Origin: Breznakibacter xylanolyticus
GTDB taxonomy: Bacteria > Bacteroidota > Bacteroidia > Bacteroidales > Marinilabiliaceae
Direction: 5' to 3'
Assembly (NCBI RefSeq): GCF_003254275.1
Contig: NZ_QKZK01000001.1
Location: forward strand, 106,940-170,939
Length of the DNA: 64,000 nucleotides
The notes under the pieces were generated by a model. That model saw only the letters and a list, made by a program, of their open reading frames with translations, ran no database searches and had not been told where the DNA came from. Shown here piece by piece: positions 1-64,000 of the stretch (within the stretch, counting starts at the first letter, position 1; each line of letters begins with the position of its first letter). Position numbers and translations under genes: made by a program.

Positions 1-26
1 CATGCTGCTATCTGCTCATTCATCTG

Positions 27-158
27 TGACCACTCACCTCATGGCACGGTTGAGTTAACCCCAGCCTTAAGGCTGGGGTTAGTCTGACAGCGTGTGTAAT
101 CGGGCTTTAGCCCGGGCATGTGAGTTTCCTGAGAATGTTCTATGACCAATCACCTCAT
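27..158. repeat. Palindrome pair flanked by 16-bp direct repeats
   Basis: A 16-bp sequence starting TGACCA occurs at 27-42 and again at 143-158 with one mismatch. Between the copies lie a perfect 26-bp palindrome (56-81, arms of CCCCAGCC around TTAA) and a short hairpin (101-114, CGGGCT-TT-AGCCCG). This resembles the REP-like intergenic elements common in Bacteroidota genomes. No open reading frame with any support lies in 1-356. The hairpins lack a following T-run, so they are not obvious terminators. Confidence 0.6.
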
Positions 159-249
159 TCTTCCGTTGAATTTCTCGTTTTTTGTGGTTAATTTTAGGTT
201 TATCACCGCTTTATGCGATTTTGATTTATGTGGGTGATCGGCAATGTTG

Positions 250-257
250 TATATTTG
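250..257 (+). promoter_or_regulatory. Candidate -7 element for the giant adhesin gene
   Basis: TATATTTG matches the Bacteroidota -7 consensus TAnnTTTG. The nearest TTTG upstream is at 220-223, which gives a 26-bp spacer, longer than the usual 19-21, so only the -7 half is well supported. A leader of about 95 nt to the ATG at 357 would follow. Confidence 0.5.
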
Positions 258-356
258 TAACAGCTTTTACCGTTTCCCTTAAAGGTTTCAAACCCGGTGT
301 TGGTTTTTGACGTACACCACTTATCCATTGACGAACGCATCTTTTTTGATCGTGGC

Positions 357-3300
357 ATGATGAAGAAATCCTCCTTCCGCACTTGGTTAAGGCTTGGCTG
401 CTGCCTCTTGGCTGGTTGCCTCTTGGCGCATGGCGTGGCGTGGGGACAGATTGCGGCCTCGCCTCTGAATACCTGTAGTGGCGGGATATATCGAATTTCC
501 GATCCGGCGGTGTTGGGGTTTCCCCCCGGCTTATCTAAAGACAATATTGGGATCTGGAGTGCAGTGGAGCTTTCTTCGGGGGATCCTGCAGGGTTGGTAT
601 TTGAGCCACCTACCATTTTTCAAACCTATGTCACCGGTTTTGTGTTGGGTGAAACCTATAAAGTCACATGGAAGAGTGCCAAGAATGGGAAAGATTACGT
701 TTTTTATCTCGAAGCGACTACTGCTGCGACCCCCGGGGTGATAAAGTTTGAGTCTCCGCTCAACTCAGGAACCTGGCAGACAGGAGATATTGTGTATTGC
801 CCGAATATTCCTGAGCCGGAACAACTATTTCAAATTGAAGGTGCTGATATCAGTAGTGTTGAATTTTGGAAGACCGGTTTGCCAGGCTCTTTTTCTACAG
901 CCAATCCCACTTCTTTAACCAGCTACAACAGTAAGGACGAAGTTTGGGGGATTGTTACCAATAGCAATGGATGTGTCTCTTATACGACCAATCGCATCCG
1001 TTTGGCAGAGATGACCCAGACTCAGATTGTGGTTGTAGGAGGTGCATCTGCATGTGGTAGCTCTGTGCCTGCCGGCGTTGAGTTGGAGATACAGCCTTAT
1101 GATGCAGTTGGTTATACATATCAGTGGTATCGGGATGATGGGGCGATCAAATCTCCGATTGGTGGAGCAACCCATCGAACTTATATCATTAATGATTTTG
1201 GAAAGTATAGTGTTGTTGTATCCGGTTGTGCTACCACATTTGAAACCAATCAGGTAAATGTTGAACAGATTGGGTTGTCGTCGGTTTCTATTGCCGGTGG
1301 TGATTTGTGTAAGCCTGGCGATGAACAAACGCTCACCGCGAACCCCGCTCCGGCTGTTGGTTTTGATTATGGGTGGTTTTATGGGGGGGCACCCATTCCG
1401 GGTGAAACGTCATCAACCCTTTCTGCATCCAATGCAGGGTATTATCAGGTCAAGCTCACATCTCAAACAAATGCCGACTGCTATACGATGTCATCCCCAT
1501 TTTCGGTTGATGTCACCAATGTGTGGGCTGAGTGGAGCAAGGCAAATAATTTAGCACCCTTTTGTGCCACAGCACCAGTGGGAGATCGAACACCAAAGAT
1601 GAATCTGACCATCTACAATGGTCAGTCACCTTATGAGGTGACCATTAATGATGGCACCAATTATCAGATTTTGAGTGGCGTTGTCAGTCCTGTAGTCATT
1701 GATGCTGTTCCGGAGATTTCAAGCACGACTGACTACCGAGTGATCAGTATTGTGGATGCCAATGGTTGTGGCGCCCATTCAGACACTCTACCCAAAAATT
1801 CATTGCGTTATGAGGTCGAAGGGATGCCTGTTGTGCAGGATGTCACATTTAGTGGAGGGTGCTCTCAATCTCCCTTGTTGGCAGTGCTCAATAACGCCGA
1901 AGCCAACACGATTTACGAGTTGCGCCGCACCACCCTGGGGGTGGAAACGCTGATTGAAAGCCGCACCCCTTCATCCCCCGGTGGCTTTGCCTTTGCTTCG
2001 CTTCCCATTTCCTCTGCCGGAACTTACAGTGTGGTGGCTCGTGGACTGACGGGTGCGTGTGGTGAGGTGACAATGAACGGAAATCTGACGGTTTTTGATT
2101 CCCCCAACACATTTGTGTTGTCTGCTAATAAGTTGGATTATTGCTTTAATTCCCTGCCTACAGATGTTAAACTTTCACTTTCCGGCTCTCAACCTGGCGT
2201 AGATTATCAGTTACAATGGGACGATGGAACCGGTTTTGTCAATGTAGGTGCTGTGTTGTCGGGTGCTGGCAGTGGGCTTTCGCCTGTCGATTGGCATGAC
2301 CGTCAGGCTGGGGCTTACCGTGTTCTCGCCACAGGTGCCGGCGGGTGCACTCGAGTGATGGATGGTGTGCTGTCGGTGAAAGGGCATTCTTTGCCGGCCG
2401 CCGTGGTATCGGCCGGTTCGCCCAATCGCCGTTGTGCCGATGATGCCACAACATCATTTTATGTGAATGTGGCTTTGAATGGGGAGCCACCATTCAATTT
2501 TCATATTGTCAATGATAAAGGATTGGCCACCATTGAGGTGCGTAACCATTCATCCATGACCGCTACGATATTGGTCAACCCGGCTACGGATATTACTTAT
2601 AAAGTTGAAAATTTAACGGATAAATACAGTTGTGCTCCGGTTGCCGGTTCCGGCGAAGCCCGTTTTTATGTCGACCCCATCCCGGTGATCGACATCACGC
2701 CGGCCGCCCCCTCGGTGTGTGCCGGGTCTCCGGTGACCTTGACAGCCAATGCGGCCAATACCACCGGGGTAAAGACATACACCTGGTCCGATGGTTTGGG
2801 CAGCACCCCCTCGGTGAATTTTACACCTGCCAATACTTTTACTTACGAGGTGGTTGTTACCAATGAATTGGGATGTACCCATACTGAAAATGTCACAGTG
2901 ACCGTGAACCCGGTGCCGGTTGTCCATTCGCTTACGGTTGACAACCTTCTGAATGCTGGCCATTATTGTGAAGATAATTATGAAATTGGGTTGGCAAGTA
3001 CCCAAATTGGTGTGACTTATGATCTTTATAAGGATGGGGTTTATTCATTTCCATTTTCATCGACATCTATTATTGGTGACGGTTCTGCTCATAATTTCCC
3101 TGATGTTAATACCCCCGGCATCTATACTGTTAGAGCCACATCCGCTGTTGGCGGCTGCACAGCCATGATGAACGGCGCCGTTGAGGTGCATGCCAACACC
3201 TTGTCGTTGTCGGTTAAAAGCCGAAATGTTTCGTGTGTATCGGCCAATGATGGATGGGCTGAGGTTGTAGCCTCAGGAGGAGGGGTTCCTTATGTTTATA

Positions 3301-6300
3301 ACTGGGAGAATTCGACCTCTGTGACGGTCTCCACCGCTGCCGTGGCCGATCCTCTGTCTCCCGGGACTTATACCGTCACTGTTACCGATGCTTACGGGTG
3401 CAGTCAGTATGAGTATGTAACCATCACAAAGCCATTGGCTTTGGATGTGGATGTTACGACTTTTGCAGCCACATGTGCTTCTGCGACCGATGGCCGTGCC
3501 ACAGTGTTGGTCACCGGTGGGACGCCGCCTTATCAAATCACCTGGCCCGATGGCACCACCGGCGTGTCTGTGACAAATCTGTCTCCGGGGAATCATGTGG
3601 TTTCGGTGACTGATGCCAATGGGTGTATTCATCCTGAGCTTTTTACCATTAATGTGCTGCTTCCCGTTTTGTCCATTTCAGAGACGCTCGCCGATCATAA
3701 AGATATTCTGTGCCATGGCGATGCCACCGGCGAGTTCAAGGTGGAAGCTTCCGGCGGATCGGGCGCTTATCAGTTTAGCATCGACCGGATCAGTTGGTTC
3801 AATGGCATTGTTGATGAATATACCTTTAAGAATTTAAAAGCAGGTACTTACACCGTTTGGGTGCGCGATGCCAGCAATTCATTGTGTGAGTTAGAGGGAG
3901 CGCCGCCGATAACAATTAATGAGGCTGCAGCATTGTCTGTTGCTTTGTCGTCCCCTGTGATAAACGTCCCCTGTCATGGTGGCACTAATGGGAAGATTGA
4001 AGTCACGGTGTCCGGAGGAACCGGTGTTTTAAATTATCAGTGGTACCGCCTCGTTCCCGGTGACGGTTTGCTCCCATGGCCTGCGGCAGATGGAGGTACA
4101 CCAGCTCACGCGACCAACTTGCCCGCCGGTGACTACCGCGTTCGGGTGAATGATGATAAGGGTTGTACCCTCTGGTCCGATGCCATCACCGTGCAGCAAC
4201 CCGTGAGTCCCATGATGGTTCCGTTGGTGGACATCACCCATGTGTCCTCGTTCGGTGGCAACGATGGAGCCATCACTTTGGGGACGGTCATCAATGGAAA
4301 TGCTCCTTTTAAATATTCCTGGAGTGGTATTGATTTGAGTGGGAATCCGATTCTAGATCTTGTACCTGATATAACTTCACAGACAAATCTTAAAGCTGGC
4401 ACTTATCAGGTCACGGTAACCGATGACAATGGTTGTTCTGTGACCCTCGACCAGTTGGTGGTGTCCGAGACCGACCGCCTCACCATTTTGGTGGCCAAGT
4501 CCGATCCCGCTCCCTGTCATGGTGCTACCAACGGATTCATCCGTGTCACTGCTGCGGGTGGTGATACGCCTTATCAATCCATCACTTTGTCCGATGGTGT
4601 TGTTACGTTGATGCCCGTCAATACCGGATCAACATTTGCCGAGTTTACCGCATTGCCGGCCGGAGCTTACACCGCCACGGTGGTGGATGCCAAAGGCGTT
4701 GCTTTCACCGAGGCGATTTTTCTTACTCAACCCGATGCTTTGCAACTCTCGGTTGATAAGAAAGATGTGTCCTGCCATGGCAGTAAAGATGCTGAAATTA
4801 AAGTGACGATTTCCGGCGGACTCCCGTTTCCTGGGACGCCTGATTATTATGAAGTTGTCGTGACCCCTCCGGTCGGTGCTGTGTTAACAGAGCACGTACA
4901 GTTCGCAACTCCTTTCATTTTTGATCATTTGTCACCCGGCGACTACGCCGTGGTTGTGACCGATTTGAAGGGATGCTCCCAAACTTCTGCCGTGTCCATC
5001 GTCGAGCCCAATGAGGTGACCGCCTCGGTGACCCTGACGCCGGTCACCTGTCATGCTCAAGGAACCGCCACGGCGTCGGTGTCGGGGCGCGATGCATCTT
5101 TCGCGTTTCAGTATGATTGGTACGAGGTGGATGGTATAGGGACTGAAACTTTGCTGATGACCACAGGTCCTTCATCGATTTCAGGTTTAGATGCAGGAAG
5201 TTACCGATTGCGAGTCACTGCATTGAGTGATGCCTGTTTGCCTGTAGATGTTGATTTTTCCATTGATGATGCCCGCCCCGGGACGCTAACCGTAACTCCC
5301 ACTCATGTCACCGGTTGTGCGGGTGATGCCACGGGTGTTCTTCATGTAGAACTGACAGGCGGTAATGCTCCTTATGTGGTTGCGGCCAACGGGTTGTCCG
5401 TGGTCGGGGCAGGCTCCTTCGACCTGACGGGGCTGACCCAGGGAAGCTATACCGTAGGTGCGACCGATGCCAATGGTTGTGCGTTTGCCCCTCAGGTGGT
5501 CATCATCAACGAGCCGTCTCCTTTGGAGGTTTCCCCGTTGAACGTCAAATCCGGTTGTTCAATCAATAGCGGTTCCGTCAGTTTTACCGTTTCGGGTGGC
5601 AATGTTTCGGGCGGCAACCATAGTTATCGGTGGGTGCTCAAAAATGTGACGGGTGTTGTAATAGATGAGACATCATTGGATGTGACATCCGGTTCATCAT
5701 CGTTGTTAAGTGAAGTGGGGTTGGCCGCAGGCGATTATATTCTCACCGTTCGGGACTTGTATTCTACGGCTCCCGATCAGTGTGAGGTCATCCGCACCTT
5801 CACCATCACCGAGTTGGCGGTTTCGGCCACACTGACCCATACAAGTTGCGAAGGGGTTAACTCCGGTGCCATCCACCTGGATGTGACTGGTGGCTCTGGG
5901 AATTATACTTACGTTTGGACTGGCCCCGATGGGTTCTCTGCCGCCACCCAAGACATCACCGGCCTGCATGCAGGCACCTATGCCTTGACATTGAAAGATG
6001 AGGATTGGGGATGCGTTGTCTCGTTAAATTACGATATTGATAATCAGCGCACCCTCTCCATCGACACTTACCTTGAACCGGTTCGTTGCCATGGCGAGAA
6101 CACCGGCAGCATCGAGGTGACCGGCGTGCCCGGCAGTGTGGGAGCACTCTTGTACACCTGGAACGGCACTCCCGGATCAAACCGTTTTGACAACCTGTTT
6201 ACCGGCACCTATCAAATTCGGGTGGAAGACGGCCAGGGCTGTCTGGCTGAAAAGATGGTTGATGTGGTTCAGCCTGATCCCATTGATTTTAAACTCTCAT

Positions 6301-9300
6301 CTTCCCTTGAGGATTGTAGTCATCGTCAAATATTTTTAAGTGAATTGCAAGGTGGTACCGGCGCCTTGAGTGAGTTTCAATACAATTGGTCTGGCTCGGG
6401 TGGGGCAACTGCGAAGGCCGACCTGGCAGGGTTGGATGTTGTCGCTCCGGTTACGCCCTTGCTGACACAACTGACGGTTGGCGGCGACTATGTCGTGACC
6501 GTGCGCGATCGTAACAACTGTTCGGCGATGCGCACAGTGGCCGTGGCAGCACCCTTGTCGGTGACGGCTGCTTTGTCGCATCTCAACTGTGCCGGCGATG
6601 CCAATGGTGCCATTCAGGTGCAGGTGAGTGGCGGGTCGGGTTCATATCAATATCATTGGACGACGGTTGATGGTTCCGGATTGGTGGTTGGCAATGAGGA
6701 TCAAAATGGGTTGACAGCAGGGACTTACGTGGTGACGGTGACGGATGTTGTTGAGAATTGTTCGGTGACGGCATCTTATACCCTCAATGCGCCGGCTTCC
6801 ATCACCATTGATGCACAGTTAACTCACAACCTCTGCCATGGCAATGCCAATGGTTCCATTTTGCCGCAAGTGTCCGGAGGAATGCCAGGGTACACTTATG
6901 CCTGGTCGGCGGTTAATGGCACCGGTCTCGACCCCTTGTCGGTGAACCAGTACGGGCTTACTGCCGGAACCTACAGCCTGAGGGTGCGCGATGCCAATGG
7001 CTGTGAGGCTGTGAAGGATTTCCAAATCAACGAACCCTTTGCGCTTGATTTTGAGGTCGTGGTGAGCAATACTCAATGCGATAATACCAATAGTATCACA
7101 GTTCAGACTCCGAAAGGAGGTTCCGGCTCTTACTCATTTTTGTTGGTTGGCTCCGGCATCTCATCTGAAACATGGGATAATGCGTCTGTCACGGTAAAAA
7201 CATTATCCAACCTCCCCGGAGGGGATTACACCATTGTGATGAGCGACATGGGCGTGGGGCAGCACTGCTCTGTGACGAAAGTGGTGAGTCTCACGCAACC
7301 ACTGGTGGCGACATATCAGGTGGCCGGCGAAACCTGCCCCGGCATGGGCGATGGCCGCATATCCCTTTCGGTGTCGGGGGGAACTCTGCCTTATGCTTTC
7401 CATTGGACACCTGCTCCGGGGATTGTTGCCGGTGCACAAAACCAAAACGCCCTTGCTGCAGGAACATATACAGTGAGAGTGACCGATGGTCGCGGATGTT
7501 TTGTTGATTTAACTGATATTGAAGTCCCATTGCTGCATCAGCTGGTGTTGGGCAGTGGCATCAAGCACGTTCTTTGCAAGGGGGATGCCACGGGTGCCAT
7601 CGACCTGAGCGTTTCGGGTGGTTCGGGCTTCTACCAATACTTGTGGTCGGGTGGCACTGCATCGGGGAAAACCACCGAAGATGTGTCCGGCCTCGGTGCC
7701 GGCTTTTATACCGTAACGGTTTCGGATGATCAGCTTGCCGGGTGTGCTGTCAGTGAAACCTTTCAGGTGAATGAACCTGCTGATGCCTTATCCATATCCT
7801 CTTTGACACATACCGATATTTCCTGTCATGGGTCTGCCGTAGGTACCATTCATCTGGTTGTCGCAGGTGGTACAGCTCCTTATCGATATTTGTGGTCAGG
7901 ACCAATGGCAATCACCGATTCAGAATTCAATCCTACAAATCTCATTGCCGGCAGTTATCAGGTCACCGTTGTTGATGCCAACTTGTGTTCGGTGACCAGT
8001 GATGCCATTGTCATCGACCAGCCGGTGCAGCCTGTTGCCGTATCGTTGGTACAGTTGTTGCCCGTCACGGTGTCGGGTGGCAGCAATGGCGTCATTGAGG
8101 TGGTGGCTTCGGGTGGCGTGTTGCCGTATGTGTCCTATGCTTGGGAGATTGAAGATGGCATCAATCCCGGAAGTTTCATCCCATATCCTCTTGGAACATC
8201 ATATCGTGTCGAAGGATTATCTAAAGGTCATTATCGAGTGACGGTGACTGACGGCAATGGCTGCTCGGGAAGCTCAGTTCCGTATATCATCACTGAGCCG
8301 GGGCAAGCGCTGGCTGTTGAGAAGGTGTTGCTCCGTCCTATTCGTCCCTGTGCCGGCAGTTCCAATGGCGTGATTTCGGTGCAGGTGGTGGGTGGCACAC
8401 CCGATGTCACTTCCGGAACCCCGCTCTATATGTTGGAGTGGTATAAAGATGGCGTGAAACAAGGCTCGCAGCAAGCTGTGACCCTCACCCTCAACGGTTT
8501 GGCGCCAGGTAGTTATCTCTTCCGCGCTCAAGATGGCAATGGTATTTGGTCGCCCGATCAAATTATTGATGTGACCGAACCGATTGTGTTAACAGTGTTG
8601 GCGACGGAGCATCAACCAGTAACCTGCCATAGCGATAACGATGGTGTGGTGCGTGTTGCTGTATCAGGAGGCCTTCCCTCTTTTAGTGGGAATTATAAAG
8701 TAACCCTTTATGGTGCCGGTGCTTCTCAGACCCAAATGGCCAATGGGATTGATGTCGATTTTATCGGGCTTACGGCCGGAAACTATCTGGTTGAGGTGGT
8801 GGATGATGCCAATGGCGATGGTTCATTTAGTTTCGCCGACCCAGTGGCAGGCGATTGCCGTCAGGTGGTGTCGGTGAGCGTGTCGCAGCCCGAGGCCGTG
8901 GTTACGCTCAGTAGGGCAGATGCCGGCGCATTGTGCGATGGTGTGAAACCGCAGTTGCGCATGACGACGACCCACTGGGATGTGGTTGCTCATCCGCTGG
9001 ATGTGACGCTGAGTGATGGCACCATGGTAACAGTCAATAGCTCGCCTTTTGTTTTTGATCCTGACAATGTCCCGTCGGTAGGTTCAACTACTTATGCCAT
9101 CACATCGGTGCATGCACAAGGTGGTACCTGTGTGAAAGGGACAGGGCAGGGCACCGTTCAGGTGGGTGTGTTGGCACGCCCTACGGCGCAGCTTTCTGGT
9201 GGATCGAGTGTGTGTGTGGGCGAACAGTCTTTGCTACGTGTGGATGTCGCCGGGTCAGCGCCCTGGACGGTTGTCTTTACGAATGGCATGATGGTGAGCA

Positions 9301-12300
9301 TCCCGGCAGGTGAAACGGGGGTGGATGTGCCCGTGACACCGATCTCTTCCAATACCTATTCGCTTCTTTCGGTTTCCGATGCCCATTGCAGCGGCACGGT
9401 GAGTGGTTCGGCTACGGTAACGGTTCACCCGCTTCCCGAGGTCACCCTCAGTGGCTCTGCCATGATTTGTGCAGGTCAGCCGACGTCATTGACGCTGACC
9501 ATGCCATCGGGAACAGCGCCTTATCAAATCAACGTGAAGGTGAACGGCATCGAAACCGTTTTAAATAATATTGTCACAAGCCCTTATATCTGGACTGTTT
9601 CACCGTTGGTAACCACCACCTACGAGTTGGTGAGCATCACCGATGCCCACGGATGCAGTCGTGCGGTGAGTGGCGCTGCCGTGGTGACGGTGAACCCGTT
9701 GCCCGGGAATCCGGGTGTTATTGACGGCCCCGATGAGGCTTGTCAGGGAGCCACGGGGCTTGTGTATCGTGTTGACGCCATTCCTCATGCCACGTCTTAT
9801 GAGTGGGAATTGCCCGCCGGTTTCTCCCTCACTTCGGGAAAAGGAAGCCGTGAAATCACCATTGAGGTTGATCATAACGCTTCCACTGATACATTGCGGG
9901 TGCGCGGCGTGAATGGTTGCGGATCTTCGGCCTGGGCAAACAAAAGCGTGCAGGTTGACCGTTTGCCTGATGCGGCGGCGGGTGTCATCACCAGTTTGTC
10001 GGATTCTGTGCAGTTTTGTCAGGGCACCCGTGGTGTGCGTTTCTCTGTCGCCCCGGTGAAAGGTGCTACCGAATACATCTGGCATATGCCGGCCGGCTTC
10101 GCCATTGTCAGTGGACAGGGTTCCACCGGCGTGCTGGTCGATTTGGACGAGCATCAGCATTCCATAACCGGGAATATCACCGTGGAGGCTCGCAATGCCT
10201 GTGGTTCGCGTGGCATTTCTCCTCCCCTGACTGTCACCATCAGTCCCAACCCCTCGGCCAATGCCGGCCCTGATGCACACGTGTGTGCCGATCAGTACGT
10301 GATGAAGGCTGTAGATGCCGGAGTTGGCCATACCGGGTTGTGGGAGTTGTTGCCGGGCAGTGGTTCGGCCAAAGTAGTGACCCCGGATGCCTTTAATACG
10401 GCCTTGAACGATCTTGGGAAGGGCGCCAATACCTTCCGATGGACGGTGACTCACACTGCTACCGGCTGTAAGGCCAGTGATGAGGTTGTGGTTTACAATG
10501 ATTTGCTTACGGTGTCTGCCACAGCCGACCATGATGCCGTTTGCGACGGCAATGCCACTGTTTATGGTACGGCCGTTCCCGATGGTGCCACAGGCGTGTG
10601 GAGTGTTAATCCTGTGGGTGCTTTCATTCATCAGGGAACTTCTGCGACCACGGCGGTGACCGGTTTGGCACCGGGCATGAATCAGTTTACCTGGCGCATC
10701 ACCAAAAACGGTTGCGAGAGTGCTGCCGTGACCACGGTGGTGAACAATGCCCCCGAAACTGCAGTGGTGACCGATTATACCCTGGCTGACGGCACGGTGG
10801 TTGCCTTTACCGGCATCCCTATTCAGTTGTGTGATAACCACCTCACTGTGTCGGCACGACCTGTGTCGAATGCCTCCCTGGGCATCGGTCGTTGGGAACT
10901 CATCAAGGGAACCGCCACCATTGCTGACCCTGCGAGCGCCACCACGAAAATCACCGGCCTGGGCATGGGTGAGAACATCTTGCGTTGGCGGGTGCGTCTG
11001 GCCACCTGCGAGAGCCATGTGGATGTGGTGATTCATAACAATCAATTGTTGGCAGATGCCGGCAAGGATCAAACCACCTGTGGTGATGTGGTGACGCTCA
11101 CTGCATCCCCATCCGTTTCGGCCGGTGTTACCGGAGCATGGAGTGTGTTAACCGATGCCTCAGGGCTGGAACTTGGGCATGCCGTGTTCTCAGCAGGTAG
11201 CAACCATCAAACCACAGCTTCGGCGTTGGCTGTTGGGGATAATTATTTTGTGTGGAGTGTTACTCAGCATGGTTGTGTGAGCCGCGACGTGGTGAAAATT
11301 ACCAGTCACAAACCGACACAGGCGACGGTGGAGACGGGATTGTTGACTTGCGGTGAGGATGCCCGTCTGGCGGCCAACGCTGTAGATACCACTGCGGAGA
11401 CCGGTTTCTGGAGCATTGTGAAGGGTTATGCCGCTTTTGATGATAAAACACGCCGCGATGCCGCTATTTCGAGCATCGCACAGGGTGAAAACATATTCCG
11501 ATGGAATATCCTTCGGAATGGATGTTCTTCGTCGGCCGATTTTGTGGTGAACAACCGCAAGTTACCTGTTTATGCCGGCAAAGATACCGTGATTTGCGAC
11601 CGCAATATTGCCTTGAACGCCAATGCTGCGACAGAAGGTAGTGGCATGTGGCGCGTTAAGGAAGGTGGCGTGACCATCGTGTCGGTGAGTGATCCTAAAA
11701 GCAACGCCAGTTTTGATGCCGGCAAGCATGTGTTGGAATGGGTGATCAATAATCAGGGGTGTTACTCCATTGATGAGGTGGTGATTGTTAACAACACGGT
11801 GACTGCCAACGCCGGCGGTGATCAGGATTTGTTGGGGACGGCCACTTATATGACAGCCGGTGCGTTGAGTGCCGGGGAGACCGGTCGATGGACCGTTGTT
11901 TCGGGCGGCGCTAAGTTTGTCGATATGACGCGGCCTGACAGCTATGTGTCTGAAATTAAAAAAGGGGAGAACGTATTTAAGTGGACTGTCACGAAAGGCG
12001 GATGTGTTGCTGAAGATTTGATTGTGGTCAATAACGGTCAGTCGGTGGAAGCCGATGCCGGGATGACACAGACCGTGTGTGTAAACGAAGTGGAGTTACA
12101 GGCCAACAATCCCGATGGCGGGGTGGGGGTTTGGAGCATTGAGCCGGGTGAAGGGAATGGTTCCGGTGTGTTTGAAAATATCAACAGTCCGCGTACGCGT
12201 GTCACCCACTTGTCGCCCGGTAAGAACGTGTTTCGGTGGACCATTAATTATGCGACCACCTCCACTTACGATGTGGTGGAGATTATCAATAACCAGCCAT

Positions 12301-15300
12301 CAACCGCATTTGCCGGTGTGGATGAATATACCGATTGTTCAGATACCAAGCAGCTGGCCGGCATGCCCGTTCTTTATGGCGATATTGAGTGGATTGTTTC
12401 ATCGGGAAGTGGTGTGTTTAACAATGCCGCCATTCACAACCCCGTGGTGTCCGGATTGTCGCGTGGTCCGAACTTGTTGCGCATGCGTGTTACCAAGGGT
12501 CAGTGTGTGAGCGAATCATCGGTGGTCATCACCAACGATATGCCCGATATTCCCGATGCCGGTAACGACCGCCCGGTGTGCGTCGATTCGGTGATGCTTA
12601 CGCCCAATACGCCAGCCTTCGGTCGTGGGGAATGGATGATACAGGGTGCGAGTACCGCAACTTTCGATGGCAACATGGTCAGAAGCCTTTCGCCCGGGGA
12701 AAACGTCTTTTTGTGGGTGATTAAGACCGAACATTGTCAGTTGTCTGATGCGGTGGTGATTACCAATAATAAACCCACGCAGGCCAATGCCGGGTTTAAC
12801 ACGCCGGTGTGTGACGATCGATATCAGCTGTCGGCCAATGAACCGTCGGCACGAGAAAGCGGGATGTGGACGATCGTGGCTTCGGATGCTTCGTTTGATG
12901 ATGTGCATTCTCCAACGGCCATCGCGTCGGGGTTAAGCCGGGGTGGGAACACTTTCCGTTGGACCATTGATAACCATGGATGCCAGTCGTATGACGAGGT
13001 GGTGGTCTCTTATGATTACATTCAGTCGATGATCAATCCTGTAGATCCCTTGTGTGTGGATACGGCCATGTTGAGAGCCAATAATCCCTATCCGGGTATT
13101 GGCACCTGGAGTGTGATTGCCGGATCCAGCTCGGTGAGCATTGATGATGTGAATAGCCCGGCCACCATTGTGCGGCATCTCGATCAGGGTGTCAATATGT
13201 TGGTGTGGACCATTAAAAATGGAAGTTGTGAGTCGTCGTCGACTGTCAATGTCATCAACAATCAACCCACACAGGCCGATGCCGGGAATGATTTTGGTAC
13301 GTGTGAAGACCATGTTACATTGAGTGCCAACATCGATATGTCGGGTCAGGGGCACTGGGAGCGTTTAACCGGTAATGGCTCCATTGCTGACGAAAACAGT
13401 TCTTATACCAGTGTCTCCGGATTGTCGGTGGGGCGTAACCTGTTCCGTTGGACCATCGAGAATAATGGCTGTTTTTCGTATGATGACGTGGAAGTGTCAT
13501 ATAACAAGATATTTGCACGTGTGGGTGACGATCAATTGGATAATTGCAGTCCTGAAGCGCAACTTCAGGCCAACAATGCTTTGCCGGGCGTGGGTACCTG
13601 GAGTGTGGGCGGCAAAAATGGACAGGCTTACTTTGAGAATGCCAACGACCCGAACTCACGGGTATATAATCTTGGCTTTGGGAAAAACACCTTGCGATGG
13701 ACCATTGTGCATCAGGGATGTGAGTCATCGGCCGAGATGGTTGTGTATAACAATTCGCCCAGCATTGCTTATGCCGGTAATGATGAAGCGGTGTGTGAAA
13801 ATGTGTATGTGCTCGATGCCAGACAGCCCGAAATTGGAGTGGGTAATTGGGAGGTCCTTACCGGTGGCGCACAGGTTGCAGATGCCTTATCGCCCAAGTC
13901 GCCTGTGTCGTCGTTGACGGTTGGTGACAACGTGTTCCGCTGGATTGTTCGTCACGGCAATTGTACGAGTACCGATGAGGTGCTGATAGTCAATAATCGC
14001 CCTTCGCCCCCTTATGCCGGAAAAGACTTACAGGTATGTGTGGATACCCATCCGTTGAAAGCCGATGAGCCGGAGTATGGTCAGGGGCATTGGGACATTC
14101 CCTATGGTTCGGCCATGGTGGATCAACCCAACAGTTCTGTTGCCATGGCATCTAATTTGGCCTATGGACGTAATGTATTCCGATGGACGGTGGTCAATGG
14201 TCAGTGTTCATTATCCGACGAAGTGGAGATTGTGAACAACATGGCCACTCAGTCACGTGCCGGATCCGACATACAAGATTGTAAAAGCAGTGCGGTGCTT
14301 GATGCCAATGTTCCTGTACAAGGTGTTGGAGTGTGGTCGCTGGTATCGGGTAAAGGAACCATTGTAAATCCATCCGATCCCTATACCCGCATTAATGATT
14401 TAAGTTTTGGTGAAAACATTTTTAAGTGGACCATTCAAAACGGAAGCTGTTTCTCAAACGATTTCGTTTCAGTCTTCAATATGACGCCCGATCAGGCCAT
14501 TGCCGGTGCTGATAAAGTTATTTGTGACCATGCCATGTCGATGAATGCCAACGAGCCAAAGTCGGGTGTCGGGCAGTGGACTGTATTGAGTGGTGCCGGG
14601 ACGTTTGAGCAACCGGCAGCTTTCGACAGCCGTGTGGCCGGCGTCGGTTTTGGCATCAATGTATATCAATGGAAAATCAGTTACGGATCGTGCAGCACAG
14701 AGTCGACTGTGACAGTGGTCAACAATCGTTATGAAGCCTATGCCGGTGAAGATGAGGTGGTGTACGAACCATCGGTGGTGTTGCGAGCCACCAAAACAGA
14801 TGAAGCAGTGATCGGTCAGTGGTCGGTGGTGTCGGGAAGCGGCGATTTTGTTGATGGCAATTTCTTCAACACACGTGTTGATAATCTCACCGAGGGGGTG
14901 AATACCTTCCGATGGCTGATTGATGTGAACGGTTGTGTGACTTCCGACGATGTGCATGTGACTTACAAGGTAACCCCCGATGTGGGCTTTATTAGCGACG
15001 TGATTAAAGGATGTTATCCGTTGCGGGTTCAGTTTACCAACTATGCCGTGGGGGGCAATAGTTATATGTGGGATTTTGGAGATGGCGATATATCGGTGGA
15101 GCGTAATCCTGTGCATGTGTTCACCAGGCCGGGCGATTACCGGGTGACGCTTACTGTTCCCGGCCCCGATGGCCGTGATGGTGTGTTTACGTCATTGATA
15201 CGTGTGTATGATCATCCGGTGGCTTCGTTCTCGTTTGATCCGACCGTGGTATATGTGCCCGCTGATGAGTTGCGTTGTTATAACAGCTCCAGTGGTGGCA

Positions 15301-15758
15301 AGACTTATTTGTGGCACTTTGGCGACGGACAAACTTCTACGGAGCTAAATCCCCGCTATGTATACACCACCGCAGGAGTGTATGACTTGCAACTGACCGT
15401 CACCAATGAGTTTGGTTGTGCCGACAGTATGGTGGTTGAACGAGGTGTTGAAGCCATTTTGCAGGGATTCATTGTGTTTCCCAATGCCTTTACGCCGCGT
15501 CCTGTGGATGGTACGATGTCGACATCGTCGCAGGACATGATTTTCCGTCCACGTTATCGCGATGTGGATCAATATCGCCTTCAGATCTTTGATCGATGGG
15601 GGCAGGTGGTGTTTGAGAGCAACGACGTGAATGTGGGGTGGGACGGCATGTATAACGACCGTCTTTCGCCACAGGATGTGTATGTGTATAAAGCCTGGGG
15701 CCATTATGTGAGTGGCCGGGAATTTATGAAGACCGGCAGTGTGCTGCTGGTTCGATAA
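357..15758 (+). CDS. Giant SprB-like type IX-secreted repeat adhesin
   Basis: This encodes a surface adhesin of about 5133 residues. The ATG at 357 (or the next codon, 360) is preferred over an upstream GTG at 297 because a normal signal peptide starts there: lysines, a hydrophobic stretch, and likely cleavage near AWG-Q. Ig-like regions come first, then about 22 SprB-type repeats (residues ~958-2850; typical words are CHG, SGG and GTYTVTVTD). Next are further Ig/PKD-like segments, 19 modules of about 82 residues (~3301-4873), two PKD domains with WDFGDG and WHFGDG (~4874-5032), and a C-terminal type B (gliding-associated) type IX sorting domain (~5037-5133). SprB of Flavobacterium johnsoniae is the family model: a motile surface adhesin used in gliding. 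The gene directly downstream is a PorP/SprF homologue, as expected for such substrates. Adhesion or gliding is inferred from family and context. Confidence 0.9.
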   Translation: MMKKSSFRTWLRLGCCLLAGCLLAHGVAWGQIAASPLNTCSGGIYRISDPAVLGFPPGLSKDNIGIWSAVELSSGDPAGLVFEPPTIFQTYVTGFVLGETYKVTWKSAKNGKDYVFYLEATTAATPGVIKFESPLNSGTWQTGDIVYCPNIPEPEQLFQIEGADISSVEFWKTGLPGSFSTANPTSLTSYNSKDEVWGIVTNSNGCVSYTTNRIRLAEMTQTQIVVVGGASACGSSVPAGVELEIQPYDAVGYTYQWYRDDGAIKSPIGGATHRTYIINDFGKYSVVVSGCATTFETNQVNVEQIGLSSVSIAGGDLCKPGDEQTLTANPAPAVGFDYGWFYGGAPIPGETSSTLSASNAGYYQVKLTSQTNADCYTMSSPFSVDVTNVWAEWSKANNLAPFCATAPVGDRTPKMNLTIYNGQSPYEVTINDGTNYQILSGVVSPVVIDAVPEISSTTDYRVISIVDANGCGAHSDTLPKNSLRYEVEGMPVVQDVTFSGGCSQSPLLAVLNNAEANTIYELRRTTLGVETLIESRTPSSPGGFAFASLPISSAGTYSVVARGLTGACGEVTMNGNLTVFDSPNTFVLSANKLDYCFNSLPTDVKLSLSGSQPGVDYQLQWDDGTGFVNVGAVLSGAGSGLSPVDWHDRQAGAYRVLATGAGGCTRVMDGVLSVKGHSLPAAVVSAGSPNRRCADDATTSFYVNVALNGEPPFNFHIVNDKGLATIEVRNHSSMTATILVNPATDITYKVENLTDKYSCAPVAGSGEARFYVDPIPVIDITPAAPSVCAGSPVTLTANAANTTGVKTYTWSDGLGSTPSVNFTPANTFTYEVVVTNELGCTHTENVTVTVNPVPVVHSLTVDNLLNAGHYCEDNYEIGLASTQIGVTYDLYKDGVYSFPFSSTSIIGDGSAHNFPDVNTPGIYTVRATSAVGGCTAMMNGAVEVHANTLSLSVKSRNVSCVSANDGWAEVVASGGGVPYVYNWENSTSVTVSTAAVADPLSPGTYTVTVTDAYGCSQYEYVTITKPLALDVDVTTFAATCASATDGRATVLVTGGTPPYQITWPDGTTGVSVTNLSPGNHVVSVTDANGCIHPELFTINVLLPVLSISETLADHKDILCHGDATGEFKVEASGGSGAYQFSIDRISWFNGIVDEYTFKNLKAGTYTVWVRDASNSLCELEGAPPITINEAAALSVALSSPVINVPCHGGTNGKIEVTVSGGTGVLNYQWYRLVPGDGLLPWPAADGGTPAHATNLPAGDYRVRVNDDKGCTLWSDAITVQQPVSPMMVPLVDITHVSSFGGNDGAITLGTVINGNAPFKYSWSGIDLSGNPILDLVPDITSQTNLKAGTYQVTVTDDNGCSVTLDQLVVSETDRLTILVAKSDPAPCHGATNGFIRVTAAGGDTPYQSITLSDGVVTLMPVNTGSTFAEFTALPAGAYTATVVDAKGVAFTEAIFLTQPDALQLSVDKKDVSCHGSKDAEIKVTISGGLPFPGTPDYYEVVVTPPVGAVLTEHVQFATPFIFDHLSPGDYAVVVTDLKGCSQTSAVSIVEPNEVTASVTLTPVTCHAQGTATASVSGRDASFAFQYDWYEVDGIGTETLLMTTGPSSISGLDAGSYRLRVTALSDACLPVDVDFSIDDARPGTLTVTPTHVTGCAGDATGVLHVELTGGNAPYVVAANGLSVVGAGSFDLTGLTQGSYTVGATDANGCAFAPQVVIINEPSPLEVSPLNVKSGCSINSGSVSFTVSGGNVSGGNHSYRWVLKNVTGVVIDETSLDVTSGSSSLLSEVGLAAGDYILTVRDLYSTAPDQCEVIRTFTITELAVSATLTHTSCEGVNSGAIHLDVTGGSGNYTYVWTGPDGFSAATQDITGLHAGTYALTLKDEDWGCVVSLNYDIDNQRTLSIDTYLEPVRCHGENTGSIEVTGVPGSVGALLYTWNGTPGSNRFDNLFTGTYQIRVEDGQGCLAEKMVDVVQPDPIDFKLSSSLEDCSHRQIFLSELQGGTGALSEFQYNWSGSGGATAKADLAGLDVVAPVTPLLTQLTVGGDYVVTVRDRNNCSAMRTVAVAAPLSVTAALSHLNCAGDANGAIQVQVSGGSGSYQYHWTTVDGSGLVVGNEDQNGLTAGTYVVTVTDVVENCSVTASYTLNAPASITIDAQLTHNLCHGNANGSILPQVSGGMPGYTYAWSAVNGTGLDPLSVNQYGLTAGTYSLRVRDANGCEAVKDFQINEPFALDFEVVVSNTQCDNTNSITVQTPKGGSGSYSFLLVGSGISSETWDNASVTVKTLSNLPGGDYTIVMSDMGVGQHCSVTKVVSLTQPLVATYQVAGETCPGMGDGRISLSVSGGTLPYAFHWTPAPGIVAGAQNQNALAAGTYTVRVTDGRGCFVDLTDIEVPLLHQLVLGSGIKHVLCKGDATGAIDLSVSGGSGFYQYLWSGGTASGKTTEDVSGLGAGFYTVTVSDDQLAGCAVSETFQVNEPADALSISSLTHTDISCHGSAVGTIHLVVAGGTAPYRYLWSGPMAITDSEFNPTNLIAGSYQVTVVDANLCSVTSDAIVIDQPVQPVAVSLVQLLPVTVSGGSNGVIEVVASGGVLPYVSYAWEIEDGINPGSFIPYPLGTSYRVEGLSKGHYRVTVTDGNGCSGSSVPYIITEPGQALAVEKVLLRPIRPCAGSSNGVISVQVVGGTPDVTSGTPLYMLEWYKDGVKQGSQQAVTLTLNGLAPGSYLFRAQDGNGIWSPDQIIDVTEPIVLTVLATEHQPVTCHSDNDGVVRVAVSGGLPSFSGNYKVTLYGAGASQTQMANGIDVDFIGLTAGNYLVEVVDDANGDGSFSFADPVAGDCRQVVSVSVSQPEAVVTLSRADAGALCDGVKPQLRMTTTHWDVVAHPLDVTLSDGTMVTVNSSPFVFDPDNVPSVGSTTYAITSVHAQGGTCVKGTGQGTVQVGVLARPTAQLSGGSSVCVGEQSLLRVDVAGSAPWTVVFTNGMMVSIPAGETGVDVPVTPISSNTYSLLSVSDAHCSGTVSGSATVTVHPLPEVTLSGSAMICAGQPTSLTLTMPSGTAPYQINVKVNGIETVLNNIVTSPYIWTVSPLVTTTYELVSITDAHGCSRAVSGAAVVTVNPLPGNPGVIDGPDEACQGATGLVYRVDAIPHATSYEWELPAGFSLTSGKGSREITIEVDHNASTDTLRVRGVNGCGSSAWANKSVQVDRLPDAAAGVITSLSDSVQFCQGTRGVRFSVAPVKGATEYIWHMPAGFAIVSGQGSTGVLVDLDEHQHSITGNITVEARNACGSRGISPPLTVTISPNPSANAGPDAHVCADQYVMKAVDAGVGHTGLWELLPGSGSAKVVTPDAFNTALNDLGKGANTFRWTVTHTATGCKASDEVVVYNDLLTVSATADHDAVCDGNATVYGTAVPDGATGVWSVNPVGAFIHQGTSATTAVTGLAPGMNQFTWRITKNGCESAAVTTVVNNAPETAVVTDYTLADGTVVAFTGIPIQLCDNHLTVSARPVSNASLGIGRWELIKGTATIADPASATTKITGLGMGENILRWRVRLATCESHVDVVIHNNQLLADAGKDQTTCGDVVTLTASPSVSAGVTGAWSVLTDASGLELGHAVFSAGSNHQTTASALAVGDNYFVWSVTQHGCVSRDVVKITSHKPTQATVETGLLTCGEDARLAANAVDTTAETGFWSIVKGYAAFDDKTRRDAAISSIAQGENIFRWNILRNGCSSSADFVVNNRKLPVYAGKDTVICDRNIALNANAATEGSGMWRVKEGGVTIVSVSDPKSNASFDAGKHVLEWVINNQGCYSIDEVVIVNNTVTANAGGDQDLLGTATYMTAGALSAGETGRWTVVSGGAKFVDMTRPDSYVSEIKKGENVFKWTVTKGGCVAEDLIVVNNGQSVEADAGMTQTVCVNEVELQANNPDGGVGVWSIEPGEGNGSGVFENINSPRTRVTHLSPGKNVFRWTINYATTSTYDVVEIINNQPSTAFAGVDEYTDCSDTKQLAGMPVLYGDIEWIVSSGSGVFNNAAIHNPVVSGLSRGPNLLRMRVTKGQCVSESSVVITNDMPDIPDAGNDRPVCVDSVMLTPNTPAFGRGEWMIQGASTATFDGNMVRSLSPGENVFLWVIKTEHCQLSDAVVITNNKPTQANAGFNTPVCDDRYQLSANEPSARESGMWTIVASDASFDDVHSPTAIASGLSRGGNTFRWTIDNHGCQSYDEVVVSYDYIQSMINPVDPLCVDTAMLRANNPYPGIGTWSVIAGSSSVSIDDVNSPATIVRHLDQGVNMLVWTIKNGSCESSSTVNVINNQPTQADAGNDFGTCEDHVTLSANIDMSGQGHWERLTGNGSIADENSSYTSVSGLSVGRNLFRWTIENNGCFSYDDVEVSYNKIFARVGDDQLDNCSPEAQLQANNALPGVGTWSVGGKNGQAYFENANDPNSRVYNLGFGKNTLRWTIVHQGCESSAEMVVYNNSPSIAYAGNDEAVCENVYVLDARQPEIGVGNWEVLTGGAQVADALSPKSPVSSLTVGDNVFRWIVRHGNCTSTDEVLIVNNRPSPPYAGKDLQVCVDTHPLKADEPEYGQGHWDIPYGSAMVDQPNSSVAMASNLAYGRNVFRWTVVNGQCSLSDEVEIVNNMATQSRAGSDIQDCKSSAVLDANVPVQGVGVWSLVSGKGTIVNPSDPYTRINDLSFGENIFKWTIQNGSCFSNDFVSVFNMTPDQAIAGADKVICDHAMSMNANEPKSGVGQWTVLSGAGTFEQPAAFDSRVAGVGFGINVYQWKISYGSCSTESTVTVVNNRYEAYAGEDEVVYEPSVVLRATKTDEAVIGQWSVVSGSGDFVDGNFFNTRVDNLTEGVNTFRWLIDVNGCVTSDDVHVTYKVTPDVGFISDVIKGCYPLRVQFTNYAVGGNSYMWDFGDGDISVERNPVHVFTRPGDYRVTLTVPGPDGRDGVFTSLIRVYDHPVASFSFDPTVVYVPADELRCYNSSSGGKTYLWHFGDGQTSTELNPRYVYTTAGVYDLQLTVTNEFGCADSMVVERGVEAILQGFIVFPNAFTPRPVDGTMSTSSQDMIFRPRYRDVDQYRLQIFDRWGQVVFESNDVNVGWDGMYNDRLSPQDVYVYKAWGHYVSGREFMKTGSVLLVR
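3228..8905 (+). repeat. SprB-type repeat array within the adhesin
   Basis: About 22 degenerate protein repeats of 75-95 residues. Each begins with a Cys-containing word such as CHGxxxG, continues through a beta-rich SGGxxPYxYxW segment, and ends with GTYTVTVTDxxGC. The count is by eye and includes several weak members (for example those starting near 4230, 7075 and 8035) that lack the opening cysteine or vary in length. Copies differ strongly at DNA level, so this is an old protein repeat and not a recent tandem duplication. Confidence 0.8.
10257..14973 (+). repeat. Array of 19 modules of about 82 residues (W/FRWT modules)
   Basis: Nineteen consecutive modules share this pattern: DAGxD, a Cys, LxANxP, GxGxW, a glycine-rich stretch, LxxGxNxFRWTI, a second Cys, DxVxIxNNxP. 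Most modules carry two cysteines that could form one disulfide each. The first cysteine is missing in modules 7 (near 11806-12045) and 19 (near 14735-14973). The second is missing in module 8 (near 12049-12303). The pattern is distinct from the SprB repeats upstream. I cannot tie it with certainty to a named domain family. Confidence 0.75.
15466..15755 (+). other. Type B type IX sorting domain at the adhesin C-terminus
   Basis: The last ~97 residues contain the landmarks of the gliding motility-associated C-terminal domain (TIGR04131-like): FPNAFTP near the start, a RLQIFDRWGQVVFES strand, a GWDG turn, and a final VYVYKAWGHY...GSVLLVR strand. Such domains direct export through the type IX translocon. 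Unlike type A domains, they generally need a PorP/SprF-type partner, which is the next gene. Confidence 0.85.
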
Positions 15759-15768
15759 TGACATGTGA

Positions 15769-16836
15769 ATGATAAAACGATTTAAGATATTTATTTGTCT
15801 GTTGGTATTGTTGGTGATGACCGGAGCAAGCACGATGCTACACGGTCAGGATCCTGCTTTTTCGCAGGCGTATATGTCGCCACTGTATTTGAGTCCTTCT
15901 TTCTCGGGGTTAACCACCGGGTCGCGAGTGGCCATGTCGCTGCGCGATCAGTGGCCTTCCATTCCGGGGACTTACACCAATGTGGCGCTGTCGCTCGATC
16001 ATTATGTCCCGCGGTACAAGAGCGGTATTGGGTTGCTTTATGCACGAGATGATCGGGGGAGTGGCTTGTTGGTGACCCAGGACGTGGGTTTTCTTTATTC
16101 CTATGAGCTGGAGGTGATGCACGGGATTTATGTGCGTCCCGGACTGGCTTTTAAATATGCCCAGCGACACATTGATGCTTCGCGCATCGTTTATGGCAGT
16201 CAGTTGGATGCCAATGGCGCATTGTTGCCCGGTTTTGTTCCTGTGTTTGACCGGCAGTCATATCACAAGCTCGATGCTGCTGCTTCGGCCATGATTTACA
16301 GTGACTTTTTTTGGTTGGGTTTCACGGCCGATCATTTGGTGCGCAACAACATTGGATATACTGACATTGAGACCCATGTGCCGGTTAAGACGGTTGTTTT
16401 TTGCGGGTACAAATACAAGTACAAAGAGCGTTATCGCAATCAGGATGAACAAAGTGTGACTTTTGCCCTCAATTATTACCGACAGCAGGATTTTCAGCAG
16501 CTCGACCTGGGTGCGTATTGGTATATGGCACCCTTTGAATTAGGGGTGCTTTATCGCGGGTTGCCATTTTTAGAGGTGTCGGAATATTCGAACAATGATG
16601 CTTTGGTGATGATTCTGTCAGTGACCTTGGGGAGTATTCAGTTCGGATACAGTCACGATTTCACCGTGAGTGGGTTGGCCGCCCAGAGTGGAGGTGCCAA
16701 TGAAATAGGGTTGATTTATCGTTTCAATCAAAATTATGAGTCCAAACCCTATCGGGGAGCCCTGCCTTGTTCCGGTTCCGGCGTCATTAGCGGGGGAGGG
16801 AGCAGTCGTAAAGGCAAGTCACGGAAAATATTTTAG
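15769..16836 (+). CDS. PorP/SprF family type IX secretion membrane protein
   Basis: This 355-residue protein has an N-terminal signal peptide (hydrophobic core LLVLLVMTGAS, cleavage near HGQ). The family signature follows: DPAFSQAY, an L-SPSFSG-like segment, then SLRDQWPSIPGTYTN. Members are outer-membrane beta-barrels that attach to or help secrete specific adhesins; SprF serves SprB in F. johnsoniae. The gene starts 10 bp after the adhesin stop, so the two are almost certainly co-transcribed. The C-terminus ends in a basic, glycine/serine-rich tail (GGGSSRKGKSRKIF) instead of a canonical barrel-closing aromatic strand. Family assignment is firm; its pairing with the upstream adhesin is inferred from adjacency. 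Confidence 0.9.
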   Translation: MIKRFKIFICLLVLLVMTGASTMLHGQDPAFSQAYMSPLYLSPSFSGLTTGSRVAMSLRDQWPSIPGTYTNVALSLDHYVPRYKSGIGLLYARDDRGSGLLVTQDVGFLYSYELEVMHGIYVRPGLAFKYAQRHIDASRIVYGSQLDANGALLPGFVPVFDRQSYHKLDAAASAMIYSDFFWLGFTADHLVRNNIGYTDIETHVPVKTVVFCGYKYKYKERYRNQDEQSVTFALNYYRQQDFQQLDLGAYWYMAPFELGVLYRGLPFLEVSEYSNNDALVMILSVTLGSIQFGYSHDFTVSGLAAQSGGANEIGLIYRFNQNYESKPYRGALPCSGSGVISGGGSSRKGKSRKIF

Positions 16837-17012
16837 TGAATTTTACATTTAATTAGGACTCTTTAAAGTGGGGCGAATTTGAGAGAATCGTTTTGGTAGT
16901 CACCGCGTTTTCTCTTGCTTTGCGATGCTTGTGCGTGTGTTTGAGGCTTTGTTGAGCAGTTCTGATTGACCTAAAAAAAATCAAGACAATTTTTAATTTC
17001 AACCCATTCGAT

Positions 17013-17020
17013 TATATTTG
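17013..17020 (+). promoter_or_regulatory. Candidate -7 element for the OmpH/Skp gene
   Basis: TATATTTG matches TAnnTTTG, within an AT-rich 237-bp gap between the PorP/SprF gene and the Skp-like gene. The region at the expected -33 position is T-rich but has no exact TTTG at the ideal spacing. The leader to the ATG at 17074 would be about 50 nt. Confidence 0.5.
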
Positions 17021-17073
17021 TTTCACGTTTAGCAAAAGAGGTATTGTAAATCAAATTTTAGTTCAGAAAAAGT

Positions 17074-17664
17074 ATGAAAAGTGCATCTGGTTTAAATAGT
17101 GCGGTGATTGTAGTGGCCATGTTGGGTTTGTCATCTCTGATGGCAAGTTGTAGCGGATCATCCTCATCAGTTTCAGAGAAAAGTGAAGCCGGGCAAGAGG
17201 CGGCAGTGGTTTACGTCAATACCGATTCATTGTTGCTGAATTATGAGTTTGCGAAGTTTCTCAACGAAGAGTTGATGAAGAAAGAAGAACAGTCGCGAAC
17301 CGATTTTAATGAGAAAGCACGTGTTTTTCAGCAAGATGCAACAGAATTTCAGCGTAAGGTTCAGAACAATGGTTTCCTGTCGTTAGATCGTGCCAAGCAA
17401 GAAGAGCAGCGATTGGCAGCTAAGGAACGTGAATTGCAGGAAATGAATTCTCGCTTGTCGAACCAATTGATGGTGGAGCAAAACAAGATGAACAAACAGT
17501 TGCGCGATACCATTGTGACTTATCTTAAAGAGTTGCAAAAAGTTGAAGGCTATCAGATGGTGCTTAGCAACACGATGGGAGATAATGTATTGTTTGCCGA
17601 TCCGTCGTGCGACATCACCCCAAAGGTGATTGAAGGATTGAATAAGCGCTATGTCAAGAAATAA
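17074..17664 (+). CDS. OmpH/Skp-family periplasmic chaperone, lipoprotein form
   Basis: This 196-residue protein resembles Skp/OmpH, the periplasmic holdase that carries unfolded outer-membrane proteins. The evidence is the long charged, Gln/Glu/Lys-rich coiled coil at residues ~60-150 (KEEQSRTDFNEKARVFQQ and following), flanked by short beta segments (VVYVNTDSLL at the start, a DPSCDITPKVIEGLNKRY-like end). Unlike classical soluble Skp, it has a lipobox (SLMASC, lipidation at Cys26), so it is probably membrane-anchored. It stands as a single transcription unit with its own -7 element and a strong terminator. Function is assigned by family resemblance. Confidence 0.8.
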   Translation: MKSASGLNSAVIVVAMLGLSSLMASCSGSSSSVSEKSEAGQEAAVVYVNTDSLLLNYEFAKFLNEELMKKEEQSRTDFNEKARVFQQDATEFQRKVQNNGFLSLDRAKQEEQRLAAKERELQEMNSRLSNQLMVEQNKMNKQLRDTIVTYLKELQKVEGYQMVLSNTMGDNVLFADPSCDITPKVIEGLNKRYVKK

Positions 17665-17690
17665 GCGAACGTTTTATTCGCACCTCGAAA

Positions 17691-17716
17691 GGCAGAAGTC
17701 ATCTTCTGCCTTTTTT
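17691..17716 (+). terminator. Intrinsic terminator after the OmpH/Skp gene
   Basis: A perfect 8-bp stem (GGCAGAAG / CTTCTGCC) with a TCAT loop is followed by six T residues. It starts 27 bp after the stop codon and separates this gene from recR. Confidence 0.85.
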
Positions 17717-17738
17717 GTAGAATCTATCACATCCCCTC

Positions 17739-18359
17739 ATGTCATCTCAAACGTTTCCATCCAAGTTGTTGGAGAATGCTGTTAATGAATTTTCGCGTTT
17801 GCCGGGCATTGGCAAGAAAACAGCTTTGCGATTGGTGCTTTATCTGCTTCGGCAAGATAAAGGCGTGGCCGTTCAGTTTTCCGATGCCATTCGTCAGATG
17901 CGTGAAGAAATAAAGTATTGCAAGGTGTGTCATAACATCTCCGATACCGATGTCTGTTCCATCTGTTCGACGCCATCACGCGATGGCCGTCTGGTATGTG
18001 TGGTCGAGTCGGTGAAGGATGTGATGGCCATCGAAAACACCCAGCAATACCATGGCGTGTATCATGTGTTGGGAGGGGTGATTTCGCCCATGGATGGCAT
18101 TGGTCCCAACGATTTGTCCATCGGATCGCTTGAAGCGCGAGTGAAAGATGGCACGGTGGCCGAGGTAATTTTTGCCCTGCCCACGACCATGGAGGGCGAC
18201 ACCACCAACTTTTATCTTTATCGAAAGCTCGAACCTTATCAGGTCAAAATCACCACCATTGCCCGAGGGGTCGCCATTGGTGACGAGCTTGAGTACATCG
18301 ATGAAGTGACACTGGGACGTTCGTTGGTGAATCGGCAATTGTTTTCAACCACGTTGTAA
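17739..18359 (+). CDS. recR: Recombination mediator RecR
   Basis: RecR works with RecF/RecO to load RecA on gapped DNA. The 206-residue length is typical. The N-terminal helix-hairpin-helix is visible ([12 protein letters not shown], residues ~20-31). A zinc-binding Cys4 cluster lies around residues 61-77 (CKVC...CSIC), followed by a Toprim domain beginning CVVESVKDV near residue 87. The C-terminal Walker-B-like part is normal. It begins 22 bp after the terminator of the upstream gene. A membrane protein gene follows after 66 bp on the same strand; co-transcription is possible but not demanded by the spacing. Confidence 0.96.
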
Positions 18360-18425
18360 TACATTGTTGTTGGCTCACATTGGGCGTACGTCCTGTTTTT
18401 AATTTCATTATTTAATTGATTTTTT

Positions 18426-18887
18426 ATGCCAGTTAATAAACAATTGAAGCAGATTCGGATCATCTTTTATGCCATCCTGATTGGATTGTTGGTGTTTTGT
18501 GCCGGTTCGGTGGCATTGGTCACACAGCGAGGCGGCTTGATGTTGCTCAGCCCGGTGCAAATGCAGTACCTGCAAACAGTTATCATCATCCTTGCTTTCA
18601 CCGGAATTCCGGCAGCGCATTTGTTTCACAAACGCAAAACCGAGCATTTGCGGCCTGACATGATGCCCGAGATGAAGTTGTCACGTTATCGTGTCAGTTT
18701 TTTCATCAAGATGGCCACCTTTGAAGGCATCAGCCTGGTGAGTTTGCTTTGTTACCTGATGTCGGCCGGCAGTAATTTTTTAATCATCTTCGGGATTCTC
18801 ATGGTGACCATACTTGTCAACTATCCCGGTCGTGATCGCATTTGGACTGAATTAGGGCTGAATGATGACAACGTTGAGACTGAGTGA
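18426..18887 (+). CDS. Small four-helix membrane protein, function unknown
   Basis: I do not recognise a named family. The 153-residue product has four predicted membrane segments at residues ~11-32, ~46-63, ~93-112 and ~115-131, with a basic loop (HKRKTEHLRPDMMPEMKLSRYR) between the second and third, and an acidic C-terminal tail. It lies 66 bp after recR on the same strand. The clean four-helix pattern and proper ATG make it a real gene. Conserved hypothetical membrane proteins of this size often accompany recR in Bacteroidota; no function should be inferred. Confidence 0.75.
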   Translation: MPVNKQLKQIRIIFYAILIGLLVFCAGSVALVTQRGGLMLLSPVQMQYLQTVIIILAFTGIPAAHLFHKRKTEHLRPDMMPEMKLSRYRVSFFIKMATFEGISLVSLLCYLMSAGSNFLIIFGILMVTILVNYPGRDRIWTELGLNDDNVETE

Positions 18888-19066
18888 TGCCGTTTGATGA
18901 ATGATTGTATTGATTTTAGTTAGCGTTCACTGATGATCCAGCAATCTCTTGTTTGAACATCTTACATCATCTCATCTTTTGTCTTTTCGTTTTACGTCTT
19001 TTCATCTTCATTCAACAACATTAAATCCCTAAACATAACCGTTCAACCACCAGAAGAAATTATGAC

Positions 19067-19504
19067 ATGATCATAGCAGTTGATTTTGACGGAACCATCG
19101 TCGAGCACAAGTACCCGGCCATCGGGAAGGAACGAACTTTTGCGTTTGAGACATTAAAGGCGCTTCAAAAGCAGGGCCATTTATTGATTTTATGGACATT
19201 TCGCAGTGGCAAGGAACTGGATGCTGCCGTTGAGTATTGCCGGAGTCATGGCATTGAGTTTTATGCCATCAATCGGAATTATCCCGAAGAAGTGTACGAT
19301 CACACCATCAGCCGAAAGATTAATGCCGACGTGTATATTGATGATCGTAACGTGGGAGGGTTCCCCGGTTGGGGTGAAATATGGCATATGCTGAGCACCA
19401 ATGTGCCCGAAAAAGAACGGCTTGCATACGCCAGCCGTTATGACAAGGCTCGCAATAAAGGTCTTTGTGGACTATTGCGACGTTTGCTGTGTCCCGATCG
19501 TTAA
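19067..19504 (+). CDS. HAD-superfamily phosphatase, BT0820-like
   Basis: This 145-residue hydrolase shows the HAD nucleophile motif DFDGT at residues 6-10 (Asp6 and Asp8 as nucleophile and acid/base), a motif-II-like segment LILWTFRSG, and YIDDRN near residue 92 as the acidic motif. The short size without a large cap domain matches the small BT0820-type phosphatases of Bacteroides. The substrate is unknown. It has its own space: 179 bp upstream containing T/C-rich sequence and 163 bp downstream leading to secDF. Confidence 0.8.
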   Translation: MIIAVDFDGTIVEHKYPAIGKERTFAFETLKALQKQGHLLILWTFRSGKELDAAVEYCRSHGIEFYAINRNYPEEVYDHTISRKINADVYIDDRNVGGFPGWGEIWHMLSTNVPEKERLAYASRYDKARNKGLCGLLRRLLCPDR

Positions 19505-19606
19505 AGAAAATCAGTTTGTTGGTACTGTTTGATGCGAGTGTGATGATAATTGAAAAAGTGTTAAAACATCGGGGGTTGAATGGTAACGATATCTGAAAAA
19601 AATGAA

Positions 19607-19614
19607 TATATTTG
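19607..19614 (+). promoter_or_regulatory. Candidate -7 element for secDF
   Basis: TATATTTG followed by GCGC sits 53 bp before the secDF ATG. No exact TTTG is present at 19-21 bp upstream, so the -33 half is unsupported. Confidence 0.5.
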
Positions 19615-19667
19615 CGCGACTATAGAAAAAATAGAATAATAATCATACCAACAAAAACAGTAATCAA

Positions 19668-22625
19668 ATGCAGAACAAAGGAGCTATCAGACTATTTGCC
19701 ATTCTGCTGGCAGTAGTGAGTTTGTACCAGCTGCTGTTTACCGTTGCCACCAAGCGGGTCGAAAGCAAGGCTCTGGCCTATGCACAGGTGGCGGCAAGCG
19801 GTAATTCGGCCATGGTACCGGTGAAGGAAGCAGAATATCTCGATTCAGTGTCCGGTGAAACCGCGTTAAACCTTTTGGTTTTAAAATATACTTACAAGCA
19901 GTGTAAGGAAAAAGAGATCAACTTTGGTCTTGACCTCAAGGGGGGGATGAACCTGATTTTGGAAGTCAAAGTGTCGGACATTGTGAAGGCATTGGCGAAC
20001 TACAATCCGGATGCAACGTTTAACACTGCGTTGAGAAATGCTGAGATTCGTGAAAAGAATTCGACCAGTGACTTCTTGACCCTGTTTGGCGAAGAGTTTG
20101 AGAAAGCTGATCCCAATGCAAAATTGGCAGCCATCTTCACAACCCTCGACCTGAAGGAAAAAGTAAACCTGGGAATGAGCAATGCACAGGTATTGTCGGT
20201 GCTGAAGGAAGAAGCACAGAGTGCCATTGATAACTCGTTCAATATTCTCCGCACACGTATTGACCGTTTTGGGGTTACCCAGCCTAACATTCAAAAGCTT
20301 GAGAAAGCCGGTCGTGTGTTGGTTGAATTGCCCGGTATCAAAGAGCCCGAGCGTGTGCGCAAGCTGCTTCAGGGAACTGCCAGTTTGGAGTTTTGGGAGA
20401 CTTATGACAATACGGAAATCTATCAGTATCTGATGCAAGCCGACGCCTTTACGCGTGAGGTGGCTTCAGCCGCTGCTCCTAAAGATTCAACGGTTGCTGC
20501 CAAAGACTCTATATCTGCTGATTTCAGTGATTTTTTGGCTAAAGACAAAGCCGACTCAACAGCTCAAGCCGGTGTGAAGTCGCTTTATTCTTATTTGATG
20601 CCAAGCCAGCAAGGAGGCCCTGTTGTGGGGATGGCCATTGCACGTGATACATCTAAAGTGAATGCCATGTTGGCATTGGTGAATGGTAAAGATATGTTGC
20701 CTCGCGATTTGCGTTTGATGTGGACTGTGAAGCCCATTCAGCTCGATGCCAAGGCTAAAGCGAAGGCCGATGAATCGATCTTCCAGTTAGTGGCCATCAA
20801 GTCGGTTGCTTCTGATGGACGTCCTCCGCTCGAAGGTGACGTAATCACCAATGCGCGTGCCGAGAGTCGTCAGCAAGGTGGTTTTGAGGTGTCGATGGCC
20901 ATGAATGCATCGGGTGCCAAAACCTGGGCTCGTTTGACACGTGCCAACATTGGCAAAAGCATTGCCATTGTGTTGGATGGTTATGTGTACAGCTTCCCCA
21001 CCGTGAATGATGAAATCAGCGGTGGACGCAGCTCTATCACCGGCAACTTTACGGTAGATGAAGCACAGGATTTGGCCAACATTCTTAAGTCAGGTAAACT
21101 GCCTGCACCTGCCCGTATTGTTGAAGATACCGTTGTGGGACCTTCGTTGGGTAAGCAGGCTGTCAATTCAGGTTTGATGTCGTTCCTGGGCGCCTTTATT
21201 TTGGTGCTGCTTTATATGATTTTCTATTATCGTCGTGCCGGATTGGTGGCCAACGTGGCATTGATTGCCAACGTGTTTTTCCTTATTGGAGTATTAGCAT
21301 CATTTGGTGCAGTGCTTACGCTGCCCGGTTTGGCCGGTATCACCCTTACCTTGGGGATGGCGGTGGATGCGAACGTGATTATCTATGAGCGTATTCGCGA
21401 AGAGTTGCGTGCCGGAAAAGGTGTGCAGTTGGCCGTTGCCGATGGTTACAAAAATGCGTATTCGGCGATTCTCGATGGTAACGTGACTACTTTATTGACT
21501 GCGATTATCCTCTTTGTGTTTGGTACCGGACCTATTCAGGGTTTTGCCACCACTTTGATGATTGGTATTTTCACATCATTGTTTACAGCCATTTTTATCA
21601 GCCGCATCATCTTTGAGCGCATGTTGGATAAGAATCAGGAAATTTCCTTCTCTTCTAAAACAACCGCAAACGTATTGGTGAACGCCAATTTCGATTTCAT
21701 CGGCATGCGTAAAAAGCTTTATATGCTTTCCGGTGCTGTGATTTTGGTAGGTATCATTTCTATCGCTGTACAGGGCTTTAATTATGGGGTTGATTTCTCC
21801 GGTGGACGTAACTATGTGTTGCGTTTCAATGAGTCGGTGAATACGGTGGATCTTCAATCGAAACTGACAACTCAGTTTGATAACCAAAATGTGGAAGTGA
21901 AAGTGTTTGGTGCTGATAACCAGGTAAAAGTAACTACCAAATACCTGATTGATGCTGATGAAACCACCATGAATACCGACAGCATTATCTCTCATAAATT
22001 GTATGCCGGTTCACAGGATCTGCTTCATGGCGCATCATACAGCGACTTTAATACCAATGTGTTGCAAAGCTCTCAAAAGGTGGGTCCTTCCATTTCTTTT
22101 GACATTAAGTTACAGGCCTTGTGGGCGGTGTTGTTCTCGCTCATTGGCATCTTCCTTTATATCTTCATCCGATTTAAGGATTGGCGATTTGGTTTGGGCG
22201 GTTTGGTCTCGTTGGCGCACGATACATTGTTTGTGTTAGGAATCTTCTCGTTGCTGAAAAACCTGATGCCTTTCTCAATGGATTTGGATTCGGCCTTTAT
22301 CGCGGCCATTTTGACCGTGATTGGTTACTCTATCAACGATACCGTGATTGTATATGACCGTATTCGTGAGTATCGCGAAATTCATCCCAAGTGGGATCTG
22401 AAAGCTCTGTTTAATGGTGCCATTAACAGCACCCTTGGACGTACCATGAACACCTCATTGACGACTCTGTTTGTGTTGGTGGTGATTTTCATCTTTGGTG
22501 GTGAAAGCATTCGTGGTTTCGTATTTGCCCTCTTGATTGGTATCGCTGTGGGTACTTATTCGTCTATCTTTATCGCTGCACCAATTGTTTATGATGCCAT
22601 TATGGGTCGTAAAAACAAACAGTAA
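19668..22625 (+). CDS. secDF: Protein translocase SecD-SecF fusion
   Basis: The 985-residue membrane protein uses the proton gradient to pull preproteins out of the SecYEG channel. The SecD half (about residues 1-660) has an N-terminal membrane anchor, the GLDLKGGM motif near residue 86, a large periplasmic region and six-helix core with GMAVDANVIIYERIRE near 562. The SecF half starts near 690 with GVDFSGGR (about 706) and GYSINDTVIVYDRIREY (about 885). Fusion of SecD and SecF into one polypeptide is usual in Bacteroidota. A long insert rich in Ala/Asp/Lys (near residues 265-305) sits in the first periplasmic domain. A terminator follows, so it appears monocistronic. Confidence 0.97.
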   Translation: MQNKGAIRLFAILLAVVSLYQLLFTVATKRVESKALAYAQVAASGNSAMVPVKEAEYLDSVSGETALNLLVLKYTYKQCKEKEINFGLDLKGGMNLILEVKVSDIVKALANYNPDATFNTALRNAEIREKNSTSDFLTLFGEEFEKADPNAKLAAIFTTLDLKEKVNLGMSNAQVLSVLKEEAQSAIDNSFNILRTRIDRFGVTQPNIQKLEKAGRVLVELPGIKEPERVRKLLQGTASLEFWETYDNTEIYQYLMQADAFTREVASAAAPKDSTVAAKDSISADFSDFLAKDKADSTAQAGVKSLYSYLMPSQQGGPVVGMAIARDTSKVNAMLALVNGKDMLPRDLRLMWTVKPIQLDAKAKAKADESIFQLVAIKSVASDGRPPLEGDVITNARAESRQQGGFEVSMAMNASGAKTWARLTRANIGKSIAIVLDGYVYSFPTVNDEISGGRSSITGNFTVDEAQDLANILKSGKLPAPARIVEDTVVGPSLGKQAVNSGLMSFLGAFILVLLYMIFYYRRAGLVANVALIANVFFLIGVLASFGAVLTLPGLAGITLTLGMAVDANVIIYERIREELRAGKGVQLAVADGYKNAYSAILDGNVTTLLTAIILFVFGTGPIQGFATTLMIGIFTSLFTAIFISRIIFERMLDKNQEISFSSKTTANVLVNANFDFIGMRKKLYMLSGAVILVGIISIAVQGFNYGVDFSGGRNYVLRFNESVNTVDLQSKLTTQFDNQNVEVKVFGADNQVKVTTKYLIDADETTMNTDSIISHKLYAGSQDLLHGASYSDFNTNVLQSSQKVGPSISFDIKLQALWAVLFSLIGIFLYIFIRFKDWRFGLGGLVSLAHDTLFVLGIFSLLKNLMPFSMDLDSAFIAAILTVIGYSINDTVIVYDRIREYREIHPKWDLKALFNGAINSTLGRTMNTSLTTLFVLVVIFIFGGESIRGFVFALLIGIAVGTYSSIFIAAPIVYDAIMGRKNKQ

Positions 22626-22645
22626 GCAGATGTAGTCATCATATT

Positions 22646-22675
22646 AAAAAGGTCGGTGTTTGCCGGCCTTTTTTA
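22646..22675 (+). terminator. Intrinsic terminator after secDF
   Basis: A GGTCGG / CCGGCC stem with one wobble pair and a TGTTTG loop is followed by a T-rich tract, about 20 bp past the secDF stop. Confidence 0.8.
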
Positions 22676-22744
22676 TTTTAGCATCCTTCATGGGGGTTGG
22701 GGCGTTGACTTTTATTTTATCTTAGCCAAATCAATCCAGTTCGC

Positions 22745-23032
22745 ATGTTTTATTTGCTTTTTGGCATATCGGGTGGTGAGGTTATGGTGGTTCTGTTGTT
22801 GGTTCTGCTGTTGTTTGGCACCGACAAATTACCGGAGGCGCTTCGCATGTTGGGCAAGGCCATTGGTCGTGTCAATGCAGCCCGTGATGAATTGACCCGT
22901 CAGGTTCATCATTCGATGGATGATCCTCGCCATGCTTTCGAAGACGTTGAAGTCGAATTGCCTGATGAAGAAGCCCCGGGGGCCGTCCCTGAAGACGAGG
23001 ATGCGCCTGCACGTGTCAAAAGGGCAGATTAA
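22745..23032 (+). CDS. TatA/TatB-like twin-arginine translocase subunit
   Basis: The 95-residue protein has the TatA/B plan: one short N-terminal membrane helix ([16 protein letters not shown], residues ~10-25), the FG turn, an amphipathic helix ([20 protein letters not shown]) and an acidic, disordered tail rich in Asp/Glu/Pro. TatA-type proteins form the channel component for folded twin-arginine substrates. No tatC is present in the window. Which of the A, B or E types it is cannot be decided from sequence alone. The lolD-like gene begins 62 bp downstream and may be co-transcribed. Confidence 0.85.
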
Positions 23033-23094
23033 TTCATCGAATATTTGCGTGTATGTTTCACGAACCGGTGGTGAATCGGTTGAGTTATGTATTT

Positions 23095-23751
23095 ATGGTA
23101 AATGGAATAAATATCACCCGCAGTTTTGGAGATTTGCAAGTGCTCAAAGGCATTAATATTGATATTCACGCCGGTGAAATATTAAGTATTGTGGGTGCCA
23201 GTGGTGCCGGAAAGACCACTTTGTTGCAAATATTGGGAACGCTCGATAAACCCACGGGCGGTTCTATCTGTATCAATGGAATTGATTTAAGTACCCTGAA
23301 TGACCGGCAACTGGCGCAATTTCGCAACAAGCATATTGGTTTTGTGTTTCAGTTTCACCAGTTGTTGCCCGAGTTTACTGCCCTTGAAAATGTAATGATG
23401 CCTGCGTTGATTGCCGGCACATCGCGCACGTCGGCCATGGCACGATCGAACGAGTTGTTGGGTTTTTTAGGCCTGAGCCACCGCACGCATCACAAGCCCT
23501 CGCAGCTCAGTGGTGGTGAAAAACAACGTGTGGCCGTAGCGCGTGCTTTGATTAACGATCCTGCGGTGGTGTTTGCCGATGAACCATCGGGCAATCTCGA
23601 TTCTCACAATCAGGAGGAGTTGCAGGTATTGTTTCGTCGCTTGCGGGAGGATTTTCATCAAACCTTTGTCATCGTGACGCACGATGCGCATCTGGCCACG
23701 CTTTCGGATCGGGTGGTGCACATGCGCGACGGGTTAATTGTGGAGGGATGA
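23095..23751 (+). CDS. lolD: LolD-like ABC transporter ATP-binding protein
   Basis: This 218-residue ATPase belongs to the MacB/LolD group. Visible motifs are Walker [10 protein letters not shown] (residues ~34-42), Q-loop [17 protein letters not shown] (typical of LolD), signature LSGGEKQR (~138), Walker [13 protein letters not shown] and the H-loop VTHD. LolD powers release of lipoproteins from the inner membrane in the LolCDE complex. The ATG at 23095 is chosen because homology begins at [11 protein letters not shown]; an ATG at 23053 would add 14 unrelated residues. No LolC/E-type permease is adjacent. Its stop overlaps the start of the next gene by 4 bp (ATGA). Confidence 0.85.
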
Positions 23752-24506
23752 TTCCGGACGGAGACTTGTACGATTTTTTAGAACATAAAGCGGCGCAGTA
23801 TCAGGTGTCGGCTTTTGTGGATGCCGACCCCATTTCGATCCCGCATCGTTATACGAATCGTGAGGATCGGGAAGTGGCTGGTTTTTTTGCTGCCACGTTG
23901 GCCTGGGGCAACCGTGCTGCCATTCTGAAATCGCTCGGTGCCTTGATGCTGTTGATGGACGATGCCCCATACGATTATGTGATGAATGGCAGCCATGCTG
24001 ATGATGCACGGTTGCATCGCTTTGTTTACCGAACGTTTAATGGGGTGGATGCATTGTGTTTCGTGAAGTGTCTTGGTGATGTGCTCACGCGTTTCGGAAC
24101 GCTTGAAAAAGCTTTTGCAGATGATGCCAATGGCGATGTGCATAAGGCTTTGGGTCTCTTTCGGCAACGGTTCTTTGCAGGGCATGTGCCAGGGCGTAGT
24201 GCCAAGCATTTGGCTGATGTGCGTGCCGGTTCGTCGGGCAAACGTTTGAATATGTTTTTGAGGTGGATGGTTCGTCCCGGGCCGGTCGATTTTGGAATTT
24301 GGAATTCATTTGAGTCTTCGTCGCTCTATTTGCCCCTGGATGTGCACACGGGCAATGTGTCCCGCCGTTTAGGACTGCTCATGCGCAAACAAAACGATTG
24401 GAAAGCAGTTGACGAAGTTACTCAACGGTTGCGCACTTTTGATGCCGCCGATCCTGTGAAATATGATTTTGCCCTGTTTGGATTGGGCGTATATGAGAAA
24501 TTCTGA
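23748..24506 (+). CDS. TIGR02757 (DUF2400) family protein
   Basis: The 252-residue sequence matches what I know of the TIGR02757 family, a Bacteroidota/Chlorobi-rich group of unknown function. Recognisable parts are [24 protein letters not shown] near residues 34-57, [20 protein letters not shown] in the middle and [17 protein letters not shown] toward the end. The helical, basic and DVHT-containing C-terminal part is reminiscent of helix-hairpin-helix DNA glycosylases, but this is only a resemblance. It overlaps the lolD-like stop by 4 bp and shares one base with the trmN6-like start, so these three genes are probably translationally coupled. Confidence 0.85.
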
Positions 24507-25222
24507 TGGCAAACAGCTGGTTTCAGTTTAAACAATTTACGGTTCACCACCATTTGTCGGCCATGAAGGTTGGTACCGATGGGGTGTTGTTGGGTGCCTG
24601 GGCCGATGCAGCTACAGCCACTCGCCTGCTTGATGTGGGTACCGGGTCGGGGTTGCTGGCTTTGATGATGGCTCAGCGTTTTCCTCATGTGGCCATAACG
24701 GCCATTGATCTGGTGGATTCGGCCGTGGCACAGGCGTGTGAAAACGTCCTGCTCTCGCCCTGGGGTGAACGCATTGATGTGATTCAGGTTTCCTTGCAGG
24801 CATATGCTCAAGAGCCCGCGCATCGGTTCGAGACCATCGTGTGCAACCCGCCTTACTTTACCAATTCCCTCACCGCGCCTGATGCACATCGCACAGCGGC
24901 ACGGCACAACCATACGCTGCCTTTTCATGAGCTGGCGCATGGTGTGGAAAGGTTGTTGACCTCCGATGGTAACTTCTGCGTGGTGTTGCCCGCCGATCAG
25001 TACGACATTATTTGCACAGCCATGAAAGAGGTGGGCATGATTCCCCATCGTCTGCTGCGGGTGTATCCGTTACCGCATAAGCCTGCTAAACGAGTGCTTA
25101 TTGAATTTCGTCGCGGAGCAAGTCACTGTCAGGAGGATGCGTTGGTCATTGAGTCCGGTGAGCGACATGTTTATACGGATGCTTATCGGGCGTTGACGTG
25201 CGATTTTTACCTCAAGTTCTGA
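24506..25222 (+). CDS. trmN6: tRNA1(Val) A37 N6-methyltransferase (TrmN6/YfiC-like)
   Basis: A 238-residue SAM-dependent methyltransferase. The SAM-binding motif I LLDVGTGSGLLALMMAQ is near residues 43-59, and the N6-adenine methylase motif NPPY lies at residues 114-117. The start region FTVHHHLSAMKVGTDGVLLG is typical of YfiC. The known enzyme methylates A37 of tRNA1-Val in E. coli. The ATG shares one base with the preceding stop. A small inverted repeat (25219-25234, CTGACA-CATA-TGTCAG) spans the stop codon and may help end the transcript, but no T-run follows. Confidence 0.88.
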   Translation: MANSWFQFKQFTVHHHLSAMKVGTDGVLLGAWADAATATRLLDVGTGSGLLALMMAQRFPHVAITAIDLVDSAVAQACENVLLSPWGERIDVIQVSLQAYAQEPAHRFETIVCNPPYFTNSLTAPDAHRTAARHNHTLPFHELAHGVERLLTSDGNFCVVLPADQYDIICTAMKEVGMIPHRLLRVYPLPHKPAKRVLIEFRRGASHCQEDALVIESGERHVYTDAYRALTCDFYLKF

Positions 25223-25372
25223 CACATATGTCAGTGTCATTTTAAATAAGAGAATTGAAATAGATACATGAACAATAACAGACAAGTCGCCTACATAAAG
25301 GTTTGGCCGCATAACCCCAAAGGGGCATAATTCAAAAATCTAATTTTCATAGCATCATAATACAAAAAACTT

Positions 25373-26080
25373 ATGCATCTCGATATTTTTCCATCAGCCA
25401 ATCATATTGAAGCCAATAAATTAGATGGTGCCACGGCCGTCGTCATCGACGTGTTGCGAGCCACGAGTGTGATGGTGACAGCCTTTGCCAATGGCTTGGG
25501 CGAACTCATCACCGTGACCTCGCCCGAACAAGCTTTTGCAATGCGAGAGCAACGTCCCGAAGTCTTGTTGGGTGGGGAGAAGGATGCCATTTGCGTACCG
25601 GGTTTCGATTTGGATAATTCGCCCTTTAATTACACTCGTGAACGGATACAGGGACGAACGCTGGTGATGAGTACCTCCAATGGCACCCGAGCCATTCACG
25701 GGGCTTTACCTGCCAGTCGCCTGCTCATTGGTGCGTTTCTTAATGGCGATGCTGTATGCAAAGCCATCAGTGACGATGCCCGGGTGGTGTTGGTTTGCAG
25801 TGGTTCGCAAAACGCGTTTACCCTCGAGGACGCTTTATGTGCCGGTTTTTTGGCTCATCGTCTTGAACAGTTGGGTGTTGAACTGCAAATGACCGATTTT
25901 GCCCTCTCGATGAAGGTGCTTTACGAATTGTCGATGCATCACCTCAGTGCTGTGGCCTCACAAGGAAATCATTATCAGTTGTTGTTGAAGAAAGGTTTTC
26001 CGCGCGATCTTAATTATTGTTTCACACCCGATCTGTTTCAGGTGGTGCCCCGGATGCAAGATGGGGTGATCGTGTGTTGA
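25373..26080 (+). CDS. comB: 2-phosphosulfolactate phosphatase-like protein ComB
   Basis: The 235-residue sequence follows the ComB family: VVIDVLRATSVMVTAF near residue 24, LLGGEKDA, GFDLDNSPFNY, and STSNGTRAI. In methanogens ComB removes phosphate from 2-phosphosulfolactate in coenzyme M synthesis. In bacteria without that pathway the physiological substrate is uncertain, and sulfolactate metabolism is only one idea. It has a 150-bp upstream gap and ends in a strong bidirectional terminator, so it is probably a single-gene unit. No ComA, ComC or ComDE partner lies nearby. Confidence 0.88.
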   Translation: MHLDIFPSANHIEANKLDGATAVVIDVLRATSVMVTAFANGLGELITVTSPEQAFAMREQRPEVLLGGEKDAICVPGFDLDNSPFNYTRERIQGRTLVMSTSNGTRAIHGALPASRLLIGAFLNGDAVCKAISDDARVVLVCSGSQNAFTLEDALCAGFLAHRLEQLGVELQMTDFALSMKVLYELSMHHLSAVASQGNHYQLLLKKGFPRDLNYCFTPDLFQVVPRMQDGVIVC

Positions 26081-26096
26081 TGACGTAATGTTATAG

Positions 26097-26127
26097 AGAA
26101 AAAGCCGGGCGTTTGCCCGGCTTTTTT
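26097..26127. terminator. Bidirectional terminator between comB and the small membrane gene
   Basis: A GC-rich stem (AAGCCGGGC / GCCCGGCTT with a GTTT loop) has an A-run on the left and a T-run on the right. It can therefore stop comB on the plus strand and the 58-residue gene on the minus strand. Confidence 0.88.
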
Positions 26128-26147
26128 CATTTTTTAAAACCATTACA

Positions 26148-26324
26148 TTAACCGTTGTTGTAGTGCTTGTTGGTATAAATCAACGACACTAAGCCAGAAA
26201 TCATCAACAGAAAGGCCAATACCAGCAGGAAGTTACTAATCGTATCCTTATAATCATACATACCCAGCGCCAAAACGCCAACCAGGATGATTAAAATACC
26301 TAAATTCATGATAAATGTTCTCAT
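26148..26324 (-). CDS. 58-residue two-helix membrane protein
   Basis: A short open frame of 58 codons (MRTFIMNLGILIILVGVLAL at its start) encodes two hydrophobic helices at residues ~5-22 and ~32-50, joined by a charged MYDYKDTISN turn, and ends KHYNNG. The ATG at 26324 gives a clean frame to a TAA at 26148-26150, just before the bidirectional terminator. It sits 104 bp beyond the flotillin stop on the same strand. Similar tiny two-helix proteins are common in Bacteroidota but have no assigned function. The hairpin position and strong hydrophobic pattern support a real gene. Confidence 0.7.
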   Translation of the reverse strand: MRTFIMNLGILIILVGVLALGMYDYKDTISNFLLVLAFLLMISGLVSLIYTNKHYNNG

Positions 26325-26428
26325 GGCTAAAGGTTTTAGTTTGACCTAAATTTACTATAACCCGGTGCCCGTGTCAATATTAAATTGCTGTATTGCTGAT
26401 AAAAGGCAGTTAATGAGTGTTTTATTTA

Positions 26429-27961
26429 TTATTTATCGTCCTTGTCAGGAGGGGTGATTTGCTTATCTCCTTTGTTTTCGGGAGCGCCTTTCAGGTAAGT
26501 GGGCAGGTTGAGCCCGGCCATGTTGAACAGGTCGTTGAGCGGGGGAACCGTTTTCATCATGCCCGACACAAAGTTGGCTGTTGATGATTGACCGTTTTCA
26601 TGGGTGCCATTGCCCGAATCCCAAACGGTAATTTTATCAATTTTGATGTTTTTAACGGCCTCCACCTGCGTACGAACCAGTTCCGGCAGTTTTTCGATGA
26701 GCAACAATTGGAAGGCTTTGGTAGGATCGCCACCGGCTGCCTGTACCACTTGTTTGTAACCTTCGGCCTGTTTGGTAAGGATTTCGTAAAGACCCTTGGC
26801 TTCAGCTTCCATTTTGGCAAAGATGGCATCGGCTTCCCCTTTGGCGTTTTCGCGGATGCGTTCGGCCTCAGCTTGTGCTTCGATGATGGCGCGTTGCTTA
26901 TCGATTTCTGCGGGAATCACCACGTTGGCGATTTGTGTAGAGCGCTCACGTTCAGAGCGGGCCAATTCGGCCTTTTGTTCGGCCACGTACGATTCTTCCA
27001 AGGCTTTGGCTTGTTGTACCTTTTCGGCCGTGATGGCGATACGCAGGGCTTCGGCTTCTTTTTCGCGTCGGGCAGCCTCTGAGTTGGCAATGTCAATTTT
27101 CGCGATGTTTTCGCCGGTTACCGCTTGTGCGTTGGCTTCGGATGTTTTGATACGGGTGTCTTTGCTGGCTTCGGCTTTCCCGATGGCTTCATCTTTGGCG
27201 GCTTCAGCAATGCTCACTTCCCGGTTTTTCTGGGTGATGGCAATCTTAACGTCGCGGTCTTTTTGCGTTTCGGCAATTTGAACATCTTTTTCACGATCGG
27301 CGAGAGCTTTTCCTGTTTCCCCGATTTTCTCTTGTTCGGCCACGCTGATTTTGGCCTCGTTGATGGCCTTGGCGGCGGCTTCTTTACCCAATGCTTCGAT
27401 GTAGCCCGACTCGTCTTTGATGTCGGTGACGTTCACGTTGATGAGCTTGAGACCAATTTTTTTGAGTTCGGTGTCAACGTTTTTCGAGATGTTGTCCAGG
27501 AATTTGTCGCGATCCGAGTTAATTTCTTCAATGGTCATGGTGGCAATCACCAAACGCAGCTGACCGAAGAGGATGTCCTTTGAGAGTTCTTGTATTTGTT
27601 CGGGCGACAGTCCCAGCAGACGTTCGGCAGCGTTGTTCATGCTGTCGTGTTCGGTGCTGATGGCGATGGTGAACCGGCAAGGTACGTCCACGCGGATGTT
27701 CTGACGGCTGAGGGCGTTGGTGAGGTTGGCTTCGATTGAAATCGGTTTCAAATCCAGGTAAGCGAAGTCCTGAATCACCGGCCAGATGAAGGCACCCCCG
27801 CCATGAATACATTTGGCTGATGAGCCTCCGGTTTTCCCGTAAACGACCAGGATTTTGTCAGACGGGCATCGCTTGTAGCGCGATACAAGTGCCGAGATGG
27901 TGATGAACACCATCACCACGGCTGCAATAATCAAGAAAATAGGTGAAGCAACTAAATCCAT
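26429..27961 (-). CDS. Flotillin-like SPFH-domain membrane scaffold
   Basis: The 510-residue product has an N-terminal membrane segment (PIFLIIAAVVMVFITISALV), an SPFH/band-7 domain (residues ~30-220), a long Ala/Glu/Lys-rich coiled coil (~220-400) and a flotillin-type C-terminus. Flotillins form oligomeric scaffolds in ordered membrane domains. The start is placed at the ATG 27961, where MDLVASPIF begins, because the upstream 12 residues add nothing recognisable. The gene directly upstream on the same strand encodes a membrane protein with an NfeD-like end, the classical partner of flotillins (the yuaFG/floT arrangement), 77 bp away. Together they are best read as a flotillin operon. Confidence 0.92.
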   Translation of the reverse strand: MDLVASPIFLIIAAVVMVFITISALVSRYKRCPSDKILVVYGKTGGSSAKCIHGGGAFIWPVIQDFAYLDLKPISIEANLTNALSRQNIRVDVPCRFTIAISTEHDSMNNAAERLLGLSPEQIQELSKDILFGQLRLVIATMTIEEINSDRDKFLDNISKNVDTELKKIGLKLINVNVTDIKDESGYIEALGKEAAAKAINEAKISVAEQEKIGETGKALADREKDVQIAETQKDRDVKIAITQKNREVSIAEAAKDEAIGKAEASKDTRIKTSEANAQAVTGENIAKIDIANSEAARREKEAEALRIAITAEKVQQAKALEESYVAEQKAELARSERERSTQIANVVIPAEIDKQRAIIEAQAEAERIRENAKGEADAIFAKMEAEAKGLYEILTKQAEGYKQVVQAAGGDPTKAFQLLLIEKLPELVRTQVEAVKNIKIDKITVWDSGNGTHENGQSSTANFVSGMMKTVPPLNDLFNMAGLNLPTYLKGAPENKGDKQITPPDKDDK

Positions 27962-28038
27962 AATAATGATTAAATAGGTTGATAAATAATATGACAATAA
28001 ACTACAATTTGTGTTGTCGTATGGACGATGAGTGGGGG

Positions 28039-28608
28039 TTATATCCTTTGCACCATCACCAGGTTGTCCGATTCGATGTGGCTGATGCGCACCATCATGC
28101 CGGTTTCGATGCGCAGAGGGTCGTTGGTGATGGCATCAATTTCGTGGAAGGCACCGCGCACACTCACCTGCACTTTGCCATGACCATTTTTGTTGGCCGG
28201 GATGGGGATGTAAACCGATGCGGTTTTGTTGAGTGTGTCTTCAATTTTGAAGCTGTTGTCTTCGGCAAATCGCTGTATTTGAGAGATGATGACAAAGAAC
28301 AGAGCCACAAATGCCAGTCCGGTGAGGACTGCGATTGTAATCAACAAAGCCTTGTTTTCGACGGTTTGATAAAAGGCGATGCCGCTCCAGCTAAATCCCA
28401 AAAAGAAATTAATGAGGTTTCGGAACGAGAAGAGTTGAAAAGGTGCATCGCCATCATCGAGGCTGCCGTCGAAGTCGGCCGATATGCCATCGGAAGCATC
28501 CATGCCAATGAAGGTGACGATGGTTTGAATGATGAAAATGGCCGATGAGGAAATGGCGATGTACCAAAGGGTACGAAGCATTGGGTCGAATGAACTGAGG
28601 ATCTCCAT
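28039..28608 (-). CDS. NfeD/YqiJ-like membrane protein, flotillin partner
   Basis: This 189-residue protein has three membrane helices (about residues 15-38, 65-85 and 88-110) and a C-terminal beta-rich domain of about 70 residues (VYIPIPANKNGHGKVQVSV, then GMMVRISHIESDNLVMVQRI) that looks like the OB-fold of NfeD/YqiJ proteins. The region is preceded by the acidic stretch DGSLDDGDAPF. It is the first gene of a two-gene unit with the flotillin. Upstream, 28609-28903 (295 bp) separates it from mutS on the other strand; I see only the mutS -7 element there and no further gene. Confidence 0.8.
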   Translation of the reverse strand: MEILSSFDPMLRTLWYIAISSSAIFIIQTIVTFIGMDASDGISADFDGSLDDGDAPFQLFSFRNLINFFLGFSWSGIAFYQTVENKALLITIAVLTGLAFVALFFVIISQIQRFAEDNSFKIEDTLNKTASVYIPIPANKNGHGKVQVSVRGAFHEIDAITNDPLRIETGMMVRISHIESDNLVMVQRI

Positions 28609-28866
28609 AAAAATTGTTTTTTGTCTGTTAGATAGGTTTCGTAAAATTAAATAAATCTATGAAATATCAATTTACATTAAGTGATCAGGTGTGTTTTTTT
28701 GTAAAAAATATTCATCAATGATTGAGGCTGATGCGCCACGAAGGAAATGAAGGGTGATTAAATTTTCTAAGATGAGTGATTTGTGTGGTGGGGTGTTTTA
28801 ATCGTTTCTCGTGGTTTGCGGGTTTATCTTTTCGGACTGATGTCAAACCCCTTTGGGGCAATTTTC

Positions 28867-28874
28867 TATCTTTG
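28867..28874 (+). promoter_or_regulatory. Candidate -7 element for mutS
   Basis: TATCTTTG followed by CACC fits the Bacteroidota -7 motif and its usual downstream context. It lies 29 bp before the TTG start codon. A TTTG at 28852-28855 is too close (11 bp) to serve as a normal -33 element. Confidence 0.6.
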
Positions 28875-28903
28875 CACCAGTCAACCATTAAAGCATTTAT
28901 ACA

Positions 28904-31525
28904 TTGTCACAAGCCAAGCCGGGAGTGGTTGAAACTCCCTTGATGAAGCAATATTATCAAATTAAAGAAAAATACCCCGATGCCATTTTGCTGTTTCGGG
29001 TGGGCGACTTCTACGAGACATTTTCTGACGACGCCATCAAGGCATCCGAGATATTGGGTATCACCCTTACGCGGCGCGCCAATGGATCGGCCTCGTTTGT
29101 CGAGCTGGCCGGTTTTCCCCATCATGCCCTCGATACCTATTTACCCAAGCTGGTGCGTGCCGGTCAGCGGGTAGCGGTGTGCGATCAGCTGGAAGACCCC
29201 AAGATGACCAAGACCATTGTGAAGCGTGGGGTTACTGAGCTGGTGACGCCCGGTGTGGCCATCAATGATAATATTCTGGAGCATCGCGAAAACAACTTCC
29301 TGGCCAGCGTTCATCTGGAGAAAAACATGGCCGGTGTGGCCTTTGTGGATTACTCGACGGGCGAGTTTCTGGTGGCTGAAGGGAGTTTTGAGTATGTCGA
29401 AAAACTTCTGTCGGGATTTAAACCCAAAGAGGTGTTGTTCGAAAAAACCAAGCGGGCACAATTCGAGGAACACTTTGGTTCAAAACTCTATACCTATGGT
29501 ATGGACGATTGGGCTTTTGCACCCGATTCGGCACGCGACCGTCTTCTCAAGCATTTTGAGACCAAGTCGCTCAAGGGCTTCGGCATCCATTCGTTCACCG
29601 CTGCAGTGGTGGCGGCCGGTGCGGCCATGCACTACCTCGATCTGACCCAGCATCATCAATTGGGGCACATCACCACACTTTCGCGCATCGAAGAAGATAA
29701 ATATGTATGGCTCGATAAATTCACCATTCGCAACCTCGAGTTGTTTGGTTCGTCCAACGAAGGTGCCCGTTCGCTCATCGACGTGATTGATAAAACGGTG
29801 AGCCCCATGGGAAGCCGTTTGCTCAAGCGTTGGATCGCCTTGCCGCTCAAGGATGTGAAACAAATCAACGACCGTCTGGATACGGTGGAGTATTTTTTCC
29901 GGCAGCCCGATGTGCGTGAACTGGTAGAAGAGGAGCTGCGTGTGATAGGCGATTTGGAGCGATTGGTGTCGAAGGTGGCTGCCGGACGTCTCACGCCCCG
30001 CGAGATGGTGCAGGTGAAAAAAGCCCTGTTTTGTATCGAGCCCATCAAGCAGGCCTGCATGGCCTCGGGCAACGAGAGTTTGATGAACATTGGGGAACAG
30101 CTCAATTTTTGCGCGACCATTCGCGACCGCATCGAGCGTGAGTTGGACAACGATCCGCCGGCGGCCATCGTCAAGGGTGGTGTGATTCGCCAGGGTGTTT
30201 CGCCCGAGCTCGACGAGTTGCGCGGTTTGGCTTTCTCGGGCAAGGATTATTTGGCATCGTTGCAGGATCGGTTGAGTGAAGAGTCCGGCATTCCCAGCCT
30301 AAAAATCAATTTCAACAACGTGTTCGGTTATTACATCGAAGTCCGCAACACGCACAAAGATAAAGTGCCCGACACCTGGATTCGCAAGCAAACGCTGGTG
30401 AATGCCGAGCGTTACATCACGCAGGAGCTCAAGGTGTATGAGGAGAAGATATTGGGTGCCGAGGAGAAAATTCTTGCCCTCGAAACCCGTTTGTTCAACG
30501 ACCTGCTGGCTTCACTGACCGATTACATCTCGGTGATTCAGGTCGATGCGGCTTTGTTGGCGCGTCTGGATTGTTTGGTGGGATTCAACCGCCTGGCCAT
30601 CGAGAACAAATATGTGCGTCCAGTGGTGAGCGACGATGAGGAGCTGACCATCAAGGCGGGACGTCACCCCGTTATCGAAAAACAACTGCCTCCCGGTGAG
30701 GCTTATGTGCCCAACGATGTGCATCTGAACACCTCCGACCAGCAGGTCATCATCATCACCGGGCCCAACATGGCCGGTAAGTCGGCGCTGTTGCGTCAAA
30801 CGGCGCTGATTGTGTTGCTGGCGCAGGCGGGTTGTTACGTGCCGGCCGAGAGTGCCCACATTGGGTTGGTCGATAAAATATTTACCCGCGTGGGGGCATC
30901 GGATAACATCTCGCAAGGTGAATCGACCTTTATGGTCGAGATGAATGAGGCCTCGAGCATCCTCAACAACCTTTCGAGCCGCAGTCTGGTGTTGTTCGAC
31001 GAGTTGGGGCGCGGCACCAGCACTTACGATGGCATTTCCATTGCCTGGAGCATCGTGGAATACATTCACGAGAGTGTCAAAGGCAAGGCTAAAACGCTGT
31101 TTGCCACCCATTATCACGAGCTCAACGAGATGGAGAAATCTTTCCCCCGCATCAAAAATTACAACGTGTCGGTGAAGGAGGTTGACAATCATGTTATTTT
31201 TCTGCGCAAGCTGGTGAAAGGTGGCAGTAACCACAGTTTTGGGATTCATGTGGCCCGCATGGCCGGGATGCCCAAGAGTGTGGTCAAGCGTGCCGATGCC
31301 ATCCTGAAGGAGCTGGAGAACACGCACCGCAAGGGGCAGCTTTCCAAGCCCACGGCCGATATTGCCCAGCATCGCGAGGGCATGCAGTTGAGTTTCTTTC
31401 AGTTGGATGACCCGGTTTTGAAGCAGATACGCGACGAAATATCGTCGCTCGACATCAATCAGCTCACACCCATCGAAGCGCTCAATAAGCTCAACGACAT
31501 CAAGCGCCTCATCGGGTTGAAGTGA
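28904..31525 (+). CDS. mutS: DNA mismatch repair protein MutS
   Basis: The 873-residue ATPase recognises mismatches. The mismatch-wedge F-x-E appears in GDFYETF (about residue 35). The Walker A GPNMAGKS is at about 620, Walker B with [12 protein letters not shown] at about 698, and ATHYHEL follows. The frame opens at a TTG (28904); the first ATG is 28943, only 13 codons later and just before the conserved MKQYYQIK. The TTG start is retained because TPLMKQY homology extends slightly upstream and a -7 element sits at a suitable distance. The two tRNA genes follow about 100 bp downstream with their own promoter. Confidence 0.96.
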
Positions 31526-31570
31526 TGGCTGTATGGGATGGCCGTTTTTCAGGAAAAATTAACGGTGCAG

Positions 31571-31601
31571 TTTGCAGAAAATAAAAATAAGAATATCTTT
31601 G
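31571..31601 (+). promoter_or_regulatory. Promoter of the tRNA-Gly/tRNA-Leu unit
   Basis: TTTG (31571-31574), exactly 19 bp of spacer, then TATCTTTG (31594-31601). This is a full match to the Bacteroidota -33/-7 promoter. The following block to 31615 is nearly identical to the start region of the tRNA-Val unit at 52723-52744. Confidence 0.85.
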
Positions 31602-31627
31602 CATCGCATTTGAAAAACGGTGCAAAT

Positions 31628-31700
<73 letters not shown>

Positions 31701-31717
31701 CACGAACAAAATGGTCT

Positions 31718-31802
31718 GCCCGGATGGTGGAATTGGTAGACACGCAGGACTTAAAATCCTGTGGCCATTGCGGCCGTGCGGGTTCAATTCCCGCTCCGGG
31801 TA
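31718..31802 (+). tRNA. tRNA-Leu (TAA)
   Basis: An 85-nt class II tRNA with a long variable arm. The anticodon stem CAGGA/TCCTG encloses CTTAAAA, so the anticodon is TAA (leucine). Acceptor GCCCGGA pairs with TCCGGGT, discriminator A, no encoded CCA. It lies 17 bp after tRNA-Gly and shares its promoter. Confidence 0.96.
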
Positions 31803-31808
31803 CTCAGG

Positions 31809-31850
31809 AAGCTTCTTAATCGATAGGTGTCGGTTGAGAAGCTTTTTTGT
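31809..31850 (+). terminator. Intrinsic terminator of the tRNA unit
   Basis: Arms AAGCTTCT and AGAAGCTT, extended by imperfect pairing (TAATCGA with TCGGTTG), are followed by a T-run starting near 31843. The hairpin begins 7 bp past the tRNA-Leu end. Confidence 0.8.
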
Positions 31851-32290
31851 TTTAAGGTTCCTGATGCGTCGTGTCAATGATTACTTTTGGAGATTCGGCG
31901 AATTGAACAGGCGTTTCCTGTTGATTCAGATGAATCATAGATAAGAAGATTGACAGACATCAGACAGACAGATGAGACTCAGGAGACGATGAGATTCCAT
32001 CTCATCATCTTTCCTCATCGTCTCACGTCTTCTCCTCTTATCGACATTGAATCTTAAATCCTTGTCGTTTTGGTAGGCTCCAATGGGAGCTAGCATTAGT
32101 AGGGCAAAATGTGAATAAATGCGCTCAAGCCCTGAAAAGGCGTCAGCTGGCGCCCTTTCAGGGCTTGAAGAATGAGGTTGCATTCATTGTAGGGCGGTGC
32201 CCTACGCTACTGCTTATGGCCCTTTCAGGGCTTAACTTAACGACATTAATCTTGATACTTGATACTTGTGTCTTAATACCATTATAAAAG
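31851..32290. other. 440-bp gene-free region with intergenic repeats
   Basis: No credible reading frame is present. The region holds a T/C-rich stretch with an inverted GACGATGAG / CTCATCGTC pair (about 31985-32025), the inverted repeat at 32126-32167, a palindrome GTAGGGCggtGCCCTAC near 32189-32205, another partial copy of the CCCTTTCAGGGCTT word near 32219-32234, and a short TTGATACT direct duplication just before the symporter gene. Confidence 0.7.
32126..32234. repeat. REP-like inverted repeats built on the word CCCTTTCAGGGCTT
   Basis: At 32126-32167 a 17-bp arm (CAAGCCCTGAAAAGGCG) faces its near-perfect complement with one mismatch and an 8-nt loop. A second copy of one arm occurs at about 32219-32234. 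Between them sits the hairpin at 32189-32205. The hairpins are not followed by T-runs. This type of element is commonly dispersed between genes in Bacteroidota; its role is unknown. Confidence 0.6.
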
Positions 32291-33745
32291 ATGAATCCGG
32301 TTTTGATTGGCAGTATCATCACTGCATATTTTTTGATGCTCATCGGGGTGTCGTACCTCACCGGGCGTAAGAGCGATAACGCCACCTTTTTTTTGGGTAA
32401 TCGCAAGTCGCCCTGGTATGTGGTGGCCATTGGCATGATTGGGGCATCCCTCTCGGGGGTGACGTTTGTGTCGGTGCCGGGCATGGTGGGTGCGTCGTCG
32501 TTTACCTACATGCAAATGGTGCTGGGCTTTTTGTTGGGATATGTGGTTATCGCCAATGTGCTGTTGCCCCTCTTTTATCGCATGAACCTCACTTCCATTT
32601 ACGGGTATTTGGAGCATCGTTTTGGGGTGGTGAGTTATAAAACCGGCGCGTTGCTCTTTTTTGTGTCCAAGCTGATTGGTGCCGCAGCGCGTTTATACCT
32701 GATGGCCTCGGTGTTGCAACTGACTTTGTTCGATGCCTTGCATGTGCCCTTTGGCGTGACGGTGACGGTGACCATCGCTCTGATATGGGCCTACACGTTT
32801 CGCGGGGGGATGAAAACCATCATTTGGACCGATATGTTGCAGGCCATCCTGATGATTGCGGCTGTGGTGCTCACCTTTGTTTTGATGATGAATGACATGG
32901 GCTGGTCGATGGCCGATGCCATTGGCACCATATCGGAGAGTTCGTTTTCGAAGGTTTTTGTGTTTGATGACTGGTCGTCGACCCAAAACTTTTGGAAACA
33001 GTTTTTCTCAGGCGCTTTTATCACCATTGTAATGACGGGTCTCGATCAGGACATGATGCAAAAAAACCTCACTTGTCGTTCGCTGAGTGAGTCGAAAAAA
33101 AACATGTATTGGTACAGCTTCGCCTTTGTGCCGGTGAATTTGATATTTCTGGGTCTTGGGTCGTTGTTGCTGATATATGCCTCACACCATGGCATTGCCC
33201 TCCCGGAGCGTGCCGATGAAATTTTCCCCAAGCTGGCCACGGGAGGTTTTTTGCCGGCCAGTGTGGGCATTTTGTTTATGCTGGGGTTGGTGGCTGCGGC
33301 TTATTCGAGTGCCGACTCGGCCATGGCGGCGCTCACCACCTCTTTTTCCATCGATATTTTGGGGATCGAGAAAAGGGATGAGCGGGATGCGGTTCGCATC
33401 CGTCGATGGGTGCATGTGGGCATTGCCGTGCTCATGGGGCTGTTGATTGTGGCCTTGCGCGTGTTGCATCTCGATACCATCATCAACACCATTTATACCA
33501 TTGCCGGATATACTTACGGCCCTTTGCTGGGGTTGTTTGCCTTTGGGTTGACCTGTCGGGTGAAGCCCCGTGATTATTTGGTGCCGTTGGCGGCCATTGT
33601 GCCGCCTGTGTTGGTGGCCATCATCGACTGGAACTCTCAGGCTTGGTGGGGCGTGAAGCTGGGATACGAAAAGTTGATGCTCAATGGGTTGTTGGTGTAT
33701 CTGCTTTTGTGGTTATTGTCGGTGGGGCATCCCCAAAAGCGCTAA
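32291..33745 (+). CDS. Sodium:solute symporter (SSS family)
   Basis: The 484-residue product has about 13 membrane helices and SSS-family landmarks: GRKSDNATFFLGNRKSPWYVVA near residue 25, ASLSGVTFVSVPGMVGASSF, and LDQDMMQKNLTCRS in the centre. Family members carry sugars, amino acids, or other organic solutes with sodium. The substrate cannot be told from sequence. The gene converges on the CapA-family gene with the two stops overlapping by 4 bp (33742-33745), leaving no room for a terminator between them. Confidence 0.93.
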   Translation: MNPVLIGSIITAYFLMLIGVSYLTGRKSDNATFFLGNRKSPWYVVAIGMIGASLSGVTFVSVPGMVGASSFTYMQMVLGFLLGYVVIANVLLPLFYRMNLTSIYGYLEHRFGVVSYKTGALLFFVSKLIGAAARLYLMASVLQLTLFDALHVPFGVTVTVTIALIWAYTFRGGMKTIIWTDMLQAILMIAAVVLTFVLMMNDMGWSMADAIGTISESSFSKVFVFDDWSSTQNFWKQFFSGAFITIVMTGLDQDMMQKNLTCRSLSESKKNMYWYSFAFVPVNLIFLGLGSLLLIYASHHGIALPERADEIFPKLATGGFLPASVGILFMLGLVAAAYSSADSAMAALTTSFSIDILGIEKRDERDAVRIRRWVHVGIAVLMGLLIVALRVLHLDTIINTIYTIAGYTYGPLLGLFAFGLTCRVKPRDYLVPLAAIVPPVLVAIIDWNSQAWWGVKLGYEKLMLNGLLVYLLLWLLSVGHPQKR

Positions 33746-34845
33746 TCGTTGATTTTTTCGGGTACGTTGATATTTTTCTTCATCACCGCCCTGGCACCCA
33801 CGGCATAGTTCCACAGTCGTCCCCACCCGGCGCCGCCCGGTGCCGGCATTTCGGGTGTGGTTTCGACCAGCGAAACCGGTACCACCATAAAATGACGAAT
33901 GCCCCCGATGACCGGGTAGTGCACATAGGTGAGGTGGTAATGCACATCGCTGATTTCGCAGTTGTTGAGTGTTTTGGTGAGTTCCACGCCCACCACTGCG
34001 GCGCCATCGCGGGGGATGGTGCGCTGCCCAGAAATGAAGTTGCCCAATGAATACACCACCAGATGATTTTGTATGGAGTCGCGCGTCCAGGTCATGGGTT
34101 GCAGCACGTGGGGGTGCGACCCAATGACCAGGTTCACCCCGCGTTGGGTCATCATGGTGGCCAATTTTTGTTGTACGGTGTTGGGCGATTCTTTGTATTC
34201 GTCGCCCCAGTGCATCATGGCAATCACCATGTCGGGTGCCAGTTTGATGGCTTTGTCGATGTCGGCTTGTATTTGCAGGGTGTCGATGAGGTTGACCACA
34301 CGAGGCGCCGGAATGGCGATGCCGTTGGTGCCGTAGGTGTAGTTGAGCAGGGCAAGCCGGAAGCCGTTGTGTTCAATCAGGAGCGGGTAGGTGGTGTCGC
34401 GCACCGCCGGGTTGATAAATGTCCCGGTGTGAGGTATGCCCAGGCTGTCGAGCACCTCAATGGTTTTGTCGATGCCTTTGCCCAGTTTGTCTACCGAGTG
34501 GTTGTTGGCCGTAACCAGCACATCAAACCCGGTGCGTTGCAGCTCAACAGCCAGTTGGGGGGGCGACGAAAAGTTGGGGTAGCCCTTGTAAGGCTTGATG
34601 CCCAAAGTGGTTTCGAGGTTGGCAAATGCCAGGTCGTATTTTTCGATGAGTGGCTTGATGAGTGCAAATGCGGGTTCGAAGTTGTACGCATCGGCATTTG
34701 GTTGTTTGGCGGCGGCCAGTTGTGAGTCGTGCATCATCACATCGCCGGCAAACAACAGGGTGATTTTTTGAGGGGTGGCCACCTGCGCAAAGCTATTTAT
34801 TGCTGCGAACAGCACGAGGATGCTGAGTAGGGTTTTGGTTTTCAT
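33742..34845 (-). CDS. CapA-family (PgsA-like) metallophosphoesterase-fold protein
   Basis: The 367-residue protein has a signal peptide (LLSILVLFAAINSFAQ) followed by the CapA fold: LLFAGDVMMHD, FANLETTLG, ANNHSVDKLG, GSHPHVLQ and YSLGNFISGQ. The family is related to poly-gamma-glutamate capsule proteins, but many bacterial members are of unknown function and no other capsule gene lies nearby. Family identification is sound; capsule synthesis is not shown. It converges on the symporter gene with overlapping stops. Confidence 0.9.
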   Translation of the reverse strand: MKTKTLLSILVLFAAINSFAQVATPQKITLLFAGDVMMHDSQLAAAKQPNADAYNFEPAFALIKPLIEKYDLAFANLETTLGIKPYKGYPNFSSPPQLAVELQRTGFDVLVTANNHSVDKLGKGIDKTIEVLDSLGIPHTGTFINPAVRDTTYPLLIEHNGFRLALLNYTYGTNGIAIPAPRVVNLIDTLQIQADIDKAIKLAPDMVIAMMHWGDEYKESPNTVQQKLATMMTQRGVNLVIGSHPHVLQPMTWTRDSIQNHLVVYSLGNFISGQRTIPRDGAAVVGVELTKTLNNCEISDVHYHLTYVHYPVIGGIRHFMVVPVSLVETTPEMPAPGGAGWGRLWNYAVGARAVMKKNINVPEKIND

Positions 34846-34998
34846 GGTTTTGTTTTAAGTCCTTTCATCCTCCCACGGGGGACTTCAGGATGTTATGTCA
34901 TGCATTGTTTATGTAAAAGTGCGCTTGCATTTTCGTATGCACGGGCTCTTGTCATGAAGTTCTGGTGTGTACGACAATTGGTTGGCAGAAGTTTAGAA

Positions 34999-35025
34999 AG
35001 TGGATGAGTGGATGAGTGGATGAGT
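34999..35025. repeat. 8-bp tandem repeat AGTGGATG, 3.4 copies
   Basis: Three exact copies of AGTGGATG plus three further bases. It is short, low-complexity, and close to the larger 42-bp array. Confidence 0.8.
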
Positions 35026-35144
35026 ACCATTGTGTCGTTTCAATCATTATTTATCATTTGTGAATTTAATGCATTTATTTGCGTAGCAAAGAGGCTTGAC
35101 ATCATTTTGTGTTGGAACATGAGCTGATGGGACTCAAAAAAGCG

Positions 35145-35326
35145 TCGCCCCGGGGCGAAACCTTGCGCCAGGCATCCGGCAGCCTTTCGCCCCGGGGCGA
35201 AACCTTGTCCTACGCATTGGGGGGACTTTCGCCCCAGGGCGAAACCTTGCGCCACGTGTTGGGGAGACTTTCGCCCCGGGGCGAAAGTCTGAACGATGCT
35301 TCGGTCTCAATTTCGCCCCGGGGCGA
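35145..35326. repeat. 42-bp tandem repeat carrying a CG-rich palindrome
   Basis: The palindrome TCGCCCCGGGGCGA starts at 35145, 35187, 35229, 35271 and 35313, exactly 42 bp apart; the third has one substitution. Spacers share the words AAACCTTGCGCC and GGxxxxCTT but diverge elsewhere. Read on the plus strand the unit encodes a 14-residue word beginning SPRGETLR in an open frame of 74 codons (35109-35333). Both complementary frames also stay open. No start signal or partner gene supports translation. Confidence 0.9.
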
Positions 35327-35351
35327 CGGTTGAAAATCTGCCATTCAGCCA

Positions 35352-35379
35352 TAATCCCTCTTGGGGGAATGAGGGATTA
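35352..35379. promoter_or_regulatory. 9-bp inverted repeat upstream of the acyl-CoA ligase
   Basis: TAATCCCTC and GAGGGATTA form a perfect inverted repeat with a 10-nt loop, 65 bp before the ligase ATG. It could be an operator or a weak hairpin. No regulator is known to bind this sequence, so the role is open. Confidence 0.45.
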
Positions 35380-35443
35380 AATGATGGAGGGATGAAATAA
35401 TGTAAAAAATCGTATTAATTTGCCAATCGAAAAGAATAAGGTC

Positions 35444-37294
35444 ATGGAATTATTACGCACGTTTGATTTGTTGGATCACCTCAAGCAGCAGTACGATAAG
35501 GCTGATGTATTGTTTGCCAAGAGGGATGGGAAGTGGTTGGGTTTTAGCGTGGATGAATATGTGTATCATGCCCGTAATTTCGCAAAGGGCTTGCTGGCCA
35601 TGGGATTTCAAAAGGGCGACAAGATTGCCACTGTGAGCAACAACCGTCCCGAATGGAATTTTGTGGACATGGGCATGGCCATGATTGGCGTGGTGCATGT
35701 GCCCGTTTATCCGTCGATTGGCGCTGAAGAGTCGCGTTTTATTCTCGAGCACAGCGATGCCCGTATGTTAATTGTCTCCGACAACCTGTTGCTGGCCAAG
35801 TTACAGCCCATTGTGGCGCAATTGCCGGCCATCGAGTGGGTTTACGCGTTTCATGTGAACGATCGTGTGCCGCATTGGCTCGACATTGTGGCTTTGGGCG
35901 AATCGCGCAAGGTGGCCTTACGGCCGGTGCTCGAACAGTGTCGTCAACAGATCTTGCCCGACGACGTGGCTTCCATTATTTATACCTCCGGAACTACCGG
36001 ATTTCCTAAGGGGGTGATGCTGACGCATCGCAATTTTATGAGCAATGTGGCCGGGACGTATCATTTGTTCGATCTTGGTCCCGATGACCGCATTTTGAGT
36101 TTTTTACCTCTGTGTCATGTGTTCGAGCGGTTGGCCAACTATCTGTTTCAGTCGCACGGATGCAGCATCTATTATGCCGAGAATATGGGAACCATCGTGC
36201 AGGATTTGTCGGCCACGCGTGCCACGGTGTTTACTACCGTGCCCCGGGTCATTGAGCGCATCTACGATCGCATAGTGGCGAAGGGGGACGATTTGTCGGG
36301 CGTCAAAAAGCTGATGTTTTTTTGGGCTTTGCGTTTGGGAGAGGCTTATCATCCCGAGCAAAAAAATGGATTGTGGTATGCCCTGAAGTTAAAGTTGGCA
36401 CGTCGGCTGGTGTTTTCTCAATGGCAACGGAGCTTTGGCGGGAGCATGAAGTTCATCATCTCCGGTGGTGCCGCCTTGCAACCCCGATTGAGCCGTTTGT
36501 TTTTCGCAGCCGGCATTCCCCTGATGGAAGGGTATGGGTTAACGGAGACCTCGCCGGTGATTGCCGTCAATTCATTGGTTAAAAGCAGGTCGGTGATGAT
36601 TGGCACCGTAGGTCCTTGTCTCAATAACGTAGAGGTTCGCATCGACGAAGATGGGGAGATTCTCACCAAAGGGCCTTGCGTGATGAAGGGGTATTACAAG
36701 GACATCGATCACACCAAGGCTGCCATCGACCCCGACGGGTGGTTTCACACCGGCGACATGGGGCAGCTGGTGGGCGATCGTTTTCTGAAAATTACCGATC
36801 GTAAGAAAGAGATTTTTAAGCTCTCGAGTGGTAAATATGTGGCACCACAGGTGATTGAGAACCTCATGAAGGAATCTATTTTCATTGAACAGGCCATGGT
36901 GGTGGGCGATAACGAGAAGTTTGCCAGTGCGCTCATCTGCCCAAATTTTGACCATCTGCATGTGTGGGCGAGTGAGCACAAAATTCATTATCGCGACAAC
37001 GGGGAGCTCATTGCTCATCCATCGGTGGTGAAGCAGTATCAAAAGGAGGTGGCACGCGTGAATCGCATCACCGGCAAGCACGAGGAGATCAATCGTTTCA
37101 GGCTGGTGGCCGAGTCGTGGTCGGCCGCTACGGGTGAGTTGTCGCCCACCTTGAAGTTGAAACGGCGTGTGCTTTATAAAAAATATGCCCCCGTGTTGCG
37201 CGACATATACGGTTATGCCCCCGATGAAGAGAATCGCGGAGCCATCAAATTTAACGGTGCCGTGCGGGATTTTGATTTGCCTTCGGAAGTGTGA
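35444..37294 (+). CDS. Long-chain acyl-CoA synthetase (AMP-binding)
   Basis: This 616-residue ligase activates long-chain fatty acids to acyl-CoA through an acyl-AMP intermediate. The P-loop YTSGTTGFPKGVM is at about residue 179, the GYGLTETSP motif at about 363, and HTGDMG...ITDRKKEIFKLSSGKYVAP in the C-terminal lobe. The length and this last motif fit the FadD15/long-chain group common in Bacteroidota. The ATG at 35444 is preferred over a TTG eight codons upstream (35420). The upstream region carries the tandem array and an inverted repeat; whether these affect expression is unknown. Confidence 0.95.
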   Translation: MELLRTFDLLDHLKQQYDKADVLFAKRDGKWLGFSVDEYVYHARNFAKGLLAMGFQKGDKIATVSNNRPEWNFVDMGMAMIGVVHVPVYPSIGAEESRFILEHSDARMLIVSDNLLLAKLQPIVAQLPAIEWVYAFHVNDRVPHWLDIVALGESRKVALRPVLEQCRQQILPDDVASIIYTSGTTGFPKGVMLTHRNFMSNVAGTYHLFDLGPDDRILSFLPLCHVFERLANYLFQSHGCSIYYAENMGTIVQDLSATRATVFTTVPRVIERIYDRIVAKGDDLSGVKKLMFFWALRLGEAYHPEQKNGLWYALKLKLARRLVFSQWQRSFGGSMKFIISGGAALQPRLSRLFFAAGIPLMEGYGLTETSPVIAVNSLVKSRSVMIGTVGPCLNNVEVRIDEDGEILTKGPCVMKGYYKDIDHTKAAIDPDGWFHTGDMGQLVGDRFLKITDRKKEIFKLSSGKYVAPQVIENLMKESIFIEQAMVVGDNEKFASALICPNFDHLHVWASEHKIHYRDNGELIAHPSVVKQYQKEVARVNRITGKHEEINRFRLVAESWSAATGELSPTLKLKRRVLYKKYAPVLRDIYGYAPDEENRGAIKFNGAVRDFDLPSEV

Positions 37295-37328
37295 TGACGT
37301 ACATTTAGTCTGTCTTAATTCAAATGAT

Positions 37329-37847
37329 ATGCGGAAGTTTTTAATCGGAATTTTGCTGAGTTTTGGGGTTTGCAACCTCTTTGGGCAAACAGAAACTGCG
37401 TCGTTGCCTGAGTTTTCAAAAGCCATTGGTTTTGATGGTGGCGCTTCAAACGGTTGGGGTATTTCGTATCGTTACTGGCCGGGTAAATGGGGCGTTCAGT
37501 TCAACGCATTGCCATATGTTTCACCCAAGACTTATCATGTGAGCCTTGGCGTGACTGTGCTCAATACCATTTTTGAATCGAATGACATTCGGTTCTATCT
37601 CTATTACGGGAATCATCTTTTGATGAATAAGTTTGAGAGCTACAATTACAATCCTTTTGGTCAGGAAGAGGATGTCTATTATGAGAAAGAAACCCGATGG
37701 ATTACCGGTATTGGTCCCGGCTTTGAATACTTCTTTGCCGACCGGTTGGGGTTTAATGTTCGATTTGGATTGGGGTATTATTATCACACCAGTTCCGATT
37801 GGTTGATCAATCTCGATGGCGGTATGGGGCTTTTCTTCCGGTTCTGA
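37329..37847 (+). CDS. Small secreted outer-membrane-barrel-like protein
   Basis: Not a family I can name. The 172-residue product starts at the ATG 37329 with a signal peptide (KFLIGILLSFGVCNLFGQ, cleavage after LFG-Q). The rest is an alternating aromatic/polar pattern (WGISYRYWPGKWGVQFNALP, FYLYYGNHLL, LGFNVRFGLGYYYH) ending in GGMGLFFRF, as in small 8-stranded outer-membrane barrels. A strong terminator follows, so it may form a unit with the ligase upstream (34-bp gap). Confidence 0.75.
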   Translation: MRKFLIGILLSFGVCNLFGQTETASLPEFSKAIGFDGGASNGWGISYRYWPGKWGVQFNALPYVSPKTYHVSLGVTVLNTIFESNDIRFYLYYGNHLLMNKFESYNYNPFGQEEDVYYEKETRWITGIGPGFEYFFADRLGFNVRFGLGYYYHTSSDWLINLDGGMGLFFRF

Positions 37848-37872
37848 ACGGTGTTGATGATGCTTTTAATAG

Positions 37873-37901
37873 CCCGGACGCGTGTCGTTCCGGGTTTTTT
37901 T
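37873..37901 (+). terminator. Intrinsic terminator after the small barrel gene
   Basis: A CCCGGA / TCCGGG stem with a 10-nt loop is followed by seven T residues, reaching into the stop codon of the convergent thioredoxin-like gene (37900-37902). Confidence 0.85.
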
Positions 37902-38214
37902 ATTGTTCGAACAGCAGCGGGTAGATGCGGTCGATTCGTTCCCCCAGTTCTGCAATGGCAAAGTTGCGCGATAATCTGAAAGTTTCTTTGCCCAACACAT
38001 AGCCAATGACCGTGGGCACCGTAAATACCGATTGTTGCGCCGCCCATGCCGGATGTTCATGGGTATTGACGTAACAAAAAATCGCGTTTGGGTAATGTGT
38101 TTTCAACAATTCTTCCACTTTTGGTTTCATCACCCGGCACACCGAGCAGTCGTTGTGTGAGAAATAAGCCACCAGTAAAGTGGTTTGGCTGATGAGGGTT
38201 TCTAATTCTGTCAT
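37900..38214 (-). CDS. Thioredoxin-like protein
   Basis: The 104-residue single-domain protein has the thioredoxin CxxC motif as C23-S-V-C26, preceded by LLVAYFSHND and followed by RVMKPKVEELL, then a cis-proline segment TVPTVIGY. The CSVC pair differs from the classical CGPC, so its redox potential and partners may differ. There is no signal peptide, so it is likely cytoplasmic. Its start overlaps the ispF stop by 4 bp (ATGA at 38211-38214), so the two are co-translated. Confidence 0.88.
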   Translation of the reverse strand: MTELETLISQTTLLVAYFSHNDCSVCRVMKPKVEELLKTHYPNAIFCYVNTHEHPAWAAQQSVFTVPTVIGYVLGKETFRLSRNFAIAELGERIDRIYPLLFEQ

Positions 38215-38696
38215 CCGATGTTTTTTACAATCAATACGCTTGCGTAGGCAGCCACGCCGTCTTCGGTTCCCACAAACCCCAGTTTTTCGGTGGTGGTGGC
38301 TTTAATGGCAATGTCGTCAATGTCAATGCCCATTACGCTGGCCAACACCTGCTGCATCTGTGGAATCAGATCTTTGATTTTTGGGCGTTGCAGGCAGATG
38401 GTGCTGTCGATGTTGCCAATGGTGTAACCTTTTTGCGCAATGATGTCGACGGTCTTTTTAAGCAGAATCTTGCTGTCGATGCCTTTGAGGCTTGGGTCGT
38501 TGTCGGGAAAATGGAAACCAATGTCGCGCAGGTTGGCTGCCCCCAGCAGGGCATCGCAAATGGCATGAATGAGGGTATCTCCGTCCGAATGCCCAATGCT
38601 TCCTTTGATGTGTGGCACTTCAATGCCCCCGAGCCATAGTTTGTATCCTTCGCCCAAGCGGTGTACGTCGTAGCCGAATCCGGTTCTGATTTTCAT
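38211..38696 (-). CDS. ispF: 2-C-methyl-D-erythritol 2,4-cyclodiphosphate synthase
   Basis: The 161-residue enzyme makes the cyclodiphosphate in the MEP route to isoprenoids. Metal ligands are visible in GYDVHRLGEG (Asp10, His12) and HSDGDTLIHAICDALLGA (His44). FHFPDNDP and the C-terminal ATTTEKLGFVG motif are also present. The trimeric enzyme is typically about 160 residues, as here. It is the first gene of a two-gene unit with the thioredoxin-like protein; no other MEP gene lies in the window. Confidence 0.96.
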   Translation of the reverse strand: MKIRTGFGYDVHRLGEGYKLWLGGIEVPHIKGSIGHSDGDTLIHAICDALLGAANLRDIGFHFPDNDPSLKGIDSKILLKKTVDIIAQKGYTIGNIDSTICLQRPKIKDLIPQMQQVLASVMGIDIDDIAIKATTTEKLGFVGTEDGVAAYASVLIVKNIG

Positions 38697-38893
38697 GTGT
38701 TGATAATTTTAGCCCCCTAATCCCCCGAAGGGGACTTTGGTATGTTTCGTATTTATTTTGCTGTTGTAAAACGAAATGATGGTACTGATGCACTCTTGTA
38801 CTTTTGCACTTTTTCAACAATCCTGCTCCGTTGCGTTGCTTCAAAACATCGTTGATGTTGCACCCTGTATTTTCCTCCAATAGATATTGGCAT
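38697..38893. other. Gap between ispF and the porV terminator
   Basis: About 200 bp without a supported gene. It contains a common Bacteroidota intergenic word (CCCCCTAATCCCCCGAAGGGG) near 38712-38733 and a plus-strand TACTTTTG at 38799-38806 that resembles a -7 element but has no gene behind it. Confidence 0.6.
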
Positions 38894-38936
38894 AAAAAAA
38901 CACAACAGCCGATTGTAGGAATCGGTTCTGTTGTGT
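38894..38936 (-). terminator. Intrinsic terminator of the porU-porV unit
   Basis: On the minus strand the arms ACACAACAG and CTGTTGTGT, then ACCGATT and AATCGG, form a long stem around a short loop, followed by a run of seven T residues. It lies about 20 bp past the porV stop. Confidence 0.9.
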
Positions 38937-38956
38937 TGCTGTTTTTGTATGTTTTT

Positions 38957-40102
38957 TTAAATGTCGAAGGCCAGACTGAAGCGGATGGTGTTGGCCAGCG
39001 GGTTGTTTTGGTTCACGGGGATGATGTATGAAGCATCAATGTTGAAAATATTGAACTTCAACCCGGTTCCGATGGTCATGAATTTGCGGTTTCCCTTGTT
39101 TTCGTGTTCGTGAAAATAACCGGCGCGAATGGCAAATTGCTTGTTGTACAAGTATTCGGCACCCAGCGATACGTTCACTTCGTTCATCTCCTCTTCCATT
39201 CCGCCGGGGGCGTCGCCAAATGATGAAAACATGGCCGAAATCACCGACACATCTTTGTTCTCTTCGGCATACGATTGTTGTCCATTCACATTCAGACTGG
39301 GGGTGGGTACCAATAGTTTGTTGAAATCAACGGCAAATGTGACGGCGTTGTAGCTGTCCAGTTCATAACTGTAAGCGGCTCCCAGTTTCATGTTGGTGGG
39401 GATGAATTCTTTGTTGGTACCGCCATCGTATGAGATCTTAGCCCCGATGTTCGAGATGTTCAAACCGGCTGAGAGGGTTTGCCCGCTTTTTTTCCCTCCG
39501 ATGGGTGTTTTATAAAAGAAAGCCACATCGGCAGCAAACGAGTTGCCTGCTTCCATGCTTTCAACCATCCCTCCGCTAAGGTCTGAGCGGATATAACGGA
39601 AGGCCACTGCTCCCGAAAATTTATCGGAAAGCAGTCGGGTGTATGATGCATCAATGGCAAATTCGTTGGGCTTAATCTCGTAACCGGTATCTGAAGCACT
39701 TTGCTTGTAGGTGATGCTTCCTACCGAAAAATAACGAAGAGATGCGGCTACCGATTGCATCTTGTCGATGCGGTAAAAACCTGATACGTAGTAAAGGTTG
39801 ATGTCGTCCACCAGTTTTCGCAGCCAGGGGGTGTACGATACCGAAACGCCTATGTTGTCATCCAGGAAGGCATATTTGGCCGGGTTCCAGGCTTGCGAAG
39901 CATAGTCGGGCGAAGTGGCAACGCCCACATCACCCATCCCTCCGGCGCGACTGTCGGGCGAGATGGTCAAAAAAGGCACTGCTGTGCTGATCACGTTCAT
40001 TTGTCCGGCCAGTTCGTTTTGGTCTACTTGTGACATGGCTGGAAGGCTAAATGCGGCCAATGCGGTCGCGAGGGTTAATTTTTTTAGAGTGGTGCTTATC
40101 AT
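38957..40102 (-). CDS. porV: Type IX secretion outer-membrane protein PorV
   Basis: The 381-residue barrel has a signal peptide (LATALAAFSLPAMSQ) and the PorV/LptO opening: STAVPFLTISPDSRAGGMGDVGVATSPDYASQAWNPAKYAF. It ends in a barrel-closing FSLAFDI. PorV shuttles type IX substrates from the translocon to the PorU sortase. It lies directly downstream of porU on the same strand with a 60-bp gap, so they form one unit, ended by a very strong terminator. This porU-porV pair divergent from gldJ is the expected Bacteroidota locus. Confidence 0.95.
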   Translation of the reverse strand: MISTTLKKLTLATALAAFSLPAMSQVDQNELAGQMNVISTAVPFLTISPDSRAGGMGDVGVATSPDYASQAWNPAKYAFLDDNIGVSVSYTPWLRKLVDDINLYYVSGFYRIDKMQSVAASLRYFSVGSITYKQSASDTGYEIKPNEFAIDASYTRLLSDKFSGAVAFRYIRSDLSGGMVESMEAGNSFAADVAFFYKTPIGGKKSGQTLSAGLNISNIGAKISYDGGTNKEFIPTNMKLGAAYSYELDSYNAVTFAVDFNKLLVPTPSLNVNGQQSYAEENKDVSVISAMFSSFGDAPGGMEEEMNEVNVSLGAEYLYNKQFAIRAGYFHEHENKGNRKFMTIGTGLKFNIFNIDASYIIPVNQNNPLANTIRFSLAFDI

Positions 40103-40162
40103 GGTTTTTGTATTTCTTGGTTTTTGTCTGATATAGTTGAACGCAAAAATGGTAAAATATTA

Positions 40163-43100
40163 TCACCGAATCATAATTTTTTGTCCGGTTGATGTTTTTT
40201 TCCCGCTGTCGGAGACCAAATCCAGATATAGGATGTAAAGCCCTGCCGGTAATGCTTCGCCGTTGCCGTTTTGTGGTGTGTAAGTTACCGGGGCTGTGGT
40301 TCCCAAACTCGATGCCACCAAGCTCGAATAGCTGCCCATTAATTGACCGCTCAGGTTGTAGATGCGAACGGTGGTTTGAATGTATTCATTGCCCAAGTTG
40401 TGTTCGATGTTCATTGACATGGGTGTGCCCGAGTGCAGCGGGTTGGGGTAGAGGTTGACCGCCCGAATGTCGAATGGCTGTGTTTCGCTTACTTCAAAAG
40501 CGATGGTGGCTTCAGATGAATTGTTGCCCGTATCCCATGCCTTGAGGGTGAGGGTGTATTGTCCCGTTGTGAGTGTTGGCAGGGTGTATTGTATGTTTCC
40601 TGCTTTGTAGCTGTCCAGTTGCGTGCTGTAGTGGCTGTTTAGGATGTAGCGTTCATTGGTTGGACCGGTGAGGGTGGCCACCAGGTCATGCCCTATGCCG
40701 CTTCCGGTGGTGTTGATGCCGTTTTCATCAAAGAGTGAGGCCAGCAAAATTGGGGTCTTGCCCACTTTATTCCCACTGACAAAGTGGGTGTCGTTGAGCC
40801 ATAATTGAATGTCGGGCCCTTGTTCGTCGCCGATGTTGTCGCCAAAACCTCCAATTGAGATGTCAGTTGACCCTCCAAAGGCTGTGAGGGCATTGTCTGC
40901 AGCATAAAACAGAATTTTACCGTTCCCTGTTTTGTATTGGATGTCTTGGGGAACCACAAATGTCGAGGATAGCAGTCCGTCGGCGACCGAGACTTTCCCT
41001 TTAAAAATCAGGTTTTCGTGGTTGGTATAGGTGAATGTTTTGTTGTCGACATTCCCGCGCGTGGTGATGGTGATGGGTTTGTCGTAAACGGTCACTGTGG
41101 CTTCGCCCTGAAATTGGGAGTCGATGGTTTGCTGGTGGTTGACTTGTGCATCAATTTTTGCCGTTGACTGTGCGCCCAGGGATGGCGTTGTTTCATTCAC
41201 GGAAATGTTGTTGATGGCAGTCATTTCAACGGATTCCTCCGGATAGATGAGTTTTAACGCCGGATCGCCCAGGAGTGTAAAGTTGAGTCGGTTGACCGTG
41301 GAGCTGGTTTTTCGCTTGGTTTTCATCATGATGTCACCTAAGGCCAACCGATTTCCGTTGTCATCTTTCTCAAATACAAAATCGTAAAAGTTGTTGTTGA
41401 TTTCGTAGTTCAGGTTACTGTAAACAATTCGTGTGGTGGTCAGCAAGGCAATGCCACCGCCCGAGGGGTTGAGGAATACCCACTCGCCGGCCGATGTTTC
41501 GTCTTTCATATCGTAGCGGCTGAATTCGCATGTGGCTGTCACGAACAATGGTAATCGGCTATTGTTACGCCATGCCTGAATGCCGGCCGAGGTCACCACA
41601 TATTCGTGTGACAAGCCTTTGGGGCCACCATGCCCGGTGTAGTTGAAAATGAGTGTCCCGTTATCGAGCATCTGGTTGATGGCTTTGGTGACTTGCGGAT
41701 ATTTGTCGCCCGAGGCCAGTTTTTCTTTAGTGTAAGCATCGTAGTATATTTTCTTGATGTCAAATCCCTGATGGGTGTTGTTGACCTTTGTTGCCAGTTG
41801 GTCGGCCTGTTGCATGTGGGTGTTCGAGTCTCCGTCATCGCCTACAAAGGTGATTCGGGTTCGCCACTCTGTGTTAGATTGTCCGGTCAGGTAGTTTTCA
41901 ATTTTGTTGACGGCATTCACCGCTTGTGCAATGGTGCTGACCGGCAACCGCCCAATGCCAATGTCTAATGAGTTGTACTGTGGGTTGCTGCCTTCGTTGT
42001 CGTCGAGGTGCCCAAAATAGTCATCTGAAACGTAGGACTCTGATTTGTGGATGGAGTTGTCCGATTGAAAGGTGAGGATTCGGTTATAAGGGCTTGTGGT
42101 GCGGTTGTCGAAGCTACCGTCGCCAAATAACAATAAGTATTTTGGCATCTTAGATGCATCGTTGTCGGCTCTGTCGTAAAACATTTTTGCCAGTGAGCGA
42201 ATGGCCGTGATGTCGGGTTGTCCCGATGAAAACTCGTTGTAAACCATGTCGGTGGTCACCACCAGGGTTGACAGCTCGTTGTGAATCTGATGAAGATTCG
42301 CTAACCGATTGGCTTGTTCCAAAAAATCGGGATGGGTGACAATGAGGTAATCAACGGCTGCTTCGCCATGTATGTTTTGGTTGTTGACTTCGCCTTTGTA
42401 TGTTGGCGTTAATAAGTCGGATGCCGGGTTGAAGGCGACGAATTCGCTGATGCTCGTGGTTGGCGCAATGAACGCGGCATTGTTGCCCGATGATTGAACG
42501 GTCATGTTCATCGGTTCGGTCACGTTGGTTACATCCCACACCTGCAGGTTTGATGGAGCATTCTCAATGATGAATTTGGTCACTGCGTCTTCATCAATGG
42601 ATTCCCGATCGCGGAACAATAGCTGTGATGCATCGAATTTTAATTTCCTGCGACCTTGAATGATAATGGCATCCAGCCAGCAAATCGATCCGGTGGACGG
42701 GGCGTTGTAGTTTGCCGTGATATTAAAAGAGGTTGTTGGAACGTAGAACTGTGCAAATCCGGATGCTTCTCTTGCATAATATCCTTCCGAGTCGCCCAGT
42801 TTGACAGCGTTGAAGTTGAGGTTGCTAATGACCTGATCATTTACCGACAAAGTGAGCGATGAGGTCGAGGCAGAACGTCCGGCAGCCGTTGTGAAAATTT
42901 TCAGTGGTTGGTCGGTTTGCAGGTCGGGAATGTTGAATGGAATGGTGTAGGACGTTTTTGATGCGTATTCCATCTTTTCACCAAACCATTTGATGCCTGA
43001 TGAGATGATATTTTCCAGATCATTTTCATGATACACCCGTTCATCGAACGAGGTGGATTCTCGTGTTGGCGTTAGATTGGTATGATTGCTTGTCGATATG

Positions 43101-43939
43101 CTTTTCCCTAACCCTGTTTCCGAAAGGAAATAATAGGCCTCCCGGGTGTAATCGTGCAGTTGGTGCATGTACATTGCCATGCTGCCCTGATAATTCCATG
43201 TTGCCGGACCTTGAGCAAAAAAGTAAATTGCATCGCCGTTGTGCCAAATTGCATTTTCGGTAAGATCATCAGCGCGTACGGTGTTATTTTGGCGGGGAAG
43301 CATCGTTCCTCCGTTGCCAAAAACTTTTACTTGTGACGGATTGGTAAAGCCCCAGTTGCTGAGCTGTGCATAACTGATTTTATGGATTCCGGTTTCTGTG
43401 ACAGCTATTTTAATCCATCTCCCGGATGCCAAAACAGAATTAGATGTATACGTGTTTATTGCTGCTTTAAGGGCTGCCTGTTCACCGTGTCTGACGTGAG
43501 TTGTGGTTTTAAATTGCACCATTTTTTGAAACACGCCTTCTTTCACCTCTCTGTAAGGAAGGATGGTTACTAAAACAAACGAATTTTTTCGTTCTGTATT
43601 GATGGTGTAGCTAACGATCGGGCTTTCTTTGTCAAGCCGTTGTCTTAATATGGCGTTTTCCTCAGGTGTGGCATAAATCCATGTCGTGTCAGTCATGCTT
43701 ATGTCGATGCTGTCGGAGGGTAAAAGTTTTCCAATGGCATCAATTTCATAGTGAATGACCGGCAGAAGGTTGATGTGCCCGGTTTGCTCTTTAAATGCAA
43801 GGGTTTTAATGATTTGATTCCCTTCGCGCATCTCTTGGGTGGGTAACCACTGGATGTTGGCAGAATAGTGGTTTTGGCTTTTCATTGCCTGCGCCTGCAA
43901 TATTGTGCCAATGATGATAATGAAGACTATATGTCGCAT
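40163..43939 (-). CDS. porU: Type IX secretion sortase PorU
   Basis: The 1258-residue protease is the gingipain-like (peptidase C25) sortase that removes sorting domains from type IX substrates and attaches some to lipopolysaccharide. A signal peptide starts the protein (HIVFIIIIGTILQAQA). The central peptidase domain has GHGG, with the catalytic His near residue 768, and TATCEFSRYD, with the catalytic Cys near residue 804. The C-terminal LYPNPLHSGTP...GQKIMIR segment resembles a type A sorting domain, as is usual for PorU. The promoter candidate is TACCTTTG at 44101-44108 on the minus strand. Confidence 0.95.
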   Translation of the reverse strand: MRHIVFIIIIGTILQAQAMKSQNHYSANIQWLPTQEMREGNQIIKTLAFKEQTGHINLLPVIHYEIDAIGKLLPSDSIDISMTDTTWIYATPEENAILRQRLDKESPIVSYTINTERKNSFVLVTILPYREVKEGVFQKMVQFKTTTHVRHGEQAALKAAINTYTSNSVLASGRWIKIAVTETGIHKISYAQLSNWGFTNPSQVKVFGNGGTMLPRQNNTVRADDLTENAIWHNGDAIYFFAQGPATWNYQGSMAMYMHQLHDYTREAYYFLSETGLGKSISTSNHTNLTPTRESTSFDERVYHENDLENIISSGIKWFGEKMEYASKTSYTIPFNIPDLQTDQPLKIFTTAAGRSASTSSLTLSVNDQVISNLNFNAVKLGDSEGYYAREASGFAQFYVPTTSFNITANYNAPSTGSICWLDAIIIQGRRKLKFDASQLLFRDRESIDEDAVTKFIIENAPSNLQVWDVTNVTEPMNMTVQSSGNNAAFIAPTTSISEFVAFNPASDLLTPTYKGEVNNQNIHGEAAVDYLIVTHPDFLEQANRLANLHQIHNELSTLVVTTDMVYNEFSSGQPDITAIRSLAKMFYDRADNDASKMPKYLLLFGDGSFDNRTTSPYNRILTFQSDNSIHKSESYVSDDYFGHLDDNEGSNPQYNSLDIGIGRLPVSTIAQAVNAVNKIENYLTGQSNTEWRTRITFVGDDGDSNTHMQQADQLATKVNNTHQGFDIKKIYYDAYTKEKLASGDKYPQVTKAINQMLDNGTLIFNYTGHGGPKGLSHEYVVTSAGIQAWRNNSRLPLFVTATCEFSRYDMKDETSAGEWVFLNPSGGGIALLTTTRIVYSNLNYEINNNFYDFVFEKDDNGNRLALGDIMMKTKRKTSSTVNRLNFTLLGDPALKLIYPEESVEMTAINNISVNETTPSLGAQSTAKIDAQVNHQQTIDSQFQGEATVTVYDKPITITTRGNVDNKTFTYTNHENLIFKGKVSVADGLLSSTFVVPQDIQYKTGNGKILFYAADNALTAFGGSTDISIGGFGDNIGDEQGPDIQLWLNDTHFVSGNKVGKTPILLASLFDENGINTTGSGIGHDLVATLTGPTNERYILNSHYSTQLDSYKAGNIQYTLPTLTTGQYTLTLKAWDTGNNSSEATIAFEVSETQPFDIRAVNLYPNPLHSGTPMSMNIEHNLGNEYIQTTVRIYNLSGQLMGSYSSLVASSLGTTAPVTYTPQNGNGEALPAGLYILYLDLVSDSGKKTSTGQKIMIR

Positions 43940-44100
43940 ATTGCTCAGGTGTCAATTTAATGTATTTGAACGAGTGGGGTGTCGTTGATTTATTTCGTTC
44001 TTTAGCGTGTTTATTTGTGATTTTAATGCATTGATATTCATGAATAAAAGCCATCATCTTCTCTGTGTGTGTAATTACAAAAGGCTGTTTCCTGTTTTCA

Positions 44101-44108
44101 CAAAGGTA
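44101..44108 (-). promoter_or_regulatory. Candidate -7 element for porU-porV
   Basis: On the minus strand this reads TACCTTTG, an exact match to TAnnTTTG. No TTTG is present at 19 bp upstream. Confidence 0.5.
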
Positions 44109-44438
44109 AGCCAATTGACGATGAAGATATCACACCATTAACGCTGATACGATTGATAAATTTTAACTTGTCAGAAAACTTTTCTCTTTTGAAGTCTTTG
44201 CAGATTGAACGCCATCACTTCATAAAGAGTTACAAAAACAAACGGTCGTTTTGTCAACCGTATTTTTTGATTATGTTTGTGGAGAAAAAAAGATGAACAT
44301 TCGCACAAGAATTTATTATCTTTAAGCGTTCATAATTGCGAATGATGAATTGGATAGTTTCGCTTTTTAAAGATGGTTTTTTTGAATGATTTTTTTCAGA
44401 AAAGAATCCTCATCGAAAGGAAAACTATAACCTTTTCT

Positions 44439-44446
44439 TATTTTTG
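44439..44446 (+). promoter_or_regulatory. Candidate -7 element for gldJ
   Basis: TATTTTTG followed by TAG matches TAnnTTTG, 75 bp before the gldJ ATG. The -33 region has no clear TTTG. Confidence 0.5.
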
Positions 44447-44520
44447 TAGTATAAAAGCAAGATTTGGGTTGAGAAAAACCTGCCTTAATTAATCGAAAAG
44501 TAAATACAGAAGATAAAGCT

Positions 44521-46014
44521 ATGAAGTTTGTTCCCAGTATTTTCATTGCACTGATGGCAATCGGATTAATGACCTCCTGTTCAAAAGGAGGTAAAACTGT
44601 TTCATCGACAACCGGATGGAACTACAATGACCCGGCAAATGGTGGGTTTGAGTATAACTACGGCTATGAGCAACAGACCGGTCCCGGTTTGGTGTTTATC
44701 GAAGGTGGTACGTTCATCATGGGACGTGTGGAGCAGGATGTAATGTTTGACTGGGATAATAAGCCCCGTCGCATAACAGTTCCTTCATTCTACATGGATG
44801 AATCTGAGGTTCGTAACGTCGATTATTTAGAATATCTATTCTGGATTAATCGTGTATTTATCGAGTCTCGTGAAGTTTACAAAAAGGCATTGCCCGACAC
44901 CTTGGTGTGGCGTCGTCCTTTGGCTTACAATGATCCTTATGTTGAGAATTACCTTCGTCACCCGGCTTACAGTGAATATCCCGTGGTAGGCGTTAGTTGG
45001 TTGCAAGCCAATGATTATGCTGCCTGGCGTACCGATCGTGTCAATGAAATGATTTTGATTGATATGGGTATCATTGATGGTGAATCGTTGAAGTCTCAAT
45101 TGGGCGAAAACAACTTTAATACCGAAGCTTATTTGTATGGACAATATCCCGTTGCAGACGGTAAACGTCCTTTGACAAAACTGGATGATAGTAAAACCCC
45201 TCGTCGAGTTACTTGGGAAGATGGAATCATGTTGCCTAAGTATCGTCTCCCAACTGAAGCTGAATGGGAGTATGCTGCCACTGCTTTGATTGGGAATACG
45301 ATGGACGAACGCATGAGTGATCGCCGGATTTTCCCTTGGAATGGTCACATCGTTCGAAATTCAGATAAGAAGGAACAAGGAAAAATGATGGCCAACTTTG
45401 TTCGTGGAAATGGTGACATGATGGGTACTGCCGGTAAGTTGAATGACCAAGGTGATATTACTGTTCCTGTGAAGTCGTACTACCCTAACGATTATGGTCT
45501 GTATTGCATGGCCGGAAACGTGAACGAATGGGTTGCCGATGTTTATCGTCCATTGTCTTTTGATGATGTTGAAGAATTTAATCCTTATCGTGGTAATGTA
45601 TTCCAAACAAAAGTACTTGACGAAGAAGGCATTCCTGTTGAGAAAGATGAGTTGGGAAAAGTACGTTATCGTACCGAGGCTGAAAAGGATATTTTGAATC
45701 GTAAAAACTATCGTACTGCTGATAACATCAATATTTTGGATGGTGACCGCTCTTCAAATATTGTTTTGGGCGATGCCTGGTTGGATAATGAAGCGAATAC
45801 GACAAACATGTATGGTGGTTCTTCCAACTCAAATATGAACAGCATGATAACTGACCGTACCCGAGTATATAAGGGGGGATCTTGGAGAGATCGTGCTTAT
45901 TGGTTGTCTCCCGGTACGCGACGATATCTTGATGAGCGTGAGAGTCGCGATGACTTAGGTTTCCGTTGTGCGATGATTCGCGTTGGTAAGCCTGTTCAGG
46001 GTGAAGCTAAGTGA
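44521..46014 (+). CDS. gldJ: Gliding/type IX secretion lipoprotein GldJ
   Basis: The 497-residue lipoprotein has a lipobox (GLMTSC, Cys20) and a formylglycine-generating-enzyme-like (SUMF1) domain. The diagnostic GldJ opening is TGWNYNDPANGGFEYNYGYE, then PGLVFIEGGTFIMGRVEQD. Later parts include YRLPTEAEWEYAA, GLYCMAGNVNEWVADVYRP and GGSWRDRAYWLSPGTRRYLD. GldJ is needed for gliding and stabilises GldK/GldN-type components. The related paralogue GldK (PorK) is the main alternative, but the opening motif and the porU-porV neighbourhood favour GldJ. A terminator follows. Confidence 0.92.
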   Translation: MKFVPSIFIALMAIGLMTSCSKGGKTVSSTTGWNYNDPANGGFEYNYGYEQQTGPGLVFIEGGTFIMGRVEQDVMFDWDNKPRRITVPSFYMDESEVRNVDYLEYLFWINRVFIESREVYKKALPDTLVWRRPLAYNDPYVENYLRHPAYSEYPVVGVSWLQANDYAAWRTDRVNEMILIDMGIIDGESLKSQLGENNFNTEAYLYGQYPVADGKRPLTKLDDSKTPRRVTWEDGIMLPKYRLPTEAEWEYAATALIGNTMDERMSDRRIFPWNGHIVRNSDKKEQGKMMANFVRGNGDMMGTAGKLNDQGDITVPVKSYYPNDYGLYCMAGNVNEWVADVYRPLSFDDVEEFNPYRGNVFQTKVLDEEGIPVEKDELGKVRYRTEAEKDILNRKNYRTADNINILDGDRSSNIVLGDAWLDNEANTTNMYGGSSNSNMNSMITDRTRVYKGGSWRDRAYWLSPGTRRYLDERESRDDLGFRCAMIRVGKPVQGEAK

Positions 46015-46042
46015 TTTAGATAAAGACTAATAAAATAAGGAA

Positions 46043-46074
46043 AAGAGGTTGATTGGGTTCAGCCTCTTTTTTTT
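46043..46074 (+). terminator. Intrinsic terminator after gldJ
   Basis: AAGAGGTTGA pairs with TCAGCCTCTT (one T-G) and is followed by a run of T residues, about 30 bp after the stop. Confidence 0.8.
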
Positions 46075-46099
46075 GGTATAATGATATAATCTAAGAGTC

Positions 46100-47401
46100 A
46101 TGATTAAACGGTTATATGATTTTTTTCAAAAAAGTCAAGTTGTGACCACCGATAGTCGTCAATGTCCATCGGGAAGTCTTTTTTTTGCCTTAAGAGGCGA
46201 GAATTTTGATGGGAATCGATATGCTGCTTCAGCCTTGGAAAAGGGGTGCAGTCTGGCTGTGGTGGATGATGTTGAATTGTCGGGAAAGCCAGGAATGTTT
46301 TATGTAGAGGATGTATTGGTTGCGTTGCAGCAATTGGCCAATCATCATCGACGGGTTTTGGGGTTGCCAATTATAGGAATCACAGGATCAAATGGCAAGA
46401 CAACGACAAAAGAATTGGTGGCTTCGGTGTTGTCGATGAAGTATAAGGTGTATTACACGCAGGGCAATTTGAATAATCATATTGGAGTTCCCTTGACGTT
46501 GTTGTCAATGAACAAGCATACTCAGATAGGTGTTGTGGAAATGGGCGCCAATCATCCCGGTGAAATTGCCGAATTGTGCCGCATTGCTGAACCTGATTTT
46601 GGGGTGATTACCAATGTTGGAAAAGCACACATCGAAGGTTTCGGTTCTTTTGAAGGAGTGAGACAAACAAAGGGTGAGTTGTATGACTTTATTCGCGCAA
46701 CAAATGGAACACTGTTCGTTAATGCGGATGATGATATGTTGATGAAAATGAGTGACCATTTAACACGGGTGACTTATGGTGTAAATGACAATGCGGCTGA
46801 GGTGCAAGGGCGAAATATGGATGTGAATCCCTTTTTGTTATTTCAATTTAGGAGTGGGGTTAATGCAAATTGGCATGATGTTCAGTCGAAAATGGTGGGT
46901 AAATACAACATCTCCAATTTTTTGGTAGCCGCGGCTATAGGGCAGTTTTTTCAAGTCGACGACATCGAAGTTGCTTGGGCGTTGTCATCTTACGTACCTG
47001 AAAATAATCGGTCACAATTGATTAATGGTGTTCACAACCGAGTGTTGATGGATGCTTATAATGCCAACCCATCGAGCATGCAGGTTGCACTTGAAAATTT
47101 TAAGGATATTCGTCATCCATTTAAAGTCGCCATTATTGGAGCAATGAAGGAGCTTGGGCATATTTCAGACGAGGAACACAAAAAGGTCGTTCGATATTTA
47201 TTGGGCGGAGCGTTTCATTTGGTGTGCCTGGTGGGAGAGGAGTTTGAGACTGTTGAGATTGAATCGAACATGGCTCATCGTTTTGCAAAGGTTGATGATT
47301 TGGTTGCGTGGTTGAAAGATCATCCGCTCAAAGATGCGTTTGTGTTGGTAAAAGGATCTCGTGGTAACAAACTTGAGCAAGCATTGCCTTATCTTCAGTA
47401 A
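46100..47401 (+). CDS. murF: UDP-MurNAc-tripeptide--D-Ala-D-Ala ligase MurF
   Basis: The 433-residue ligase adds D-Ala-D-Ala to the peptidoglycan precursor in the cytoplasm. The ATP-binding ITGSNGKTTTKELV is at about residue 95, followed by QGNLNNHIGVPLTLL, EMGANHPGEIAELC, MDAYNANPSSM in the C-terminal domain and VLVKGSRGNKLEQ at the end. Length fits the family. It is isolated from other mur genes. Its stop overlaps the convergent glycosyltransferase stop by 7 bp (47395-47401), and its likely terminator lies inside that gene. Confidence 0.96.
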   Translation: MIKRLYDFFQKSQVVTTDSRQCPSGSLFFALRGENFDGNRYAASALEKGCSLAVVDDVELSGKPGMFYVEDVLVALQQLANHHRRVLGLPIIGITGSNGKTTTKELVASVLSMKYKVYYTQGNLNNHIGVPLTLLSMNKHTQIGVVEMGANHPGEIAELCRIAEPDFGVITNVGKAHIEGFGSFEGVRQTKGELYDFIRATNGTLFVNADDDMLMKMSDHLTRVTYGVNDNAAEVQGRNMDVNPFLLFQFRSGVNANWHDVQSKMVGKYNISNFLVAAAIGQFFQVDDIEVAWALSSYVPENNRSQLINGVHNRVLMDAYNANPSSMQVALENFKDIRHPFKVAIIGAMKELGHISDEEHKKVVRYLLGGAFHLVCLVGEEFETVEIESNMAHRFAKVDDLVAWLKDHPLKDAFVLVKGSRGNKLEQALPYLQ

Positions 47402-48429
47402 TTCAGGAGGTCAGAGTATTTGCGTTTTTTTCTGATATAGTAATCATATATGAAGCTGCCGGGATAAACTTCCGGCAGCTTTTTTTGGGGAATGTGATTT
47501 TTGTTGCATTGCCGTTCCTTGAAGTATCGCGGCGCATGTTGGTAAAATGAAAGGTGAGCTTTGAATACGGCCATGAAAAATCCAAATTCTCCGCTCACCA
47601 GAAATTTGATGGCCGCGATTCCATCCAATAACATCCGAGTGATGAGGGTGCGAGCAAATGCTTCTTTGGGAAGATTTTTCACCAGTAGATAGAGATTGTT
47701 GCGGAAATTCAGGAACGTTTTTCGAGGGTGAGATTGGTCGAGGGTGGCACCGCCCACATGATAGACCACGCTTTGGGGTTCACATAGGATTTGATAGCCT
47801 CTGTTTTTCATTCGCCAGCAAAGGTCAATTTCTTCCATGTGAGCAAAAAAATGTTCGTCAAGGCCTCCTAATTCAGTGTATAAACTGGCTTTTACCAGCA
47901 AGGCTGCACCGCTGGCCCAAAATATTTCACGGGAATCGTTGTCGTATTGACCATGATCGTTTTCAATGTCGTTCATCATTCTGCCACGGCAAAACGGATA
48001 GCCATATTTGTCGATAAAACCACCGCACGCTCCTGCGTATTCGAATGTATGTGGGGTGGCATGGCTGCGAATTTTGGGCATGATGGCACCGATGTGACCA
48101 TTGTTTTTGCTAATGAGTGTGATGAGCGGTTTGAGCCAATCTTTGGCCGGAGACACGTCCGAATTGAGTAAAAGGAAATAATCGGTATTCAGTATTGCCA
48201 GCGCCTTGTTATATCCCCCTGCAAAGCCATAGTTTTTGTCCAGTTCTATGCGTTGAATGGTTGGATGATGTGTTTTTAGCCAATCAATACTATTGTCCGT
48301 TGAGGCATTGTCGGCCACCACAACAGTCACACCTGCATTTTGTGAATGTTCGATGACCGATGGTAAGAATTGTTGCAAAAGCTTGCATCCGTTCCAGTTG
48401 AGTATAACAACGGCAATGGTTGGGGTCAT
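47395..48429 (-). CDS. Family 2 glycosyltransferase
   Basis: The 344-residue enzyme shows the GT2 fold: VVILNWNGCKLL at the start, ADNASTDNSIDWL, YGFAGGYNKAL, LLLNSDV as the DXD-like site, and GGLDEHFFAHMEEIDLCWR typical of rhamnosyl/WbbL-like transferases. The donor and acceptor are unknown. It is the last gene of a four-gene minus-strand unit, and overlaps the acyltransferase gene by 4 bp (48426-48429). The last ~20 codons contain a hairpin that probably terminates murF on the other strand. Confidence 0.92.
   Translation of the reverse strand: MTPTIAVVILNWNGCKLLQQFLPSVIEHSQNAGVTVVVADNASTDNSIDWLKTHHPTIQRIELDKNYGFAGGYNKALAILNTDYFLLLNSDVSPAKDWLKPLITLISKNNGHIGAIMPKIRSHATPHTFEYAGACGGFIDKYGYPFCRGRMMNDIENDHGQYDNDSREIFWASGAALLVKASLYTELGGLDEHFFAHMEEIDLCWRMKNRGYQILCEPQSVVYHVGGATLDQSHPRKTFLNFRNNLYLLVKNLPKEAFARTLITRMLLDGIAAIKFLVSGEFGFFMAVFKAHLSFYQHAPRYFKERQCNKNHIPQKKLPEVYPGSFIYDYYIRKKRKYSDLLNY
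47454..47486 (+). terminator. murF terminator inside the opposite gene
   Basis: AGCTGCCGG and CCGGCAGCT form a perfect 9-bp stem with a 9-nt loop, followed by seven T residues on the plus strand. It lies 53 bp past the murF stop, within the coding sequence of the convergent glycosyltransferase. On the minus strand no T-run follows, so it should act one way only. Confidence 0.85.
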
Positions 48430-49337
48430 GACTGTACTGCTAATGATGATGGGTCAATGGCTGTGCGGTAGGGTGAATATTTCCAGCGTTTGTGGGACCA
48501 GAGCCAGAGTTCGGGGCGTTGGCGGATGATTTGTTCAAGGATTCGTACGTGCGATTCAGTAATCTCGTGGGGTTGTGTTTGTTTGGGGGACTCGCATACC
48601 GGCAGAATGGTCACGTTGTAGTGTCCGCGTTGGGTTTTGTCCATTTTAAAATATACCACCGCATCATTGAGTGCTGTGGCCATTTTTTCGGGTCCCACGT
48701 GCACTGCCGTGTTTTGGTTGAGGAAAACAGTACGGTATTGTATTTTGACTTTTGCCGGCGATTGGTCTGCAATAAGCCCTAAGACATAACGATGGTTCGC
48801 TTTTTTCATTTTCAGGACTTCACGTAGTGTGCTGTCCATGGTGAAGTTGAAGTTCTTAAAGCGCGAGCGAAGGCGTAGCATGAAACGATCCATGTAGGGG
48901 TTTTTGAGGGGGTGATACACCTCGCAACCCTGTGCTTGTAAATGGAGATTGAAGGAGGTGAGCCACTCCCAGTTGCCATAATGTGCCACCACGGCAATGA
49001 CGTCACGTCCCTGGGTGTAATATTGCTCCAGAATTTCAAGATTCTCGAGCGTAACTCTTCTTTTAATTTCACTGTGTGAGATGGATACCACCTTGATGGT
49101 TTCGAAAATCAAGTCACAAAAGTGGCGATAGAATCGGTTGCGTATGATCGTACGTTCTTTTTCCGTTTTTTCGGGGAAAGCATAACGTAGATTCTCGAGG
49201 ATAACCTTGTTGCGGTATTTGACAATTCGCATCAATACATACAATGCATCCGAGAAACGATACAATAGCCATAGTGGTAGCCACGAAACCAGATAAACCC
49301 ACGGGATGGTGATGTAATAAAGAATGGCTCGCATCAT
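48426..49337 (-). CDS. Lipid A biosynthesis-type acyltransferase (LpxL/HtrB-like)
   Basis: A 303-residue membrane-bound acyltransferase with an N-terminal membrane helix and the HX4E catalytic motif as H119-Y-G-N-W-E124 in VVAHYGNWEW. The LpxL/HtrB family adds secondary acyl chains to lipid A, which fits an outer-membrane organism. Other parts (LIADQSPAK, FLNQNTAVHVGPEKMA) are typical. It overlaps its neighbours by 4 bp on both sides (48426-48429 and 49334-49337), so it is tightly coupled with the glycosyltransferase and phosphatase. Confidence 0.92.
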   Translation of the reverse strand: MMRAILYYITIPWVYLVSWLPLWLLYRFSDALYVLMRIVKYRNKVILENLRYAFPEKTEKERTIIRNRFYRHFCDLIFETIKVVSISHSEIKRRVTLENLEILEQYYTQGRDVIAVVAHYGNWEWLTSFNLHLQAQGCEVYHPLKNPYMDRFMLRLRSRFKNFNFTMDSTLREVLKMKKANHRYVLGLIADQSPAKVKIQYRTVFLNQNTAVHVGPEKMATALNDAVVYFKMDKTQRGHYNVTILPVCESPKQTQPHEITESHVRILEQIIRQRPELWLWSHKRWKYSPYRTAIDPSSLAVQS

Positions 49338-50134
49338 TTTTCTTCCATAAACAATTTGATGTCCCTAAGGAATTCATCGAAAATCAAGGGGTTGGCCGAA
49401 ATTATTTCTTTGCCAAAGATGTAGTTGTTTCCACCTGTGAAGTCTGCATTTTTCCCCCCGGCTTGCTGGACGATAAATGCTCCGGCAGCCACATCCCATG
49501 GGTTGAGGTTGTACTCATAAAAACCTTCAAATCGGCCACATGCCACATAGGCCAGGTCGGTGGCTGCCGATCCCAGACGGCGCAGACCATGACTTTTGCG
49601 CATGAAATGGTCGAGTGTTTTCATGAAATCACCCATGCGGTGGTATTGTGTGTAGGGAAAACCGGTGGCAATGAGGCTGTCAGCGACCGTTGGACGCGAC
49701 GAGACCGAAATTTCTTTGCCGTTGAGATAGGCCTTGCTGCCTTTCCACGCGAAGAACATTTCGTCGAGTCCCATTTCGTACACGATACCAATCACCACTT
49801 CCTGGGCATCCATCAATGCTACGCTGATGGCAAAGGGTGAGAGGCCGTGAATGAAGTTGGTCGTTCCGTCGATGGGGTCGATCACCCAGTTGAAACGTTC
49901 GCCTTTTTCAGTTGAAGTAGCTTCTTCGGCAATGAACCCCGATTCGGGTAACAAGGTTTTTAGTCCTTTGACCAGTCGTTCTTCGGAGCCTTTGTCGATG
50001 TGTGTTACAAAGTCGTTTTTGCCTTTGGTTTCTATCGTTAAGGGATGGTTGGCACGTTCTTCCCGAATGAAATTCCCGGTTTGTCGTATCAAAGAGATGG
50101 CCTCGTTGCAGAGGGATTCAAAATTTGGTTCCAT
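49334..50134 (-). CDS. Inositol monophosphatase family protein
   Basis: The 266-residue phosphatase has the metal site GFIAEEATS (Glu70/Glu71) and WVIDPIDGTTNF (Asp86, Asp89), the usual Mg-binding motifs, and WDVAAGAFIVQQAGG toward the C-terminus. Members act on inositol-1-phosphate, histidinol phosphate or 3'-phosphoadenosine phosphate; the substrate cannot be settled here. It sits 6 bp after the mtaB stop and overlaps the acyltransferase start by 4 bp. Confidence 0.92.
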   Translation of the reverse strand: MEPNFESLCNEAISLIRQTGNFIREERANHPLTIETKGKNDFVTHIDKGSEERLVKGLKTLLPESGFIAEEATSTEKGERFNWVIDPIDGTTNFIHGLSPFAISVALMDAQEVVIGIVYEMGLDEMFFAWKGSKAYLNGKEISVSSRPTVADSLIATGFPYTQYHRMGDFMKTLDHFMRKSHGLRRLGSAATDLAYVACGRFEGFYEYNLNPWDVAAGAFIVQQAGGKNADFTGGNNYIFGKEIISANPLIFDEFLRDIKLFMEEK

Positions 50135-50140
50135 GATTTT

Positions 50141-51457
50141 TTATTTTAAACGAGCTTTGAGAGCCGAACGGTCTGTGTTGAATTCGAGTAAATCAACATT
50201 TTGCAGCGTGTTGACGAGATTGGAGTTGTAAGGTAATTCCACTTTGATGTAATTATCGGTATAACCGTACATGTAGCCATCATCGTTTTGTCCCTCTGGC
50301 AATACTACGGAAGACGTGTTTATGAAGCGTCGATAAAAAGCGTCCGTTTTTTTGTCCGATAACAGATGCAAGACTTGGCTTCTGTGCTTTCGTTCCTCGG
50401 GTGAAACCGGCGTCTCAATGTTCAGTGCCTTGGTGTTGGGGCGTTCGGAGTACGTGAACACATGAAGTTGTGATACATCCAATTGCGACAGGAAGGCATG
50501 CGTGTCGGCAAAGTCCTGTTCTGATTCGCCCCGTACCCCCACGATGACGTCTACTCCGATAAAGGCATCCGGCAAAAGTTGCCGAATGGTGTCGATGCGC
50601 TGTTGGAACAAGGCGGTGTTGTATTTTCTTTGCATCAGGCGCAGAACGTTGTCTGACCCACTTTGTAGAGGGATGTGAAAGTGTGGCATGAATTTTTTTG
50701 ATTCAGCCATAAAGGCAATGATTTCGGGTGTCAGCAAGTTGGGTTCGATAGAGGAGACACGGTAACGCCAAATGGATTCTATTTTATCGAGTTCCCGAAT
50801 AAGATCCAGAAACGTTTCGTTGGTGCTACGGCCAAAATCACCGATGTTCACACCGGTGAGGATGATTTCTCGTGCGCCTTCGGCGGCTGCTTGCTGTGCC
50901 ATCTTTATGGTGTTGGCCACTGATGCATTTCTGCTTCTGCCGCGTGCCATTGGGATGGTGCAATAGCTGCAAAAATAGTCACAGCCATCTTGTACTTTCA
51001 GGAAACAGCGGGTGCGGTCGCCCATCGAGTAGGAGGGGTGAAAAGTCTTTTCATTTTTAATTTTGCCCGTGTGAATCTCCGGGGAACCGTTTTTATCTAA
51101 GTGTCCCAGGTAGGCGGTGATGTCAAATTTTTCGTTTGAGCCGAGAATTAAATCGACGCCGGGTATTTTGGCGATATTTTCGGGGCGAAGCTGGGCGAAG
51201 CATCCTGTGACCACGACAAAGGCATCGGGGTTTTGACGGATGGCTTTGTGGATGGCCGCTCGACATTTTTTTTCAGCGATCTCAGTGACCGTGCAGGTGT
51301 TGATGACATACACATCGGCTCTCTCGTTGAAATCTACCCGGGTGAAGCCATCGTCCATCATTGTTCTTGCAATGGTTGAAGTTTCACTAAAGTTAAGTTT
51401 GCATCCCAGGGTGTGAAAGGCGGCTTTTTTTTCGTGGAAGACACTTCTGTCAATCAT
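50141..51457 (-). CDS. mtaB: tRNA t6A37 methylthiotransferase MtaB
   Basis: The 438-residue radical-SAM enzyme adds a methylthio group to t6A37 in ANN-decoding tRNAs. The SAM cluster is C159-X3-C163-X2-C166 in GCDYFCSYC, and the second cluster uses Cys19, Cys55 and Cys86 of the N-terminal domain (TLGCKLN, NTCTVT, TGCFAQ). A TRAM-like C-terminal segment with YTDNYIKVEL is present. MtaB is preferred over MiaB and RimO on overall pattern. It leads a four-gene unit; TATATTTG on the minus strand at 51492-51499 is a good -7 candidate. Confidence 0.93.
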   Translation of the reverse strand: MIDRSVFHEKKAAFHTLGCKLNFSETSTIARTMMDDGFTRVDFNERADVYVINTCTVTEIAEKKCRAAIHKAIRQNPDAFVVVTGCFAQLRPENIAKIPGVDLILGSNEKFDITAYLGHLDKNGSPEIHTGKIKNEKTFHPSYSMGDRTRCFLKVQDGCDYFCSYCTIPMARGRSRNASVANTIKMAQQAAAEGAREIILTGVNIGDFGRSTNETFLDLIRELDKIESIWRYRVSSIEPNLLTPEIIAFMAESKKFMPHFHIPLQSGSDNVLRLMQRKYNTALFQQRIDTIRQLLPDAFIGVDVIVGVRGESEQDFADTHAFLSQLDVSQLHVFTYSERPNTKALNIETPVSPEERKHRSQVLHLLSDKKTDAFYRRFINTSSVVLPEGQNDDGYMYGYTDNYIKVELPYNSNLVNTLQNVDLLEFNTDRSALKARLK

Positions 51458-51491
51458 GCTCGGTGTGGCTTTGTGTGTAAAAAATGCGGTG

Positions 51492-51499
51492 CAAATATA
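51492..51499 (-). promoter_or_regulatory. Candidate -7 element for the mtaB operon
   Basis: Read on the minus strand this is TATATTTG, 35 bp before the mtaB ATG. The -33 region shows no TTTG at 19 bp. Confidence 0.55.
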
Positions 51500-51650
51500 A
51501 CAAAAAAGAGGGGGGCGAATGTTTAGCGTTTTTGAAAAAAGGTGTTGCGTGGCTGTTGTTATTGCTTTTTAACAGTCTGTGGTTTTGCAGGGTGGGGGAT
51601 TGCAACTAATTTTGCATCAATAAATTTCAAACGATTAATATTGATTGGTG

Positions 51651-52451
51651 ATGGCATATAAAATGCTGGTGCTTGATGTGGATGACACATTGTTGACCGA
51701 TGATTATTTGATTTCAGAGCGAAATAGAGCCTTGTTAAAGAAAGCTCAAGATGCGGGTGTGTATGTGGTGTTGGCTTCGGGGCGTCCCACGCGTGCAATG
51801 ATGGCGTTTGCCGAAGAGCTTGAGTTGGCTCGTTATGGGTCATATATGATTTCGTATAATGGCGCTGTAATTACTGAATTATCAACAGGGAAAGCCATTT
51901 TTGAGCAGTCGTTGACTTGCGAGCAGATTCATGATTTGCATGATTTTAGTGTTGAAAATCGGTTGCATATCATCACCTATAAGAATGATCAAATTGTGAG
52001 TGAGACAAAATCACCCTATATTGATGTAGAGTTGAATCTAACAGGAATGCCGCACCATCATGTCGATTGTTTTAAAACGGAGATTACCGGTTCGGCCGTT
52101 AAGTGTATTCTACTCGAAGAGCCTGTTTATCTCAAGTCGGTTGAGTCAAGGTTAAAGGCTGCGCGGCCTCAGTTGAGTGTGTCGCTTTCAAAGCCTTTTT
52201 TTCTGGAAGTAACACCCAAGGGGATTGACAAGGCGGCAAGCCTTGACCGATTAGCTAAGTTGCTGGGCGTTTGTGCCGAGGAAATCATCGCAGTTGGTAA
52301 CGCGCATAACGATTTGTCGATGATAGAGTATGCCGGTTTAGGGGTGTGGGTCGATAATGTGTCGCCCGATATTCGCGACAGAGCCGATGTGATTGTTGCC
52401 TCCAATAATCACGATGGTGTGGCAGAAGTGGTAGAGCGGTTCATTTTGTGA
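51651..52451 (+). CDS. Cof-type HAD-IIB phosphatase
   Basis: The 266-residue hydrolase shows motif I LVLDVDDTLLTDD near residue 6, a motif II ASGRP, and the late motif AVGNAHNDLSMIEYAGLGVWVDN with the metal-binding Asp. The IIB cap lies in the middle. Cof-type enzymes dephosphorylate sugar phosphates and related metabolites; the exact substrate is unknown. The ATG at 51651 is chosen over an in-frame TTG (51645) and GTG (51648). The terminator hairpin begins inside the last codons. Confidence 0.9.
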   Translation: MAYKMLVLDVDDTLLTDDYLISERNRALLKKAQDAGVYVVLASGRPTRAMMAFAEELELARYGSYMISYNGAVITELSTGKAIFEQSLTCEQIHDLHDFSVENRLHIITYKNDQIVSETKSPYIDVELNLTGMPHHHVDCFKTEITGSAVKCILLEEPVYLKSVESRLKAARPQLSVSLSKPFFLEVTPKGIDKAASLDRLAKLLGVCAEEIIAVGNAHNDLSMIEYAGLGVWVDNVSPDIRDRADVIVASNNHDGVAEVVERFIL

Positions 52452-52463
52452 CCGCTTTTTTTT
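52435..52463 (+). terminator. Intrinsic terminator overlapping the Cof-type gene end
   Basis: AGCGGT and ACCGCT arms, extended by TCA/TGA pairing around TTTTG, are followed by eight T residues. The hairpin spans the stop codon at 52449-52451. Confidence 0.75.
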
Positions 52464-52475
52464 GATTTTAAGGCA

Positions 52476-52501
52476 TAAAAAAAGCCTCACTAAAGTGAAG
52501 C
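52476..52501 (-). terminator. Intrinsic terminator of the tRNA-Val pair
   Basis: On the minus strand the stem GCTTCAC / GTGAGGC with a TTTA loop is followed by a run of T residues, 8 bp after the 3' end of the second tRNA-Val. Confidence 0.85.
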
Positions 52502-52508
52502 TATCAAG

Positions 52509-52583
52509 TGGGCGCTGAGGGATTCGAACCCCCGACCCTCTGCTTGTAAGGCAGATGCTCTGAACCAGCTGAGCTAAGCGCCC
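52509..52583 (-). tRNA. tRNA-Val (TAC), second copy
   Basis: A 75-nt cloverleaf on the minus strand: acceptor GGGCGCT/AGCGCCC with discriminator A, D-arm AGCTCAGCTGGTTCAGAGC, anticodon stem TCTGC/GCAGA around CTTACAA giving anticodon TAC, and T-arm with GGTTCGAATCC. No CCA is encoded. It is identical to the copy at 52607-52681. Confidence 0.96.
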
Positions 52584-52606
52584 GATTTGGGAATTTTTTA
52601 TTGGAG

Positions 52607-52681
52607 TGGGCGCTGAGGGATTCGAACCCCCGACCCTCTGCTTGTAAGGCAGATGCTCTGAACCAGCTGAGCTAAGCGCCC
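52607..52681 (-). tRNA. tRNA-Val (TAC), first copy
   Basis: Identical to the neighbouring copy in all 75 positions, 98 bp apart (start to start), with a 23-bp spacer. It is the promoter-proximal gene of the pair. Confidence 0.96.
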
Positions 52682-52736
52682 CAATAAATTCAATCGTTTT
52701 GCTTTGTTGTGGAAGGCGTTCCTTTCAAAAGCGATG

Positions 52737-52767
52737 CAAAGATATGGCTCTTTTTTGAATTTGCAAA
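52737..52767 (-). promoter_or_regulatory. Promoter of the tRNA-Val pair
   Basis: On the minus strand: TTTG (52764-52767), exactly 19 bp, then TATCTTTG (52737-52744). Spacing and -7 sequence are the same as at the tRNA-Gly promoter, and the initial transcribed block matches 21 of 22 bases. Confidence 0.85.
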
Positions 52768-52781
52768 TTTATAATGAAGAA

Positions 52782-54083
52782 TTATACGGCTTCTGCGACC
52801 ACAAAAGTGCTTCCTCCGATGAAAATCAAATCGTTAACCGAAGCATTTTTTTTTGCTGCGGCAATGGCTTTGGTCACCGATGGGTAGGTGTTCCCGTTTA
52901 AACCTGCTTTTTGTGCCAGTAAAGCCAGCTCTTTTTCGTCCAAGCTACGGGCAATGGCGGCCTTGGTGAAGTAATACTCTGCATCGGTGGGTAGCAGATT
53001 GATGACGCTCGAAATATCTTTGTCGTTAACCATGCCAATGACCATGTGGAGTTTTTTGTAAGGGGTTGCTTTGAGTTGTGCTGTCACCTGTCGGATGCCG
53101 TCCTCGTTGTGGCCTGTGTCGCAAATTACTAATGGGTTGGTGCCCAATATTTGCCAACGACCCATGAAGCTGGTGTTGTTCAATATGTTGTTGAATCCCT
53201 TGTAGATGTGATCTTTTGTGATTGGGTATCCCATTTGAACGAGTTCGTCGATGGCAGTCAGCACCGTAGCGGTGTTTTTGTGCTGATAAAACCCCATGAG
53301 AGGTGTCACGAGATCCTTGAATCCGGAGCCTTGTAAACCATCGACTTGCATGATTTGCCTGAAGTCAGCAGACCGGGTGGCTAAAGCAACGTCGTAACGG
53401 GCTTGAGCAAAAATCAAAGGTGCATTCATTTTCCGACTTTTATTTCGGAATACATTTTCTGTTTCAGGCAATACCTCGCCAATCACCACGGGGATGCCGG
53501 GCTTGATGATGCCGGCTTTTTCTCCTGCAATCTGCTCCAGGGTGTTGCCCAGAAGCGCCATGTGGTCTTTGCCAATGTTGGTGATGATGCACAAATCGGG
53601 GGTGATGATGTTGGTGGAATCGAGTCGCCCACCCAATCCGACTTCAATCACGGCCACATCGACTTGTTGTTTTGCAAAGTGGTCGAAGGCCATACCCATG
53701 GTCAGTTCGAAAAACGAAGGCGAATGGCTTTCGATAAAATCGAGATGGTTGTTCACAAAATCAATAACCGAAGCTTGGTCAATCATCTGATTGTTCACGC
53801 GAATCCGTTCCCTGAAATCACGTAGATGGGGTGAAGTGTAAAGGCCGGTTTTGAAGCCTGCTTCCATGAGTACCGAAGCGAGCAGGTTTGATACTGAGCC
53901 TTTGCCATTGGTGCCCGCCACATGGATGGTTTTGTATTGTTTGTGCGGATGTCCCAGTCGTTGATCCAAGGCAAGGGTGTTGACCAGGTCGGCTTTGTAG
54001 GCTGTGGCGCCAATGCGTTGAAACATCGGTAGTTGTTGGTATAGGAACGACAACACTGTGTCGTAGTTCGTCATTTTTTCCAT
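52782..54083 (-). CDS. folC: Folylpolyglutamate/dihydrofolate synthase FolC
   Basis: The 433-residue Mur-ligase relative adds glutamate to folate. The P-loop HVAGTNGKGSVSNLLASVL is at residues 54-72, then GLYTSPHLRDFRERIRVN, EVGLGGRLDSTNII (metal-binding) and GHNEDGI in the C-terminal domain. The start at 54083 gives MEKMTNYD. A -7 candidate TAAATTTG at 54091-54098 on the minus strand leaves almost no leader before that ATG, so the Met at codon 4 may be the true start. It diverges from the PIN-PhoH gene. Confidence 0.95.
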   Translation of the reverse strand: MEKMTNYDTVLSFLYQQLPMFQRIGATAYKADLVNTLALDQRLGHPHKQYKTIHVAGTNGKGSVSNLLASVLMEAGFKTGLYTSPHLRDFRERIRVNNQMIDQASVIDFVNNHLDFIESHSPSFFELTMGMAFDHFAKQQVDVAVIEVGLGGRLDSTNIITPDLCIITNIGKDHMALLGNTLEQIAGEKAGIIKPGIPVVIGEVLPETENVFRNKSRKMNAPLIFAQARYDVALATRSADFRQIMQVDGLQGSGFKDLVTPLMGFYQHKNTATVLTAIDELVQMGYPITKDHIYKGFNNILNNTSFMGRWQILGTNPLVICDTGHNEDGIRQVTAQLKATPYKKLHMVIGMVNDKDISSVINLLPTDAEYYFTKAAIARSLDEKELALLAQKAGLNGNTYPSVTKAIAAAKKNASVNDLIFIGGSTFVVAEAV

Positions 54084-54090
54084 TATGGGG

Positions 54091-54098
54091 CAAATTTA
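54091..54098 (-). promoter_or_regulatory. Candidate -7 element for folC
   Basis: On the minus strand this is TAAATTTG, 8 bp before the annotated folC ATG, which would make the transcript nearly leaderless. On the plus strand TATATTTA at 54113-54120 is a one-mismatch -7 candidate for the PhoH gene. Confidence 0.45.
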
Positions 54099-54147
54099 CC
54101 CTCAAAAATGGGTATATTTAGAGTATAAATCCAAAAAAACCATACCC

Positions 54148-55473
54148 ATGAATAAGCAAAAAATCTTTGTTCTCGATACCAACGTGTTATTGCACGATCA
54201 CTTATGTATATACAATTTTCAGGATAATGACGTTGTCATTCCCATTGTGGTTCTCGAGGAGTTGGATCAGTTTAAAAAAGGAAACGATTTAATAAATTTT
54301 CAGGCACGTCAGTTTGCGCGAGAGCTTGATAAACTGGCAGCCGACAGTATGTTTAAGGATGGTTTGCCATTGGGCGACGGGCATGGTAAGTTGTTTGTTG
54401 CTACCGGTAAGCCTTATCCCGAAGAGATGATGGAGTCATTTACCGAGAAAACGCCCGATCATCGTATTTTAGCCATTGCCCTATTTATCGGCAAAAAGTT
54501 TTCTAAGCGACAAACAGTGCTCATCACTAAGGATGTGAATCTGCGTATGAAGGCTAAGTCACTTGGGTTGCAGGCCGAGGATTACGAGACCGATAAGGTG
54601 AAAGATATTGGGATCTTGGAGCATGGCGTGACTGTTTACGACAATTTTGATGAGTCTCTCATTCGTGCATTGTACGAGAAAAACGCTGTGCCGCGTCATG
54701 ATTTTCCGTTGTCTGATGGTGAATTGTTTGCAAATCAGTATTTTGTTCTTAAGAGTGGAAGTCAGAGTGTGCTTGCTCATGTAGATTCTGTGAACCAGGT
54801 GGTGGCACGTGTCGAAAAGCACCACGCCTTTGGAATTGAACCTCGCAATGCCGAACAGACATTTGCGCTTCATGCTTTGTTGAACCCCGACATTAAACTT
54901 GTGTCGCTTACCGGCAAGGCGGGAACCGGGAAAACTCTGTTGGCATTGGCCGCAGCCCTGAGTCTGAATAAACAATACAATGAAATATTGCTGGCGAGGC
55001 CCATCGTTCCGCTCTCTAATCGCGACATTGGGTTTTTGCCGGGTGATGTGAAAGACAAAATTGGCCCTTACATGTTGCCATTGTTCGATAATTTAAGTGT
55101 GATAAAAGGCAAGTTTGGTCCCCAATCTAAGGAGAATTTGATTATCGATGAGATGCAACGCACCGAGCGTTTGGTAATCAGTCCGTTGGCCTATATTCGT
55201 GGGCGAAGTCTCTCCGATGTTTTCTTTATTGTTGACGAAGCTCAAAACCTGACTCCCCACGAGGTCAAAACCATTATCACCCGTGCAGGGGAAGGAACCA
55301 AGATGGTTTTCACGGGCGATGTTCATCAAATTGACACCCCTTATTTGGATATGCAATCCAATGGCTTGGCATATTTGACCGACCGTATGAAGGGGCAGGA
55401 TATTTTTGCGCATGTGAACCTGGTGAAAGGAGAACGAAGCTATTTGGCTGAGTTGGCTTCTGATTTGTTGTAA
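54148..55473 (+). CDS. PIN-PhoH ATPase fusion protein
   Basis: A 441-residue two-domain protein. The N-terminal PIN nuclease domain opens FVLDTNVLLHDH with conserved acids continuing in VVLEELDQFK and HRILAIALFIG...ITKDVNLRMKA. The C-terminal PhoH-type ATPase has Walker A TGKAGTGKTLLALAA at about residue 255 and Walker B FIVDEAQNLTPHE, followed by FTGDVHQID. Such PhoH2/YlaK proteins are thought to be RNA helicase/nucleases. The ATG at 54148 is chosen over 54085, which would overlap the folC control region and add 21 unrelated residues. An inverted repeat follows. Confidence 0.94.
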   Translation: MNKQKIFVLDTNVLLHDHLCIYNFQDNDVVIPIVVLEELDQFKKGNDLINFQARQFARELDKLAADSMFKDGLPLGDGHGKLFVATGKPYPEEMMESFTEKTPDHRILAIALFIGKKFSKRQTVLITKDVNLRMKAKSLGLQAEDYETDKVKDIGILEHGVTVYDNFDESLIRALYEKNAVPRHDFPLSDGELFANQYFVLKSGSQSVLAHVDSVNQVVARVEKHHAFGIEPRNAEQTFALHALLNPDIKLVSLTGKAGTGKTLLALAAALSLNKQYNEILLARPIVPLSNRDIGFLPGDVKDKIGPYMLPLFDNLSVIKGKFGPQSKENLIIDEMQRTERLVISPLAYIRGRSLSDVFFIVDEAQNLTPHEVKTIITRAGEGTKMVFTGDVHQIDTPYLDMQSNGLAYLTDRMKGQDIFAHVNLVKGERSYLAELASDLL

Positions 55474-55502
55474 TGGTTTTGACGGCTCAATATGATTCAT
55501 TC

Positions 55503-55544
55503 CATCCACAGCGGGATACTTAGCATGGGATGTCGCTGTGGATG
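55503..55544 (+). terminator. 11-bp inverted repeat after the PhoH gene
   Basis: CATCCACAGCG and CGCTGTGGATG are perfect arms separated by 20 nt, followed shortly by TTTTAAAT. The loop is long and the T-run short, so terminator action is possible but not certain. Confidence 0.55.
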
Positions 55545-55603
55545 TGTTTTAAATGTTGCACGACAGGCGTCAATAATACATTTCACATTTTGAAAAGGAT
55601 GGT

Positions 55604-55611
55604 TAATTTTG
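55604..55611 (+). promoter_or_regulatory. Candidate -7 element for rex
   Basis: TAATTTTG matches TAnnTTTG, 35 bp before the rex ATG. A TTTCA-N5-TGAAA inverted repeat at 55581-55595 lies just upstream, but its orientation does not fit the usual Rex operator. Confidence 0.45.
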
Positions 55612-55645
55612 TCTTCATTAAAAATGAACAGACAAATCTTCGTTT

Positions 55646-56287
55646 ATGACAAACGATAAGAAGAAAGATAAACTCGTTCCTGAACCGGCATTGCGTCGGA
55701 TGCCTTGTTATTTGGCTTATCTCAAGTTGGCTAAAAATCAGGGAGTAAAGCATATATCTTCGACACATATTGCTCGTGACATGGGAGTTGATCCCACGCA
55801 AGTCACCAAAGATTTGTCGTATACCAGCATCGTGGGACGCACACGGGTGGGCTACGAAGTGGCGCCACTTATTGATGTGTTAGAAGATTTTCTGGGTTTT
55901 ACGGTGATGGACGAAGCCTTTCTGTTTGGTGCCGGAAGTTTGGGGACAGCTTTGTTGCACGACCATGGGTTGCGTCAATTTGGGTTGAAAATTGTGGCTG
56001 CTTTTGATGTTGATCCAAAGATGGTCGGGCAGGAAGTGGGCGGTGTGAAGATTTATCATATCGATGATTTTCCCCGTATCAAAACCGATCAGGTTTTGGT
56101 GGGTATTCTTACTGTGCCGGTGGAACACGCCCAGGAAACAGCTGAGTTGATGGTGAAGGGGGGCATTCGTGCAATATGGAATTTTACACCTGTTCGCATC
56201 CGTCTCGATGATGATATTGTGGTGCAAAACACGTCGTTGTATGCACATTTGGCTGTGATGTTTAATCGTTTACACGGCAAAAAATAA
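55646..56287 (+). CDS. rex: Redox-sensing repressor Rex
   Basis: The 213-residue protein has an N-terminal winged helix (RRMPCYLAYLKLAKNQG, then STHIARDMGVDPTQVTKDLSY) and a Rossmann domain with LFGAGSLGTALLHD near residue 92. Rex represses fermentation and respiration genes until NADH rises. The ATG at 55646 is clear. No canonical operator was found beside the gene, so autoregulation cannot be claimed. It is followed after 15 bp by the apbE gene, with which it probably shares a transcript. Confidence 0.95.
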   Translation: MTNDKKKDKLVPEPALRRMPCYLAYLKLAKNQGVKHISSTHIARDMGVDPTQVTKDLSYTSIVGRTRVGYEVAPLIDVLEDFLGFTVMDEAFLFGAGSLGTALLHDHGLRQFGLKIVAAFDVDPKMVGQEVGGVKIYHIDDFPRIKTDQVLVGILTVPVEHAQETAELMVKGGIRAIWNFTPVRIRLDDDIVVQNTSLYAHLAVMFNRLHGKK

Positions 56288-56302
56288 TTAAACAACAATT
56301 TG

Positions 56303-57316
56303 ATGAAGTCTGTTTTTGGGGTGTTGGTTGTATTGGTGTTGTTGGCCGGTTGTCGGCAACCTGCACCTTATGTTGTGAATGAAGGAATGGTGTTTGGAAC
56401 CACTTATCGGATTGTCTATCAATCTGAAGTCGATTATCATGCCGACATCACTGCTGCTATTGAGGAGGTCAATCAAAGTTGGTCGCCTTTTGAAAAGCAA
56501 TCGATTATCACACGGGTGAATCGGAACGATTCTGATGTGGTTGTGAATGATCATTTTATCAATGTATTTGACAAATCTGTTGAGATTTCAAAGGCGACCC
56601 ATGGTGCATTTGATATCACAGTGGCGCCTTTGGTGAACGCATGGGGTTTTGGATTTAAGAAAAAAGATAGCATTACGACTGAACTCATTGATAGTCTTCG
56701 GTTGTTTGTCGGGATGGAAAAAGTACAGCGTGTCGACCATCGTGTTATGAAACAAGATGGTCGCATCATGCTCGATGCCAGTGCTATTGCTAAAGGTTAC
56801 GGTGTGGATGTGGCTGCTTTATGCCTCGAAAAGCATGGCGTTGCCAATTATTTGGTGGAGATAGGTGGAGAAGTGCGAACCAAAGGTGTCAATACACAGG
56901 GTCAATCGTGGCGTGTGGGAATCGATAAACCCATTGATGATCCCACGGTTCAGGATCGTCAACTACAGGCCATTGTGGCGCTTGATGGTGTGTCTTTGGC
57001 CACATCGGGCAATTATCGTAATTTTTATGTCGATGGTGGGCGTAAGTTTGCGCATACTATACATCCCCAAACCGGTTATCCCGTTCAGTCCGATATATTG
57101 AGCGCTTCGGTGATTGCCCCCGACTGCATGACTGCCGATGCTTACGCGACAGCTTTCATGGTGTTAGGTTCCGATAGGGCAATGGCCATCGTAAATGCGA
57201 ATCCTTCCCTCGAAGCTTTTTTTATCTGTACTGACAGTCAGGGAGAGATGAGAGAAATCTACTCGCCAGGTTTTGAAAAAATAATTGTCGAAATTGTTGA
57301 CGATCGCGTTCGTTGA
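56303..57316 (+). CDS. apbE: FAD:protein FMN transferase ApbE, lipoprotein
   Basis: The 337-residue enzyme attaches FMN to threonines of NqrB/NqrC or RnfG-type subunits. A lipobox VLLAGC (Cys17) fits a periplasm-facing lipoprotein. Family motifs are GTTYRI near residue 33, LDASAIAKGYGVD, VEIGGEVRTKG, and the metal-binding MTADAYATAFMVLG. The ATG at 56303 is chosen over a TTG codon just before. It follows rex at 15 bp. No nqr or rnf gene is visible here, but the small cysteine-containing protein on the opposite side may be related. Confidence 0.95.
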   Translation: MKSVFGVLVVLVLLAGCRQPAPYVVNEGMVFGTTYRIVYQSEVDYHADITAAIEEVNQSWSPFEKQSIITRVNRNDSDVVVNDHFINVFDKSVEISKATHGAFDITVAPLVNAWGFGFKKKDSITTELIDSLRLFVGMEKVQRVDHRVMKQDGRIMLDASAIAKGYGVDVAALCLEKHGVANYLVEIGGEVRTKGVNTQGQSWRVGIDKPIDDPTVQDRQLQAIVALDGVSLATSGNYRNFYVDGGRKFAHTIHPQTGYPVQSDILSASVIAPDCMTADAYATAFMVLGSDRAMAIVNANPSLEAFFICTDSQGEMREIYSPGFEKIIVEIVDDRVR

Positions 57317-57466
57317 TGATGGGATAAATGATAAAAGGAAGTTGTTGACGACCTGTTATTAACTGTGCGCTTCAAAAACTAAGCGTGATATTTTTTCGGT
57401 ATTTTCTTGCTGATTACGAGTGCATTATTTTTTAGAGTAGCAAATTATCGCTTTGTAGAAAAAGTT

Positions 57467-57715
57467 TTAGCAGCCACCCTGATTTTGAGACGAATCGCTT
57501 TTTTTGTCTAATAGAGGGCGAAAACGGGTCACTTCTTTTTGAGCCATTTTATCCTGGGTGGTAGCGCAATAAATGCCTCGTTTTGACATCTCTTTGTTGC
57601 TGCCAATGTGTAAGTTGGGGAATTTGCCATTTTTTCGGATCAGGATTCTGATGGCCAAAAAAACAAATACCAATCCCATTAACAATAAGGTGGGGATAAA
57701 TAGTTTCCAGAACAT
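57467..57715 (-). CDS. 82-residue membrane-anchored protein with cysteine motif
   Basis: The protein has one N-terminal membrane helix (PTLLLMGLVFVFLAIRILI), a basic turn (RKNGKFPNLHIG), then SNKEMSKRGIYCATTQD with Cys50, and ends in GGC (Cys82). I believe this matches a small family recurring in Bacteroidota near respiratory or flavin genes, annotated only as a membrane or secreted protein; I know of no proven function. It converges on apbE with a 150-bp gap. A -7 candidate TAATTTTG (57735-57742, minus) lies 20 bp before the ATG, which supports expression. Confidence 0.8.
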   Translation of the reverse strand: MFWKLFIPTLLLMGLVFVFLAIRILIRKNGKFPNLHIGSNKEMSKRGIYCATTQDKMAQKEVTRFRPLLDKKSDSSQNQGGC

Positions 57716-57734
57716 GGTTGTGCTTTTAATGGTG

Positions 57735-57742
57735 CAAAATTA
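57735..57742 (-). promoter_or_regulatory. Candidate -7 element for the small cysteine protein gene
   Basis: On the minus strand this is TAATTTTG. A TTTG lies at 57758-57761 with a 15-bp spacer, shorter than the ideal 19. Confidence 0.5.
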
Positions 57743-57870
57743 GTGTTATTCATTAAACAAACCGAGATTGAAACTGTTTGATTGTTGAAGAAAAAAACAA
57801 TCACTCGGTTCTTATGTCTTTTCAGATGCGGGATACAGAATTCGCGGTGTCTGAAAAAGCTTTTTTCATC

Positions 57871-57878
57871 TATTTTTG
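57871..57878 (+). promoter_or_regulatory. Candidate -7 element for the fused E1 gene
   Basis: TATTTTTG followed by TAGACAACG, 30 bp before the ATG at 57909, matches TAnnTTTG. No TTTG lies at the usual -33 distance. Confidence 0.5.
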
Positions 57879-57908
57879 TAGACAACGACCCGAAAAGATT
57901 GATATAAA

Positions 57909-60335
57909 ATGAATTTAGATAATGTAGAGGGGCTTAATTTTGAGCAGTTTAGGAGTGAAGTTCTGATTGATTATAAAACAGCTTGTGTGAGCCGTCAAAT
58001 GAGTGTGATGGCGCGCAAAGAGGTGCTTAATGGCCGCGCCAAGTTTGGCATTTTTGGTGATGGTAAAGAAGTACCTCAGTTGGCCATGGCCAAGCATTTT
58101 TTGCCGGGTGATTGGCGTTCGGGGTACTATCGCGACCAAACATTTATGCTTGCCACGGGAATGTTGACTCCCAAGATCTTTTTCGCCCAATTGTATGGTG
58201 AGACAGATGCCGAACGTAACCCCGATAACGGCGGCCGATCTTTTAATAATCATTTTGGAAGTCGTTTGATTGATGATAACGATCATATGCGCAATCATTT
58301 ATCGCAGCGCAATAGCTCATCCGATATTTCGCCCACGGCCGGCCAAATGCCTCGTTTGTTGGGTTTGGCTCTGGCATCTAAAATCTATCGTCATCATCCT
58401 CAATTATCTGGTGACGGCTTTAGTGATAGGGGCAATGAAGTTGCCTGGGGCACCATTGGTGATGCCAGTACTTCCGAAGGTCATTTTTGGGAAACGATGA
58501 ATGCGGCCGGTGTTTTACAAATCCCCATGGCTGTGTCGGTGTGGGACGATGGTTACGGCATCTCTGTACCTACACACCGGCAAACCGTTCATGCAAATAT
58601 TTCCAAGGCGTTAAAGGGTTTTGAGAAAAATGGCAGGGATACTTCTGGAATCGTGATTCTCACGGCCAAGGGTTGGGACTATCCTGCTTTATGCCAGATG
58701 TATGAACAGGGCATTCGTCGTTGTCGTCGTGAGCATGTGCCCGTGTTGTTTCATGTTGATGAATTGACGCAGCCATTGGGGCATTCATCATCGGGATCGC
58801 ACGAGCGTTATAAGACGACTGAGCGAATGGCTTGGGAGAAAGAACGCGATTGCATTGCCCGCATGCGCTCATGGATGCTCGATAGCGGGTTGGCCGATGA
58901 AGCGTTGTTAGAGTCTATTGAAGATGAGGCCATGCACGAGGTTCGTCGCGCCATGAAAGAGGCCTATGCCGAGTACATATCGCCCATCGAAAATGAACGC
59001 ACGCAATTGCTCGAAATTATTCGTTGTAGCAGTTGTAGCTGTGAGGGGCACAAGCAACATTTGATTGACAATGAGATTAATAAACTTAAAACAGTATTGA
59101 CGCTCAATCGCAAAGAAATTTTGGCAACTGCCCGCCGGATTTTACGTCACATTTGTGCCGATTGTGATCGACCGGGTGGTTTGAAAAGCGATCTTAAGTT
59201 ATGGGTCAAAGAGTATCGCCAGCGTGGTCATCAGATGTTTAGTGCCTGGCTTTACAGTGAATCTGATTCATCGGCACTCAAAGTTACTCCGGTTGCACCT
59301 GTATTTGACGAGGATGCCCCCCTGGTTCCGGGGCGGGAAATCATTCGCGATAATTTTGATGTGCTATTGGCTCGCGATTCACGTGTGTTGGTTTTTGGAG
59401 AAGATGTGGGACAGCTGGGTGGCGTCAATCAAACCCTCGAAGGGTTGCAGCAAAAGCATGGCGAGATACGTGTGTTCGATACCGGCATTCGAGAGACATC
59501 CATTGTGGGAAAGGGCATCGGATTGGCGCTTCGTGGTTTGCGGCCGATTGCTGAGATTCAGTATTTTGATTATCTGTTATATGCCCTTCAAACGATGAGT
59601 GACGATTTGGCGACTTTGCGTTATCGCACCAAAAATGGGCAGCAAGCACCGCTTATCATCAGTACACGTGGGCACCGACTCGAGGGGATTTGGCATTCGG
59701 GTTCACCCATGAGCATGGTCATTAACTCAGTGAGAGGGATGTATGTATGCGTTCCGCGCGACATGACTCGAGCAGCCGGGTTTTATAATACCTTGCTTAA
59801 GGGCAATGATCCGGGATTGGTCATTGAGCCCCTGAATGGGTATCGTCTTCGTGAGCGGCGGCCTGTCAATATGGGTGATTTTTGCATTCCGTTGGGGTAT
59901 CCCGAAGTGATATGTGAGGGAAATGATGTCACAGTTGTGACTTATGGCGCGTGTGTGCGCATCGCTCACGAGGCTGTGCAGGCATTGGCGCAGGTAGGGG
60001 TGTCTGTCGAGCTGATTGATGTTCAGACGTTGCTTCCTTTCGATATAGATAAGCGGATTGTCGAGTCAGTTCGTAAAACCGGCCGAGTGGTATTTTTTGA
60101 TGAAGATGTGCCCGGAGGAGCCACGGCATATATGATGCAGCAAGTGGTTGAAGAGCAAGGCGGATTTTATCACCTCGATGCCAAACCCGTCACCGTTACC
60201 GCACGGCAACATCGCCCGGCTTACGGTACTGATGGAGATTATTTCAGCAATCCGAGCGCCGAAGATGTGTATGAAGCTGTCTATGCCTTAATGGCAGAGT
60301 CGGATCCCAAGCGTTTTCCACCCATTTACGATTGA
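57909..60335 (+). CDS. 2-oxoacid dehydrogenase E1, fused alpha and beta subunits
   Basis: The 808-residue thiamine-diphosphate enzyme joins both E1 subunits in one chain. The alpha part (residues ~1-360) carries GDASTSEGHFWETMNAAG near 183 and WDDGYGISVP. The beta part (~460-800) shows GEDVGQLGGVNQTLEGL, FDTGIRETSIVGKGIGLAL and a C-terminal PGGATAYMMQQV. The pattern fits branched-chain or acetoin-type E1; no E2 or E3 gene lies nearby. Unusually, the linker holds five cysteines: Cys373, Cys376 and Cys378, then Cys416 and Cys419 (CX2CXC...CX2C), which could bind metal. Substrate is not determined. Confidence 0.92.
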   Translation: MNLDNVEGLNFEQFRSEVLIDYKTACVSRQMSVMARKEVLNGRAKFGIFGDGKEVPQLAMAKHFLPGDWRSGYYRDQTFMLATGMLTPKIFFAQLYGETDAERNPDNGGRSFNNHFGSRLIDDNDHMRNHLSQRNSSSDISPTAGQMPRLLGLALASKIYRHHPQLSGDGFSDRGNEVAWGTIGDASTSEGHFWETMNAAGVLQIPMAVSVWDDGYGISVPTHRQTVHANISKALKGFEKNGRDTSGIVILTAKGWDYPALCQMYEQGIRRCRREHVPVLFHVDELTQPLGHSSSGSHERYKTTERMAWEKERDCIARMRSWMLDSGLADEALLESIEDEAMHEVRRAMKEAYAEYISPIENERTQLLEIIRCSSCSCEGHKQHLIDNEINKLKTVLTLNRKEILATARRILRHICADCDRPGGLKSDLKLWVKEYRQRGHQMFSAWLYSESDSSALKVTPVAPVFDEDAPLVPGREIIRDNFDVLLARDSRVLVFGEDVGQLGGVNQTLEGLQQKHGEIRVFDTGIRETSIVGKGIGLALRGLRPIAEIQYFDYLLYALQTMSDDLATLRYRTKNGQQAPLIISTRGHRLEGIWHSGSPMSMVINSVRGMYVCVPRDMTRAAGFYNTLLKGNDPGLVIEPLNGYRLRERRPVNMGDFCIPLGYPEVICEGNDVTVVTYGACVRIAHEAVQALAQVGVSVELIDVQTLLPFDIDKRIVESVRKTGRVVFFDEDVPGGATAYMMQQVVEEQGGFYHLDAKPVTVTARQHRPAYGTDGDYFSNPSAEDVYEAVYALMAESDPKRFPPIYD

Positions 60336-60483
60336 AAAAGCCGAACGGAGTGTTAAAAAAATGATAATGCATCAAAAAAAAACAATTTCATTTCTCATTC
60401 TATCGAAAATGGACTAATTTGAAAATTAGAAGTGATTCACAATATCATCCCAAAGATGAAGAATTGAGAGGGGGAAAGTCAGG
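60336..60483. other. Leader region upstream of yqgE
   Basis: It is AT-rich with a perfect 7-bp inverted repeat CTAATTT-GA-AAATTAG at 60414-60429 and a purine-rich GAGAGGGGGAAAG just before the short reading frame at 60484. No full -7/-33 pair was found. Confidence 0.5.
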
Positions 60484-60534
60484 ATGAACAGACAACTCGG
60501 GCGTGTTTCAGTCGGGTGTCACAATCTCCGGTAA
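60484..60534 (+). CDS. Possible 16-residue upstream peptide of yqgE
   Basis: ATG at 60484 opens a frame MNRQLGRVSVGCHNLR that stops at TAA 60532-60534, one base before the yqgE ATG at 60536. A purine-rich GAGAGGGGG sits at a Shine-Dalgarno distance, better than most genes in the window. This arrangement would allow translational coupling, but a chance reading frame cannot be excluded. Confidence 0.35.
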   Translation: MNRQLGRVSVGCHNLR

Positions 60535-60535
60535 C

Positions 60536-61132
60536 ATGAAAAGTTTGAAGCTAAATATTTTTGAAGCCACCGAACCTCAGCTGGCACCGGCCAAAGGCCG
60601 TGTGCTCATTGCAGAGCCGTTTATGGAGGAACCGTTTTTCAAGCGATCTATCGTTTATTTAGCGGAGTATAATCACGAAGGTGCGGTGGGGTTTTTGCTG
60701 AATAAGTCATCGGAACTGTATCCGGATGAGATGATTGAAGATTTGTTCAACTTTCGGGGGCGTTTATTTATCGGAGGTCCGGTAGAGTCTGACAGTCTGC
60801 ATTATATTCATACGTTGGGGGCGATGGTGACCGGATCTATAAAAATATCTGACAACCTATATTGGGGAGGTGATTTTGAAAAAATAAAAAGCCTCATCAA
60901 CATTGGGATGGCTAACGAAAACAATGTGAAGTTTTTTGCCGGTTACTCCGGTTGGGCAACCGGCCAGCTTGAGCATGAAATTATGGAGAAAAGTTGGGTG
61001 GTTGCCGATGTGGCTGACGATTTGGTCATGAATAATAATGTAGATAATTATTGGCAGAAAATGCTTGAGGAATTGGGGGGAGATGTTTATCGGTCGTGGG
61101 CCAATTTCCCCCATAATCCGGCCTTTAATTAA
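60536..61132 (+). CDS. YqgE/AlgH family protein
   Basis: The 198-residue sequence shows the family pattern: GRVLIAEPFMEEPFFKRSIVYLAEYNHEGAVGFLLNK in separate blocks, RLFIGGPVESDSLHYIHTLG, and FFAGYSGWATGQLEHEI. YqgE/AlgH proteins are widespread with no proven biochemical role; in Pseudomonas one affects alginate gene control. The ATG 60536 is preferred over a GTG at 60503. It ends 8 bp inside the convergent class IV aminotransferase gene (61125-61132). Confidence 0.92.
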   Translation: MKSLKLNIFEATEPQLAPAKGRVLIAEPFMEEPFFKRSIVYLAEYNHEGAVGFLLNKSSELYPDEMIEDLFNFRGRLFIGGPVESDSLHYIHTLGAMVTGSIKISDNLYWGGDFEKIKSLINIGMANENNVKFFAGYSGWATGQLEHEIMEKSWVVADVADDLVMNNNVDNYWQKMLEELGGDVYRSWANFPHNPAFN

Positions 61133-61982
61133 TTGATTTGATAAATTCCAGATACAGTTGTTTGGTTTTGATGTTGAAGTATCGCAGGTCATCAATTCCT
61201 ACCACCCATTGAATGCCTTGTATGGCATTGGTTACAAATATTTCATCGGCCTTTCTAATATTTTCTTCCGACACGCCGGGCATTTCGAAAACTTCAATAT
61301 TTAGATTCCGCGCCAGTGCAATGACTTGACGTCGCATGATGCCATCAACACAACCAGATGCGATGGTGGGCGTGTATAGTTTGTCGTTCTTAAACCAGAA
61401 AAGGTTCGATGAAATGGATTCGATGATCATTCCATTGGTGTTGACGATGAAGCATTCGGTGAGGTTGTTGCGCTGTTTGTATTTGGCTGCCATCACGTAC
61501 AGTAATGCGCTTCCGGTTTTGTAGGGAGATAGCACATCGGGGCTTTTGCCCATGTCGCGAAAAATGCCTGCGACCAATCCTTTCTCGTTCATTTCAAAGG
61601 TGCTCTGGTCGATGGGGGTCGCCTCAAGCAGGTATGAGCTTTGGTCGGTTGCCGGTGTGTATAGGCCGCCATCTTTTCGGAACACCATCAATCGTACACG
61701 CGAGGAGATGAAGTACCGGTTACGGTTGATGAGACTTTCAATTTTTTTCTCTAAAACATCACACGTAGGCAAGCTGTCCGGTTCCATTCCGGTTGCCTGC
61801 ATGGCGCGTTTGATACGGCTGTAATGTTCACCCAACGCAAAGGGGCGATTCCCAAAACATCGGATGGTTTCAAAAACGGAATCGCCATAGCGAAAGGCGC
61901 GATTGGCAGTGGTGATTTTTACCGAATCGACAGGGATTAAGTGCCCATCGAAGCAGCAGTAGTTGGTGTTTGAAGCGGTCAT
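61125..61982 (-). CDS. Class IV aminotransferase (aminodeoxychorismate lyase/BCAT-like)
   Basis: The 285-residue PLP enzyme has the fold-type IV landmarks: AFRYGDSVFETIRC early, RVRLMVFR, the likely PLP lysine in LSPYKTGSALLYVMAAKYK, ECFIVNTNGMIIESISSNLFW and ADEIFVTNAIQGIQWV. Such sequences serve as 4-amino-4-deoxychorismate lyase (PabC) in folate synthesis or branched-chain/D-amino acid aminotransferases; here PabC is slightly favoured by length. It overlaps the gmhB start by 4 bp, so these are co-translated. Confidence 0.87.
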   Translation of the reverse strand: MTASNTNYCCFDGHLIPVDSVKITTANRAFRYGDSVFETIRCFGNRPFALGEHYSRIKRAMQATGMEPDSLPTCDVLEKKIESLINRNRYFISSRVRLMVFRKDGGLYTPATDQSSYLLEATPIDQSTFEMNEKGLVAGIFRDMGKSPDVLSPYKTGSALLYVMAAKYKQRNNLTECFIVNTNGMIIESISSNLFWFKNDKLYTPTIASGCVDGIMRRQVIALARNLNIEVFEMPGVSEENIRKADEIFVTNAIQGIQWVVGIDDLRYFNIKTKQLYLEFIKSIN

Positions 61983-62482
61983 GGGCGGTCGTTGACAATC
62001 TGTTGGCAGGCATCCATAATGGAAGCGTTGGCATCAATTTTAAAACATCTTTTCAATCCGGCTGCCTCACCGGCCTCAATGTCGCGTTTTGAGTCCCCGA
62101 TGAGATAGCTTTGGTTGGGATCGATCTCCAACTCGTTGATGGCCTCAAGAATCATTTGTGGTGAAGGTTTGCGGCAGCTGCAGGGGGCTACCGATTCGTG
62201 GTGGGGGCATACCTTGATGGCCGATAATTGGATGCCACATTGGCTCAGTTCGTTTTGCAGGTGGGTGTGCACAGCATTTACATCATCGAGCGTGTAAATG
62301 CCTTTTGCCACTCCTCCCTGGTTGGTGACCACCACCAGCATGAATCCGGCATCAGACAGCATCTTGAGTCCTTCGCGAATGCCGGGATTGATGACAAAAT
62401 CGTTAACCCGGTATATGTAATAATGGCCTTCGTCACTGTTGATGACGCCATCACGATCAATAAATACGGCTTTATGTTTCAT
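61979..62482 (-). CDS. gmhB: Histidinol-phosphatase/heptose-bisphosphatase GmhB-like
   Basis: The 167-residue HAD-IIIA phosphatase opens AVFIDRDGVINSDEG (Asp9, Asp11), then VVTNQGGVAKGIYT, the zinc loop CPHHESVAPCSCRKPSP, and YLIGDSKRDIEAGEAAG. GmhB removes the 7-phosphate of heptose bisphosphate for lipopolysaccharide core; related enzymes act on histidinol phosphate. The ATG 62482 is chosen; a frame continues to 62545 but would add 21 unrelated residues overlapping the next gene. Confidence 0.9.
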   Translation of the reverse strand: MKHKAVFIDRDGVINSDEGHYYIYRVNDFVINPGIREGLKMLSDAGFMLVVVTNQGGVAKGIYTLDDVNAVHTHLQNELSQCGIQLSAIKVCPHHESVAPCSCRKPSPQMILEAINELEIDPNQSYLIGDSKRDIEAGEAAGLKRCFKIDANASIMDACQQIVNDRP

Positions 62483-62528
62483 GGTGTGTTGGTTGCACAA
62501 TTGAGAGTATGCGGCTGCATCTATCTTT

Positions 62529-62981
62529 TTAGCAGTTTTTATCATTATTTTCGAAGGCGCTGTGATTTGCCAATTGTTTATAGATGAATTCTATGAGGCG
62601 ATTTTTTTTATACTCGAACCATTGTTGTCGATAATCGTCCGTATCATTGATTTCATCTTTGAAATGTTTGAAAGGCTTTTGTTGATTAAGCGCTCGAATC
62701 AGTCTGTTTTGTAGTTTTTTGTTGTCAATTATTTCTGAAAAATCTGCCATGATTTTAAAAGCTTCATGGGAGTCAAATGGTTTTATCTCTAGATAATCAG
62801 TTCTGTTATTTTCAATTTCATCACAATCCTCTTTCCATATATCGTTATCGATGTCAAACCATTGAGGATTTAAAGAGTCTGGTATGATTTTGATGTCGTT
62901 GGTTTTCTGATGAACGAAACACCGCATCCCGGCATCGAGATTTTCGGCTATTTCATAGATTGTGCTATCTGATAGTATCAC
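62529..62981 (-). CDS. UPF0158 family protein
   Basis: A 150-residue acidic helical protein. The opening IYEIAENLDAGMRCFVHQKT, the central DYLEIKPFDSHEAFKIMADF, and LIRALNQQKPFKHFKDEI with QQWFEYKKNRLIEF match the UPF0158 (PF03682) pattern. The family has no known function. It sits 12 bp after the rhomboid gene in transcription order and 46 bp before gmhB, so it is part of the same unit. Confidence 0.85.
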   Translation of the reverse strand: MILSDSTIYEIAENLDAGMRCFVHQKTNDIKIIPDSLNPQWFDIDNDIWKEDCDEIENNRTDYLEIKPFDSHEAFKIMADFSEIIDNKKLQNRLIRALNQQKPFKHFKDEINDTDDYRQQWFEYKKNRLIEFIYKQLANHSAFENNDKNC

Positions 62982-62993
62982 TAAAAAACAGGT

Positions 62994-63608
62994 TTAGAAT
63001 TTGAACGACAATAATTTCGCTAAAAATACCAATCCAAGTTTTGGTTCAATAATGAGAGGGAACACAAACCCATAAAGAGCTCCCCAAAAATGGGCATCAT
63101 GTCCAATGTTGTCCTGATTGCGGTTGGCCATAATTTTGGTGTAAATCAGGTAAATGATGCCGAATAAAATGGCCGGCACCGGAATAAAATAGACGTAAAT
63201 GAGATGGTACGGTTCCAGAAATACGGACGTGAAAACCACTGCCATCACCCCTCCTGAAGCACCGATGGCGTTGTAGTGGTAGTTGTTTTTTTCCTTTTGA
63301 AGTGAATAGAGTGACGAAATGGGGATGGCGCTTATGAATAAGACCACAAACAGGGCTGTGCCAAAGCCTGGGAAGTACATGTTGAAAAGCATAATGATTC
63401 CTTGTCCGAATGAATAAAGGACAAACATATTCAGCAGCAGGTGCATCCATCCACCGTGAACCAAGGCATGGCTTATCAGGCGGTGGTATTCCTTTTTTTT
63501 GATGATTTGCCAGGCATTGAATTGCAGTTTGTAAACAATATCTGCATTCGAGAAGCCATAAACGCTTACGATGCCAATGGCAGCAATGATGAGGATGAGT
63601 ATTTGCAT
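62994..63608 (-). CDS. Rhomboid-family intramembrane serine protease
   Basis: The 204-residue membrane protein has about six helices and the rhomboid core: HLLLNMFVLYSFG (Asn60), GASGGVMAV with the nucleophile Ser118, and HDAHFWGALYGF with His173. It has the minimal domain with no extra N- or C-terminal extension. It should cleave within the membrane; the substrate is unknown. The gene follows the holA end by 37 bp on the minus strand. Confidence 0.93.
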   Translation of the reverse strand: MQILILIIAAIGIVSVYGFSNADIVYKLQFNAWQIIKKKEYHRLISHALVHGGWMHLLLNMFVLYSFGQGIIMLFNMYFPGFGTALFVVLFISAIPISSLYSLQKEKNNYHYNAIGASGGVMAVVFTSVFLEPYHLIYVYFIPVPAILFGIIYLIYTKIMANRNQDNIGHDAHFWGALYGFVFPLIIEPKLGLVFLAKLLSFKF

Positions 63609-63645
63609 TTGTGTTGTGTAATGTCGCTCGGGATGTGCCGACGAC

Positions 63646-64000
63646 TTAATTCATGAGTTTAAAAATCAGTTCCTTTAATAGTTCGGCTGTGTCGGTGGTC
63701 GCAGAGTTGAATCCTTTGCTTTTCATGTCGTATTCGCGCAGGATGCTGATGTTTTCCACTACTTTGCGGCCGTTGTAGTTGCGGGCTGCCGACACATAGT
63801 CCTGTACAAAGTAAGGGTTGATTTTTAGGGAAGATGCCACCGATCCGGGCGATTTATCGGGCAGGTAGTGATACATCAGTAGTTTAGTGAAAAAGCCGAA
63901 CAGCGTCGCGATGGTCACCTGAATGGGGTAATCCTTTGGGTTTTTACCAAAAGCGAAGATGATTTGATTGGCCTTAAACTGATTTTTGGTCAGGATGGCC
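63646..64000 (-). CDS. holA: DNA polymerase III delta subunit HolA, C-terminal part
   Basis: The frame is open from the right edge of the window to a stop at 63646, giving the last 118 residues. They match the HolA end: IIFAFGKNPKDYPIQVTIAT in two blocks, LFGFFTKLLMYHYLPD, LKINPYFVQDYVSAARNYN and LREYDMKSKGF...LLKELIFK. HolA loads the sliding clamp as part of the clamp loader. The start lies beyond 64000. It is probably the head of the minus-strand run leading to pabC-like. Confidence 0.9.
   Translation of the reverse strand, partial: AILTKNQFKANQIIFAFGKNPKDYPIQVTIATLFGFFTKLLMYHYLPDKSPGSVASSLKINPYFVQDYVSAARNYNGRKVVENISILREYDMKSKGFNSATTDTAELLKELIFKLMN

Follow-up and report, generated by a model that had tools for sequence, protein, structure and literature searches.

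The window, the whole 64,000-nucleotide stretch of Breznakibacter xylanolyticus DNA analysed here, contains a giant adhesin gene on the forward strand (297..15758), a single intact open reading frame of 5153 amino acids when read from a GTG. The true start is likely to be the ATG at 357, from which the protein begins MMKKSSFRTW and has a signal peptide. This is followed by Ig-like domains, a region of SprB-type repeats (PF13573; residues ~981-2877, 3237..8927, forward strand) and further Ig/PKD-like domains, the last of them a pair assigned by Pfam to PKD_6 (PF19408; 9705..10244, forward). Directly behind lie 19 modules bearing an FRWT signature, M1 to M19 (residues 3317-4891; 10245..14969, forward), then two PKD domains, the second of which (PF18911) occupies 15231..15476 on the forward strand, and finally a CHU_C-type C-terminal signal of the type-B T9SS class (15480..15692, forward). 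The SprB repeats were matched with e-values of 5e-88 and 7e-24 in two pieces of the protein ahead of the array. At the C-terminus CHU_C scored 33.9 bits against a cut-off of 27, while TIGR04131, at 33.2 bits, fell just short of its cut-off of 35. The Ig/PKD_6 domains ahead of the array retrieved no relative from the PDB when used as a phmmer query.

Immediately 3' of the adhesin gene, at 15769..16836 on the forward strand, is a gene for a carrier of the PorP/SprF family (PF11751, 158.7 bits; TIGR03519, 174.3 bits against a cut-off of 90.55), and the two genes adjoin in 26 records, this one included. Further along the window are found the gliding-track lipoprotein GldJ (44521..46014, forward; TIGR03524, 475.8 against 458.2 bits), adjoined by PorU (40163-43939, reverse strand), with PorV (38957-40102, reverse strand) near both; SprA is encoded a few kilobases upstream. 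SprB repeats take their name from the gliding adhesin SprB, and the locus shares with SprB/SprF of Flavobacterium johnsoniae a giant type-B T9SS substrate, the SprB repeats themselves, the adjacent carrier and GldJ. By its domains and neighbourhood the protein is thus classed as an SprB-type adhesin, a predicted type-B T9SS substrate beside its PorP/SprF carrier, and a role in gliding is predicted on the same grounds. In its periplasmic tail the carrier has one cysteine (residue 334), in a PC motif, which is invariant in 26 of 26 carriers compared; a Cys-Xaa-Cys motif was found in none of them. In this it differs from F. johnsoniae SprF, whose tail has a Cys-X-Cys that is disulfide-bonded to GldK (PMC12635249), but a one-cysteine carrier has a precedent in Porphyromonas gingivalis PorG, the tail of which also has a single cysteine.

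A first-pass annotation, made from the sequence, had described 19 modules of this kind at 10257-14973, coordinates that essentially coincide with those measured here, and its consensus (DAGxD-C, LxANxP, GxGxW, GxNxFRWTI, C, DxVxIxNN) is correct. There are exactly 19 modules, each of 77-98 residues (modally 81-82), with a mean pairwise identity of 31% (range 20-47%). Positions W32 and G57 are invariant, and G30, N59, W63 and C70 almost so. In a leave-one-out profile test each of the 19 modules scored 52.8-93.7 bits, against a best score of 12.6 bits among shuffled modules (200 per module), so that the array is borne out. The Pfam layout likewise agrees with the earlier view that the modules are distinct from the SprB repeats (PF13573) upstream and the PKD domains downstream; they are also unlike the two PKD_6 domains directly ahead and the PKD and CHU_C domains directly behind. 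Two features escaped that annotation, namely the fixed count of 19 and a ladder of cysteines.

The modules are PKD/Ig-like β-sandwiches and their closest solved relatives are the C-terminal modules of GhpA. When a profile of all 19 was compared with the sequences of the PDB, GhpA of Aureispira sp. CCB-QB1 was the top match (E = 1.2e-97), 11 modules being aligned across residues 4757-5718 with single-module independent e-values down to 5e-13; the PKD domain of KIAA1837 came next (E = 1.8e-4). Structures of GhpA are available for the base (PDB 9FLY), the neck (9FLP) and other parts (Lien et al. 2024, cited in PMC13319060), and the first three of the 11 homologous modules lie in the solved base. 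A model of M13 alone (pLDDT 95) superimposes on GhpA residues 4755-4837 of 9FLY with a Z-score of 13.6, an rmsd of 1.4 Å and 35% identity. The runner-up in the structure search was a PKD domain (Z = 10.8), and against 2YRL the figures are Z = 10.8 and 2.1 Å over 81 residues. By sequence and by structure, then, single FRWT modules match those of the GhpA base. In contrast, no Pfam or NCBIfam model scores above its cut-off for single modules: the best Pfam match is to K319L-like_PKD (PF22352; E = 1e-3), at 19.5 bits against a gathering score of 27, with six of the 19 modules matching at E ≤ 1, and the sum score passes 27 bits only over the whole FRWT stretch. The relation to the K319L-like PKD domains (KIAA0319, KIAA1837/2YRL, AAVR) is therefore one of shared fold and weak sequence similarity, the FRWT modules differing in their conserved cysteines at two sites and their FRW[TI] signature. 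The first-pass annotation could not place the modules in a named family. That holds for Pfam and NCBIfam, but not for solved structures, where the strong single-module match to GhpA domains is largely the outcome it had named as refuting its reading.

A model of three consecutive modules, M16-M18 (13998..14726, forward strand), built on 17 sequences, has a pLDDT of 96.7, with values of ~95-98 maintained through the linkers. Compared with the three GhpA base modules (residues 4755-5009) it gives Z = 15.8 and an rmsd of 6.7 Å over 237 residues, indicating that the inter-domain angles either differ from those of the GhpA base or are imprecise in the model. The high confidence in the linkers, together with the predicted inter-module disulfides (see below), lends support to the earlier suggestion of a stiff stalk.

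The number of modules is constant among relatives. Nineteen were counted directly in 15 genomes of the host's family; in two more, one with 20 matches including a split pair (G004) and one with 4 + 15 across a break (G012), the count resolves to the same figure, so that all 17 complete arrays agree on 19 modules. An array of 18 modules lies at a contig edge (G010). The giant gene is not present in every relative, two genomes (G009 and G015) giving few module matches. In 72% of 3,990 comparisons the best cross-genome match of a module was to the module at the same position, where ~5% would be expected, and same-position modules share a mean identity of 43-57% across genomes. In six genomes the last module ends 262-268 residues (~265) from the C-terminus. 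The stretch ahead of the array, on the other hand, comprises 3316 residues here and roughly 10,500 in G004. That complete arrays number 19 and correspond position by position, next to an SprB part of very variable length, shows the length of the putative stalk to be kept while the predicted reach varies. It could be countered that the count is a frozen accident, the modules having diverged too far to recombine, with their number locked and their length not under selection. The ~31% amino-acid identity among modules, too little for easy homologous recombination, favours this; yet within these genes the part with the SprB repeats ranges from roughly 3,300 to 10,500 residues, and outside the host's family contiguous runs of other lengths, about 15, 45 or 60 modules, are found. 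We regard such an accident as a possibility to be taken seriously, albeit one we lean against. In a wider sample of 296 genomes of the phylum, FRWT modules occur in 30 and SprB repeats in 78, the two together in 24 where 7.9 would be expected; 54 of the 78 genomes with SprB repeats lack FRWT modules.

Two cysteines recur in the modules, one in the AB turn (C1, column 14) and one in the FG hairpin (C2, column 70). In all 15 genomes M7 lacks C1, M8 lacks C2 and M19 lacks C1, the other positions having both, and in the first PKD domain after M19, C1 is present and C2 absent. M15 lacks C2 in one of the 15, while M3 has two cysteines in every genome, the first of them off column 14 in five. Across 49 arrays aligned to an 81-column model, C1 of one module and C2 of the next co-occur with phi = 0.634 (p = 2.5e-29, a value that overstates independence since related genomes inherit the same losses), compared with 0.001 for C1 and C2 of the same module and 0.025 for the reverse pairing of C2(n) with C1(n+1). 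Discordant junctions number 31 of 665, some of them misalignments. C1(n) and C2(n+1) are ~137 residues apart, so that no shift of the domain boundaries would bring both into a single domain.

The SprB-type repeats of the same open reading frames provide a second set, tested after the pairing hypothesis had been formed and so not post hoc. Among 565 repeats (C1 at column 12 and C2 at column 69 of an 81-column profile), C1(n) and C2(n+1) again co-occur, with phi = 0.714 overall and 0.77 within the host's family, while the same-module, reverse and next-but-one values are -0.122, -0.118 and -0.036, respectively; 30 of 500 junctions are discordant, some through misalignment. No co-losses of SprB-type cysteines were seen in nine arrays outside the host's family. 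At 17 more loci, mostly of another class and with near-saturated cysteines, the three pairings gave similar phi values of 0.43, 0.44 and 0.36, which speak neither for the rule nor against it. Cysteine-free arrays (L093) in this sample raise all of the correlations, and in two of the 17 loci inspected by eye several apparent cysteine losses proved to be misalignments. For the FRWT and SprB-type domains alike, the co-loss statistics disfavour both intra-module disulfides and a C2(n)-C1(n+1) pairing.

When the k-th C1 of the present protein is paired in order with the k-th C2, 53 pairs result, all 130-169 residues apart, which take up 106 of the 107 cysteines in the mature protein. At four junctions neither partner is present. 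Two are in the SprB region, at residue ~1403, between domains 1319-1402 (without C1) and 1407-1491 (without C2; joint 1, 4251..4769), and at residue ~2683, between domains 2593-2680 (without C1) and 2686-2775 (without C2; joint 2, 8073..8621). The others, which follow from C1(n)-C2(n+1) pairing, are M7/M8 (joint 3, 11796..12293), kept in 15 of 15 genomes, and M19 with the first PKD domain, which has no FG cysteine (joint 4, 14727..15230); all four are on the forward strand. Were four losses of each kind placed at random, the chance of a full match would be about 2.5e-6, a post hoc figure for which a few rod-end cysteines were typed by hand. The cysteine pattern would leave M8-M19 (12036..14969, forward) as a predicted, continuously disulfide-stapled rod of 12 modules; comparable arrays outside the host's family have a putative stapled rod of 10.

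Where Ig-type domains follow one another in tandem, the AB turn, at the C-terminal end of one domain, faces the FG hairpin at the N-terminal end of its successor. On this general layout, from which the geometry at the junctions is taken, a disulfide between the AB-turn cysteine of module n and the FG-hairpin cysteine of module n+1 would staple each junction, and the co-loss pattern suggests that such predicted disulfides link each domain to the next, turning the chain into stiff rods with few fixed joints. The more conventional alternative is that the two cysteines bond within each module, or stay reduced, and that the array is an ordinary PKD-like spacer. In its favour, few modules lack either cysteine, Ig domains commonly have an internal disulfide, and one lineage has modules free of cysteine (L093). 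Within-module pairing, however, leaves M7, M8 and M19 with lone cysteines in 15 of 15 genomes, the AB turn and FG hairpin are generally at opposite poles of the fold, and same-module phi values of 0.001 and -0.12 stand against 0.63 and 0.71 across the junction. We consider this arrangement improbable. The neck of GhpA, in the stretches compared, likewise has cysteines in the AB turn and the FG hairpin.

The resemblance to GhpA raises the question of whether the protein is a prey-catching appendage of the grappling-hook kind rather than a gliding adhesin. Both are giant chains of Ig-like domains, no solved structure is closer to the modules than the GhpA base, and GhpA is described as a heptamer in which the monomer runs the length of the filament (PMC13319060). 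The similarity is nevertheless confined to the C-terminal modules, of which GhpA has 11 and the present adhesin 19; residues 1-2468 give no GhpA match at E ≤ 0.01, so that orthology over the whole length is not found, and that region has SprB repeats instead. With a PorP/SprF carrier adjoining and GldJ encoded, a grappling hook appears unlikely, though less so than bonding within modules. Least probable of these readings is that the modules are adhesive, ligand-binding domains and not a structural stalk. Conservation specific to position could mean that binding sites differ, and PKD and Ig domains can in general bind ligands, but the array adjoins the membrane anchor, its pitch is regular and it is related by homology to the GhpA fragment that was deposited under the name 'base'.

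We therefore favour, with a probability of roughly 0.7, the reading in which the FRWT modules form the PKD/Ig-like, cell-proximal stalk of an SprB-type giant adhesin, with putative staples, joints and transmission of force. The T9SS would export the adhesin and the carrier would anchor it, leaving the array as the stalk next to the cell and the SprB-type region pointing outward. The stalk would be stiff because C1(n)-C2(n+1) disulfides staple its junctions, and the four junctions with neither partner, namely M7/M8, M19/PKD1 and two among the SprB-type repeats, would act as joints between rods. These rods would keep the tip with its SprB repeats at a distance from the cell and pass on force from the carrier, whose invariant tail cysteine probably connects it to the gliding/T9SS track. 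Bundling of several copies of the adhesin, as in the GhpA heptamer, is a possibility. Computation establishes the number of modules, their fold and homology to the GhpA base, the constancy of 19 with positional orthology in the host's family, the gene neighbourhood and the pattern of cysteine co-loss, and so a well-conserved array in an SprB-type adhesin with a GhpA-type base. What we infer is the staple model, which is specific and easy to refute, together with the joints and the transmission of force. A literature search for inter-domain disulfides in adhesins of this kind returned nothing relevant, but overlap with the 2024 GhpA paper is possible and an earlier description of the staples may therefore exist.

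The base domain appears to be common to a gliding-type adhesin and a grappling hook, and has no name in the copies of Pfam and NCBIfam searched. More broadly, we would give even odds to the proposal that giant T9SS adhesins of Bacteroidota, of both SprB and GhpA type, are covalent chains with a C1(n)-C2(n+1) staple at nearly every domain, in which conserved omissions mark the joints and delimit rods of set length. If the staples exist, they would explain how a chain of more than 5,000 residues bears load in gliding or attachment. The stiffness and jointing of the fibre would then be readable from sequence, so that rigid stretches and joints could be decoded in a very large class of proteins that are poorly understood.

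Among the mature cysteines of the giant adhesin, only residue 4994 (window 15276-15278), in the second PKD domain, is left without a partner in the inferred disulfide ladder, in which the first cysteine of one module pairs with the second of the next. The tail of the PorP/SprF-family carrier encoded directly downstream (window 15769-16836) holds a single cysteine, lying within a PC motif and invariant in this protein and its 25 orthologues (26/26). Outside the family, the carrier tail cysteine is found four residues before the C-terminal end, in the form PCPxF. The tail of Flavobacterium johnsoniae SprF, in contrast, contains Cys-X-Cys.

The FRWT modules are not confined to the adhesin, since two apiece are present in three further ORFs of this genome (1483, 680 and 307 aa), located at C1:51109-51591, C14:47207-47944 and C73:1735-2250. 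Four other Bacteroidota records (L036, L040, L041 and L043) contain 44-60 modules per run; no SprF-like gene adjoins the runs in L040 and L043, which come from goat and deer samples. FRWT-like arrays entirely free of cysteine are seen at L093 (G282:C1). The Bacteroidota adhesin gene also occurs at L035, on a contig of a metagenome-assembled genome assigned to the archaeon Methanohalobium, a placement that probably reflects a binning error.

Elsewhere in the window, a tandem repeat of 42/84 bases (35145-35326) directly precedes a predicted fatty-acid-CoA-ligase-like ORF. T9SS/gliding genes lie near the adhesin. SprA precedes it by a few kilobases (L064:2-5275, in the locus that takes in sequence preceding the window). 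Of the sequence directly in front of the adhesin gene, the analysis covered the first 296 bases of the window; the stretch adjoining the window on that side (L064 ~8360-9940) is given as N. PorV and PorU (both on the minus strand) and GldJ (plus strand) fall within window 38957-46014.
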